From: Nitrospinota bacterium
GTDB taxonomy: Bacteria; Nitrospinota; Nitrospinia; Nitrospinales; VA-1
Assembly (NCBI GenBank): GCA_009873635.1
Contig: WAHY01000004.1
Span: 34,054 to 80,872, forward strand
Reading direction: 5' to 3'
DNA: 46,819 nucleotides
The position numbers and the translations under genes were made by a program. The notes beneath the pieces are model-generated. The model saw nothing but the letters and a program-made list of their open reading frames with translations. It searched no databases and was not told where the DNA came from. Below, piece after piece: positions 1 to 46,819 of the stretch (its first letter is position 1; every line of letters begins with the position of its first letter).

Positions 1-1037
1 AGATTTTTGTTTAACAGAATATCTACTTTGTCAGGATCGAACCGTGCTCCTGAATTTCCAACCGCACAAAAAATTCTCCCCCAATTCGGGTCTTCTCCGA
101 ACAATGCGGTTTTGACCAGGGAAGATGTTGCAATGGAATTCGCTATCAGGTAAGCCTGCTTTCGTGTCTTTCCACCTTGGACACGGACCGTGACAAACTT
201 GGTTGCTCCTTCCCCATCCAGGACAATTTTTGATGCAAGGTTTTTACAGATTGTTGTCAGAGCTTTTAAGAATTCCCTGTAGCCAGGTGTTCCGAATTTT
301 ATCGGTGAGTTATTTGCCTTTCCATTTGCAAGAACTATGACACAGTCGTTGGTACTGTTATCACCGTCCACAGTGATGCGATTAAACGAACGATCAGCGG
401 CTTCAACAAGGGCTTTTTTTAGAGTTTCCGAATCGATCACCGCATCGGTGTATAAAAAACCAAGCATGGTGGCCATATTCGGGTGAATCATTCCCGATCC
501 TTTTGTGATTCCACCGATCGTGATTTTCTTCCCTTTATAGGTGTATTGAATACGATCCGATTTTGATACCAGGTCGGTTGTCATGATCGCTTCAGCGGCA
601 CTGGTCCAGTGTTTGGCAGTCTTGCCAAGTTTTTTCACCAATTGTGGCGTGGCTTTCAAAATTTTATCGGAGGGAAGTGGAACTCCTATCACTCCGGTGG
701 AAGCGATTAGAACTTCTTTTTGAGGTATGGATAATTCTTCGGAAACCTTTTTTGTGATCGCGTCACAATCTTTCATGCCTTTTGGCCCGACGACGGTATT
801 GGCGTTTCCACTGTTGACAACAATGGCTCGGCAACTGCCGGATTTGGCCAGGGCCCGCTTGCTCCAGGTTACACCAGGGGATACAACAAGGTTTTTAGTG
901 AAAATACCCGCAGCAGTGGCTGGAACATCGGAAACCACCAAAGCAAGATCTTTAATGTTTTTTGGTTTAATGCCACAACTCATCCCTACGGCTTTGAAGC
1001 CGGGAACGGACGGATTGCGATTCTTTGAAAACTTCAT
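1..1037 (-). CDS. argJ: ArgJ, bifunctional ornithine acetyltransferase / N-acetylglutamate synthase (3' end outside window)
   Basis: ArgJ moves the acetyl group from N-acetylornithine to glutamate in cyclic arginine biosynthesis; some family members also use acetyl-CoA. About 345 codons are present, read from the ATG at 1035-1037. The family is usually near 400 residues, so roughly the last 50 lie beyond base 1. The self-cleavage and nucleophile site is clear: KGSGMIHPNMATMLGF with Thr at about residue 190. The early segment SGNANTVVG is also typical. The start lies five bases after the argC stop, so the two genes are almost certainly cotranscribed. No good Shine-Dalgarno is seen, which suggests translational coupling. 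Whether the enzyme is mono- or bifunctional cannot be told from sequence. Confidence 0.95.
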   Translation of the reverse strand, partial: MKFSKNRNPSVPGFKAVGMSCGIKPKNIKDLALVVSDVPATAAGIFTKNLVVSPGVTWSKRALAKSGSCRAIVVNSGNANTVVGPKGMKDCDAITKKVSEELSIPQKEVLIASTGVIGVPLPSDKILKATPQLVKKLGKTAKHWTSAAEAIMTTDLVSKSDRIQYTYKGKKITIGGITKGSGMIHPNMATMLGFLYTDAVIDSETLKKALVEAADRSFNRITVDGDNSTNDCVIVLANGKANNSPIKFGTPGYREFLKALTTICKNLASKIVLDGEGATKFVTVRVQGGKTRKQAYLIANSIATSSLVKTALFGEDPNWGRIFCAVGNSGARFDPDKVDILLNKN

Positions 1038-1042
1038 GATGT

Positions 1043-2080
1043 CTAAGGAAAAACTGCCGGGGACATAAGACCGGTTTTTTCATCCAGTCCCAGCATGATA
1101 TTCATATTCTGGATAGCTTGTCCTGAAGCCCCTTTAATCAGGTTATCGAGCGCACTTGTAATTATAAGACGCTGGTTCCTTGTATCCACCTTAAGGCCTA
1201 TATCGCAAAAGTTAGAAGATAGAACATGTTTGCTGCTGGCGAACTTGCCGGGATTCAACACGCGCACAAAACTTTCATCTTTATAAAAATCGCGATAGTG
1301 TTCGACTATTTTTTTATCGTCAATGGATTCATTTAGATTAATGTAAACTGTGCTCAACATACCCCGGGTCATGGGTACCAGATGCGGGGAAAAAGTAATG
1401 TTTACGGTTTTGCCTGCCAAAGCTGAAAGTTCTTGCTCCATTTCAGGTGTATGCCTGTGACCGGCAAGACCATAGGGACTGATACCTTCGTTGGCCTCGG
1501 TGTAGTGTGTGGTCAGGGAAGGTTTGCGTCCGGCCCCGGAAACACCGGACTTACTGTCTGAGATGATTGAGTCAAGGTCAACCCAATCTGTTTTAAGAAG
1601 CGGTGCTAATGCCAGAATCACGCTGGTTGGATAACAACCTGGGTTGGCAATCAACTTTGCTGCTCGAATGGATTGACGATGCAGTTCCGGCAATCCATAC
1701 ACGGCCTGCTTAAGAAGTTCAGGGTGAGTATGGGTGACGGAGTACCAGTCTGAATAAGCTTCAGGGTCTTTCAACCGATAGTCTGCGCTCAGGTCGATAA
1801 TTTTGCAGTCAGACTTTAGATAAACAGGAAGCTTGTCCATAGCCGCTAAATGGGGCAAAGCCAGAAATAAAATAGAACATTTTTCTGCGATGTTGTCTTC
1901 AAGAGGATGAAGTGGGAGATCAACAACTCCATTCAAAGCAGGAAAAACCTCAGCAATGTTTTGACCCTGGAAAGTTTCTGAAGTCAAAACCGTGAGTTCT
2001 ACATCCGGGTGTCCGGAAAGAAGTCGGATTAACTCCAAACCTGTGTATCCACTAGCTCCAGCTATACCTATTTTAACCAT
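1043..2080 (-). CDS. argC: ArgC, N-acetyl-gamma-glutamyl-phosphate reductase
   Basis: ArgC is the NADPH-dependent reductase that makes N-acetylglutamate semialdehyde, the third step of arginine synthesis, in the cytoplasm. The protein has 345 residues, the normal length. The N-terminal nucleotide-binding loop GASGYTG is at residues 8-14 and the catalytic cysteine is C149 in NPGCYPT. The C-terminal half carries the family's substrate-domain signatures (GAGRKPS, PHLVPMTRG). It lies just upstream of argJ on the same strand with a five-base gap. A possible sigma70-type promoter is about 120 bases upstream. Confidence 0.97.
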   Translation of the reverse strand: MVKIGIAGASGYTGLELIRLLSGHPDVELTVLTSETFQGQNIAEVFPALNGVVDLPLHPLEDNIAEKCSILFLALPHLAAMDKLPVYLKSDCKIIDLSADYRLKDPEAYSDWYSVTHTHPELLKQAVYGLPELHRQSIRAAKLIANPGCYPTSVILALAPLLKTDWVDLDSIISDSKSGVSGAGRKPSLTTHYTEANEGISPYGLAGHRHTPEMEQELSALAGKTVNITFSPHLVPMTRGMLSTVYINLNESIDDKKIVEHYRDFYKDESFVRVLNPGKFASSKHVLSSNFCDIGLKVDTRNQRLIITSALDNLIKGASGQAIQNMNIMLGLDEKTGLMSPAVFP

Positions 2081-2198
2081 AGAAATGTTTGCCTGATTCG
2101 AGGGGATTATTCTATCCCTTAATTTTATTGAATTGATGCTTCAGAGGGGCAGGCTACAAACTACCATACCATAATGGGCGGTTTTGTTTCAGGCCTGA

Positions 2199-2227
2199 AT
2201 AGTATGAGCGCTGGAATCTATTGTCAG
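2199..2227 (-). promoter_or_regulatory. Possible sigma70-type promoter for argC-argJ
   Basis: Read on the minus strand, CTGACA (5 of 6 to the -35 consensus) is followed after 17 bases by TACTAT (4 of 6 to the -10). It points toward argC and would give a leader of roughly 110 bases. Seen by eye only. Confidence 0.35.
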
Positions 2228-2265
2228 CGCGCAAAGAATTATCTTGGAAATAAGCCCCAATATCC

Positions 2266-2282
2266 ATCGGGCTTGGCCCGAT
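2266..2282 (-). terminator. Short stem-loop at the rpsI stop codon
   Basis: A perfect 7-bp stem with a 3-base loop (ATCGGGC / GCCCGAT) begins at the last bases of the rpsI stop codon. No T-run follows on the minus strand, so it is at best a weak or Rho-assisted terminator or an mRNA end-protecting hairpin. Confidence 0.3.
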
Positions 2283-2680
2283 TAGCGTTTGGAGAATTGG
2301 AATTTTTTGCGTGCCCCGGGTTGACCGTATTTCTTTCTTTCTACGGTTCTTGAGTCCCGAGTGAGGAATCCAGCTTTTTTCAGAGGTGCCCGCAAACTTG
2401 CGTCGGTCAAAATAAGAGCACGGGATATACCCAATCGCAATGCGCCGGACTGGCCGGAAAGCCCTCCGCCTTGTACGGTGGCCTGGATATCTATTGACTT
2501 TAAAGTGTCAGTCGTGATCAACGGGTGCTTGATGATGCACTCAAGGCTTTCCCGGCAAAAATATTCTTTAATGGACTTGTTGTTAACTGTAATATTGCCG
2601 GTGCCTTTTTGAATCCATACTTTAGCGATAGATTCTTTGCGTTTTCCCGTTGCGTAAAATTTTTCGATGGTGCCTTCCAT
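2282..2680 (-). CDS. rpsI: 30S ribosomal protein S9
   Basis: S9 is a small-subunit head protein whose C-terminal tail reaches the P-site tRNA. The 132 residues match the family: N-terminal ATGKRKESIAKVW, central VQGGGLSGQSGALRLGISRA, and a basic C-terminus YGQPGARKKFQFSKR. The universal ending is usually KRxQFSKR, so this tail is close to standard. It follows rplM by about 30 bases, the usual L13-S9 operon order. A stem-loop sits at its stop codon. Confidence 0.98.
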   Translation of the reverse strand: MEGTIEKFYATGKRKESIAKVWIQKGTGNITVNNKSIKEYFCRESLECIIKHPLITTDTLKSIDIQATVQGGGLSGQSGALRLGISRALILTDASLRAPLKKAGFLTRDSRTVERKKYGQPGARKKFQFSKR

Positions 2681-2710
2681 AATCGTTATTGCTCTCTTAG
2701 TTTAAAAAGT

Positions 2711-3142
2711 TTAGATACCAACTAGTTCCGGATTCTGACTTGTATGCGGGTGCTGTTCGTCATTGTAAATTCTAAAATTGTTGTGCAGAGATCTGCCCAA
2801 TCTTGTTTTCGGCAGCATTCCCTGAATTGCCTTTTTCAGCAAGTCAGAAGGTTTTTTTTCAAGAACCTGTTTTGCTGTGACGGATTTGATTCCCCCCGGC
2901 CAACCGGTATGATGATAATAAATTTTGTCGTCCCATTTTTTTCCGGACAACTTAACTTTTGCGGCGTTAATGATAATTACATTATCCCCAGCATCAACGT
3001 GAGGTGTGAAAGTGGGCTTGGTCTTGCCGCGAATAATTGATGCTGCTTTGCTGGCAACTCGCCCTAATGGCTTATCAGCTGCATCAATCACCACCCATTT
3101 TTTAACGACATCGGCCTTTTTAGCAAAAAACGTTGTTTTCAT
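2711..3142 (-). CDS. rplM: 50S ribosomal protein L13
   Basis: L13 is an early-assembly protein of the large subunit. The 143 residues carry WVVIDAADKPLGRVAS near the N-terminus, KVKLSGKKWDDKIYYHHTGWPGG in pieces through the middle, and MLPKTRLGR toward the end, all L13 hallmarks. It is the first gene of the rplM-rpsI operon. A near-consensus promoter lies about 50-75 bases upstream, fitting high expression. The divergent neighbour is shc. Confidence 0.98.
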   Translation of the reverse strand: MKTTFFAKKADVVKKWVVIDAADKPLGRVASKAASIIRGKTKPTFTPHVDAGDNVIIINAAKVKLSGKKWDDKIYYHHTGWPGGIKSVTAKQVLEKKPSDLLKKAIQGMLPKTRLGRSLHNNFRIYNDEQHPHTSQNPELVGI

Positions 3143-3190
3143 TATTTTTCGGTTTCAGTAAATATTTATTTTTGATCGTGTAAACCGGCT

Positions 3191-3219
3191 ATAATAAAGG
3201 AGATACCTGTACCTGTCAA
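3191..3219 (-). promoter_or_regulatory. Strong sigma70-type promoter for rplM-rpsI
   Basis: On the minus strand a perfect TTGACA is followed after exactly 17 bases by TATTAT (5 of 6 to TATAAT). It points to rplM, whose start is about 50 bases downstream. This is the best promoter match in the window. Confidence 0.7.
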
Positions 3220-3333
3220 CTGTAAATCAAAATTAATTCAACGGATGTCTGGCTGGTTTCTTTACTTTATTTTGACCGGAAAATAGATTAAATTAGCGTG
3301 TTTAATGCTATTTTGATCTTATAAGCTAACTAT

Positions 3334-5298
3334 ATGGAAAATATGATAATAGAGCAACAAAATGCCGAAGCCTCCAACACCGCTGGGGATGTGGCAAAAA
3401 AAGAGCTGGACCGATCCATTGAGCGATCACGCGAGTTTTTGTTATCCCGCCAGACTGAAGAAGGTTATTGGGTGGACGAGCTGGAGGCCAATGTAACAAT
3501 ATCGGCTGAATATATATTCTTCATGCATTTCACCGACCGTCTGGATTTGGCCAAACAGGAAAAGGTCGTAAAATATCTGCTTCACCAGCAAAGGGAGGAT
3601 GGTAGCTGGCCACTATTTCATGGTGGTCTGTGTGATATCAACTCAACAGTAGAATCGTATATGGCCCTGAAAATGGCCGGCCTGCCTGCTGACCGGGAAG
3701 AGATGGTGCGAGCTCGGCAGGCTATATTTGCCAATGGCGGCATAAAAAATACCCGGGTCTTCACTAAAATCTTTCTCGCCATGTTTGGCCAGATTTCCTG
3801 GGATGTTTGTCCGGCAGTACCTGTGGAATTGATTTTGTTTCCAAACTGGTTCCCTTTCAATATCTATGAGATTTCGAGTTGGTCCCGCGGTACTGTGGTT
3901 CCCCTCTCTGTAGTGCGTTCCTTCGAACCGGTCCATGAACTGCCTGAGGGATGTGATGTTCAGGAGTTGTTTACCAAAAACGATCAGGATCTGGATTTCA
4001 AACCCAGCGGACTGCCATTCACAAGCTGGAGGGATACTTTTATTTATCTGGACCGACTCATAAAGACCGTAGGGAAGTTTCCGTGGAAGCCATTTCGCAA
4101 AAAAGCCTTGCGTAAAGTTGAAGAATGGACTCTGGACCATCAGGAGGAAGAGGGCGATTTCGGGGGCATTCAACCGGCCATGTTCAATTCTTTGTTAGCG
4201 TTTCACCTTTTAGGATATTCCAGGGATCATGCAGCCTGTGTGAAAGGAATGGAGGCGGTTGACCGCTTCATGCTCGAAAAAGATGGGCGAATGTGGATGC
4301 AGGCTTGTGTTTCACCTTTATGGGACACAGCCATTTGCTCTAATGCCTTGTTGGATTCGGGGTTGCCTTCGAACCACCCGGCTCTGGTGAAATCGGCTGA
4401 ATGGATTATCAGCAAGCAGGTGGTCAAACGCGGCGACTGGCAAGTGAAAAATCCGGATGCGGAGCCAGGCGGCTGGGCTTTTGAATTTTACAATGAACTG
4501 TATCCCGATACTGATGATACCGCAGAGATACTGCTTTTTCTCAACCGGGCTGAAGTCCCTGATAACCGCTGGAAATTAAGTGAATGCCAGCGGGCGATGG
4601 ACTGGTTGTTGAGCATGCAGAGCAAGAATGGAGGTTGGGGTGCTTTTGATGTGGATAACGACAAGGAAGTTCTCAACGAAGTTCCCTTTGCCGACCATAA
4701 AGCGTTGCTGGATCCTCCTACTGTCGATGTAACAAGCCGGATTATCTGGATGTTGGCAAAATGGGGGTTCACAAAAGATCATCCCAGGGTTAAACGTGCT
4801 CTTGAATTTGTCAAAGATCGGCAGGAGTTGGATGGCTGCTGGTTTGGCAGGTGGGGAGTGAATTATATTTATGGGACGTTTCTGGCTTTGAACGGTTTGA
4901 AAGCCATTGGTGAGGATATGAAGGCACCCTTCAGCAGAAAAGCTGTGCGCTGGCTTGAAAGCCATCAAAATGAAGACGGGGGCTGGGGTGAAACCTGTCA
5001 AAGCTACGCGGAACCCAGTCTGCGCGGCCGTGGTCAAAGTACCGCCTCGCAAACTGCATGGGCCTTGCTGGGTCTCCTCGCCGCTGGTGAGGAACATAGT
5101 CCTGTTGTAGAAAAGGGAGTTCGTTATTTAATCGAAACACAAAAAGATTCGGGGGAGTTTTCTGGAAGCTGGTGGGAGGAGGAGTTTACCGGCACTGGAT
5201 TTCCCATCCATTTCTTCATCAAATATCATATGTATCAGCACTTCTTCCCATTGATGGCTTTGTCCCGCTACCGTCGGTCAACGACCGAGAGTAGTTAG
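3334..5298 (+). CDS. shc: Squalene-hopene cyclase
   Basis: This enzyme cyclises squalene to hopene and hopanol, the first committed step of hopanoid membrane-lipid synthesis; the family is monotopic on the inner membrane. The protein has 654 residues, typical for the family. The catalytic acid motif is DTDDTA at residues 392-397, equivalent to DxDD. Several QW repeats are visible, including QREDGSW near residue 90, QSKNGGWGAFD near 430 and QNEDGGWGE near 548. The C-terminal part GTGFPIHFFIKYHMY is typical. The ATG was chosen because the following 30 residues are a polar lead-in before the first conserved helix. No other hopanoid gene is in the window, so it stands alone. Confidence 0.97.
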   Translation: MENMIIEQQNAEASNTAGDVAKKELDRSIERSREFLLSRQTEEGYWVDELEANVTISAEYIFFMHFTDRLDLAKQEKVVKYLLHQQREDGSWPLFHGGLCDINSTVESYMALKMAGLPADREEMVRARQAIFANGGIKNTRVFTKIFLAMFGQISWDVCPAVPVELILFPNWFPFNIYEISSWSRGTVVPLSVVRSFEPVHELPEGCDVQELFTKNDQDLDFKPSGLPFTSWRDTFIYLDRLIKTVGKFPWKPFRKKALRKVEEWTLDHQEEEGDFGGIQPAMFNSLLAFHLLGYSRDHAACVKGMEAVDRFMLEKDGRMWMQACVSPLWDTAICSNALLDSGLPSNHPALVKSAEWIISKQVVKRGDWQVKNPDAEPGGWAFEFYNELYPDTDDTAEILLFLNRAEVPDNRWKLSECQRAMDWLLSMQSKNGGWGAFDVDNDKEVLNEVPFADHKALLDPPTVDVTSRIIWMLAKWGFTKDHPRVKRALEFVKDRQELDGCWFGRWGVNYIYGTFLALNGLKAIGEDMKAPFSRKAVRWLESHQNEDGGWGETCQSYAEPSLRGRGQSTASQTAWALLGLLAAGEEHSPVVEKGVRYLIETQKDSGEFSGSWWEEEFTGTGFPIHFFIKYHMYQHFFPLMALSRYRRSTTESS

Positions 5299-5299
5299 C

Positions 5300-5396
5300 A
5301 ATAGCCCCTTGGCAGGGGAGGCAGGTAGAATTAATTTTCAGCCTAGAGAGATATTTTCAGGCAGCAAAAGCTATTGCTCGTTGGCCGCCGGGACTC
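5300..5396 (-). repeat. Palindromic interspersed repeat, copy R1 (inverted orientation)
   Basis: Reverse-complemented, this stretch matches copy R3 near 14.8 kb. From GCCAACGAG to GGCT, 44 of 46 bases are identical. Its end carries a stem CCCCT / AGGGG around a TGGC loop at 5305-5318. It fills the gap between two convergent genes, shc and the lipoprotein gene, so it could end transcription from both sides. Confidence 0.75.
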
Positions 5397-5400
5397 CCCG

Positions 5401-6240
5401 CTACATCTCACCTTCGATGTCTTCAAACGGATACAGCTTTTCGTATTGCAGAGCCAGTACAATACGAGGATCCTCGGTGAAACTTTCGTTGATGACACTT
5501 AAAAGCGTGGCCCCTTCAGTGATAAATTTTTTCAGGCTCGCGTCATCAGTGATAATGCGTTGCGAAAGATCATCATAAAGATCCAGAATGCTAGTTGCCA
5601 AACCCAAAGACTCGCCTATTTTAGAATAAGAGACATCGCGGTCACGGCTTTTAATGGCAAACTCTGCAAAACGTACCCACCTGTCTATATCACCCGGCAC
5701 TTCTCCCAGGTTGAGGAAATAATTTGTGTAGCCTTCTTTCCCCATGCTCTCAAACCTTTGTACCGTCTTAGTACCCCAGGCATCTAGACGAACACCTTTA
5801 GCGTTCTTGCAAATGTGTCGGACAGAAAATACTAACCGGTTCAACTGGCTGTCCAACTGCATGCCGTCATTGGAATAAGGTTTGGACTTTACATTTCTTT
5901 CGTATGCCTGCCAGACAACACCGCGTTTTTGCACTTCAATTCGTCTCTTATTCAGGGCATTGGCCTTATCAGCACAATCCTGTTCTGTCTTTACATTAAT
6001 AGCTTTAGATTGCTTCAGTTTGGACGCCAGGGCGGGATCGATTGAAATTTTAGTAACTTTGCTATTGGCTACGTCATCTATAGTATCGCTGGTTTTTCGC
6101 GTTGATTCCTTGCGCACCCAGGTGTTTTCTTTTACTGGCATCCTGAAGGCAGTTTTTTCGACTACATCTTCGCCTTCAACTCCATTGCCACAACCCGTTA
6201 CCATGACCAATAAAATAGATACTATTGGTGCGTACTGCAT
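5401..6240 (-). CDS. Unassigned lipoprotein, paralogue of the secreted protein at 17.6 kb
   Basis: No known family is recognised. The 279 residues begin with a lipoprotein signal peptide ending in the lipobox VTGC (C17), so the mature protein is probably anchored in a membrane facing the periplasm. After a variable N-terminal region, a helical domain starts near residue 83. Two cysteines (C89, C144) and the motif GMQLDSQ at 126-132 are shared with the 282-residue protein at 17588-18436. Over a 31-residue stretch 18 positions are identical. A conserved disulfide is therefore likely. The Shine-Dalgarno AGAGG precedes the ATG at good spacing. It is convergent with shc, with repeat R1 between them. 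It could be an adaptor or stress-related envelope protein, but nothing in the sequence decides this. Confidence 0.75.
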   Translation of the reverse strand: MQYAPIVSILLVMVTGCGNGVEGEDVVEKTAFRMPVKENTWVRKESTRKTSDTIDDVANSKVTKISIDPALASKLKQSKAINVKTEQDCADKANALNKRRIEVQKRGVVWQAYERNVKSKPYSNDGMQLDSQLNRLVFSVRHICKNAKGVRLDAWGTKTVQRFESMGKEGYTNYFLNLGEVPGDIDRWVRFAEFAIKSRDRDVSYSKIGESLGLATSILDLYDDLSQRIITDDASLKKFITEGATLLSVINESFTEDPRIVLALQYEKLYPFEDIEGEM

Positions 6241-6720
6241 ATCTGTATACCTCTTTTATACTTATTTGGGTTTTTAAATGAAGTTAATGTTATACACTAA
6301 AATTCTTCTGCTTGCAGTGATTTAAGACCGTTTAACCTATAAATGTTTCAATAGTTAAGATGAATGATCCCCCCCCTCTCAACTATCTCAACCAGCCAAA
6401 ATAAAAGACAACTTCAGCATGAAGACACTCTGCCAGCTAAATTGCAAATGATCCTTGCATTGTCGCAATGCAGAGCAATGAGTGTCAAAAAAATGGTGGA
6501 TAAATGAAGAACTTTACCATTCCATAGCCATTTTGCCTCGCCTCAGACAATCAGATCCACGCACTCAGAAACCCCATAACCCCATATATTCAATAGGGTT
6601 ATTTTAATTTCGCTGGCGTGTATCCCTTAAAACCTGGCCAAGGCATACGAATTGCAAAACACATTAAGTGATACACGTATAATGACGATAAGACCATAAA
6701 ATATTAAAGGTTTAAATACT
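6241..6720. other. 480-base divergent intergenic region with a small palindrome
   Basis: No ORF of useful length is seen. A perfect palindrome, TGCATTG-TCG-CAATGCA, lies at 6456-6472 and could be an operator or a short hairpin. A perfect TATAAT at 6678-6683 lies 38 bases upstream of the FlgO-like gene, but its best -35 match is poorly spaced. The region separates two divergent lipoprotein genes and probably holds both promoters. Confidence 0.4.
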
Positions 6721-7293
6721 ATGAACATGAAAAAATTCTATTGTTTAATGATCTTGTCCATTTTTATCTCAGGTTGTGAAGTGAAGATGGGACCATCGCA
6801 GTTCTGGAGTAAAGTTTTCCGTACCCAGACAGATTCCAATTACTACAAAAGTAAATCCGAAGACTTGATTCAAACTTTGACCTCGGATATTGAAGAATAT
6901 GAAATCAACAAAGTCACGGTTATGGATCTGGTTGATGAAAAAGACAAGCTTCCAGTCCTCGGAGAATATCTAACCTCAAGGATCGTCGAAGCGATCACTA
7001 AAAAATATTTTTTCAAAGATAAGATTTTCCGGGTCGCGCAAAAGGGAGAAGTCAATGCGGTGATGGAGAATTTAAACCTCGAACCTTCCTACTCTTATAA
7101 CAAAGAAGAAATTCGGGAGATGGGTAAGGCGCTTAACTCTCAGGCTCTTATTACGGGTAAAATCACCGACCTTGGGACAAACATTGATGTCCATCTCACT
7201 TTGACAGATGTCATGAGCGGAGAAGTGATCGCGTCCGCCACCGAACATCTCACGCGGACCAAATTCGCCGTCGAGATGCTTCGCCATCACTAG
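6721..7293 (+). CDS. FlgO/CsgG-like outer-membrane lipoprotein
   Basis: The 190 residues start with a lipoprotein signal peptide with lipobox ISGC (C19). The rest resembles the FlgO/CsgG/TolB-N type fold. It shows a strand KVTVMDLVD, an EYLTSRIVEAI helix, then FRVAQKGEVNAVMENL. It ends with a GKALNSQALITGKITDLG segment and an anti-parallel sheet carrying DVMSGEVIASA. In known families such proteins are periplasm-facing lipoproteins tied to flagellar outer-membrane stability or curli-type export, but no flagellar or curli gene is nearby. The start follows AAAGG at reasonable spacing. Its stop codon lies inside the left edge of repeat copy R2. Assignment is by motif pattern only. Confidence 0.7.
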   Translation: MNMKKFYCLMILSIFISGCEVKMGPSQFWSKVFRTQTDSNYYKSKSEDLIQTLTSDIEEYEINKVTVMDLVDEKDKLPVLGEYLTSRIVEAITKKYFFKDKIFRVAQKGEVNAVMENLNLEPSYSYNKEEIREMGKALNSQALITGKITDLGTNIDVHLTLTDVMSGEVIASATEHLTRTKFAVEMLRHH

Positions 7294-7405
7294 GCGTGCC
7301 AGCGTGACGCTGGATCCAAACTCCACAGCATATTGGGATAACGGGTAAGCTCAGCTAAAAATTAAATGTTAATTGCTACCCTCGCTAGAGGGGGCTGTAA
7401 GGGCT
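7288..7405 (+). repeat. Palindromic interspersed repeat, copy R2 (divergent)
   Basis: The left edge resembles the start of R3/R4 (actaggc), the middle is diverged, and the right half matches R4 closely (aaaattaaatgttaattgc). Its terminal stem is CCCTC-GCTA-GAGGG at 7379-7392, a compensated version of the CCCCT/AGGGG stem of R1 and R4. A second small hairpin, CCAGCG-TGA-CGCTGG, lies near the left edge. It sits between convergent genes, so terminator activity for the FlgO-like gene and lon is plausible. Confidence 0.65.
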
Positions 7406-7412
7406 TCCCGGC

Positions 7413-9821
7413 TTAGTTTAAACGGGAGGCGGCGGGTTGTCTGCTGGATGTTTTTGCGGTTTTTTTAGTTTTTTTAGCGGCAGGTTTTTTCTTGAGTTTG
7501 AACTTCTTATCGAACGAGTGTTTGATCACTTCGTCCATCGTTTTGGCGGGATAAAACTGTATTTTCTTCCGGACGTTTTCGGGGATGTCCGGAATATCTT
7601 TTTCGTTTTCAGCAGGGATAACCAGATTGGTGATGTTGAACCTGTGCGCTGCCAGAACCTTTTCTTTGAGTCCTCCAATGGGTAGAACTTTTCCAGTCAG
7701 GGTCAGTTCTCCGGTCATTGCCAGCTCGGGGCGCAAAGGTGTTTTGGTCAATGCTGAGACCAGGGCAACTGCCATAGTGATACCGGCTGAAGGTCCATCT
7801 TTGGGAACAGCGCCTTCGGGAATATGTATGTGGAAATCATTTTTCTGGTAGAAGTTAGCAGCAAGCCCTAAATCTTTTGCGCGGGACCTGACATAGCTCA
7901 TTGCGGCCTGTGCTGATTCTTTCATCACATCGCCAAGTTGTCCGGTGGGCACCAATTTTCCTGTACCAGGCAAAACGGTAACTTCAATGGCGAGGGTCTC
8001 GCCTCCAACTTCGGTCCATGCCAGCCCGGTAGCAGTGCCGATCTCCAAGGGGCCATCTGAATCAGACTTTTTGAATTTAGGGATACCAAGATATTTTTCC
8101 AGCACGGACGGTGTGATTTTTACGCTGGTCTTCTTGCCCTTTTCGACGACAGCCTTAACTACTTTTCTGCAGAGGGTGGCTATTTCCCGCTCCAGGTTTC
8201 TCACACCAGCTTCACGGGTGAAATCGTGGATGATTCTATCAATAGCTTTGTCAGAAATTTCCAGATTCTTTTTGGTCAGGCCATGTTCCGGTATTTTTTT
8301 TGGGATGAGAAAACTTTTTGCGATGCCCATTTTTTCCTGATCGGTGTAACCCGGCAATCGCAGCACTTCCATCCTGTCAAGCAAAGGTTGCGGAATGGAA
8401 TGCAGAACATTGGCGGTACAGATAAAAAGCACATTGGAGAGGTCGTAATCGACTTCCAGATAATGGTCATTGAAACTGGAGTTCTGTTCGGGGTCAAGCA
8501 CTTCCAGCAAGGCGGAAGATGGGTCTCCACGGAAATCGGCGTTCATTTTGTCGATTTCATCGAGCATGAAAACCGGATTGTGGACACCGGCTTTTTTGAT
8601 ACCTTGGATAATTTTACCCGGCAAGGCTCCAATATAAGTTCGGCGGTGCCCTCTGATTTCTGCCTCATCACGCACACCGCCCAGTGAGACCCGGACGAAC
8701 TTGCGGCCCATTGCCTTGCCGATGGATTGTCCTAACGAAGTTTTGCCCACACCCGGCGGACCGACAAGGCAGAGGATAGGACCCCTGATTTTTTTGACCA
8801 GTTTCAATACTGCCAGGTGTTCGGTAATTCGTTCTTTAACTTTTTCGAGACCGTAATGGTCTTTATCTAAAATTTTCTGGGCTTCGGCAATTTTGATTTT
8901 TTCAGCGCCGGCGCCTTTTTTCCATGGCAGGTCTGTGAGCCATTCTATATAAGTTCGGGCAACCGTTGCTTCAGCGGACATGGGCTGCATCAACTCAAGA
9001 CGCTTTAATTCTTTCACTGCTTTTTCATTAATATCCTTGGGCATTTTGGCTTTTTTGATTTTCTGTTTGAGTTCATCCATATCGGTTTTGAACTCATCAC
9101 GTTTGCCCAGCTCTTTCTGGATAGCTTTGATCTGTTCGTTGAGATAAAACTCTTTTTGACTGCGTTCCATTTGCTTACGCACCCTGCCATGAACGCGTTT
9201 TTCAATTTTAAGGACTTCCATCTCGGATTTTAAAATACCAAGAAGTTTATTCAGCCTGTCTGCAGGGTTAAGGGTTTCAAGCAAGTCTTGTTTTTCCTGA
9301 GTTTGAAACACCATATAGGCAGCAATGGTATCTGCGTAACGGTGTGGCTCGAGAATATTGGAGCTTGCGGCAACAGCTTCGAGAGGAATTTTTTGATTCA
9401 GTTTTACATATTGTTCGAACACCGTACCGACACTTCGCATCAGCGCTTTCACATCTGGAGTGAGTTGGTCGTTTTCATGGATGCGGCTGACTTCTACTTC
9501 AAAATAGTCTGGATTCTCAATGAAAGATTCAATTCGCCCTCTTTGCAGGCCTTCTACCAGAACCTTCATGGTTCCATCGGTCAGTTTTAGGATCTGCAGG
9601 ATATTAGCGATTGTTCCTGTTTCGTAGATATCCGAGGTTTCGGGTTCGTTATTGTTTGGGTTGCGTTGTGCAGAAAGGAAGATACTTTTCTGCTCGGCCA
9701 TGGATTTTTCCAGGGCGAGTATGGACTTCTCCCGTCCTACAAACAGGGGAAGCACCATGAACGGAAAAACAATAATATCTCTTAAGGGGAGGAGCGGTAA
9801 TGCGATTTTTTCTGAACCCAT
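7413..9821 (-). CDS. lon: Lon ATP-dependent protease (LonA)
   Basis: Lon degrades misfolded and selected regulatory proteins in the cytoplasm as an ATP-driven hexamer. The 802 residues show the LAN substrate-binding domain ([15 protein letters not shown] at the start), a coiled-coil linker, and the AAA+ module with Walker [10 protein letters not shown] near residue 355 and Walker [10 protein letters not shown]. The protease domain has the Ser-Lys dyad: Ser near 678 in PKDGPSAG and Lys near 721 in [10 protein letters not shown]. The last 35 residues are an unusual Lys/Ala-rich tail. It follows clpX by only four bases, so it is cotranscribed with the Clp genes. Confidence 0.98.
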
Positions 9822-9825
9822 GATT

Positions 9826-11073
9826 TTAACTGGCCTGTTTTTTGTTTTCGTAAACCAACATGGGTTTTTCGCCTTTAAGGACTACATCGTCATTGATGAC
9901 AACCTCTTCCACTTCAGGTTTTGAAGGGAGGTCATACATGATATCGAGCATGGTTTCTTCCATAACTGCGCGCAGTCCCCTTGCCCCGGTTTTTCGTTCG
10001 GTTGCTTTTTCTGCAATGGCGCGTACTGCGGAGTCAGTAAATTTCAGTTTGGTGTTTTCAAACTCAAATAATTTTTTATATTGTTTTACTAACGCGTTCT
10101 TAGGTTCGGTCAAGACTTTTACCATGGCGTCAATAGTAAGTTCTTTCAGTGTGGCGACGGCTGAAAAACGTCCTACAAACTCTGGAATGAGTCCATACTT
10201 GAGGAGGTCTTCCGGCTGTGTCTTCTCAAAAATATCTTCTTCATCAATTTCCTTTTTGGAAACGACCTCTTGTCCGAAGCCGAGGCTTTTCTTTCCAATT
10301 CTGTTGCGAATCAAAGATCCAAGCCCAACGAAAGCACCGCCGCAGATGAAAAGGATATTGGTGGTGTTGACCTGTAAAAATTCCTGATGAGGGTGTTTAC
10401 GTCCACCCTGTGGGGGTACGCTGGCCGTTGTGCCCTCAATGATTTTCAAAAGTGCTTGTTGAACTCCTTCACCCGAGACATCACGTGTGATTGACAGATT
10501 TTCTGATTTTCTGGAAATTTTATCGATTTCATCAATGTAAATAATGCCACGCTCGGCTTTTTCAACATCGTAATCAGCGCTTTGCAAAAGTTTTAAGATG
10601 ATGTTCTCAACATCTTCACCGACATAACCGGCCTCTGTCAGCGTGGTCGCATCTACAATAGTGAAGGGAACATCAAGAATTCTCGCCAGGGTCTGTGCCA
10701 TGAGTGTTTTCCCGGACCCGGTCGGACCTATCAAGAGAACATTACTTTTTTGCAGTTCCACATCATCCATGTCGGCATTGGAATCGATTCTTTTGAAGTG
10801 ATTGTGAACCGCAACGGACAGGATTTTCTTACAGCGTTCCTGCCCAATAATATATTGGTTTAAATGTTTGTATAAATCATGTGGTTTGAGAAGGTGCTGG
10901 AAGTCTTCGCCCTTTTCCTGGGCCCACTCTTCCACCATTATTTCATTGCAAAGTTCAATACACTCGTCACAAATGTAGACACTTGGTCCGGCAATCAGTT
11001 TTTTGACTTCTTCCTGACTTTTACCACAAAATGAACAGCGGTAATTTCCGGTGGTTGTACTTTTCTTTGCCAT
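9826..11073 (-). CDS. clpX: ClpX, ATPase subunit of ClpXP protease
   Basis: ClpX recognises, unfolds and threads substrates into ClpP, and also acts as a chaperone. The 415 residues have the N-terminal zinc-binding domain (C13, C16, C35, C38), Walker A GPTGSGKT near residue 117, Walker [10 protein letters not shown], a pore loop with GYVGEDVE, and the IGF-type loop region ([13 protein letters not shown]) that docks on ClpP. It lies between clpP and lon in the standard order, with a 39-base gap from clpP and four bases before lon. Confidence 0.98.
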
Positions 11074-11112
11074 AAAGCCCTCGGTTTAGGTTGAATTGCT
11101 TATTCTATAGAA

Positions 11113-11748
11113 TCAACTCTTCTTTTTATTTTTATCATCTGAACCGGATTCATCCCGGTTAGCGATGACACTGTCAATGAGGCCATAACTTTTGGCTTCT
11201 TCTCCGGTCATATAATGATCCCTCTCGGTATCTTTGTTGACCTGGGAAATGTTTTTACCGGAATGCTTCGACAAAATACCGTCAAGGATAGCCCGGATTC
11301 TGGTAATCTCCTTTGCCTGGATTTCAATATCGGTGTGTTGACCTTGAAATCCACCACTGGGTTGATGGATCATGATACGGGAATGTGGTAGGGCAAACCT
11401 CTTTTTAGGCGCCCCGGCAGCTAGAAGCAATGCCCCCATACTGGCTGCCTGACCTATGCAAATAGTCTGAACATCGGGTTTGATATATTGCATGGTGTCA
11501 TAGATTGCCATTCCCGAACTGACCTGTCCTCCCGGGCTGTTTATATAAAGATAGATATCCTGATCAGGCTCATCTGACTCAAGAAATAGCAGCTGGGCAA
11601 TGATCAGGTTAGCCATATGATCTTCAATAGCACTTCCTATAAAAATGATGCGATCTTTAAGCAGGCGTGAATAAATATCGTAAGATCTCTCGCCTCTGCT
11701 GGTTTGTTCAACTACGATGGGTACCAACTGGTTGTATGTTTCTGTCAT
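11113..11748 (-). CDS. clpP: ClpP, proteolytic subunit of Clp protease
   Basis: ClpP is the self-compartmentalised serine peptidase of ClpXP. The 211 residues include the catalytic triad: S103 in GQAASMGA, H128 in [10 protein letters not shown], and D177 in TERDHYM, matching the usual spacing. The N-terminal segment [22 protein letters not shown] is typical. The C-terminus is short and polar ([13 protein letters not shown]). A stem-loop lies between tig and this gene, so clpP may have its own promoter or be attenuated relative to tig. Confidence 0.98.
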
Positions 11749-11789
11749 GATTTTCTCGAGATTAGAAATTGGGCAAGGAAAAACTTTTA

Positions 11790-11812
11790 TCTGGACCGGA
11801 ATGCGGTCCAGA
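11790..11812 (-). terminator. Stem-loop between tig and clpP, possible terminator or attenuator
   Basis: A perfect 9-bp stem (TCTGGACCG / CGGTCCAGA) with a 5-base loop is followed on the minus strand by TAAAAGTTTTT. The T-run is a few bases away, so termination is likely partial. It would reduce read-through from tig into clpP-clpX-lon. Confidence 0.55.
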
Positions 11813-11872
11813 AACTGTTTTTTGCTTGTAAGTCATTAAAAAATAATTAGATATCTTTGTAATGGTTGATTT

Positions 11873-13216
11873 TTAATTATCAGCAATTAAATCTTTTCTG
11901 TCAACTATTTCTTCTTTGATCGTAACTTTTTCAAGTGCGGCGTCGAGGGTTTTATCTCTTTTCATTCGGCTATGAAGGCGGGCCAAAACCCCGTTTTTTT
12001 CCCATTCGCGTTTTATCTGTTGCAGGTTGCCCCCACCCAATAATTTGGACATGTTTTCGACTTCTTTCTCCAGCTCTTCTTCGCTGACCTGGGAATCAAG
12101 ATCACGGGATAACTGGTCGAGTATCAATTCTTCCTGAAGAGCTTTCATGGCAGGTTCACGATATTGTTTGAGCTGCTCAGGTGTTACTTCTGTACCATGA
12201 TCATGGTCATGATCGTGATCGTGTTTTTGCCCTCCTGCTTTCTCCTGTGTTTTCCTGGCTTGCTCGACCATGAACTTGACTTGCTCTTTAATCAGGCCTT
12301 CAGGTAGATCGATTTGGTTTTGTTCGCTGATTTTCTCCGTCAGCTGTTTTTTTATCGCTTTACGAGCTTCTTTGCGTTCAAACTCTTCCAACTCAGAGCG
12401 AATCTTCTTATTCATGTCATCCAGGCTTTCAAAGTCTTTGTCCACGATATTTCTGGCGAACTCATCGTCGAGATCGGGTAGCTTTTGTACCTGAATGCCT
12501 TTCAGGACAATTTGAAAGTCGACATCTTTTCCGGCTATTTCCTTGTTGTGGTAGTCCTCGGGAACTTGAACCGTGATGTCACGTGTCTCGCCAATTTCCA
12601 TTCCAATCATTCCCTTGTCCAGTCCCTCAATCAATTGCCCACCACCTGCCTGAATGATTTGGTCTTTTGCCATTCCTCCTTCAAAGGGCTCGTCGCCAAT
12701 CTTACTGGTAAAATCTATCTTCAGCAAATCCTTGTCTTGTGCGGGCCGGTCGGTCACATCGACATTCGCAGCTTTATGTTGGCGCATTGTTTCGATTGTT
12801 TTATTGATATCATCTTCGGTGATCCTCGGGGTTTTCATTTCCAGTTCTATGCTCGAGAAGTCCTTGATTTCCAATGTGGGGAGCACTTCGATAGAAGCAG
12901 AAACTGAAATATCTGTGCCTTCTTCGGCACTGACATCCATGACATGGGGTTGACCCACTGCCCTGAGGTCTTTTTCGACAATGGCTTTATTGAGTTGGTC
13001 GCTGATCAGGCTGCTCAATACTTCCCTTTTTACTTCCGGGCCAAACTTTTTTTCCAGCATGGCTATGGGAACTTTTCCTTTTCGGAATCCGGGAACATTA
13101 ACCTCTCTCCCAAGCTTCTTGTAATACTCTTTCAGTTTAGTATCGTAATCCTGATGAGGGATTTCGAACTTGATTTTTTTATTGCAGGAATCAACGTCTT
13201 CTATCTCAATCTTCAT
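11873..13216 (-). CDS. tig: Trigger factor with a His-Asp-rich insertion
   Basis: Trigger factor is the ribosome-bound chaperone and peptidyl-prolyl isomerase that meets nascent chains. The 447 residues start MKIEIEDVD; the ribosome-docking loop is the GFRKGKVP segment (signature GFRxGKxP) near residue 40. The FKBP-like domain covers about 155-240 and the helical C-terminal domain follows. The open frame extends upstream through the tRNA-Leu gene, but that extension is only tRNA sequence read as protein. The ATG at 13214-13216, preceded by GGAAAT, is the real start. Oddity: five His alternate with Asp at residues 332-340 in the C-terminal domain, a possible metal-binding patch not standard for the family. 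Confidence 0.96.
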   Translation of the reverse strand: MKIEIEDVDSCNKKIKFEIPHQDYDTKLKEYYKKLGREVNVPGFRKGKVPIAMLEKKFGPEVKREVLSSLISDQLNKAIVEKDLRAVGQPHVMDVSAEEGTDISVSASIEVLPTLEIKDFSSIELEMKTPRITEDDINKTIETMRQHKAANVDVTDRPAQDKDLLKIDFTSKIGDEPFEGGMAKDQIIQAGGGQLIEGLDKGMIGMEIGETRDITVQVPEDYHNKEIAGKDVDFQIVLKGIQVQKLPDLDDEFARNIVDKDFESLDDMNKKIRSELEEFERKEARKAIKKQLTEKISEQNQIDLPEGLIKEQVKFMVEQARKTQEKAGGQKHDHDHDHDHGTEVTPEQLKQYREPAMKALQEELILDQLSRDLDSQVSEEELEKEVENMSKLLGGGNLQQIKREWEKNGVLARLHSRMKRDKTLDAALEKVTIKEEIVDRKDLIADN

Positions 13217-13238
13217 AAATTTCCAACCCGTTAAAGAG

Positions 13239-13318
<80 letters not shown>

Positions 13319-13441
13319 ATTTATAAATCAATGTTTTAATATTTTAGTTACCCGGATTTTTCAGCTGTTTTGTGGGCTGACCCCTCGCAGAAAACCTCTA
13401 TAAGCAATATATCATTTAATGAGAACGGATTCTGCAAATAT

Positions 13442-13963
13442 CTAGATTTCAGGGGATTTTTCATCTTTTTCCATCTCGGAGTGCAGATTCGAGATTTCCT
13501 GCTGGAGGTTTTCGAAATCGACTTGCCCTTTTTCGCAATACTTTCTGAGGTAGGAGTACATGATGAACACGCAAGTCCATTCATCAAAAATTTCTTCACT
13601 GTTTTCGCAACGTTTCTCCAAAGCGGATAAGCTGTTTTCAATCTGTTCCATTAACTTGCAGAAATTAAGGACCTCATTATTTGTATCCAGCTCTTCATCA
13701 ATTTTCAGGTTGCCAACTTTATGTTCATTGGGTGAGTCCCTGAGTGCCTGATACTGGTCTTCAATCTGTTCCAGATCGATTCCAGAGCTTTCACAGTAAA
13801 GCCGTAAATTACTGAAGCTGATAAACAGGCATTCATATCCACCTATTTCAGTAGTTTCCTCATTCTCATCCGATACCAAATGGGAAATATCTTCTTCGAT
13901 AGCGTCAAGCATGTCAAAGAAACCATCGAGTGGAGTTTGGTTGTTGGAATCGCTCTGGCCCAT
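13442..13963 (-). CDS. Small acidic protein with an internal duplication
   Basis: No known family is recognised. The 173 residues are acidic, predicted helical, with no signal peptide or membrane segment, so a cytosolic protein is likely. Residues 43-77 and 129-163 are two copies of one module, with 12 of 35 positions identical. They share the pattern C-x-F-I-x-x-S-x-L-R-x-Y-C-E, with the two Cys 12 apart in each copy. Each copy is preceded by an acidic helix. The start is four bases after the beta-helix gene, so the two are cotranscribed. A role as a small regulatory or binding protein can only be guessed. Confidence 0.7.
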   Translation of the reverse strand: MGQSDSNNQTPLDGFFDMLDAIEEDISHLVSDENEETTEIGGYECLFISFSNLRLYCESSGIDLEQIEDQYQALRDSPNEHKVGNLKIDEELDTNNEVLNFCKLMEQIENSLSALEKRCENSEEIFDEWTCVFIMYSYLRKYCEKGQVDFENLQQEISNLHSEMEKDEKSPEI

Positions 13964-13967
13964 TAAT

Positions 13968-14765
13968 TTATACTGATCTGGGTTTTCGATCTTTCGGAAC
14001 GACCCTGGCGTTGGCTTGGTAATAGCCTTTGGGGAGGGTCAGGCCTGGGTAGACCCAGACTTCTTTCCCGACCAATGTACCTGGGCAGATAATAGCATTA
14101 CAACCAAGCTCCGCGTTGTCGCCGATCACTGCGCCCAGTTTTTCCATTCCGGTGTCCAGGGTTTCAGAATCGAGGGGAATGTTGATAGGTTTTATGTAGC
14201 CCTTGAGCTTTTCATCAGCACTTCTAAATTGCAGATTGGCCAGTTTCGATCCAGCGCCAAGGTTCACATGGCTTCCAATGATGCTGTCGCCAATGTAATT
14301 GAAATGTCCGGCTTCAGTATGATCCATGATAATGCTGTTTTTTAATTCTGTTGTATGGCCTATCACACAGTGGTTGCCAATCAGCGCGTTTCCTCGTATA
14401 TAGGCCCCTTGCCTGATGTCGCAATCTTCGCCTATTATTGCGGGTCCTTTTATTATGGCCGAAGGTTCTAACTGGGTTCCCTTGCCAATGAATATATCCA
14501 GTTCTTTCAAATAAACAGGCTCAGCCATTTCAATCCAGTTTTCAACATAAATGCCCTTACCACCCCGGTGAAAACTGGATGAATCCAGGGTGGTTTTCAC
14601 ACCCTGCAAATGGGATACATAGGATCCACTTTGAGCTTTTTGATTTAATAGCTTTTCCAATATGGAACCCAATGTTTTCAAAGGGTCCCACACTCTTTCG
14701 CAATCTGCAAAGATCTCGCTGTATGGTTCTTTCAAGTCTGAAAAAAACAGGTTTATATCTTTCAC
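13968..14765 (-). CDS. Left-handed beta-helix protein of sugar-nucleotidyltransferase C-terminal type
   Basis: The 265 residues contain hexapeptide repeats typical of the C-terminal domain of GlmU-like sugar-1-phosphate nucleotidyl- or acyltransferases: AIIKGPAIIGEDCDIRQGAYI, GNALIGNHCVIGH, DSIIGSHVNLGAG, GAVIGDNAELGCN. The N-terminal pyrophosphorylase motif (LxxGxGTRM) is absent, so this is a stand-alone beta-helix domain. The start is GTG at 14763-14765 with a strong GGAGG seven bases upstream. That ribosome site overlaps the outer edge of the repeat pair R3/R4. It sits between a phosphohexomutase and the duplicated-module protein. An acyltransferase or a regulatory subunit is possible. Confidence 0.8.
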   Translation of the reverse strand: MKDINLFFSDLKEPYSEIFADCERVWDPLKTLGSILEKLLNQKAQSGSYVSHLQGVKTTLDSSSFHRGGKGIYVENWIEMAEPVYLKELDIFIGKGTQLEPSAIIKGPAIIGEDCDIRQGAYIRGNALIGNHCVIGHTTELKNSIIMDHTEAGHFNYIGDSIIGSHVNLGAGSKLANLQFRSADEKLKGYIKPINIPLDSETLDTGMEKLGAVIGDNAELGCNAIICPGTLVGKEVWVYPGLTLPKGYYQANARVVPKDRKPRSV

Positions 14766-14776
14766 AAAATACCTCC

Positions 14777-14874
14777 ACTAGGCATGTTGCCAACGAGCAA
14801 TGGCTTTTGCTGCCTGAAAATATCTCTCTCGGCTTAAAGAGCTAATGCTAATTGCTACCCTTGCTAGAGGGGCT
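14777..14874 (+). repeat. Palindromic interspersed repeat, copy R3
   Basis: This 98-base unit begins actaggcatgttgccaacg and is followed directly by a second copy, R4. Its terminal stem is CCCTT-GCTA-GAGGG at 14858-14871, with one T-G wobble. It is almost identical to R1 in the left half. Confidence 0.75.
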
Positions 14875-14977
14875 ACTAGGCATGTTGCCAACGAGCAATG
14901 GCTTTTAATGGCCGAAAGTTTTTATCTCGGCTGAAAATTAACTGTTAATTGCCTCCCCTGCCAAGGGGTTAGTGGAG
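14875..14977 (+). repeat. Palindromic interspersed repeat, copy R4, tandem to R3
   Basis: The left part repeats R3 (actaggcatgttgccaacg and onward), the middle diverges, and the end carries CCCCT-GCCA-AGGGG at 14955-14968. The unit closes with TAGTGGAG at 14970-14977, the exact reverse complement of CTCCACTA at 14773-14780. R3 plus R4 is therefore bounded by 8-base inverted repeats. The right boundary overlaps the mutase stop codon. Confidence 0.7.
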
Positions 14978-17026
14978 TATATACCACTTGCCGAGCGGGG
15001 TCAGTCTGTTTCCTTCCGGACTGGGTTGAATCAAGTTTTGTTTTCTCATCTCATCGATCAGCCTGGACCTGTATTGTTTTTTTATTTCAAGTTTTTCGTC
15101 AATCACTGGTTGAGACGCTATTTGGCTGAGAGCGTACAATTCCATTTTGTATAAAGCGTGTTCGGGGTCTTTAAGTAGAGAGAACAAAAGCTTTTGGGTT
15201 TCGATTCCTATTTTTTTCAGTTTGCCGGCATCTGATTTTCTGCCACGCAAATTGACACTGATTTTATTTTCGGTGCCTGAATTTCTAACAAAGACACCGG
15301 CTTTTCCCGCTGCAAGGGAAATGTATAACATATCTGGATCATCAGGGAAATTGCGGGTTTTGCAGGTATAACCATTTAGTTTTGCTGTCTGATATATTTG
15401 TTTTTTTACTTTTTTCCAAACAGAAGAATCCCTGCAGAACATTTCCTGACGTATGTAATAAGTATAAAGAGTGGATTTAAAACCTGGAGGAAAAGGTTGT
15501 CGAATGGACTGGATATACTTTTCCGGTTTAAGGGTTTTTGCCAGATGTTCGGTCGAGGCGAAAGTGTTGAGGGCGCTTTTTAACCCGTTACCGGAATACA
15601 CCTGTAAGCTTTTTTTGTCAGGCAGGGTCAGGAAGCCGGTTGTGATATTGTGTCCCGTTTCCTCGCTGCCTACTGCTAAAATATCGCTTCCGGGTACATC
15701 AGGGTTTTCGCCAATGGAAGCATCAAGTTCGATAAGAGGTTTTATACTTGTCACACCAGATTTTTGTAACGGTTTGATCTTATTTTTAAGTTGTGACTGC
15801 TTTTTCTTTGCAAGCTTGGCAGTGAGCAGTTTTTGCTCTATCAGAGCTAAACGTATTTTAAGCAGAATCCATTTGTCACCTACAGCGGTTAGAAGTGGGT
15901 TTAATCCGATAGACCTTGCATAGGTAGAAGCATTGAGGTCACTTTCTACAGTATTGATATAAAGGGATCCTCTGCAATTATCTTGAGATACCAGATATTG
16001 CGCCTGCAAAATGGCCGTTTCATCTCCACTCAAGACCCATACGATGTCTTTAAAAGGGTCGTACTCCAGCCTGAAAAAACGGTCGCCATCGGCATCGAAG
16101 ATCGCAGCGGCGATTCTTTTTTTACCGGATTTTGCAGCTTTCCTGTGAGCCCGCGCAATTTCGAAAAGTTTTGTAACAGCTTTATGGCGATAAAATCGAC
16201 CGCCAGGTTTTGCTATCATTTCTGAGGATATGTATGGACATCCTTCAAGATCTGCGACTCCTGATCGCAAATTGACGGCACCACTCTTGCCTGCGTTCAC
16301 TTCATAGACCTTGTTTACTCCAGCATCTCGAAATATTTGTGCGGCTATTCCCGACAGCGAGCCATAGGCCGGGTCTACAATCAGTATGAGGGATTTAAAA
16401 TAGTCTCGAGAATCGATCCAGGAGTTTTCAGGTTGGAGGGAAAAGTTCCGAAAAAGTTCTAGCGCTTTTTCTCGACAATTTGTTTGTCTTCCCTTTATGG
16501 AAGTCTTTTTTAAATTAGCAAAGTTTTGTTTGATAATACTTTGGGTCAAAATGGCATCATCAGCTGGTAAGGGCTTCATACCATGAAAGGGTAGAAAGAG
16601 TTTAATGCCATTCTGGTCTTTGGGGTTGTGGGAGGCTGTAACCATTATCCCACCATCAGTTCGTTCATGAAGCATGAATAGAGGCACCAGGGGGGTTGGG
16701 ACGATACCCAGAACGAGTGCATTACCCCCTGCTTTGCGTACTCCCCGAATAACCGCATCCGTAAAAATACCTGAAGGGTCTCTCGGGTCCCATCCGATTA
16801 CAATAGTTTTGTTGGAAGTTTTTTTTCCGGGCTGGTTTTTTACAAAACAAAATGCATAGAGTTCCATGAACTCTTCTGTAATCCATCCCTTTTCCAGAAA
16901 AACCTGCTGAGGGGTTTTTCTCCCGCATTCAGAATCTTTAGCCAGCCTGATTTCCCTACGCACTCCATCTGTACCCTGCAGACGGTAGGGTGCGGTTTTT
17001 GGCAATGAACTTGTTTTTTGTTTCAT
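14969..17026 (-). CDS. Phosphohexomutase (phosphoglucomutase/phosphomannomutase family), large form
   Basis: The family interconverts hexose 6- and 1-phosphates through a phosphoserine. About 685 residues are coded, longer than the usual 450-550. The phosphoserine is about S132 in TASHNPKDQNG. The metal site is DADGDR, the sugar-recognition loop is GSEETGHN and the phosphate-binding loop is RNSGTENK. Extra length comes from basic linkers around the third domain and from a C-terminal helical extension after the phosphate loop. I prefer the ATG at 17024-17026; a GTG at 17057-17059 would add 11 residues, and neither has a clear Shine-Dalgarno. Substrate (glucose, mannose or glucosamine) cannot be settled. 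Confidence 0.88.
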   Translation of the reverse strand: MKQKTSSLPKTAPYRLQGTDGVRREIRLAKDSECGRKTPQQVFLEKGWITEEFMELYAFCFVKNQPGKKTSNKTIVIGWDPRDPSGIFTDAVIRGVRKAGGNALVLGIVPTPLVPLFMLHERTDGGIMVTASHNPKDQNGIKLFLPFHGMKPLPADDAILTQSIIKQNFANLKKTSIKGRQTNCREKALELFRNFSLQPENSWIDSRDYFKSLILIVDPAYGSLSGIAAQIFRDAGVNKVYEVNAGKSGAVNLRSGVADLEGCPYISSEMIAKPGGRFYRHKAVTKLFEIARAHRKAAKSGKKRIAAAIFDADGDRFFRLEYDPFKDIVWVLSGDETAILQAQYLVSQDNCRGSLYINTVESDLNASTYARSIGLNPLLTAVGDKWILLKIRLALIEQKLLTAKLAKKKQSQLKNKIKPLQKSGVTSIKPLIELDASIGENPDVPGSDILAVGSEETGHNITTGFLTLPDKKSLQVYSGNGLKSALNTFASTEHLAKTLKPEKYIQSIRQPFPPGFKSTLYTYYIRQEMFCRDSSVWKKVKKQIYQTAKLNGYTCKTRNFPDDPDMLYISLAAGKAGVFVRNSGTENKISVNLRGRKSDAGKLKKIGIETQKLLFSLLKDPEHALYKMELYALSQIASQPVIDEKLEIKKQYRSRLIDEMRKQNLIQPSPEGNRLTPLGKWYILH

Positions 17027-17128
17027 GAAAATTTGAATATTCAGAAAAAAGGAGGTCACCAGCGGTCCGGTGATTGTAACATAGCGCCTCTAAAAGAAAG
17101 AAGATGGACAGTTGTATTTATAAGTAAT

Positions 17129-17146
17129 GAGCCTGATTTTAGGCTC
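17129..17146. other. Perfect inverted repeat upstream of the mutase
   Basis: GAGCCT-GATTTT-AGGCTC, a 6-bp stem with a 6-base loop. It lies 103 bases upstream of the mutase start and 115 bases upstream of the small ORF, so it could be an operator or a short hairpin for either. No T-run follows. Confidence 0.3.
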
Positions 17147-17261
17147 TTAGAGCATTGAAAATTAAAAGGATTTGATGGATTTTAAATTGTGGGGAGGTTA
17201 AAATTAATTCATCCCATAAAAATAATCATATTAATTATCTGATTTTAAAGGGGGTAGGGTT

Positions 17262-17411
17262 ATGGCATTTAACGCTTATGTGAGTAAAGAAACCGTTGAT
17301 GCGGTGATTCGAACATCGGGGGAGAAAATAGAAGGGAAGATTTCGAAATTCCCAAGCAATCGTCTTTTGGATATGCTGAATCAGGGACCAGTCATCACTC
17401 CTCATATTTAG
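17262..17411 (+). CDS. 49-residue small ORF, possibly a truncated gene
   Basis: An ATG with a strong purine-rich ribosome site (GGGGGTAGGG) opens a 49-codon frame beginning MAFNAYVSKETVDAVIR and ending ...MLNQGPVITPHI. The composition looks like a real protein. Codons 43-47 lie within a 16-base sequence that recurs exactly at 18950-18965. Reading on from that second copy in the same frame would replace the last two residues by SFLLADHLLATP and a stop. The gene may thus have been cut by an insertion. No family is recognised with confidence. Confidence 0.5.
   Translation: MAFNAYVSKETVDAVIRTSGEKIEGKISKFPSNRLLDMLNQGPVITPHI
17387..17402 (+). repeat. 16-base direct repeat, left copy
   Basis: ACCAGTCATCACTCCT is repeated exactly at 18950-18965, 1563 bases away and in the same orientation. 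It overlaps codons near the end of the small ORF. It could be a target-site or recombination footprint. Confidence 0.55.
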
Positions 17412-17443
17412 CCCTTCGTTCCTCTAGCTCTCGCAACCTCGGC

Positions 17444-17509
17444 ATCACTCTGCTAATCGGATGAGAATACTAACAATTTTCCATTATTACGGCTGGTTTA
17501 ACAGAAGTT
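17444..17509 (+). repeat. 66-base direct repeat, left copy
   Basis: Matches 18865-18930 at 58 of 66 positions with no gaps, same orientation, starting atcactctgctaatcggatg. The two copies flank the secreted-protein gene at 17588-18436. A TATAAT lies just past this copy at 17516-17521, so it may contribute to that gene's promoter region. Confidence 0.75.
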
Positions 17510-17587
17510 GGATCATATAATTTTCATGCAAGAAAAATAATTTTAGTGTATATTTAAAATTTCACCAAAAATTTATGAGAGACCAAA

Positions 17588-18436
17588 ATGTTTAAAATAA
17601 GATTTTTACAATTTATTTTATATGTCGTGTTTACGGGTATTTTTGTTTCAGGGGCTTCTGCTGGACCTGTTGAAGAGACCCCTATGCAAATGTCAATTAA
17701 AGAAAATCACTACGATACGCTAAAAGATTTCACTAAATCGAGCGCGCAGATTCCTGAAATTTCTTATGAAAATTTACCTTCTCTTCCGATTGATAATTCA
17801 CTTAAAAAAAAGCTGAAAACAGTTTCCGATTCAAGACCTGAAGTAAAAAATGAGCAAGACTGTGTTGCTCAGACTAATGAACTTGATAAAAGACGAACTG
17901 CTGTTCAAGAGCGCGGTGGCATTTGGCATATTTTTGAAAGTGTTAAAGAGATAAAAGAATATACCAACTATGGTATGCAACTCGACAGTCAAATGAATCG
18001 ACTGGTGCACTCATTAAAGTATCTTTGCGGAGCTACTAAAGGCATGCAGTTGAACGGCTGGGGTAGAGAAAAAGTAGAAGAGTTGCAAAAGTTAGGAAAA
18101 GAAAAAATGCTGGAAAAGTATATTGCCTTTGGTGATGCTAAAGGTGATATTGAAATATGGATAAAATATGCAGAGATTGCTATCGAAAGTAAAAAGCGCA
18201 ATATTCCCTTTTCCAAAGTCAGAGAATCTATATCTCGTTCAGAAAATATGGTCACCATGTACGAAGAGCTTTCGTTGCGAAAAATAAATGAGGATAATAA
18301 AAATTCTTTTTATTTAGAGGCTTCCACTTTACTGAGTACGATTAATGATAGTTTTAAATCTGACCCAAATATCGCCTTGGCTATTGAGGAAGAAAACCTC
18401 TTATCCCATACAGATCTAGAAGCAGACTCCGCGTAA
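17588..18436 (+). CDS. Unassigned secreted protein, paralogue of the lipoprotein at 5.4 kb
   Basis: No known family is recognised. The 282 residues start with a Sec signal peptide; the likely cleavage is after ASA at about residue 25. Unlike its paralogue it has no lipobox, so it should be soluble in the periplasm or exported. The core domain (about residue 85 onward) shares C92, C147 and GMQLDSQMNRLV with the lipoprotein, as well as later ASTLLS.IN.SF and DP.IALA.. segments. It is predicted mostly helical. The gene stands alone, is AT-rich compared with its neighbours, and is bracketed by 66-base and 16-base direct repeats. This suggests the copy arrived by duplication or transfer. Confidence 0.75.
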   Translation: MFKIRFLQFILYVVFTGIFVSGASAGPVEETPMQMSIKENHYDTLKDFTKSSAQIPEISYENLPSLPIDNSLKKKLKTVSDSRPEVKNEQDCVAQTNELDKRRTAVQERGGIWHIFESVKEIKEYTNYGMQLDSQMNRLVHSLKYLCGATKGMQLNGWGREKVEELQKLGKEKMLEKYIAFGDAKGDIEIWIKYAEIAIESKKRNIPFSKVRESISRSENMVTMYEELSLRKINEDNKNSFYLEASTLLSTINDSFKSDPNIALAIEEENLLSHTDLEADSA

Positions 18437-18864
18437 TATTGACAGATCATACCTGATAAGCAGGCAATGTCAGGTTGGGAAATTGAAATCAGACGTGGTT
18501 TGCGGTATTTTGCCGCACTCTATTGACGAGATTTGAAATCATTCTAAAAAGGCAGAGCAGGCTTTAGAGAAGTCTACTGAACAGTTAGCACATATTACTC
18601 AGAGTCCAGCCCTAATGGTTATGTGTTTGAACTATTTAAGTGGAGTTTTAGTGTAGTCGATAGCATGTAAAGATCGTTGAAAAGAAATTAGTGATCGACC
18701 TAAGATTTGACTTCAGTATTTAGCCCCGTTGAGATTTGAGTTTGGTTGTGGAACGTTGTTTCTCGTTTTTCTATTTTCTGTTGTCCTGCCTTGCTCAGCG
18801 GCAAAGAAAGAAAAAAACAGAAATAATTGCACAAGGATGTAAGCGTATGTAAAAAATGTGCTAA

Positions 18865-18930
18865 ATCACTCTGCTAATCGGATGACAATACTACCGATTT
18901 GCCATTATTATGGCTGGATTGACAGAAATT
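18865..18930 (+). repeat. 66-base direct repeat, right copy
   Basis: Same orientation and 58 of 66 identical to 17444-17509. It lies about 430 bases past the secreted-protein gene. Confidence 0.75.
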
Positions 18931-18949
18931 ATTATTTCCCATTACCATA

Positions 18950-18965
18950 ACCAGTCATCACTCCT
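18950..18965 (+). repeat. 16-base direct repeat, right copy
   Basis: Exact copy of 17387-17402. The bases after it would extend the reading frame of the 49-residue ORF by 12 codons to a TAA at 19002-19004 if the segment between the copies were absent. Confidence 0.55.
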
Positions 18966-19054
18966 TCCTTCTTATTAGCCGATCATTTACTTGCAACGCC
19001 ATAAGAGACTCGTGAATTGGATTCAGCAATTTTGTTTTTCCAATGGCGGTGTTT

Positions 19055-19477
19055 TTAGTTTTCGAAGCGGATTTTAGCCTTTTTCATCCAGTGTTTTTCA
19101 TCAAAATCCAAATTTAAATATTCTTCAAAAAGAATTTCATTTTTTGATAGTATTTTTCCATCAATCCACTGCATGGGTTTGGGAGAAAAAGCTGAAGTGA
19201 TGTCGGATGATTTTCTCTCTGACTTTTCAATAATTAGATCCTTCTCCAGTTGTATTTCTCCAGAACTGGATTCAGTGCTATTTCCTTTTTTCAAAATATT
19301 ATCTATCAGCTTATCTACTTCGAGAACCAAATTATATTCTGAAACATAATCAATAAGGTTTAACTTCTCAAGCTTTCTTAAGTACAGTTGCACATCAGGG
19401 GATTGAAGAATTGCTTTATTGATTTCAGCCCAAAGATACTCGCCCAACCTTTTTTTCTTATCATTTTCCGAAGCCAT
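19055..19477 (-). CDS. Unassigned 140-residue cytosolic protein
   Basis: No family is recognised. The protein is hydrophilic, Lys/Glu-rich and predicted helical, with no signal peptide, membrane segment or cysteines. The N-terminal half (EINKAILQSPDVQLYLRKLEK) looks like a packed helical domain. The central Ser/Glu-rich stretch is probably a disordered linker, and the C-terminus (FDEKHWMKKAKIRFEN) is short and basic. It is isolated, with long gene-free DNA on both sides, so it may be a recent accessory gene. Coding status is likely but not certain. Confidence 0.55.
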   Translation of the reverse strand: MASENDKKKRLGEYLWAEINKAILQSPDVQLYLRKLEKLNLIDYVSEYNLVLEVDKLIDNILKKGNSTESSSGEIQLEKDLIIEKSERKSSDITSAFSPKPMQWIDGKILSKNEILFEEYLNLDFDEKHWMKKAKIRFEN

Positions 19478-20411
19478 ATTCGTTTCCCTTTATAAACTTT
19501 ATAATTAGGAAACAGTTTATGCTGAGAGCATTACATGTCTGTTAAGCGCTTGTTACAACCCTGTCAAAATTAATATTTGACCATTAAATCTGTGAAAAAT
19601 GGAAAGGGATTATGAAGTAGCAGGTCTATGAGGGGTGGTGGCAAATTAGGATTAAGCCCAATGGTTTCTATAAGTTGGGATCATGGAATCTTTCCCTGAG
19701 GACATCAACAGGACTCTTGTATTTATTGCAGGCATCACATAACTGCCATGTTCGGAGTCCAGATTTTCGAGATTCAGCAAATCTGCGACAGCCTGTTGGG
19801 CGCCACAATCAGACCTTTCATGTGAAAAAAGTCACAGATATTCAAAGTTTGCATTTGGTGTTCCTCTGCCAAGATCCATACTCCAGGAATTGGTCTGCAT
19901 CAATGACTTTATGAAAATTTTAAATAACATTTCACCATCATAGAAAATAAAAAAGTATTTGTAAATTTATTAGTATAAGTATCTGAATTTTTTTAATTTC
20001 ATATGTTTTTTGCCATGGATATAAGCAAAGGAACAATTTATTGACAGTTTGGTGAAATTATTGCCCTCAGACCAAAAATCCCCCTTATACAACCCCATCC
20101 ATTAAACGAATAACTTATTATTTTTAAAAGGTTTACCTGGTATTTCCCGGGGCCTTCCTTTTGGCATATTCTTTGCTCTCTTTCTTCCGAACAGTTGCGC
20201 CCAAATTTAGTGGAAGTAAGAGGGAACATTTTTTCTAATTTTTTTGAAAATAGAGGTTTCGCCGCTTAAAGACCTTTGGCTCAGTTTGGATGGGTAAAAT
20301 CATTGATTTATGGCTAATAATCTTGATTTTTCTTCAGGTCTGTAAGAGGAATTTTCGTTCAGTGGAAAGCTGGCAACTCCTTTATTTTCGGTAATTCAAG
20401 GGTTTTGGTGG
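19478..20411. other. 934-base gene-free region upstream of the two-partner secretion genes
   Basis: An open frame of 79 codons at 19675-19914 lacks a plausible ribosome site and family-like composition, so it is not annotated. A TTGACA at 20041-20046 has no well-spaced -10. No known riboswitch motif was recognised. The long leader directly before tpsB probably holds its promoter and regulatory sites, but I cannot place them. Confidence 0.45.
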
Positions 20412-22202
20412 ATGTCAGAAATGCTTAACTTTAGGTTCCGGTTTGCCGTTAAGAACTACGGTAGGTGTTCGAACTGGGGTCAGACGCAAAAACTTGATTT
20501 TAGCAGGGTACTGCAGGTGGGTTTTTGCGTTTTCCTTTGGTGGAGTTCTATGGCATCGCTATCCAACGCTCAAATTACTCCCCAGGGACGAGATCAGACA
20601 TATAAGCAAGCGGCTCCAGGTCGGTTTGAGGAAAGATTCAAAAAACAGGAGCTTCCGCAATCTCAGGTGGTGCCTGTAAAGCCCGACAGCTTGAAGCCCG
20701 TTTTCCCGGCCGAGATGAGGAAAGTAAAATTTCTTCTTCAAAGAATGATCATTAAGGGCTCAACGATTTATGACAAACGAAACTTTTCCCGGTTATTTAG
20801 AAAATACCTGCACCGAAGAATAAATCTTGAGCAGGTTTATAATATTGCCCAAGAGATCACAAATATGTATCGCTCCGATGGATACATTCTTTCCAAGGCG
20901 GTCGTGCCTCCTCAAAAAATTGAGGAAGGTATTGTTCAAATTGATGTGATTGAGGGTTTTGTCGACAGGGTAGCTATTCAAGGCCAGGTACGTGGACCAA
21001 GAAAGCTTCTCAATAATTATCGCAGGGCATTATTAAAGTCTCGTCCTTTAAAGGCAAGGGATCTTGAGAGGTATTTATTATTGGTGGATGACCTGCCGGG
21101 TGTTTCAGTCAAGTCTGTTCTTACTCCTTCCAGGTTCAAACAGGGTGCCACCAACCTGACATTGATTCTTAATAATAAAAACTATGACGGAAGCTTAGGT
21201 ATAGACAATCGTGGTACTAAATTTAACGGACCCATACAGATTAATGCGGGGGTGTCTGGCAACTCGTTCCTCAAATTTTATGAGCGCATGGGCTTGCAGG
21301 GAGTAGTGACCAGTAATCCGGATGAGTTGAGTTTTTTTAGTGGTTTCTATGAAAAACCTATCTCGTCAGAAGGCACAAAATTATATTTTTCCGGATCTAT
21401 CAGTAATTCTGAACCAGGTTCTTCTCTTAAAGATTTTGAGGTGGTGGGTGAAAGTAAAACATTCACTCTTAGAATTTCGCATCCATTTATAAGATCAAGA
21501 TCTGAAAACTTTAATGGTTATTTTGGTTACACAAATCGAGATACGGAAACAGAAATTTTAGGACAACTTGACTCAGAAGACCGTTTGCGTATTTTCAATC
21601 TTGGGATGTCTTATGATTTTGTTGACAAGTATCGGGGTGTCAACCTGGTGAGTTTTAACTTAAGCAGAGGTTTAGATATTTTCGATTCAACGGAAACAGG
21701 TTCGGAAAATTTGACTCGTTCTGCGGGGCACAGTGACTTCACCAAAATAACCGGTGAGGCGCTTCGTCTTCAACAGCTCGCACCTTCATGGATGCTGTTG
21801 GGATCCCTTTCCTGGCAATATTCGTTTGATAAATTACTGGCTTCCGAGGAATTTGGGGTGGGTGGCGCGCAGTATGGCCGGGCGTATGACTCTTCAGAAA
21901 TTACCGGAGATCAGGGTTTGGCGTTTAAGTTCGAACTGCAAAAAGCTTTTCAACCTAAGAAAAAATATCTCAGGGGTTTACAGGCTTACACGTTTTTTGA
22001 TTATGGGAAAGTTTGGAATCGCATCGAAACCGCCACGGGCTCCAAGACTCAGGATATCTATTCAATGGGACTTGGTGTCCGTTTCAACTTAACAGATGTG
22101 ATATCTGGATACGTCGAATGGAATAAACCACTGGATGAAGATGTGTCTTCAGAAGGTAGTAAGGACGGAAGAGCATTTTTCAGTTTGTCGGCAAAGTTTT
22201 AG
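20412..22202 (+). CDS. TpsB, two-partner secretion transporter (ShlB/FhaC/HecB family)
   Basis: TpsB proteins are Omp85-type outer-membrane barrels that export one partner exoprotein. The 596 residues have a long polar N-region, then a signal-peptide core (VLQVGFCVFLWWSSMASLSNAQ region, about 35-55). A POTRA_2 domain follows (VKFLLQRMIIKGSTIYDK to VVPPQKIEEGIVQIDVIEGFV, about 95-185), then a second POTRA-like region, then the ShlB barrel from about 265 to the end. The C-terminal residue is Phe (SLSAKF), as expected for BAM-dependent insertion. The ATG at 20412 was chosen for the complete signal region. It lies 10 bases upstream of its partner tpsA. Confidence 0.95.
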   Translation: MSEMLNFRFRFAVKNYGRCSNWGQTQKLDFSRVLQVGFCVFLWWSSMASLSNAQITPQGRDQTYKQAAPGRFEERFKKQELPQSQVVPVKPDSLKPVFPAEMRKVKFLLQRMIIKGSTIYDKRNFSRLFRKYLHRRINLEQVYNIAQEITNMYRSDGYILSKAVVPPQKIEEGIVQIDVIEGFVDRVAIQGQVRGPRKLLNNYRRALLKSRPLKARDLERYLLLVDDLPGVSVKSVLTPSRFKQGATNLTLILNNKNYDGSLGIDNRGTKFNGPIQINAGVSGNSFLKFYERMGLQGVVTSNPDELSFFSGFYEKPISSEGTKLYFSGSISNSEPGSSLKDFEVVGESKTFTLRISHPFIRSRSENFNGYFGYTNRDTETEILGQLDSEDRLRIFNLGMSYDFVDKYRGVNLVSFNLSRGLDIFDSTETGSENLTRSAGHSDFTKITGEALRLQQLAPSWMLLGSLSWQYSFDKLLASEEFGVGGAQYGRAYDSSEITGDQGLAFKFELQKAFQPKKKYLRGLQAYTFFDYGKVWNRIETATGSKTQDIYSMGLGVRFNLTDVISGYVEWNKPLDEDVSSEGSKDGRAFFSLSAKF

Positions 22203-22211
22203 GAAAATTTT

Positions 22212-25200
22212 ATGAACGTTTTTGAATTGAATCAGAGGGCTTTCCCCAGCGGAGACGCTGGTGGTAATGAAATTAGTAACGCCTCTGCTTCGCGATTAAA
22301 CAGTGATGGTGGCCATAAAGGCAAAAGCTCTCTAAGAAATACGAGAGTGGGCAGGCGCAGGGTTTTTCATATTCCCAAAAAGCCTGGAAACACCGTTATC
22401 TTCCTGGTGTCATTGCTGTCGTATCTTGTCGGGATTTTCCCGTCAATGGTTTTCGCGCTTCCTGCTGGGGGAACGGTACAGGCCGGTTCGGCGACCATTG
22501 ACCAGACCTCTTCCCAGAAAATGACCATTCATCAATCTACGGAAAAAGCCATTATTGATTGGCAAGCGTTCGGTGTGGGCGGCTCTGAACATGTCGACTT
22601 TCAACTGTCACAGGGCGGGGTCACACTCAATCGGGTAACGGGAAATGATGTATCGCAAATATATGGCAAGCTGACTTCTAACGGAGATCTCTGGTTGATC
22701 AATCCTAATGGAATTCTTTTTGGTTCCAATGCGCAGGTGGATGTTAATGGTTTGCTCGCGACCACCAGCGATATTTCCAACACAGATTTCATGGATGGCA
22801 ATTATAACTTTGGCATTCCTTCCGATTTATCTGCGACAGTGGTCAATCAGGGTAGTATCACTGCCGCTGAAGGTGGACTGGTTGCTCTGGTTGCTCCCGG
22901 TGTCCAGAATATGGGAATCATTAACGCTCGTCTGGGCAAGGTGAGCCTGGCTTCTGGAAAAACTTTTACCGTGGATTTGTATGGAGATCAGCTCATCAAC
23001 CTGGGAGTGGATAGCCAGGTGATGGGACAAGTGACAGGAATGGATGGAGAGGTTTTATCTTCTCTGGTTTCCAATAGTGGGAGTGTCTTTGCTGATGGCG
23101 GGATTGTTCGTCTGGATGTCAACGCGGCGCAGAACATTGTGGATAAGGTGATTAATATGGATGGGGTCATTCAGGCTCGTTCAGTATCTGAGAAAAATGG
23201 AGCCATCATCCTCTCCGGCGGCGAAGCAGGAGAAGTCAGTGTGACCGGAACACTCGATGCCTCGGGTTATGATGAAGGCGAAACGGGAGGTACTGTCCAT
23301 GTCCTGGGTGACATACTGAATTTTACAGGGAATGGACTTATTGATGTTTCGGGTGATATGGGTGGCGGAACACTCCTTTTTGGTGGTGACTATCAGGGGC
23401 AGGGAACAGTACCTAATGCGACGGATGTATTTATCGGTCCCGATACACATATATTTGCGGATGCGGTGAACAATGGCAACGGGGGTAAAGTGATTTTCTG
23501 GGCCGATCGGCGCATGCGGTTTTTCGGCATTGTCAAAGGTCGGGGTGGTAAATATTTTGGCGATGGTGGGTTCGTAGAAGTTTCCGGAAAAGAAGAATTA
23601 TATTTTGATGGTTCGGTGGATACCACTGCCGCCAACGGTAAAACAGGAACCCTGCTCCTTGATCCTGACAATCTCATTATTGCAAAGGGATCTGGCGCCA
23701 GTGCCAGTGGTGCAACCACTGGAACAATTTATGAGGCCACCCTTGAAGGTGCCACAGCGACCACCAACGTCGTTCTACTCGCTACCAACAGTATTATTTT
23801 GGGTAAGGATAGCAGTGAACAGATCAGTCTCGACATGCAGCAGACCAGTGGTAATTCTTTAACCTTCAAAGTCACGGATGGAACTATTAGCTTCTCAAAT
23901 ACTTTGAGTTCGGTATCCACACAAGGGGGAGATATTATTTTTGACGCATCGGGGGGGTTGTCTTTAGGGAGCCTGACGTCAAATGGTGGAGATATCTCGT
24001 TAAAAGGAAGTGACTTGACATTGCTCAATTCTGCAACAAGGCTGAATGCCGGGACAGGGAACATCAATATCACTGAAGCCAAACTGGGAGATATTGGGCT
24101 TGGCAACGCCACCTGCACGGGTACCTGTGGTATGACAATCAGCAACACAGATTTGGGCAAAATGAGCGGTAACAAGCTCATCATCAATGGCAGTTCAAAT
24201 AACGGTGCTATATATGTAGATGGTGTGACGCAAACCACAAGTACTTTTACCGGTGGAGTGGAATTGAAAGACGCGCACATTTCTGGTGCTAATGGAGGAA
24301 TATTTTTCCAGGGCGCGTCTACATTTTCAACCTTAAAAGCTTCTGCGGTGAATGGCATCGATGTCAATGCCAACCTGACAACGACAGCTGGAGCCTTGAC
24401 TTTGGATGGGGACTCAAACAATGTTGTGGAGAGCGTGGCACCACAGGATGATCTGAGTATAGCCAGCGGGGTCACTTTAACCAGTGCGAGCGATATTTCT
24501 CTGAGTGCTTCCACTGGGGGAATTTCCGCGGCAGGGGCTTTAACTTTGTCCGCACCCTCCAGCATTTCACTGACCGGAAATCTGACTGTTGCCGGAGCGG
24601 CATCCTTGACCGCTAATTCTGGTATTACTATAAACAATAACATCACCACTTCATCCGGTGGGGCTTTAACTGTCAACGCAAATTCTTCAACCCTGTCTTT
24701 AGCAAGTGGAGCTGCTTTAAGTTCGGCAGGTGCAATGTCTTTGTCCGCAGGTAGTATTTCCTCTGCGGGAAACCTGACTCTTACTTCCACAGGTTCTACG
24801 ATAGACGTTAACAGTGCCTTGACTTCTACAGGAGCAGTGGCAATGACTGCCAGCAGCGGGCTTTCCTTGAATAACAGTACACTGACCGGAGCGGGCAATA
24901 TAACTCTTCAAGGTGGCAGCGGTTTAACTTCAGTCAGTGGTATGGGCATCACTTCATCGGGTGGCAATATCACGCTGGGTGCTTCGGGAGGAAGCATAAC
25001 CGGGAACGGGGCTCTAACGCTTTCTTCAAATGGCAGTATTACGGTCAGTGACACGATGACAACAGCCGGTGCGGCGACATTCAATGCGAATTCAGGAATA
25101 ACTCTTGGGTCCAGTTTCACTGCTAATGGCGCGGTGACTATGGATGCGGATCTGGATAATAATGGTTCCGGCGATTTTGTAATTTCATCGGGAACATTAT

Positions 25201-28010
25201 CGACTACCAACAACGCGTTAACGGTAACTGCTAATGACCTTACTTTGACTGGAACCATTAATAGCGGTACCGGCTCGACCACCATCAATGTTTCAGACGG
25301 CGAATCTTTGGGAATTGGTAATGGATTATCTGGTTTTGGAATGATTATTGATGGAACGGAGCAGGGTAATATAGCCGGTACGGGCGATATCAACATTCTG
25401 AATAGCAACATCACTTTTTCTGCCGGCAACAGTTTTAGTTCGACAGGGAGCCTGACAATTGGTCAGAGCGGTGGGACAATAACCGGTCAGGGAGCCCTGA
25501 CTTTAAACGGATCCAATGGATTAACTATCAACAGTAGTGTCACGGCGGCAGGGAACCTGTCTCTGGATGGAGACTCAAATAATTCGTCGAATTCGAATGA
25601 CAGAATTACTCTGGGTTCTGGTGTAACGCTCACATCAACAGCAGGCTCTATTAGCCTGGATGCGACCACTGGTGGTATTTCCGCAGCTGGGGCTGTGAAT
25701 CTAAACGCAACCAATGGAATCACTATCAATAACAACTTTACATCTGCGGGTGCCACGACATTTGATGCGGATACGGATAATGATGGAACGGGAACCCTCA
25801 CTAATGGTTCAACACTGAGTACCGGAAATAATACTCTTTCCATTACAGCCTCAGACCTGGCCTTGAGCGGTACGATGAACAGTGGAACCGCTGGAACTAC
25901 TATTTTAGTTTCGCAGTCAGGCGACACAATTGGATTGGGAACAACAGGAAGCATGAGCCTGAGTAATACCGAGCTTGGAAACATCTCGGCTGGAAGTCTT
26001 ACCATTGGCGATGGAACAAATGGAAATATAACTGTCGATGGAGTGCTCTCTGCCAATAGCGACCAGTTTGGAACGCTTACTTTGAACGCTACGGCTTCCG
26101 GCTCATCAGTTACATTTGGAACTACGGACTCTTCTTTTCAAGGCTTGGTAGTGAACTCGGGTGATGGAATTACTCTATCGTCAAACCTCACCACCAATGG
26201 AACAACAACTTTTAATTCAGATTCAAACAGTTCCGGCACGGGAAGTTTTACGATCAATTCTTCTAAAACTCTCAACACAACCAATAATGCGTTGAGCATT
26301 ACTTCTAAAAGCCTGTCTCTCAATACTGATGGAGCGATCAATTCTGGTACTGCTGGCACCACTCTACTGGTTTCCCAGTCAGGAGACACTATTGGGCTTG
26401 GAAGCGGAACGGGTGATTACTCTCTGAGCAGTTCTGATTTAAATCAGATTGCAGCGAGTAATTTAACTATAGGGAACTCAACAAACGGGACAATAACTGT
26501 GGATGGTGTGACTTCTACATCTACTCCACTTACCTTGGTAGCGAGTTCCGGTGCGAGCGCAATTAACTTTTCATCAACGGCTTCTTCTTTCAGCAGCCTG
26601 ACTCTGGATGCGGGAACGGGTGGTGTGGGCTTTGGAGCAAATGTGTCCACTTCCGGAAACTTGAGCGTCAACTCGGGTGGAGCGATCACGGATACAGGAA
26701 CTTTGTCCATAACAGGAACATCAACTTTTACGACGGATGTTGCCAATCAAGCTATCACTCTTGACAATACATCCAATTCGTTTGCAGGCGGGGTGAGCTT
26801 GAATACTTCAGGAACAGGTGATGCGACTTTAACCACCAACAACGCGGTGACTCTATCTTCTTCTACCATTGGTGGAGATCTCAGTGTAACGGTCGGTGGA
26901 GATAATTCTTTGAATGTGACAGGCGCGGGAACGGCCGGCGGTAATATTAACCTTCTGGCAGACGATGACATCCTTTTCACTTCCGAAGGAGACCTTACTG
27001 CCTCCTCTGGAATAACCGTTACTGCCGATAACGATCTTGACCAAAATGGAACTGGAGGAGCTGTGACTATGGCAGATGGAACTGTGTTTAACTCAGGTTC
27101 AGGAACAATGGCTCTTTCTGCCGATGAAGATATTGCGCTTGGCCTGATTCAGACCAGCAGTTCCTCGGATACGGCTGTGACGTTGACTTCGACCAGTGGA
27201 GGTGTGGTCGATGCGGATACAGCTTTACCGCCCAGTTCCACTAGGTTAGGAGCCAATACCAGTGCGTGGCTTGATATTGACGCGGCAAATGGCAGGCTGG
27301 TTGCAGATGTGGCAACAGGGTTCGGAGCGACTAATGCCATCGAGACGAGAGTTAAATCTGTAGATATAGACAATACAAAATCTGGAGCCGTCGACATATT
27401 CGAATATGATGATTTGGAAGTTGTTAAAATTAGCAATTCAGGAGGAGGTGTAGAGGTTTCATTTGAAGGGTTGATTTCCGGAAAAACAAATTGTACAGCA
27501 TCTGGAGCCTGTAAGTTTACCCGGCGTGATATCCGTAACGAACTCATACCCGGTACGGGTAAGACTCTTGGTCAGCTTGCTGATGGCACCACACCACAAC
27601 AACTGAAATTTAATATCTTCGAATTGAAGGATCAGGGACTTTACGAGAAGACACCGGTAGATCATGTTGCTGGTTCTCCCAGAGGACCATTCACAGCAGA
27701 CCTTTTCAGTGAATCATTTGATTTGGTTGAGTTAGCAGAGGGATCTGCCGGAAAGTTTGAAGGAATGGAAGTGAGCCAATCTTTCTGGGGAGACACAAGG
27801 CAGCCCGCCATGGAAGTGGCCAAAAGAAAGGACTTAAGGAGAAAGAACCGGTCCAGCCAGAAAACCGCGAAGAGAAAAAAGAGAAGTGGAAAGAAAATTG
27901 GGGATACAGCTTCCATCACTTTGAATAAACCGATCAAAAAAATGCGAAAAAAACCAGCTGCACCACGTATACAGAAAACGGAATCGGGTTATCTGGGTTA
28001 TACTCGTTAA
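22212..28010 (+). CDS. TpsA, giant filamentous-haemagglutinin-type exoprotein
   Basis: The 1932-residue product is the partner of the upstream TpsB and is expected on the cell surface or released. An unusually long polar lead (about 60 residues) precedes the hydrophobic signal core at 61-82, with cleavage likely after VFA. The TPS secretion domain follows, with NRVTG at 140-144 and NPNGILFG at 164-171. Residues 500-1700 are Ser/Thr/Gly/Asn-rich beta-helix repeats, including near-identical blocks at about 1223 and 1377. Only four cysteines were found, as two pairs: C635/C639 and C1761/C1767. The last 100 residues are strongly basic. Likely an adhesin; no toxin domain or immunity gene was recognised. 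Confidence 0.95.
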   Translation: MNVFELNQRAFPSGDAGGNEISNASASRLNSDGGHKGKSSLRNTRVGRRRVFHIPKKPGNTVIFLVSLLSYLVGIFPSMVFALPAGGTVQAGSATIDQTSSQKMTIHQSTEKAIIDWQAFGVGGSEHVDFQLSQGGVTLNRVTGNDVSQIYGKLTSNGDLWLINPNGILFGSNAQVDVNGLLATTSDISNTDFMDGNYNFGIPSDLSATVVNQGSITAAEGGLVALVAPGVQNMGIINARLGKVSLASGKTFTVDLYGDQLINLGVDSQVMGQVTGMDGEVLSSLVSNSGSVFADGGIVRLDVNAAQNIVDKVINMDGVIQARSVSEKNGAIILSGGEAGEVSVTGTLDASGYDEGETGGTVHVLGDILNFTGNGLIDVSGDMGGGTLLFGGDYQGQGTVPNATDVFIGPDTHIFADAVNNGNGGKVIFWADRRMRFFGIVKGRGGKYFGDGGFVEVSGKEELYFDGSVDTTAANGKTGTLLLDPDNLIIAKGSGASASGATTGTIYEATLEGATATTNVVLLATNSIILGKDSSEQISLDMQQTSGNSLTFKVTDGTISFSNTLSSVSTQGGDIIFDASGGLSLGSLTSNGGDISLKGSDLTLLNSATRLNAGTGNINITEAKLGDIGLGNATCTGTCGMTISNTDLGKMSGNKLIINGSSNNGAIYVDGVTQTTSTFTGGVELKDAHISGANGGIFFQGASTFSTLKASAVNGIDVNANLTTTAGALTLDGDSNNVVESVAPQDDLSIASGVTLTSASDISLSASTGGISAAGALTLSAPSSISLTGNLTVAGAASLTANSGITINNNITTSSGGALTVNANSSTLSLASGAALSSAGAMSLSAGSISSAGNLTLTSTGSTIDVNSALTSTGAVAMTASSGLSLNNSTLTGAGNITLQGGSGLTSVSGMGITSSGGNITLGASGGSITGNGALTLSSNGSITVSDTMTTAGAATFNANSGITLGSSFTANGAVTMDADLDNNGSGDFVISSGTLSTTNNALTVTANDLTLTGTINSGTGSTTINVSDGESLGIGNGLSGFGMIIDGTEQGNIAGTGDINILNSNITFSAGNSFSSTGSLTIGQSGGTITGQGALTLNGSNGLTINSSVTAAGNLSLDGDSNNSSNSNDRITLGSGVTLTSTAGSISLDATTGGISAAGAVNLNATNGITINNNFTSAGATTFDADTDNDGTGTLTNGSTLSTGNNTLSITASDLALSGTMNSGTAGTTILVSQSGDTIGLGTTGSMSLSNTELGNISAGSLTIGDGTNGNITVDGVLSANSDQFGTLTLNATASGSSVTFGTTDSSFQGLVVNSGDGITLSSNLTTNGTTTFNSDSNSSGTGSFTINSSKTLNTTNNALSITSKSLSLNTDGAINSGTAGTTLLVSQSGDTIGLGSGTGDYSLSSSDLNQIAASNLTIGNSTNGTITVDGVTSTSTPLTLVASSGASAINFSSTASSFSSLTLDAGTGGVGFGANVSTSGNLSVNSGGAITDTGTLSITGTSTFTTDVANQAITLDNTSNSFAGGVSLNTSGTGDATLTTNNAVTLSSSTIGGDLSVTVGGDNSLNVTGAGTAGGNINLLADDDILFTSEGDLTASSGITVTADNDLDQNGTGGAVTMADGTVFNSGSGTMALSADEDIALGLIQTSSSSDTAVTLTSTSGGVVDADTALPPSSTRLGANTSAWLDIDAANGRLVADVATGFGATNAIETRVKSVDIDNTKSGAVDIFEYDDLEVVKISNSGGGVEVSFEGLISGKTNCTASGACKFTRRDIRNELIPGTGKTLGQLADGTTPQQLKFNIFELKDQGLYEKTPVDHVAGSPRGPFTADLFSESFDLVELAEGSAGKFEGMEVSQSFWGDTRQPAMEVAKRKDLRRKNRSSQKTAKRKKRSGKKIGDTASITLNKPIKKMRKKPAAPRIQKTESGYLGYTR

Positions 28011-28014
28011 CCAA

Positions 28015-28878
28015 CTATGAAGTCGGTGTCTCTGCTTTCATATATTCAGAATTCTTAATGTACTCAGCATCGATAACACTCATTCTTCCATGTTGTGGAT
28101 CATCAATATATTCCTCATAGATATTGATGAACTCTTTGCCGGTATCAGGAGCGCTTTTTAATTCTAGAAACCGGGTTTCAACCGGGTCCCGCTTGAGAAG
28201 CTTTATCGTATTTGGATCTAGTTGATACGGTGGATCAAGCTTTTCCAGGGCTGTTATTGGCTCCACACCTTCTGACATGATGTCTTTGATTTCTTCTTCT
28301 ACATTACTCTTTCTTTCCTGGTGCCGGGCGTGAGGGTAGTCGGCCTGTGAAAAAATCATGAAATCCAGATCAATCCAGTAGTTGTTGATAAAGTCATCGA
28401 AGTTCACTTCCACCGAATTGCTCAAATGAATATCGCGGGAGTTGCCCGGGTTGTTACGAACCAGGTCATTATAAACCTGGATGATATTGTGGGAAGAATC
28501 GTATAGTACGGCCCAGTGATAGGCGTTAGGCTTTTCGAAGGTACGAAATGAATCCATTGCCTTGATGAGAACGACCAGGGCGAAATGCATCTCTTCCATT
28601 TTCATAAATGCTGATGACCAGGGGAAGCGGGTTTTATACCAGTGAAACACATCTGTCGGGTATTCCCGGCGTGATGAGTCTTCTGGAGGTCGGTAACCGT
28701 TTTCGATAAAGTCCATAATGTCATCGAGCTCTTTGTAGGCCAGATCGAGTCCCGCCCGCACCACTGTATAAGGAAACAATTTGCGTTGATATTCCATATA
28801 CTGTTTTAGCTCTGGCAACTTCTCTTCGAGGGCATGTTTGTGATCCCTCTTACCGATATCTTTAGCAAAGATCAACAT
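28015..28878 (-). CDS. Unassigned 287-residue cytosolic protein
   Basis: No known family is recognised. The protein is acidic, rich in aromatic residues (FHWYKTRFPWSSAFMKMEEMHFALVV), and has no signal peptide or membrane segment. The fold looks mostly helical. A TTG at 28906-28908 could start ten codons earlier, but the ATG at 28876-28878 is better because AAGGA precedes it at six bases. The gap from the upstream gene is then 10 bases, so the two form an operon. It is convergent with tpsA, only four bases apart. A link to tpsA function is not indicated. Confidence 0.7.
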   Translation of the reverse strand: MLIFAKDIGKRDHKHALEEKLPELKQYMEYQRKLFPYTVVRAGLDLAYKELDDIMDFIENGYRPPEDSSRREYPTDVFHWYKTRFPWSSAFMKMEEMHFALVVLIKAMDSFRTFEKPNAYHWAVLYDSSHNIIQVYNDLVRNNPGNSRDIHLSNSVEVNFDDFINNYWIDLDFMIFSQADYPHARHQERKSNVEEEIKDIMSEGVEPITALEKLDPPYQLDPNTIKLLKRDPVETRFLELKSAPDTGKEFINIYEEYIDDPQHGRMSVIDAEYIKNSEYMKAETPTS

Positions 28879-28888
28879 ATTGATTCCT

Positions 28889-29329
28889 TCATTTTTTTCC
28901 TGGATCAAAACGCTGGGTGAACATTTTTAGAAGGTCCATCTTTTCCTGGTCACTCATGCCTTCTATCATCTTGCGTGCCTGATCCATTTGCTCGGGTGTC
29001 ATTTTTCCCATGGCGTCCTTGGCGGCGTCCTGAAATCCTTTAAGGTTGGCGGCACCCTTTATCCAGGAAAACTCGTCCTTGGCCTTTTCTTCCGGAGCCT
29101 TGAAATCGATTTTATCCCGCGAACGAAACTCTACATGGTTGCCAACGATCTTCCCAAAAATCTGCTCGTCCTGAAGTTTGTCCAGCACGTCTGAGAGCGA
29201 AGTCCCGTGTTTCTTGCAGGAATCATAAACAGGTTTGAAAGGAAGGCGAACAATCTTTTCAGGGAAACCATTCTTGCGAATGGAGTGCTTGATGCTCTCT
29301 TCAGCAGGGTTAGACTCAGTTTCACTCAT
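28889..29329 (-). CDS. Unassigned 146-residue protein with Met/Glu-rich C-terminus
   Basis: No known family is recognised. The chosen start is ATG at 29327-29329; the open frame runs further upstream but that part overlaps the divergent nadE start and reads as spurious sequence. The N-terminal 70 residues (IRLPFKPVYDSC.., KLQDEQIFGKIVGNHVEFRSRD) look like a small folded domain with one cysteine. After a linker, the end is a helical segment with MTPEQMDQARKMIEGMSDQE, resembling MTPEQ-type helical motifs seen in many small bacterial proteins. It is cotranscribed with the 287-residue gene and divergent from nadE. Confidence 0.7.
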   Translation of the reverse strand: MSETESNPAEESIKHSIRKNGFPEKIVRLPFKPVYDSCKKHGTSLSDVLDKLQDEQIFGKIVGNHVEFRSRDKIDFKAPEEKAKDEFSWIKGAANLKGFQDAAKDAMGKMTPEQMDQARKMIEGMSDQEKMDLLKMFTQRFDPGKK

Positions 29330-29417
29330 GACCGGACAAGATAAGATTGGGTTCGTTAAGGAGTATAGTATAATCCACAGTAATGCAAAATACTGAAATA
29401 CGAAAAAATTAATTTCT

Positions 29418-31139
29418 ATGGCACGAACCACAAAAAAACCTTCTTCATCAAAGAAGACAGTCACCATCCGCGTTGCCCTGGCCCAGGTCAATGCCCTTGT
29501 TGGCGGTTTTAAAGTGAATGCCGAAAAGGTGAAATCTGCATGCGCCCAGGCCCGGAAACTGGGTGCGGAGGTGGTGCTGTTTCCTGAATTGATGGTAACT
29601 GGTTATCCGCCGGAGGATTTATTGCTGAAGAAAGGTTTTCTGGAAGACAGCAAAAAGACCCTGAAAAAAATCGCTTCGGCGACACGCGGCCTGACAGCCG
29701 TGGTCGGGTTTCCCGAACAGCAGGGAAAGCATCTATATAATTCTGCCGCGTTATTGTGTGATGGAAAACATGTGGCAACCGCACGCAAAGTTCTTTTGCC
29801 CAATTATGGTGTCTTCGATGAGAAACGTTATTTCACGGAAGGGGAGGAACCGCTCCGGTTTTCCTTGAAGGGTGTGCAAATCGGCCTCACCATCTGCGAA
29901 GACATCTGGGAAGAAGCGGGACCGGGAAAGTCTTTAAGCAAACACATAGACCTTCTGCTCAACATTTCTTCTTCGCCCTATCACAAGGGAAAAGGTAAAG
30001 CCCGCATGAAGATGATTGGCCAACGCGCGAAAACTTATAAATGTCCCATAGCTTACGTCAACCTGGTAGGCGGTCAAGATGAACTGGTGTTCGACGGTCA
30101 CAGCCTGGTGGTGGGTGCCGATGGAAAAACCATCGCCCAGGCAAACTCGTTCGCGGAAGAAATTATTTATGTTGATGTGGCCCTGTCACCCAAAAAGGTT
30201 AAAGCCAGGGCGACAGGCATAATAAGTTGTAAAGCACCGGCCTCGTTGTCGAAGGCTAAAAAAACAGCCGCCTTGCCTGCCTTTGATTACAAAAATAAAT
30301 CGGAAGAGGAAGAAGTCTATTCAGCCCTGGTGCTGGGCACCCGTGACTACATTCACAAAAACCGATTCTCCAAGGTGGTCCTTGGATTGAGCGGCGGCAT
30401 CGATTCATCCCTGACCGCGGCGGTGGCGGTTGACGCGTTGGGGCCGGAAAATGTAACCGGTGTGCTGATGCCTTCCCCACATTCATCCAAGGGCAGTGTT
30501 GATGATTCGCTGGAACTTGCGAAAAATTTAAAAATAAAAACCATGACCTTTCCCATCGTATCGGCGATGAAGGCCTATGAGTACATTTTGAAAGAAACGT
30601 TCCAGGACGCAGAATCGGGGTTGGCAGAAGAAAACCTGCAGGCCCGCATTCGCGGCAATTTGCTGATGGCACTCTCAAACAAATTCGGCTGGATGGTTTT
30701 AACCACCGGCAACAAGAGCGAGTTCAGCATGGGTTATTGCACCCTCTACGGCGATATGGCTGGCGGGTTTGCGGTGATCAAAGATGTGCCGAAAATCCTG
30801 GTCTATGACCTTTGCCGCTGGTTGAATAGGGAGAATGAAATCATCCCGCAGAATATTCTCACCAAAGAACCCTCGGCAGAACTGCGACCCGACCAGTTGG
30901 ACACAGACTCTCTTCCTCCTTATGACCTGCTTGATCCGGTGCTGTTGAAATATATTGAAGAAGACGCTTCTTTGGAGCAGATCAAGGTGAAGGGACTGTC
31001 CAAATCTGAAATCGCGCGTATCGCGCGGTTGGTGGATCTTAATGAATACAAACGCCGGCAGGGTCCGCCGGGCGTAAAAATCACCCCCAAAGCCTTCGGC
31101 AAAGACAGGCGACTGCCTATTTCACGTGGGACAAAATAA
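29418..31139 (+). CDS. nadE: Glutamine-dependent NAD+ synthase
   Basis: NadE makes NAD+ from deamido-NAD+ using ATP and ammonia from glutamine. The 573 residues join two domains. The nitrilase-type glutaminase shows its triad: E57 in FPELMVTGYPPED, K124 in the RKVLLPNY segment, and C160 in LTICEDIWEE. The synthetase domain carries the PP-loop LSGGIDSSLTAA near residue 323, then GNKSEFSMGYCTLYGD and LTKEPSAELRPDQ. The N-terminus has a short basic lead (ARTTKKPSSSKK) not needed for activity. No clear Shine-Dalgarno precedes the ATG. It is divergent from the unassigned pair at 28-29.3 kb. Confidence 0.97.
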   Translation: MARTTKKPSSSKKTVTIRVALAQVNALVGGFKVNAEKVKSACAQARKLGAEVVLFPELMVTGYPPEDLLLKKGFLEDSKKTLKKIASATRGLTAVVGFPEQQGKHLYNSAALLCDGKHVATARKVLLPNYGVFDEKRYFTEGEEPLRFSLKGVQIGLTICEDIWEEAGPGKSLSKHIDLLLNISSSPYHKGKGKARMKMIGQRAKTYKCPIAYVNLVGGQDELVFDGHSLVVGADGKTIAQANSFAEEIIYVDVALSPKKVKARATGIISCKAPASLSKAKKTAALPAFDYKNKSEEEEVYSALVLGTRDYIHKNRFSKVVLGLSGGIDSSLTAAVAVDALGPENVTGVLMPSPHSSKGSVDDSLELAKNLKIKTMTFPIVSAMKAYEYILKETFQDAESGLAEENLQARIRGNLLMALSNKFGWMVLTTGNKSEFSMGYCTLYGDMAGGFAVIKDVPKILVYDLCRWLNRENEIIPQNILTKEPSAELRPDQLDTDSLPPYDLLDPVLLKYIEEDASLEQIKVKGLSKSEIARIARLVDLNEYKRRQGPPGVKITPKAFGKDRRLPISRGTK

Positions 31140-31149
31140 TACTCGTATT

Positions 31150-31244
31150 TCGTCATTGTGAGTAGTGATAGCGACGAAGCAATCCAGAAATGTAAAATTT
31201 AAAGTCTGGATCGCCACGCCGCTTATAGCGGCTCGCGATGACGA
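31150..31244. repeat. Imperfect palindromic repeat (REP/MITE-like) after nadE
   Basis: Two arms of about 39 bases face each other. The outer ends tcgtcattgtgag and ctcgcgatgacga are inverted copies with two mismatches, and an inner aatccaga/tctggat pair also matches. The CGTCATTGCGAG...GCAATCCAG pattern is a widespread short bacterial interspersed element. A single copy is seen in this window. It could form a cruciform or an mRNA 3' hairpin for nadE. Confidence 0.6.
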
Positions 31245-31375
31245 CAAATAAGCATAACTTGCACTCTCATTTCTCTATGGTTTTCAGTTGGCCCCACGCC
31301 GAGTGGGTGGTAGAATCGGGTGAAATTCTCAATTCAAAACTAAACTCTGTTCTTAATTTTCAGGGGGGAAATATA

Positions 31376-32041
31376 ATGAAAAAGATTGGTGTGGTGCTTT
31401 CAGGATGCGGAGTGTTTGACGGCGCGGAGATTCACGAGTCGGTCATCACTCTTTTGGCGATTGACCGTGCGGGTGCCCAGGCGGTGTGCATGGCACCCAA
31501 TGTCGACCAGATGCATGTGGTCAACCACCTTACGGGTGAAGAAGCGGCGGGCGAAAAACGCAACGTACTCGTTGAAGCGGCACGCATTGCCAGAGGCGAG
31601 ATTAAAGATATCGCTACCGTCAAAGCAGATGACATTGACGCGTTGGTGTTCCCCGGCGGATTCGGCGCGGCCAAGAATCTCTCAACCTTTGCGGTCAAAG
31701 GTGAAAACTGCGATGTGCATCCGGAAGTCATGCGGCTGGTGAAAGAGTTTGCCGCCAAACAAAAACCGCAAGCGGCGTTATGCATTGCCCCGGCGATGAT
31801 GGCGAAAATCTATGAAGACGCTCCCAGTAAACCCACTCTGACCATTGGTAATGACAAGGACTGTAGCGGTAAGATGGAAACATTGGGAACCACGCACCAG
31901 GATTGTTCTGCACGGGATTTTGTCTTCGATGAGCAGAACAATATTGTCTCGACCCCGGCTTATATGCTGGGACAAAGCATCTCGGAAGTCGCCGAAGGCA
32001 TTGAAAAAACCATCAATAAGCTGGTGGAAGTGACTGAATAA
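31376..32041 (+). CDS. elbB: ElbB-like DJ-1/PfpI superfamily protein
   Basis: The 221 residues match ElbB, described as a glyoxalase III or isoprenoid-linked protein in enterics; its true role is debated. The N-terminus KKIGVVLSGCGVFDGAEIHESV is typical, as is VVFPGGFGAAKNLSTFA in the middle. The nucleophile-elbow cysteine is in ALCIAPAM. The open frame extends 46 codons upstream but the ATG at 31376 is chosen because GGGGGG precedes it at good spacing and homology begins there. A strong terminator follows. The upstream stretch holds the REP-like repeat. Confidence 0.9.
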   Translation: MKKIGVVLSGCGVFDGAEIHESVITLLAIDRAGAQAVCMAPNVDQMHVVNHLTGEEAAGEKRNVLVEAARIARGEIKDIATVKADDIDALVFPGGFGAAKNLSTFAVKGENCDVHPEVMRLVKEFAAKQKPQAALCIAPAMMAKIYEDAPSKPTLTIGNDKDCSGKMETLGTTHQDCSARDFVFDEQNNIVSTPAYMLGQSISEVAEGIEKTINKLVEVTE

Positions 32042-32082
32042 TCTATTGAAAAGGTTACACCCCGGAAGGTTAATCACCCCGG

Positions 32083-32110
32083 CCCCTCTTTGGTAAAGAG
32101 GGGTCATTTT
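32083..32110 (+). terminator. Rho-independent terminator after elbB
   Basis: A perfect 9-bp stem (CCCCTCTTT / AAAGAGGGG) with a 3-base loop is followed by TCATTTT. It lies about 40 bases past the elbB stop and separates elbB from the glycan operon. Confidence 0.7.
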
Positions 32111-32271
32111 GCCCCTTTTTGCCGAGAATAAGGTTGTTTGCTCTAAAACCTTAATGCATTTGGCCTGCGGAGGCCTCTCCGCTCAAGGATTTCCTCTATT
32201 TTTCCGTAAAGAATGACTGGACCCTTATATATAATGGAAGGGAAACGGATTTTTTTCTGGTCAGGGAGACT

Positions 32272-33285
32272 ATGGGCGAAAAAACTTTATTGGTCACAGG
32301 TGGTGCGGGTTTCATCGGCAGCAATTTCATCAATTTTATTCATAACCGTTACCCGAACACCAGGATCCTTTTGCTGGATGCTTTGACTTATGCCGGCAAC
32401 CTCGACAACATACCTGTCAGCCTGAAGTCGAACGGGCATTTTCAATTTCATCACGGCAACATCACGCATCCCGACATTGTCGGCAAGCTGGTTTCAGAGG
32501 CGGATATAGTGGTGCATTTCGCGGCGGAGTCGCACGTGACCCGCTCGATTTACGACAATGCTATTTTCTTTGAGACCGATGTAATCGGCACTCAGGTGGT
32601 GGCAAATGCCATTGTGAACAATCCGGTCGAGTTGTTTGTGCACATTTCTTCTTCAGAAGTGTATGGCACGGCTGTGGCGGACCCGATGGATGAGGACCAT
32701 CCGTTAAACCCGATGAGTCCATACGCTGCGGCGAAAGCCGGCGCAGACAGGTTGATTTATTCTTACATGAAAACTTACGACCTGCCGGCGGTCATCATTC
32801 GCCCGTTTAATAATTATGGTCCGTGTCAGCATCTCGAAAAGGCCATTCCTAATTTTATTGTCAGCGCATTGCAGGACCAGCCGTTGACCATTCATGGTGA
32901 TGGCAAAAGCTCGCGCGACTGGATGTTTGTGGAAGATACTTGTGAGGCGTTGGACAGGGTTCTGCATGTGGACCGTGACCGGGTGATTGGTCAAACGATC
33001 AACCTGGGAACCGGGGTAGACACGTCTGTGGTTGAAATTGCCAGAAGAATATTAAAGTTGATGAACAAGCCTGAAAGTTTATTGCAATTCATTGAAGACA
33101 GACCCGGGCAGGTGACCCGGCATATATCTTCTGTTAACAGATCCCGCGAATGCCTGGGTTGGCAATCAACAACAGGTTTGGATGAGGGTCTCGAACGCAC
33201 CATTGAGTTTTATGATAACAATCGAAAATGGTGGGAACGGACTCTGTGGATGAAAGAGCTTTGGGCTCCCAAAGGGCAAGCGTAA
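32272..33285 (+). CDS. SDR-family NDP-sugar 4,6-dehydratase-like enzyme
   Basis: An extended short-chain dehydrogenase acting on sugar nucleotides, probably in the cytoplasm. The 337 residues show the Rossmann loop GGAGFIGSN at 10-18 and YxxxK at Y151/K155. The catalytic loop reads SSSEVYGTA. RmlB-type dTDP-glucose dehydratases have TDEVYG there; the S-E form is seen in LegB/Gmd/ArnA-type enzymes, so a LegB-like 4,6-dehydratase is the nearest fit, not classical RmlB. The FNNYGPCQHLEKAIPNFI segment supports this. It is the first gene of the glycan operon; a TATAAT lies at 32230-32235 with a weak -35. A sugar-4-epimerase is the main alternative. Confidence 0.88.
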   Translation: MGEKTLLVTGGAGFIGSNFINFIHNRYPNTRILLLDALTYAGNLDNIPVSLKSNGHFQFHHGNITHPDIVGKLVSEADIVVHFAAESHVTRSIYDNAIFFETDVIGTQVVANAIVNNPVELFVHISSSEVYGTAVADPMDEDHPLNPMSPYAAAKAGADRLIYSYMKTYDLPAVIIRPFNNYGPCQHLEKAIPNFIVSALQDQPLTIHGDGKSSRDWMFVEDTCEALDRVLHVDRDRVIGQTINLGTGVDTSVVEIARRILKLMNKPESLLQFIEDRPGQVTRHISSVNRSRECLGWQSTTGLDEGLERTIEFYDNNRKWWERTLWMKELWAPKGQA

Positions 33286-33992
33286 TGCGGATCACAATTC
33301 TTCAACCTTCTTATCTGCCGTGGTTGGGATTTTTTGAGCAGATGAGCCGTGCCGACAAATTTGTTCTGCTGGATGATGTCCAGTATACCCGTCGGGACTG
33401 GAGAAACAGGAACCGGGTCAGGGTGAATGACGGTTGGGCATGGTTGACGGTGCCGGTTCAGCAGAAAAACAAATTTTCGCAAAGCCTCATTGAGACACGC
33501 ATCGATAATTCTGTGGCATGGCGGAAAAAACATTTGCAGACTTTGCGACAGCATTATTGCAAGTCGCAATTTTTTGAAAACTATTTTCCGAGGTGCCAGA
33601 AAATATATGAGAAAGAATGGACGTTTTTGTTCGACATTTGCCTGGAAACGATAAGTTTTCTTAAAGAAGAAATTGGCATTGAAACTCCGCTACTGCGTTC
33701 ATCCAATATGAATATCACAGGAGAAAAAACAGAGAGACTCCTTTCGATTTGCCGGGAACTGGGAGCGACCCATTATTTGAGTGGTGAAGCGGCTAAAGAT
33801 TATATATTGGAAGAGGATTTTTCGAACCAGGGTATTGAGCTGGAATATCAGAAATATGAACACCCTGTTTATCCGCAAAGGTATCCCGGCTTTGTGCCTC
33901 AGATGTCCACAATTGATTTATTGTTCAATTGTGGTGAGCGGAGTCTGGATATTTTGAATCAGCATGAAGCTTTGAGTTCAGGTTGTTCATAG
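33285..33992 (+). CDS. WbqC-family protein
   Basis: WbqC proteins occur in O-antigen and other surface-polysaccharide clusters; their reaction is not firmly known. The 235 residues begin MRITILQPSYLPWLGFFEQM, then DKFVLLDDVQYTRRDWRNRN, both family signatures, followed by VPVQQKN. The ATG shares one base with the previous stop codon (TAATG), so translation is coupled. An upstream extension of 19 codons in this frame reads over the preceding gene and is not used. The GATHYLSGEAAKDYI segment is also typical. Likely part of sugar modification for the operon's product. Confidence 0.9.
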   Translation: MRITILQPSYLPWLGFFEQMSRADKFVLLDDVQYTRRDWRNRNRVRVNDGWAWLTVPVQQKNKFSQSLIETRIDNSVAWRKKHLQTLRQHYCKSQFFENYFPRCQKIYEKEWTFLFDICLETISFLKEEIGIETPLLRSSNMNITGEKTERLLSICRELGATHYLSGEAAKDYILEEDFSNQGIELEYQKYEHPVYPQRYPGFVPQMSTIDLLFNCGERSLDILNQHEALSSGCS

Positions 33993-34002
33993 GGTTTTAA
34001 TT

Positions 34003-35217
34003 ATGATTGATTTTAAATTTCTGCAAAAAATATTGCCGCGTCTTTATTCGTTCCTGCCGTTTTATCTGATGCCGCGGTCTTCCTTTCCTCCGGTGCAGGC
34101 ATTTTTTGAAGTGACTTATCGGTGCAACCTGCGTTGTGACATGTGCCATTACCTGGAGATCATTGATGAAACGGAAACGAACCATTCTTATAAAAATGAG
34201 ATGTCGAGTGAGGAAGTGAAAAAAGCGATTTCCAAACTCCCCCGTTTTTCGCTGATCACTTTCACCGGAGGTGAGGCGTTCATGAAAAGTGATTTCATGG
34301 AAATTCTTGAGTTCGCGGCGAGGCGGCACAAAGTTCATATCATCACCAACGGAACCACGTTGAGCGAAAAAGTTGTGGATGATCTCATGCGGTTGAGATT
34401 GAAGTCTACCTGGGGTTCCGGGCTGTTTTACATGGGAGTTTCTTTAGAAGGAGCAGAAGCATTGCACGATAGCATCACCACCGTTCCGGGATCTTTTAGA
34501 AAAACAACTCAGGGGTTGGAGAGATTGGTGGCGAAACGGAAGGAACTGAAATCAAGATTCCCCCTCATTCACGTAACGTGTGTGATCAACCGGGCAAATG
34601 TCAGGGAACTGGTTCCATTGTATGAATATTCCAACAAGCTGGGGGTCAACGTTGCTAACTATGTTTTAAGCAGTCCGGCCACTTACTGGCATGGCAAGGA
34701 TTATGACCAGGATCACCACTTGCAGCGGCCCACGATGCCGGTTGAAGAAATTGATCCGAACGTTTTGCGGGAACAGTTGGAATTGTTGCAGGAGGCTGGC
34801 AGAAGAAACCAGACCCAGCTGAGGTTTTCACCGAACTATATAACGATCGATGAGATAGTGCGCTACTACAGCAATCGAAGCTCCTACCGGGATTACCGTT
34901 GCTATATTCCATGGACCAAGGTGGCTTTTTCGGCTTATGGAGATGTTTTCAGTTGCCCGCATTACAGGGTAGGAAATGTTGCTGATGGAAATCGTTCACC
35001 GGCCTGGCAGTCTGATCGGATTCGTGGTTTCCGGGAAAAACTGAAGGAGGAGGGAATTTTCCCCGGCTGTCTGGGTTGTTGCCAGTCTGAGTATATTGGG
35101 ACCTCCGCGTTGGAGGGTGAGGCCGTTACTGAACGTAAGGTTAAACGTGTAGAGTTTGCGAAGGTCAAAGAAAATGGTTGTTCAGCACCAGCTTTCCACC
35201 GGGCAGGAACCGGTTGA
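34003..35217 (+). CDS. Radical SAM enzyme with SPASM-like C-terminal cysteines
   Basis: The 404 residues bind a 4Fe-4S cluster through C41-x3-C45-x2-C48 (RCNLRCDMC). GGEAFM follows in the strand that binds SAM, as expected (family GGE motif). A C-terminal cysteine set, with CYIPW, SCPHY and FPGCLGCC, resembles SPASM/twitch domains that hold extra iron-sulfur clusters. Such enzymes in surface-polysaccharide operons modify sugars or small carriers, but the substrate cannot be read from sequence. An amphipathic helix (residues 1-28, FKFLQKILPRLYSFLPFYLMP) may tether it to the membrane. It follows the WbqC gene by 10 bases and overlaps the glycosyltransferase gene by 44. Confidence 0.88.
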   Translation: MIDFKFLQKILPRLYSFLPFYLMPRSSFPPVQAFFEVTYRCNLRCDMCHYLEIIDETETNHSYKNEMSSEEVKKAISKLPRFSLITFTGGEAFMKSDFMEILEFAARRHKVHIITNGTTLSEKVVDDLMRLRLKSTWGSGLFYMGVSLEGAEALHDSITTVPGSFRKTTQGLERLVAKRKELKSRFPLIHVTCVINRANVRELVPLYEYSNKLGVNVANYVLSSPATYWHGKDYDQDHHLQRPTMPVEEIDPNVLREQLELLQEAGRRNQTQLRFSPNYITIDEIVRYYSNRSSYRDYRCYIPWTKVAFSAYGDVFSCPHYRVGNVADGNRSPAWQSDRIRGFREKLKEEGIFPGCLGCCQSEYIGTSALEGEAVTERKVKRVEFAKVKENGCSAPAFHRAGTG

Positions 35218-36193
35218 TATTGTGGAAGGAATCGATTCGCCGTTAATGGCGGAGATACCGGATATGGATAAGAACCCTGAAATTTCTATTGTCGTTCCTG
35301 TGTATAACGAGGAGCCCTTGATTGAAGAGTTATGCTCGCGCCTGATATGTGTAGGTGATGGGTTGAAGCGTTCATACGAAATCCTGATTGTGGATGATGG
35401 CAGTGATGATGGATCATTTGAAAAACTCAATCGTGTTAGAGAGGCCAATCAAGTAGTTCGCCTGGTTCGATTGACGAGAAACTTTGGCCAACAGTCCGCC
35501 ATGCTTGCCGGATTTAGATTGAGTCGTGGAGAGATAATAGTCCAACTCGATTCAGATTTGCAAAATCCACCAGAGGAAATTCCTAAACTGCTCGACGCAT
35601 TGGCGGATGATGTTGACCTGGTCACCACTGTTCATAAAAAGCGCCGGGATGGTTTACTGCGAGTCATGGGTTCGAAATTTCTGCGAGGATTCGGGCAGAT
35701 ACTTTTTGGAAAAAAAGTACAGCTGAACCTGAGTTCGTTTCGTGTAATGCGTCGCAGCGTGATAGATAAAATTGAAGCATGTCAGGATCGGTCACGCTAC
35801 ATGGCTGTCCTGATGAGTTGGATGGGATTGCCCAGCGTAGAGGTTGAAGTCGAACACCACGCGCGAAAAAAAGGCGAGACCAAATACAGTTTTCTCACAT
35901 TGATAAAACTTTCATGGGACCTGGTTACGGGTTATTCCAACTTTCCGCTCAGGCTGGTGACTTATATGGGACTGTTTGGTGCACTTATCGGGTTCCTGAT
36001 GATGACTTTTCTTTTGTATCAGCGAATCGTCAATGGAATTTTATATGATGGGTTTGTTGTTCTTACAGCGGCTTTTGCTTTTTTTGCCGGAGTTCAGCTC
36101 CTGTCGATAGGGTTTCTGGGAGAATATCTCGGACGTGTCCATAAGCAGATCCAGGAGCGCCCGGACTATATCGTTGAAAAGGTGCTTGAATAA
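35174..36193 (+). CDS. GT2 glycosyltransferase, polyprenyl-phosphate (GtrB/ArnC/DPM1) type
   Basis: Family GT2 membrane enzyme that transfers a sugar from a nucleotide donor to a polyprenyl phosphate. The 339 residues carry ISIVVPVYNE, DDGSDDGS, and QLDSDLQNPPEEIP (the DxD-type donor/metal site). Two C-terminal membrane segments (GLFGALIGFLMMTFLLY and VVLTAAFAFFAGVQLLSIGFLGEYLGR) follow, as in GtrB. The ATG at 35174 is preferred over a TTG six codons earlier. It begins inside the radical SAM gene (44-base overlap) and its stop overlaps the next ATG by one base. Confidence 0.93.
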   Translation: MVVQHQLSTGQEPVDIVEGIDSPLMAEIPDMDKNPEISIVVPVYNEEPLIEELCSRLICVGDGLKRSYEILIVDDGSDDGSFEKLNRVREANQVVRLVRLTRNFGQQSAMLAGFRLSRGEIIVQLDSDLQNPPEEIPKLLDALADDVDLVTTVHKKRRDGLLRVMGSKFLRGFGQILFGKKVQLNLSSFRVMRRSVIDKIEACQDRSRYMAVLMSWMGLPSVEVEVEHHARKKGETKYSFLTLIKLSWDLVTGYSNFPLRLVTYMGLFGALIGFLMMTFLLYQRIVNGILYDGFVVLTAAFAFFAGVQLLSIGFLGEYLGRVHKQIQERPDYIVEKVLE

Positions 36194-37038
36194 TGCGTGT
36201 AAAACCTCTTACTTCATTAATCATCGAGCCGACCAATACCTGCAACCTGCGTTGCACGTTTTGCTTTGTGACAGAAGGTATGACACGGAGCGAAGGTTTC
36301 ATGGACTTTGATCTGTTCAAAAAAGTCATTGATGATTGCCCTGACCTGGAACATCTATGCATGCATAACTGGGGAGAGCCCTTGCTGCATAAAGATATTT
36401 TCAGGATGTTTGACTATGCACACAATGCAGGTGTCAAGTATATCGTTATGAATACCAACGGGACATTGCTGACGGATAAAATGATTGGAAAAATTATTGA
36501 CAGCCCCCTTAATATCATCCGTTTTTCCATTGATGGTTCCGCCGAGACGTTTAAGAAGATACGAGGTGTTGAACTTGATAAGATAGAAAAGAGTATTCTC
36601 AAACTTAAAAATGAAAAAGATCAAAGACGGCCTGGACTGGGCATGGGTGTGGTCTTTACTGTCGAAGAAGAAACGCAGAAAGATGTGGATTCGTTTATTG
36701 AGCATTGGGAATCTATCGTTGACCATGTGCGAACCCAGCCTAAACTGGTCCAAAGTCCAAGAGAGGAACCCTGCCCGGAACCCTTTGGCAAAGATTATGG
36801 CAAGCTTGTGGTGCTGTGGGACGGAACGGTGATCCCCTGTTGTGTGGATTACAACGCAACTTTGAAACTGGGGAATGCTGTTCATGACTGCGTTCAAGAC
36901 TTGTGGCAAGGTCGGGAAATTGAAAGATTACGTGCACAGCATGAAAGGGGAGAGTTCCCTGATGTTTGTATTAATTGCAATGAGTGTCAAACATCGAAAA
37001 CAAAAAAGCGATTCTTTTTTGAGGAGCTCGTTCCCTGA
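36193..37038 (+). CDS. Second radical SAM enzyme, SPASM type
   Basis: The 281 residues have the radical SAM cluster C17-x3-C21-x2-C24 (TCNLRCTFC). An NWGEPLLH segment matches the GE motif, and C-terminal cysteines (GTVIPCCVDYNA and CINCNEC) fit a SPASM-type auxiliary cluster. It is only distantly like the radical SAM enzyme two genes upstream, so the operon has two different radical steps. ATG overlaps the previous stop by one base (TAATG) and its own stop overlaps the next ATG (TGATG). Substrate unknown. Confidence 0.88.
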   Translation: MRVKPLTSLIIEPTNTCNLRCTFCFVTEGMTRSEGFMDFDLFKKVIDDCPDLEHLCMHNWGEPLLHKDIFRMFDYAHNAGVKYIVMNTNGTLLTDKMIGKIIDSPLNIIRFSIDGSAETFKKIRGVELDKIEKSILKLKNEKDQRRPGLGMGVVFTVEEETQKDVDSFIEHWESIVDHVRTQPKLVQSPREEPCPEPFGKDYGKLVVLWDGTVIPCCVDYNATLKLGNAVHDCVQDLWQGREIERLRAQHERGEFPDVCINCNECQTSKTKKRFFFEELVP

Positions 37039-37844
37039 TGGACTCAGCAATGACATCTTTTGCCACCAGGGAAAAAGTGCTGGAAGAAAACCGAAGGGTT
37101 CATGCCCTGGAGAATCGGTTATATCTATCACGCCATCCTGAGCAGACCAATTTTTTCCAGAGCGCCATTTTAGATAAGGTTGTGAATGAGATCGCCGCCA
37201 CCCTGAAACCCGACTCGAAAATTCTTGATCTGGGCTGTGGGACAGGCTATCTGTCTTTGGAGTTTTTATCGCAGGGTTTTCATGTGACCGGAGTGGATTT
37301 ATCGCGCGAAATGTTACAGGCGTTTGAGGAGTCTATTCCGTCAGCCATGAAACAAAAGGCCCGCCTGGTGGTGGGAGATGCTGAGGATTTTTTATCTAAA
37401 AATCAGGACGAATTTGATGTGGTCGTCTTGTCAGCAATTTTACATCATCTCTATGATTATGAACTTGTGTTGCGCCAGGTTTGTAAAAGGCTTTCTTCAG
37501 GAAAAAAATTACTGGTATTTTTTGAACCTCTCAAACAGGACATTCACTCTCCGATGAAATTTGCCATGCATCGTGCGCTTTCCTGGTTTGATGAAAAGTT
37601 ATATCACCTGGTGATGAAGGTGAAGAATATCTCTATCCTGGATGACGAGTACCATCACTCTGATTACCAGAGACAGTTTGGAGGTATTGATCCTGAGCAG
37701 GTTGAAGACATTCTTCGTAAAGAAGGATTAGAGGTTTCCCGGGTTGAAAAATATTGTGCCCGGCGTTATGGGTTCCATTCCTGGATAGCAAACCGAATAT
37801 TGGGAACACAAAATACTTTTAACTTGTTGGCCACCCGCCCTTAG
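37038..37844 (+). CDS. Class I SAM-dependent methyltransferase
   Basis: The 268 residues contain the SAM-binding motif LDLGCGTGYLSLEF near residue 63, then VTGVDLSREML and VVGDAEDFL. VVVLSAILHHL forms motif IV. The C-terminal region is helical, with no membrane segment. It closes the glycan operon, with its ATG overlapping the previous stop. The acceptor could be a sugar, a lipid carrier or a small molecule. Downstream is the convergent GGDEF-PilZ gene, 25 bases away, with an AT-rich weak hairpin between. Confidence 0.88.
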   Translation: MDSAMTSFATREKVLEENRRVHALENRLYLSRHPEQTNFFQSAILDKVVNEIAATLKPDSKILDLGCGTGYLSLEFLSQGFHVTGVDLSREMLQAFEESIPSAMKQKARLVVGDAEDFLSKNQDEFDVVVLSAILHHLYDYELVLRQVCKRLSSGKKLLVFFEPLKQDIHSPMKFAMHRALSWFDEKLYHLVMKVKNISILDDEYHHSDYQRQFGGIDPEQVEDILRKEGLEVSRVEKYCARRYGFHSWIANRILGTQNTFNLLATRP

Positions 37845-37869
37845 TTTTTAATTTAAAAATTATAGTAAC

Positions 37870-39027
37870 TTATCTGGAAGGTAACAGGGATTTGGTCAGG
37901 GCATTCGCCAGTTCATTTCCACTGATATCGTTAAACTCAAGAAACGAGATTCCAATGTCATAATGGGAGTCAAATTTCTCTAATCGAACTACCTCAGCTT
38001 TCATGGTAATTGGCGTATCAAGTTTCTGGTCCGCAAGCTTTACTTTTACCCGAGTACCGATGTCAATGGGAACCGGGCTTTCCAGAAGCAAACCCGAACG
38101 GCTGAAATTTTTTCCTTGCGCGGTAACTTGGCTGCGCTCTTGATCTATTTTGTTGATTTGAACATCTCCGGCGAAATCTACCCGTATATAATGACGCTTG
38201 TCCGTATTATGAAGCACAATTCTATTTTTACCATTTTCTTTGGCCTGATAAAGGGCGACATCGGCCATGTTGAGTAATGTTTTGACATCCTTGGCATCTG
38301 CCGGATAAGAAGCCACCCCACCGCTTGATGTCACGCTAAATTGTTTTCCCTCAAATACGAGTTCCAGTTCTTCTATTTTTTGGCGAATGCGCTCGGCAAT
38401 TACAAGTGCATTGACCTTGGTCGTTTCCGGGAGGATGAGAACCAGTTCTTCTCCACCATATCTGCAGGCAAGATCTTCGGTTCTTTTTTCTGTTAACATG
38501 ATTTCTGCTGTTTTCTTCAGGGTCATGTCTCCAGCCTGATGACCATATGTGTCATTCAACTTTTTAAAATTATCGAGATCAAAAAATATAAGAGAAAAGC
38601 TTCCTTCATACCTTTGAGCCCGTTTCATTTCTCCTTCAAGGGCTTCATCAAAGAATCGCCTGTTAAATAATCCGGTTAATCCATCAGAGCGTGAAGACTT
38701 TCTTGTTTCTTCCAATAGATTCAACTCGATCATTGTTGGGGTTGTCATTGTGTTTGAAACATCACAGAAATAGTCGCACATTGCGGTGATCAATTTGACA
38801 GGCCTGTCAAGTTTTGTTTCTAGTAGATCGCGGTGGGCGAGGATACGATCCCAATTAGCTTTGGCATCATTCGCATCGAATTCCAGGTGGGTCAATATAT
38901 TGATTAGAGTTGGATAAACTTCTTCCCCTTCTTTTTCTACCAGCCCCTTAATTGTTTCCAGTAGATCAGACTCTTCATCAAAGGAAGAACTTATAGAATC
39001 AATGATAGACTGCCGTAAGCTACTCAT
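37870..39027 (-). CDS. GGDEF diguanylate cyclase with C-terminal PilZ domain
   Basis: The 385 residues join a helical N-terminal region (about 1-110), a GGDEF domain and a PilZ domain, so the protein probably makes and senses cyclic di-GMP. The active-site motif is GGEEL at 191-195. The inhibitory site RTED (RxxD) is at 182-185, five residues upstream. The PilZ domain starts near 295 with RHYIRVDF and carries NFSRSG (NxSxxG). The order GGDEF then PilZ is less common than PilZ with other outputs. An inverted repeat, GTTACAT-N11-ATGTAAC, lies 21-45 bases upstream. It is not cotranscribed with the glycan operon but lies next to it. Confidence 0.95.
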   Translation of the reverse strand: MSSLRQSIIDSISSSFDEESDLLETIKGLVEKEGEEVYPTLINILTHLEFDANDAKANWDRILAHRDLLETKLDRPVKLITAMCDYFCDVSNTMTTPTMIELNLLEETRKSSRSDGLTGLFNRRFFDEALEGEMKRAQRYEGSFSLIFFDLDNFKKLNDTYGHQAGDMTLKKTAEIMLTEKRTEDLACRYGGEELVLILPETTKVNALVIAERIRQKIEELELVFEGKQFSVTSSGGVASYPADAKDVKTLLNMADVALYQAKENGKNRIVLHNTDKRHYIRVDFAGDVQINKIDQERSQVTAQGKNFSRSGLLLESPVPIDIGTRVKVKLADQKLDTPITMKAEVVRLEKFDSHYDIGISFLEFNDISGNELANALTKSLLPSR

Positions 39028-39047
39028 CCTGAAACCCAGTCATAAGA

Positions 39048-39072
39048 GTTACATGTCGATTATAAATGTAAC
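39048..39072 (-). promoter_or_regulatory. Inverted repeat at the GGDEF-PilZ promoter
   Basis: Two perfect 7-base arms (GTTACAT / ATGTAAC) surround 11 bases. Within the spacing lies most of TATAAT on the minus strand at 39059-39064. The placement fits a repressor operator at the -10 region, but no regulator is known. Confidence 0.4.
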
Positions 39073-39165
39073 ACCTGAGCAGGGAAAATCAATAGACTAC
39101 GCAGCCATTTTATAAAATATAGACAGACCAATATTTAAGGAAAAAGTAAGGGAAGTATCAACTTT

Positions 39166-40518
39166 TCAAACAATTTCGAGAACTTGCAGGTTAGTCAGCA
39201 CCGTGGATTTTTGCAACGCATCTTCACCTTTAGGGCTCAGCTTGTTACCCGCTACATTTAAAGAATGCAGTCCTGCCAGCTGCTTGGAGTTAGCAAGATA
39301 AATGGCGCCTTCATCACCAATAACATTTAAGGCGAGTACCAGGTGGCGCAGGCTGGACAGGTTTTTGGACTCAGCCATTGCCTTGATACCCTGCGCGTGA
39401 ATCCAGTTTTCATTTTCCAGATGTAATGATTCCAGTTGAGTCAGTGTTTTAGAGTTAGCCAGCGCTGAAGCTCCCTGGTCTGAAATATTATTATTATTCA
39501 GCCTTAAATATTTCAATCCTGCGCAATGGGGAGATTGAGCCAAGGCCTTTGCGCCTTCCTGGCCAACTTTATTTTCGCCAAGATCAAGGCTTTCCATCCC
39601 TCTCATATTTGTTGAACCAACTAAAGCCTCGACCCCATCAGCACGAAGATCGTTATTGTTTAGATCGAGTGCTTTAAGTTTGGTGATTGATTTGGAGTTA
39701 GACAGCGAAATGGCACTGTCGGTTGTCAATCCGTTATTGTGCATAACGAGTGTTTCCAGGTTTTCAAACATGGCAGACTCTGCCATGGCGTAAACTCCAT
39801 CATCACCAATGTGATTATTGTTGAGGATCAATGTTTTAATACCGGGAAACACATCAGATCGTGCCAGAGCTTCCATTCCTTCGTAAGTCAACCCATTATC
39901 AGACAGATCAATCTTGTTTATTTTTTCAAGGGGAGGTACCTGCGTTAAAAGCTTTAAGCCTTCATCGCCAACTCCCGTGTCACGAAGGTTGATATCTATT
40001 AATTGTCGACCAAGCTTTGAGTCTGCAAGTGATTTGATGCCGAGCGGTTCTAAACGGTTATAGGAAAAATTAAGGCATTCAAGGTTGTTCATTCCTTCAG
40101 TCAGCGAAAGAACTTTTGCGCCAAGTGTACTGATCTCGTTGCTGGACAAACTCAAGTTCTTAAGTTTTGTTAATGCCCGGCACTTGGAAAGGAAGAACAA
40201 GGCTTCGTCATCAAGGTTGTTGTTCGCCAGTGAAAGTTTTTCCAGATTGCGAAAACAATCAGAGGTGCTGAGCGGTTGCAGTCCGGAAGAATTCAGACCT
40301 GTTTGTTCAAGATTGAGAAAAGAAAGTGATTTAAGAGGGGAGGCCTCAGAAATTATCTTGAAGTCGTCACCTTTCAGTTGGCAACCCAGGAGATCCAGAG
40401 ATTTTTTATCAAGACTCAGCTTTTCTCGTATGAGGGAGCCTAAGTCCGGGTTCTCCGTATATTTTTCAAAATGTCGGAGAAACTCCAGGCTATCATCAAT
40501 GTCTTTTGCTTCTGCCAT
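39166..40518 (-). CDS. Cytosolic leucine-rich-repeat protein, ribonuclease-inhibitor type
   Basis: The 450 residues are almost entirely leucine-rich repeats of about 24-28 residues (patterns LxxLxLxxNxL, GxxALA). The style is that of ribonuclease-inhibitor-type LRRs. There is no signal peptide, membrane segment or catalytic domain, so the protein should be cytosolic, unlike many LRR effectors that are exported. The N-terminal about 45 residues are a polar helical cap (DIDDSLEFLRHFEKYTENPD). Function cannot be assigned; such horseshoes usually bind another protein. A strong promoter is directly upstream. It lies between the GGDEF-PilZ gene and smc. Confidence 0.9.
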   Translation of the reverse strand: MAEAKDIDDSLEFLRHFEKYTENPDLGSLIREKLSLDKKSLDLLGCQLKGDDFKIISEASPLKSLSFLNLEQTGLNSSGLQPLSTSDCFRNLEKLSLANNNLDDEALFFLSKCRALTKLKNLSLSSNEISTLGAKVLSLTEGMNNLECLNFSYNRLEPLGIKSLADSKLGRQLIDINLRDTGVGDEGLKLLTQVPPLEKINKIDLSDNGLTYEGMEALARSDVFPGIKTLILNNNHIGDDGVYAMAESAMFENLETLVMHNNGLTTDSAISLSNSKSITKLKALDLNNNDLRADGVEALVGSTNMRGMESLDLGENKVGQEGAKALAQSPHCAGLKYLRLNNNNISDQGASALANSKTLTQLESLHLENENWIHAQGIKAMAESKNLSSLRHLVLALNVIGDEGAIYLANSKQLAGLHSLNVAGNKLSPKGEDALQKSTVLTNLQVLEIV

Positions 40519-40547
40519 AATCCGCCCATTTATAGAAGTTGGCGAAG

Positions 40548-40576
40548 ATTATACCATCCACTTTGCTTGAGTCCAA
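40548..40576 (-). promoter_or_regulatory. Strong sigma70-type promoter for the LRR gene
   Basis: On the minus strand TTGGAC is followed after exactly 17 bases by a perfect TATAAT, with TGG just before it (extended -10). The LRR start lies about 30 bases downstream. Confidence 0.6.
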
Positions 40577-40679
40577 TTGACTATAGCGCTAAGGGGCTGA
40601 AGATGATAATTCGCTAAAATTATTTCCTGCGGGCGGCTGGAAGTAAGAAAAGGTATTGCGAACTGGTGTCAGCGGAGGG

Positions 40680-43600
40680 TTAATTGAAGTGAACGGAAAC
40701 GGCTTTGGAAACACCTTGTTCTTCCATGGTTATGCCATAGAGCGCGTTGGCGAAAGACATGGTTTTTTGGTTATGGGTGATGATAATAAACTGTGTGTTG
40801 ACAGCCATTTCTTTAAGCATTTCCTGAAAACGTACCACATTCGCCTCATCCAGCGGGGCATCCACTTCGTCCAGAAGGCAGAAGGGGCTGGGCCGGACTT
40901 TGAATACAGCAAACATCAGGGCGATCGCAGTCATTGCTTTTTCTCCTCCGGACATTAAAGCAAGACTTTGTAGACTTTTACCAAACGGGTTGGCGGTGAT
41001 TTCAATTCCTGTATCAAGAGGGTTGGATTCATCGACCAGCGTCAGGTTTGCCTTTCCTCCTTGAAAGAGCCGGGCAAAAATTTCTTTGAAATTTTCGTTC
41101 ACCATATCAAATGTATCAAGAAACCGCTGTTTGGTAGTCTGGTTTATTTTTTCGATGGTCGAGTGAAGCAGCTCCATGGACTCCGCAAGGTCGTCTTGCT
41201 GTTTTTTCAGGAAGGTGTATCGCTCGTTGGTTTTTTCAAAATCAGAAAGCGCGGCAAGGTTGACTTCGCCTAATCTTGCAATCTTTTCTTTCAGCTCTTT
41301 GACTTCCTCTTCCGTTTTGTTTTCATCAACGGTTTCGTCGTAAGCCGACTTCAGCTCATCCCGTGTTGCATTAAAGTCTTCATAAGCGCGTTCTTCAATG
41401 TGGACAATTTGCAGGCGGTTCTCCGATCGTTTCACCTCTATCTGGGACAGGGTTTCTGTGATCTCCTGGATTTTTCTGGAAAGTTCCCGTATGTCTTGTT
41501 CTTTTTCTTTCAGGTCTTCTTCCTTTTGCCGCAGGGATTCTTCTTCCCGGACGGCGGTCTCTGTCAATCCGTCTTTCTCCCGGCTAAGTTTAATAATACT
41601 TTCTTCCAGGGTTGAAACTTCTCCGTCAATTTCCGTAATTCTTTTATTATTGGAAACCAGGTCGGATTCACGCTTCTCTATATGCTGTTTTATATTTTGC
41701 TGTTGAAGTTCCAGCCGTTTTATTTCGGTGAGCGTGTTTTCCCTTCGACCTATCAGTGAAGCGATCAGGACTTTGAGTTGGCTGATTTCTGAAGAAATTT
41801 CTTCAAGGCTGGTACGGCTCTGCTCCAGTTCTTCCCTGTGGCCTGATAAAAGTTCTTCTTCCGCGGCTCTTTTTTGTTCAGCAGACTCCAACAGCTTTGC
41901 CAGAGAAGATTTTTCATCATCCAGTTTTTCTTTCTCCATACCCAGGGCTGCGATTTCCTCTTCAATAGCAGCAAGCCTGTTTTCCAACTTCTCGGCTTCT
42001 TTATGCGATTGCTCCAGGTCGCGCAATACATTGTTCGCTGCGATCTCGGCTGAATGAGTTTCCTGGTCCAGTTGTCTCAGTTTATCTTCAAACTGCGAAA
42101 GGCTTTCTTTTTTGCTTTCGATATTTTTTTGTGAGGCATCTAATTCATCCCTGGCATTCTCAACATTTCTGGTGAGGGATTCTATTTCGCGGTTTCTGGC
42201 TAGAAGTCCGGAGGAGTCATTTTCTTCTGAGCCCCCTGTTACAAAACCGTTTGGGTCGATCATATCCCCGTTTAATGTTACAACGGTTCCATGAAACTCC
42301 GGCTTCTGATGCAAATGCAGCGCAACATCCATGTCTTGAACGATGACTACATTTTTTAAAAGTAATTCAATAACAGGACGATACTCTTCCTGGCATTCGA
42401 TAAAATTTAGAGCTTTACCCACAATACCCTGTGTGCCATTCATATAAAGAGGCTCAGAAGGGATTGACTTTGGGTTGAGAGGAGCGAATAAACCTCTTCC
42501 TGAGTGATGATTCTTAAGGTAGCCGATGGCTTCCATTGAATCAGAATGGGTGTTGACAATAACGCTTTGGAGTTTTTCCCCCAGAGCTGTTTCGATCGCC
42601 ATTTCATATTCTTGCGGAGTTTGAAGAACATCGACCAAAACTTCGCGAAGACCGGAAATGCGTTCACCGCTCTGGACGTTCATTAAGGATTTAACCCCAG
42701 CATGAAATCCTTCAAACTGGTTCCTCAGTTTTTCCAGTGAGCCCAGTAGGGAAGCTTTATGAAAATAGTCTTCTTTTCTGGAAGTGTGGCTGTCGATTTC
42801 TGATTGAAGCTGTTGAGAATAGAGGCTTGTTTCCTCTCGTAACGCCTTTTGCCTTTCTTTTAATCGCTCAAGTTCTTCGGTTTTCTGCTGGTGTTCAATT
42901 TTTCTATTCTCAAGTGTTGACTGGTTTTCCTTGATTTGGGAACAGACATCCTCTTTTTCCGAAATGAGTTTGTTCTGACTATTTTCCAAACCCTGGATGC
43001 GTGTATCGAGTGCGGTCATCTGGTTTTTAGATTGCGCTGTTTGCTGGAACAGGCTGTGAACCGATCTTTCTCCATTTAAAACCAGCTCCTGAATTTTCTG
43101 GACAGCCTCCCGTTTTTCCTGGTCATCCGTTTTGCGCTGTTCGAGCACAATTTCCTGCTCGTTGATTTTCTTCAAGGTGGAAGAAAGATTTATTCTTTCG
43201 CTTTCAATCTGTTTTGACAGGTCATCAATTTCCCCTGTCATTTTGGAAATCTCTTTTGTAGCAGATTCAATATCCGCTTCGGCTTCAGACTTCTGTTCCT
43301 TTTTAAATGTGATGCTTTGTTCACTGCTTCCTATTTGGGAGTTCAGGTGATGAATGGATTCACGGGTCTCATTCAACTGGTTTATTGACTCTTCGATTTC
43401 TACATTGAGTTGAGCTATCTGGTTGTCAAAGGTGGAATGGCGGGCACTCCACTCGGTTTTCTTTTTAGTTTGTTCTTCTAACTCTGTCTCTATAGCTTCT
43501 AACTGGGATTGGTAACGACGAACTTTGATAGAAAATAGCTTGAGTGACAGTTCCTTGGCTTCGGCTTTAAATTTTTTATACCGTTCTGCCTTGGCGGCCT

Positions 43601-44237
43601 GACGTTTTAACGACTCAACCTGACGAGCCAGTTCCTGGACAATATCTGCCACACGTTCCAGGTTTTGCCCTGAAGTTTCGAGCTTGCGAATTGCTTCGTT
43701 TTTGCGATGCTTGAACTTAAGGATTCCCGCAGCTTCTTCAATCAGGATGCGCCTTTCTTCGGGTTTGGAAATGATAATATCCTGAATATGACCCTGCTCG
43801 ATAATAGTCAAAACCTTTGGGCTGATACCCGCGTCCATCAGGAAATCCGTGATATCCTTCAAGCGGCAGGGAATTTGGTTGATGTAAAACTCGCTCTCGC
43901 CTGAACGATGGTAGCAGCGGGTGACTTTGACATCCTCAGCTACATTGGGGACACCGGCTATCCGTATTCCTGCAGGCACGCTGGATAAAGTGAGTGAGAT
44001 TTCCGCTCTATTTACTGGTTTTCGGCTGTTACTACCATTGAAAATGAGGTCCGTGATGCGTGTGCTGCGTAAAGTTTTGGACCGCTGTTCTCCTATGACC
44101 CAGCGAATAGCATCTGAAACATTGCTTTTTCCGCAACCATTGGGGCCGACTATGGCAGTGAAACCGTTTCTAAACTCCAGATTTGTGGGGTCGACAAACG
44201 ATTTAAAACCTTCTAGCTCTAAGTTTTTCAGGTACAT
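40680..44237 (-). CDS. smc: Chromosome segregation protein SMC
   Basis: SMC is the ATPase of bacterial condensin, working with ScpA and ScpB (not in this window). The 1185 residues show the N-terminal head with Walker A GPNGCGKSN at 31-39, two long coiled-coil arms, a hinge from about 510 to 680, and the C-terminal head. That head has signature LSGGEKAMTAIALMFAVF and Walker B FCLLDEVDAPLD. Length and layout are standard. Some coiled-coil stretches are very Glu/Lys/Ser-rich, as usual. The start is 80 bases from a likely extended -10 promoter overlapped by a palindrome. Confidence 0.98.
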   Translation of the reverse strand: MYLKNLELEGFKSFVDPTNLEFRNGFTAIVGPNGCGKSNVSDAIRWVIGEQRSKTLRSTRITDLIFNGSNSRKPVNRAEISLTLSSVPAGIRIAGVPNVAEDVKVTRCYHRSGESEFYINQIPCRLKDITDFLMDAGISPKVLTIIEQGHIQDIIISKPEERRILIEEAAGILKFKHRKNEAIRKLETSGQNLERVADIVQELARQVESLKRQAAKAERYKKFKAEAKELSLKLFSIKVRRYQSQLEAIETELEEQTKKKTEWSARHSTFDNQIAQLNVEIEESINQLNETRESIHHLNSQIGSSEQSITFKKEQKSEAEADIESATKEISKMTGEIDDLSKQIESERINLSSTLKKINEQEIVLEQRKTDDQEKREAVQKIQELVLNGERSVHSLFQQTAQSKNQMTALDTRIQGLENSQNKLISEKEDVCSQIKENQSTLENRKIEHQQKTEELERLKERQKALREETSLYSQQLQSEIDSHTSRKEDYFHKASLLGSLEKLRNQFEGFHAGVKSLMNVQSGERISGLREVLVDVLQTPQEYEMAIETALGEKLQSVIVNTHSDSMEAIGYLKNHHSGRGLFAPLNPKSIPSEPLYMNGTQGIVGKALNFIECQEEYRPVIELLLKNVVIVQDMDVALHLHQKPEFHGTVVTLNGDMIDPNGFVTGGSEENDSSGLLARNREIESLTRNVENARDELDASQKNIESKKESLSQFEDKLRQLDQETHSAEIAANNVLRDLEQSHKEAEKLENRLAAIEEEIAALGMEKEKLDDEKSSLAKLLESAEQKRAAEEELLSGHREELEQSRTSLEEISSEISQLKVLIASLIGRRENTLTEIKRLELQQQNIKQHIEKRESDLVSNNKRITEIDGEVSTLEESIIKLSREKDGLTETAVREEESLRQKEEDLKEKEQDIRELSRKIQEITETLSQIEVKRSENRLQIVHIEERAYEDFNATRDELKSAYDETVDENKTEEEVKELKEKIARLGEVNLAALSDFEKTNERYTFLKKQQDDLAESMELLHSTIEKINQTTKQRFLDTFDMVNENFKEIFARLFQGGKANLTLVDESNPLDTGIEITANPFGKSLQSLALMSGGEKAMTAIALMFAVFKVRPSPFCLLDEVDAPLDEANVVRFQEMLKEMAVNTQFIIITHNQKTMSFANALYGITMEEQGVSKAVSVHFN

Positions 44238-44325
44238 ACTTGATGGAGCTCCAGAGATTATCGGATCTTAAATTCGCATATTCTTCGGGGAAGGTTATCC
44301 CAATCCTATGATATTGTAAAGTGAA

Positions 44326-44345
44326 ATTATACCATGTTTGGTATA
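44326..44345 (-). promoter_or_regulatory. Palindrome overlapping the smc promoter
   Basis: TATACCA-TGTT-TGGTATA (44328-44345) is a perfect 7-bp inverted repeat. On the minus strand its edge overlaps an extended -10, TGGTATAAT, aimed at smc. A repressor binding here would block smc and could also act on the divergent Spx/ArsC-like gene. Confidence 0.45.
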
Positions 44346-44463
44346 CTCGAAATCCATGCCCACAACATATTGTGCAATTGGGTGGGGGAATATTGACCAA
44401 TATTTCATAGATGTTGTTTGTTCAAAGGATTTAGATATTCAAGTTACCCGTGGAGGTTCATAG

Positions 44464-44805
44464 ATGAAACTATTCTCGTATAATAAATGTGGGACCTGTC
44501 GCAAAGCGATTCGTTATCTTGAAGACAAAAAGATCAAATTTGATCTCATAGATATTACAGAAAAGCCGCCATCCAGGCAGGTTCTTAAAGCTGCGATAAA
44601 GGCCAAAGGAATGAAAAAGTTGTTTAATACAAGCGGCGTTCAGTACCGTGAGTTAAAAATTAAAGATAAGCTGCCAACTATGACTGAAAGCCAGGCCATA
44701 GATTTGTTAGCCTCAAATGGTAAATTAATTAAAAGACCGATCGCTGTGGATAAAGATAAAATCACCGTAGGATTCGATATAGAAGAATATAAAACGGTCT
44801 GGTAG
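44464..44805 (+). CDS. Spx/ArsC-family thioredoxin-fold protein
   Basis: The 113 residues match the ArsC/Spx/YffB superfamily. The N-terminus FSYNKCGTCRKAIRYLE carries a CxxC pair (C9/C12), the middle has FNTSGVQYRELKIKDKLP, and IKRPIAVDKDKITVGF follows, as in arsenate-reductase-like proteins. The CxxC is more like Spx-type redox regulators than classical single-Cys ArsC, and no arsenic-resistance genes are near. GGAGG lies about seven bases upstream of the ATG. A Nudix gene follows 17 bases later. Confidence 0.88.
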   Translation: MKLFSYNKCGTCRKAIRYLEDKKIKFDLIDITEKPPSRQVLKAAIKAKGMKKLFNTSGVQYRELKIKDKLPTMTESQAIDLLASNGKLIKRPIAVDKDKITVGFDIEEYKTVW

Positions 44806-44821
44806 GAATACTGGGACAAAG

Positions 44822-45376
44822 ATGGATCTGTTCTTGATAAAACAAAAGCTGAAGAGCAACTTTCCTCTTGTAAGGGAAACAACCCGGGCTCACCCGCAAA
44901 GGGCGGCCGTAATGGTTATGCTTTATCCCATGAATAATAAAACCCATGTGTTGATGACGCGTAGAGCCATGCACCTTAGATATCACGCGGGTGAGGTGAG
45001 TTTTCCGGGCGGAGTGTTTGAGGAAGATCAGGATGAAGACCTTTTGTCCACGGCTTTAAGGGAAACGAGGGAGGAGCTTGATATTGAGATTGAACTGGAA
45101 AATGTTCTGGGCCAGTTACCGATTGTTAATACCCGGTTAGGGTTTGAAATCACCCCTTTTGTTTCAGTCTTACAGTCGGCTCCTGAATATGAACCTGCCG
45201 AAAGTGAGGTGGGAGAAGTTTTGGAGATGCCCTTTACAACCTTGCTTGCAACGCAACAAAGAGACGTTGGTAGCAAACCTTCCGATGAAGGGGTGATGTA
45301 TTGGTTTCGGCATCATAGAATCTGGGGGGCATCTGCAAAGATTCTCAATCATATTGGGCATTTGGCAACTTATTAG
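44822..45376 (+). CDS. Nudix hydrolase, CoA pyrophosphatase (NudL-like)
   Basis: Nudix enzymes hydrolyse nucleoside-diphosphate-linked compounds with metal. The 184 residues match the NudL/UPF0035 group: YHAGEVSFPGG precedes the Nudix box, which reads VFEEDQ...STALRETREELDI. Catalytic glutamates are in the RETREEL segment. The final box glycine is replaced by Asp (LDI instead of LGI). The C-terminal part contains the group's typical HHRIWGASAKIL segment. It is cotranscribed with the Spx-like gene and the ATP-grasp gene. The CoA substrate is inferred from family membership. Confidence 0.88.
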   Translation: MDLFLIKQKLKSNFPLVRETTRAHPQRAAVMVMLYPMNNKTHVLMTRRAMHLRYHAGEVSFPGGVFEEDQDEDLLSTALRETREELDIEIELENVLGQLPIVNTRLGFEITPFVSVLQSAPEYEPAESEVGEVLEMPFTTLLATQQRDVGSKPSDEGVMYWFRHHRIWGASAKILNHIGHLATY

Positions 45377-45396
45377 ATACCCGGAAACTTGTTAAT

Positions 45397-46335
45397 ATGG
45401 AAACTTTGAAAATTCTTTTCCTGGCTTCACATTGGCGGGTTTCCCTGGTCAAGGCCTTTCAGGATGCGAAGCCGCCTATAGAGCCGATTTGCGCAGATAG
45501 TGATCCTCTTTCACCTTCTTTAAGACAAGCCGACCATTCTGAAGTGATACCGTTGTTTTCCGACCCGCAATGTCTAAGGGCTGTTCTTGAACTTTGTGAG
45601 ACTGCAAACGTTTGCGCATTGGTACCGTTGACCAATAAATCGATAGAGTTTATTGCTCAGCATCGAAACGAACTGGAGGCTGAAAATCGTCGGTTATGGA
45701 TTCCTGATGATAGAGCTATCGATATTTGTCATGATAAATGGAAACTTTTTGAGTTCTTAAGCAATGAAGGTTTTGAGACGCCTCCAACCTTCTTGGCGGG
45801 AAAAACAGGAGTCCCGTTTCCTCTTATAGCCAAACCGCGTCGAGGGGAGGGTAGTAAAAACCTGTTTGTGATTGAAGACATTGATGAGCTGAAATATTAC
45901 ACGCATAAATGCCCGGACCATGTATTTCAGAAACGGATTACTGGGCAGGAATTCAGTGTCGATGTATTTTGCGGCAAGGAGGGTGAACCCGGTTTGGTCG
46001 TTCCGCGCGAACGTTTGGCAGTTCGAGGTGGTGAGGTTATGGTCAGTCGTATCAATATGGACAAGAAAATCATTGAAAGGGTTCAGGCTTTGGTTGCAAA
46101 ACTGGGTTTGACGGGACCCTGTACAATTCAGGGTTTCAAGGATGGAGAATTATTTTATCTTACCGATGTGAACCTTCGTTTCGGCAGTGGTTATGTTCAT
46201 ACTATTAATGCTGGTGGAAACGTTCCTTTAATGATGTATAAAGAACTGACCGGGCAGGAATTTGACTCGGAAAACTTAGACATCAAAGACCAATCGGTTA
46301 TGACCCGTTATCCCGAGAGTGTTTTTCATCATTAA
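45397..46335 (+). CDS. ATP-grasp family ligase
   Basis: The 312 residues have a Rossmann-like N-terminal domain (KILFLASHWRVSLVKAF). The ATP-grasp core has PLIAKPRRGEGSKNLF, VFQKRITGQEFSVDVFC, and the metal-binding end FYLTDVNLRFGSGYVHTINAG. The NLRFG segment matches the usual N-x-R-x-G site of the family. This is the layout of CarB-like or PylC-like ligases that join carboxylates to amines or thiols. Which substrate it uses is not visible. The start is 20 bases after the Nudix stop; pyrF follows 46 bases later. Confidence 0.88.
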   Translation: METLKILFLASHWRVSLVKAFQDAKPPIEPICADSDPLSPSLRQADHSEVIPLFSDPQCLRAVLELCETANVCALVPLTNKSIEFIAQHRNELEAENRRLWIPDDRAIDICHDKWKLFEFLSNEGFETPPTFLAGKTGVPFPLIAKPRRGEGSKNLFVIEDIDELKYYTHKCPDHVFQKRITGQEFSVDVFCGKEGEPGLVVPRERLAVRGGEVMVSRINMDKKIIERVQALVAKLGLTGPCTIQGFKDGELFYLTDVNLRFGSGYVHTINAGGNVPLMMYKELTGQEFDSENLDIKDQSVMTRYPESVFHH

Positions 46336-46381
46336 CAATGAGCATTACCAGGCTTCTTCACACTAATTTTTTATAAATGTA

Positions 46382-46819
46382 ATGACTCCACAAGACCGGT
46401 TGATATTTGCCCTTGATGTTCAAGGAAAAAAGGAAGCAGAGCGTTATGTGCGTTTGTTGGAAGGTGTGGTCGGCTGTTTCAAGATAGGTCTGGAACTTTT
46501 TATAAGTGAAGGACCTGATATCGTAAAAATGATCCGGGAACAATCTGATGCAAACATATTTCTCGATCTCAAGCTTCACGATATTCCCGCTACGGTGAAA
46601 GGCGCTTTGCGTTCAGCAGAAAAACTGGGGGTTCGATACATTACCATCCACTCTACAGAGGGAGAAGAAATTCTTGCAACAGCACAGGAAGTAAAAAAAT
46701 CAGGACTGGAAGTGCTGGCTGTAACAGTGTTAACAAGCACGAGTGCTTCTTCACTGGCAAATCTTGGAATTCGTGAGGACATCAACACCGCGGCCCTGGT
46801 TTTGGATCGCGCTGTCCGC
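46382..46819 (+). CDS. pyrF: Orotidine 5'-phosphate decarboxylase (3' end outside window)
   Basis: PyrF makes UMP by decarboxylating OMP in the last step of pyrimidine synthesis. About 146 codons are present of a usual 230-240. The start ATG gives RLIFALDVQGKKEAERYV, followed by GCFKIGLELF. The catalytic motif is D62-x-K64-x2-D67 in FLDLKLHDIPATV. VTVLTS follows. The rest lies beyond the window. A frame opened at the ATG 45 bases upstream closes at a TAA, so 46382 is the only plausible start seen. Confidence 0.96.
   Translation, partial: MTPQDRLIFALDVQGKKEAERYVRLLEGVVGCFKIGLELFISEGPDIVKMIREQSDANIFLDLKLHDIPATVKGALRSAEKLGVRYITIHSTEGEEILATAQEVKKSGLEVLAVTVLTSTSASSLANLGIREDINTAALVLDRAVR

Follow-up and report, generated by a model that had tools for sequence, protein, structure and literature searches.

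Gene content and layout of the operon

The window analysed here, a stretch of 46,819 nucleotides from the genome of a Nitrospinota bacterium (contig WAHY01000004.1), contains at positions 32272-37844 six co-directional ORFs on the + strand, all of which were present in an ORF check. The families assigned to them with Pfam and NCBIfam are those named in a preliminary description of this DNA, and the gene order is RmlB-like SDR, WbqC, a first radical SAM protein (rSAM1), ArnC/GtrB-type GT2, a second radical SAM protein (rSAM2), and methyltransferase. The features of the locus are as follows:

32085..32103, + strand: hairpin resembling a terminator, in the interval from ElbB to the operon (pattern scan, consensus match only)
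32272..33285, + strand: extended SDR of the RmlB-like nucleotide-sugar dehydratase family (PF16363; TIGR01181, 325.8 bits)
32647..32667, + strand: SSSEVYG active-site motif of the SDR, in which Ser replaces the RmlB Asp and Glu is kept
33285..33992, + strand: WbqC family protein (PF08889, 1.6e-83; conserved start at 33285)
34003..35217, + strand: rSAM1, twitch-type (PF04055, PF13186; invariant cysteines; fold match to SkfB, BlsE and DesII)
34123..34146, + strand: CNLRCDMC, putative radical SAM [4Fe-4S] site of rSAM1 (cysteines invariant in 20 orthologues)
34900..35082, + strand: putative twitch auxiliary-cluster cysteines of rSAM1 (C300-X12-G-X4-C318 ... C356-X2-C359-C360; region matched by BtrN)
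35174..36193, + strand: GT2, predicted polyprenyl-phosphate sugar transferase of the ArnC/GtrB type, with two TM helices at the C-terminus (similarity to ArnC/GtrB)
36193..37038, + strand: rSAM2, twitch-type and BtrN-like (PF04055, PF13186; BtrN 3.2e-18 by profile)
36241..36264, + strand: CNLRCTFC, putative radical SAM [4Fe-4S] site of rSAM2 (invariant cysteines)
36772..36987, + strand: putative twitch auxiliary-cluster cysteines of rSAM2 (C194, C216, C259, C262; from sequence)
37038..37844, + strand: class I SAM-dependent methyltransferase (PF13649/PF08241)

The genes are packed as tightly as the preliminary description had claimed, with all internal boundaries between -44 and +10 nt. Overlaps of 1 nt join SDR to WbqC and GT2 to rSAM2 (both TAATG) as well as rSAM2 to the methyltransferase (TGATG), WbqC and rSAM1 lie 10 nt apart, and rSAM1 and GT2 overlap by 44 nt if GT2 starts at ATG 35174. 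This start codon is uncertain, and either a TTG at 35156 or a later Met is possible, the latter leaving a short gap. The spacings had therefore been given correctly, although not the count of six boundaries, as six genes have five internal ones. Tight spacing is also conserved (GT2/rSAM2, ≤16 nt in 34/34 loci). Because the six-gene order was found again in about 30 loci, with dN/dS of 0.03-0.12 across the six genes (strong purifying selection, strongest on rSAM2), the operon is more than a chance arrangement. Conserved order, spacing, co-presence and co-absence likewise bear out the earlier suggestion that these genes act together.

Distribution and inheritance

rSAM2 was detected in 44 of 77 Nitrospinota genomes, confined to the order Nitrospinales (f1-f4) and one further family. 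Both radical SAM genes were present in 19, and neither in 11, of 30 near-complete genomes; the probability of this co-occurrence by chance is about 2e-8 if genomes are treated as independent, a statistic that shared ancestry inflates. The locus is single-copy, occupies a fixed chromosomal site in the family, and occurs as a whole or not at all: in three operon-less genomes, LRR adjoins ElbB with gaps of 16-868 nt. Operon divergence tracks the identity of the flanking SMC/NadE/LRR genes (rho 0.89-0.98). Within Nitrospinales, the locus has a fixed place in the chromosome and is passed on as core genes are, so that the “surface sugar” initially proposed finds no support if taken as a variable O-antigen. 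The contig scan outside the bacterium's own genome relied on one single-sequence query, which detects close relatives only, while the genome itself was covered by family searches.

In deeper relatives, a seventh gene encoding a B12-binding radical SAM protein lies between rSAM1 and GT2, and in some of them the gene set is split into two modules. The second module adjoins polysaccharide genes, as read from sequence rather than by family search: sugar SDRs, a sugar-isomerase-like cupin and a flippase-like protein at one locus (L109), and ABC-type exporter genes at another (L110). The B12-binding radical SAM step appears to be ancestral and is missing in the genus of the window; the product there is therefore probably a simpler version.

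Predicted functions of the encoded proteins

The SDR had been described as LegB/Gmd-like and not RmlB, which holds for the active-site motif only, as its profile score is far higher against RmlB (325.8 bits, under the TIGR01181 equivalog cut-off of 365.1) than against LegB (TIGR04180, 193.5 bits, cut-off 475) or Gmd (61.2 bits). In an alignment with E. coli RmlB, Gmd and ArnA, the catalytic Asp-Glu pair of RmlB (DE in E. coli) is absent and a Ser occupies the position of the Asp, as in Gmd and ArnA, with Ser128/Glu129 invariant in 15 orthologues. Since the RmlB catalytic Asp is lacking, and since two genera carry in place of the operon SDR another SDR that lacks the dehydratase Glu, 4,6-dehydration is insecure.

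Both radical SAM proteins were at first labelled SPASM-type, but “twitch-type” fits better. Each contains CX3CX2C and four cysteines for one auxiliary cluster (in rSAM1, the invariant C41/C45/C48 and C300/C318/C356/C359/C360), whereas the CX2CX5CX3C of the full seven-cysteine SPASM motif is missing from both despite a Pfam SPASM match. Each is accordingly predicted to bind one auxiliary cluster, as in BtrN-like twitch proteins, and not the full SPASM complement. The rSAM1 model most closely matches the fold of SkfB, a peptide maturase, followed by BlsE and DesII, which are sugar-nucleoside and TDP-sugar radical enzymes, respectively. Against HpnH, rSAM1 scores 58.8 bits, under the cut-off of 225.

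GT2 shares 38% identity over 312 aa with E. coli ArnC, has ArnC and GtrB as its best PDB matches (9bhc and 5ekp), and carries a DxD motif (DSDLQNPPEE) and sequence-predicted TM helices characteristic of this class, although its score against the ArnC equivalog NF007986 (244 bits) is under the cut-off of 529. This similarity supports the “GtrB-like transferase” previously suggested, i.e., a predicted polyprenyl-phosphate sugar transferase. Ten PMT_2 GT-C regions were detected in the genome.

WbqC is confidently assigned to its family (280.3 bits against PF08889, gathering cut-off 21.3). No solved structure was found for any member of this family. Its AF2 model (pLDDT 90.7) gave no PDB match at E up to 0.001; in both libraries, cytidylyltransferases and further HUP-fold proteins recurred as weak matches, which is no more than suggestive. 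Elsewhere, WbqC genes occur in amino-sugar or pseudaminic acid clusters, with radical SAM and methyltransferase genes, or with GT2 and methyltransferase genes. For the methyltransferase, no equivalog scored above its cut-off among the NCBIfam matches listed.

A proposed lipid-linked sugar pathway

Taken together, we consider it probable that the product of the operon is a chemically unusual monosaccharide, tailored by radical chemistry and linked to a lipid, which serves a conserved cell-envelope component in Nitrospinales. From what is observed (which genes are present, their co-inheritance, the module split, and motifs that are intact in the Fe-S sites and in GT2), we infer the substrates, reaction types, step order, flipping and final target as follows. 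Within a nucleotide sugar, the hexose ring would be oxidised by the RmlB-like SDR to the 4-keto form, 4,6-dehydration being the probable reaction. Abstraction of hydrogen atoms from the sugar would then fall to rSAM1 and rSAM2, each carrying one auxiliary cluster besides its radical SAM cluster, and would most likely lead to a two-electron oxidation or an epimerisation, comparable to the oxidation of a cyclitol by BtrN. WbqC and the methyltransferase may add or adjust substituents, GT2 would move the sugar onto undecaprenyl phosphate, and, after flipping, one of the GT-C enzymes of the genome would attach it to its target. The radical steps could also take place after lipid loading, as step order is not readable from sequence; the preliminary description, in placing both of them ahead of the transfer to the carrier, assumed an order.

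Some observations count against an envelope-sugar reading. The best fold match of rSAM1 is a peptide maturase, sequence does not reveal what either radical SAM protein acts on, the operon contains no nucleotidylyltransferase, aminotransferase, flippase or GT-C gene, and no match to the GtrA flippase (PF04138) was found in the genome.

Alternative explanations

The same families could make up a horizontally moved O-antigen or exopolysaccharide cassette of the ordinary, variable sort and without special meaning, as WbqC, SDR, GT2, radical SAM and methyltransferase genes are common in such cassettes and two genera have a different SDR at this position. This explanation is nevertheless unlikely given the fixed site, the single copy, a divergence parallel to that of flanking core genes, and the absence of polymerase and flippase from the operon. 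It also seems quite improbable that the operon tailors hopanoids, even though the GT2, SDR and B12-type radical SAM resemble side-chain enzymes (HpnJ, HpnA), a squalene-hopene cyclase (SHC) gene lies in the same window (3334-5298), and the genome encodes a true HpnH (contig C10). HpnH and SHC occur in nearly all operon-less genomes while SHC is absent from two near-complete operon carriers, i.e., there is no association; GT2 is of the ArnC/GtrB type; and the B12-binding enzyme of the relatives, with 167 bits against HpnJ, is far under the cut-off of 577.6 and scores slightly better on BchE.

The two radical SAM proteins might instead be SPASM-type maturases of a RiPP or another peptide- or protein-modification system, as peptides are often matured by SPASM/twitch proteins and SkfB is the top fold match of rSAM1. 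However, no precursor peptide gene fits between the operon genes (gaps ≤10 nt), none is obvious in the ElbB-SDR gap (inspected by eye only), no NCBIfam peptide-maturase equivalog reaches its own cut-off, and GT2, SDR and WbqC indicate a sugar, all of which makes this very unlikely. We give hardly any credence to a cofactor or metalloenzyme maturation operon of the tungsten-enzyme type: both rSAM1 and rSAM2 have their best NCBIfam match in the tungsten-oxidoreductase maturase TIGR04317, but they score 86 and 113 where the cut-off is 380, no gene for a metalloenzyme is seen in or beside the operon, and GT2 and WbqC would be left unexplained. Two further candidates were rejected, namely a defence system (the PADLOC matches are all weak, to viperin and Mad2-like proteins, as shared folds would lead one to expect) and a phage origin (the PHROGs matches are confined to generic families of radical SAM proteins and methyltransferases).

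Novelty and relation to known systems

In the literature searched (WbqC with radical SAM; radical SAM in O-antigen, undecaprenyl and Nitrospina contexts), we found no described pathway with this six-family set, in line with the preliminary description, and nothing on Nitrospinales envelope glycans. The individual enzyme types are known, while their combination and product are without description in these sources. More tentatively, the operon may encode a route not described before, in which a sugar bound either to a nucleotide or to undecaprenyl phosphate is remodelled by two twitch radical SAM enzymes (the ancestral B12-dependent enzyme would make three) together with WbqC as a catalytic partner; the envelope glycan built from it would be a core trait of Nitrospinales. 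Nitrospinales are major marine nitrite oxidisers and are known as aerobic. If confirmed, a vertically inherited sugar pathway dependent on radical SAM chemistry would mean that aerobic nitrite oxidisers put oxygen-sensitive enzymes to an unusual use. WbqC, and the many radical SAM genes of sugar clusters that are still uncharacterised, would gain defined partners and an assay. Natural strains with and without the locus permit a direct comparison.

The lipid A-modifying ArnBCADTEF system (L-Ara4N) resembles the operon in that an ArnC-type GT2 (38% identity) loads, or in the operon would load, a tailored sugar onto undecaprenyl phosphate and the SDR shares the (S/T)SE motif of the ArnA C-terminal domain. 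Unlike this system, the operon has radical SAM enzymes instead of the ArnA formyltransferase, ArnB aminotransferase, ArnD, ArnT and ArnEF, and its SDR is nearer RmlB than ArnA. O-antigen glucosylation by gtrAB(C) shares the GtrB-type GT2 but differs by its GtrA, for which the genome has no match. GtrB works on plain UDP-glucose, without a tailoring operon.

In the TDP-desosamine pathway, an RmlB-type dehydratase (DesIV) is followed later by the radical SAM enzyme DesII, which acts on a TDP-sugar (PMC11434129). Both enzyme types recur here, DesII being among the top fold matches of rSAM1, although the operon has neither an aminotransferase nor DesII orthology and its proposed product would be destined for a lipid carrier and not for a macrolide. 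BtrN, the twitch radical SAM dehydrogenase of butirosin biosynthesis (PMC9012708), is the closest solved relative of rSAM2 and matches it in auxiliary-cluster region and size class, but is remote (profile E 3e-18) and serves a cyclitol antibiotic pathway, not an envelope glycan.

Sugar clusters with multiple radical SAM genes are already known elsewhere, and are poorly understood. On the Brachyspira hyodysenteriae plasmid pBHWA1, seven radical SAM genes lie amid rfb, SDR and glycosyltransferase genes, with a proposed role in LOS/glycosylation (PMC4267127); this cluster differs in showing only 27% identity to rSAM2, in that none of the genes named in the stretch covered is a WbqC or of the GtrB type, and in being plasmid-borne and strain-variable. 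Finally, although the DegT-radical SAM-methyltransferase-WbqC set of the Solidesulfovibrio plasmid pDCAR1 includes an aminotransferase, has no RmlB-like SDR or GT2 and sits amid transposases, it likewise brings WbqC, a radical SAM enzyme and a methyltransferase together in one run.

Gene organization

The preliminary description of six tightly spaced, co-directional genes was borne out in this genome, which belongs to Nitrospinaceae (order Nitrospinales, phylum Nitrospinota; 2.62 Mb in 54 contigs, with the window at G000:C4:34054-80872).

32085-32103: terminator-like hairpin, a consensus match only, setting the upstream ElbB gene apart from the operon
32272-37844, + strand: six-gene operon encoding an SDR, WbqC, radical SAM 1 (rSAM1), GT2, radical SAM 2 (rSAM2) and a methyltransferase

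The five internal boundaries range from -44 to +10 nt (-1, +10, -44, -1 and -1 nt in gene order), the 44-nt rSAM1/GT2 overlap resting on a GT2 ATG at 35174, while orthologues frequently have a later GT2 start. Gene order is identical in about 30 loci, and GT2 and rSAM2 lie at most 16 nt apart in all 34 loci carrying both genes. Comparison of the window with five relatives gave dN/dS values of 0.03-0.12 for all six genes, with rSAM2 having the lowest; GC content and composition are unremarkable. Genes for a GGDEF-PilZ protein and an LRR protein of 450 aa face the operon at 37870-40518 (- strand), and they retain this position through much of the order, including cases in which the operon is divided. 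The window also holds a two-partner secretion pair at 20412-28010 (+ strand), namely a transporter of ShlB/FhaC type and an exoprotein of 1932 aa with a TPS domain.

Distribution and inheritance

Among 60 relatives, rSAM1 was found in 36 and rSAM2 in 38. The 30 near-complete genomes were fully concordant (both genes in the same 19, neither in the same 11), and the four relatives with discordant results (G027, G043, G047 and G050) are all 79-86% complete. Phylum-wide, rSAM2 occurs in 44/77 genomes, confined to four families of Nitrospinales plus G056, a single genome from another family of the class in which related parts are present but scattered; coverage outside Nitrospinota was shallow, comprising one single-sequence genome scan and a plasmid tblastn search. 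Because the LRR gene still adjoins ElbB in related genomes without the operon (intervals of 868, 325 and 16 nt at L089, L090 and L092), the six genes are carried or lacking as one block. Their sequence identity tracks that of the flanking SMC, NadE and LRR genes (rho 0.89-0.98) and of ElbB (0.79-0.91). Such a pattern fits an inherited chromosomal locus lost in some lineages, unlike a variable antigen cassette, and the "surface sugar" proposed earlier is not supported in a variable-antigen sense.

Deeper lineages carry a B12-binding radical SAM gene (about 475 aa; PF02310 and PF04055) between rSAM1 and GT2, seen at L058, L065, L066, L068, L070 and L075, the last with two copies. No equivalog scored above cut-off for its product, BchE and HpnJ being nearest; no orthologue was found in the window genome, and the gene is missing from the window's genus. 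The set can also be split, into SDR-WbqC-rSAM1 (L063) and B12 gene-GT2-rSAM2-methyltransferase (L109) in G038, and in G041 into one contig with rSAM1 and SDR and another with the B12 gene, rSAM2 and methyltransferase. At L110 and L111 the ORF table lists no GT2 in the interval from the B12 gene to rSAM2. The second module is surrounded at L109 by genes for sugar SDRs, a cupin and a flippase-like protein, ABC-exporter-like genes lie upstream of it at L110, and at L110, L111 and L114 its neighbours are the GGDEF and LRR genes that also adjoin the window operon. In G056 (L112 5754-8120), a gene read by eye as apolipoprotein N-acyltransferase-like lies directly 3' of the second-module methyltransferase. 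A remote, different SDR takes the first operon position at L066, L068, L075 and L076; the two replacements aligned have SCS instead of (S/T)SE, and hence lack the dehydratase Glu.

Predicted enzyme functions

The preliminary description was right in counting two radical SAM enzymes, but twitch-type describes them better than SPASM-type: each has CX3CX2C plus C-terminal cysteines for a single auxiliary cluster (rSAM1, C300-X12-G-X4-C318...C356-X2-C359; rSAM2, C194-X16-G-X4-C216...C259-X2-C262). Judged from sequence, this layout is that of twitch, in which the SPASM domain is truncated and has only one auxiliary cluster (PMC9012708). Among solved structures, BtrN is the best relative of rSAM2 (3e-18), and it matches the C-terminal region of rSAM1 as well; BtrN performs a two-electron oxidation of 2-deoxy-scyllo-inosamine (PMC9012708). 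The rSAM1 predicted model (pLDDT 82) best matches SkfB, BlsE and DesII.

The best solved matches of the SDR are RmlB structures, and it is the top RmlB-model match in the window genome, where no protein passes that model's cut-off. In all orthologues Ser replaces the RmlB catalytic Asp, a feature shared with E. coli Gmd and ArnA. GT2 matches ArnC and GtrB structures, with 38% identity to E. coli ArnC. For WbqC (33285-33992, + strand), the confident predicted model (pLDDT 90.7) matched nothing in the PDB with an E-value of 0.001 or below; four viral-protein models match it well, and cytidylyltransferases weakly in both structure libraries. Neighbours of WbqC elsewhere support a role in decorated sugars: within the class, as read from sequence, PIG-L deacetylases, DegT aminotransferases, a NeuB-like gene, or GT2 with a methyltransferase and acetyltransferase; on plasmids, pse genes (Mariluticola), DegT-radical SAM-methyltransferase (Solidesulfovibrio), GT2-methyltransferase-acetyltransferase (Azospirillum) and aminotransferases (Mycobacterium branderi).

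Proposed pathway and known parallels

The presence of a squalene-hopene cyclase gene within the window prompted a test of hopanoid tailoring as an alternative role.

3334-5298, + strand: squalene-hopene cyclase (SHC) gene

As the genome has SHC here and HpnH at another site, hopanoid production is expected in this nitrite-oxidiser lineage; across genomes, neither HpnH nor SHC follows the distribution of the operon, which argues against such tailoring by its products. RiPP biosynthesis, cofactor maturation and defence are improbable readings, as their defining features were not found; for a RiPP, no precursor gene fits between the operon genes, and none was obvious by eye in the ElbB-SDR gap.

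We consider it somewhat probable that the operon makes an SDR- and radical-tailored sugar that GT2 loads onto undecaprenyl phosphate; any specific chemistry is far less certain. We infer the step order, substrates and product as follows: the SDR would oxidize the sugar ring, likely first, the radical SAM enzymes would then tailor the sugar, substituents would be added, and GT2 would load it onto undecaprenyl phosphate, for flipping and transfer by a GT-C. The window genome has ten PMT_2 matches, and no GtrA was found in it. A Brachyspira plasmid combines seven radical SAM genes with rfb and glycosyltransferase genes, for which a role in LOS or glycosylation has been discussed (PMC4267127); multi-radical-SAM sugar clusters are therefore an already existing, uncharacterised kind.
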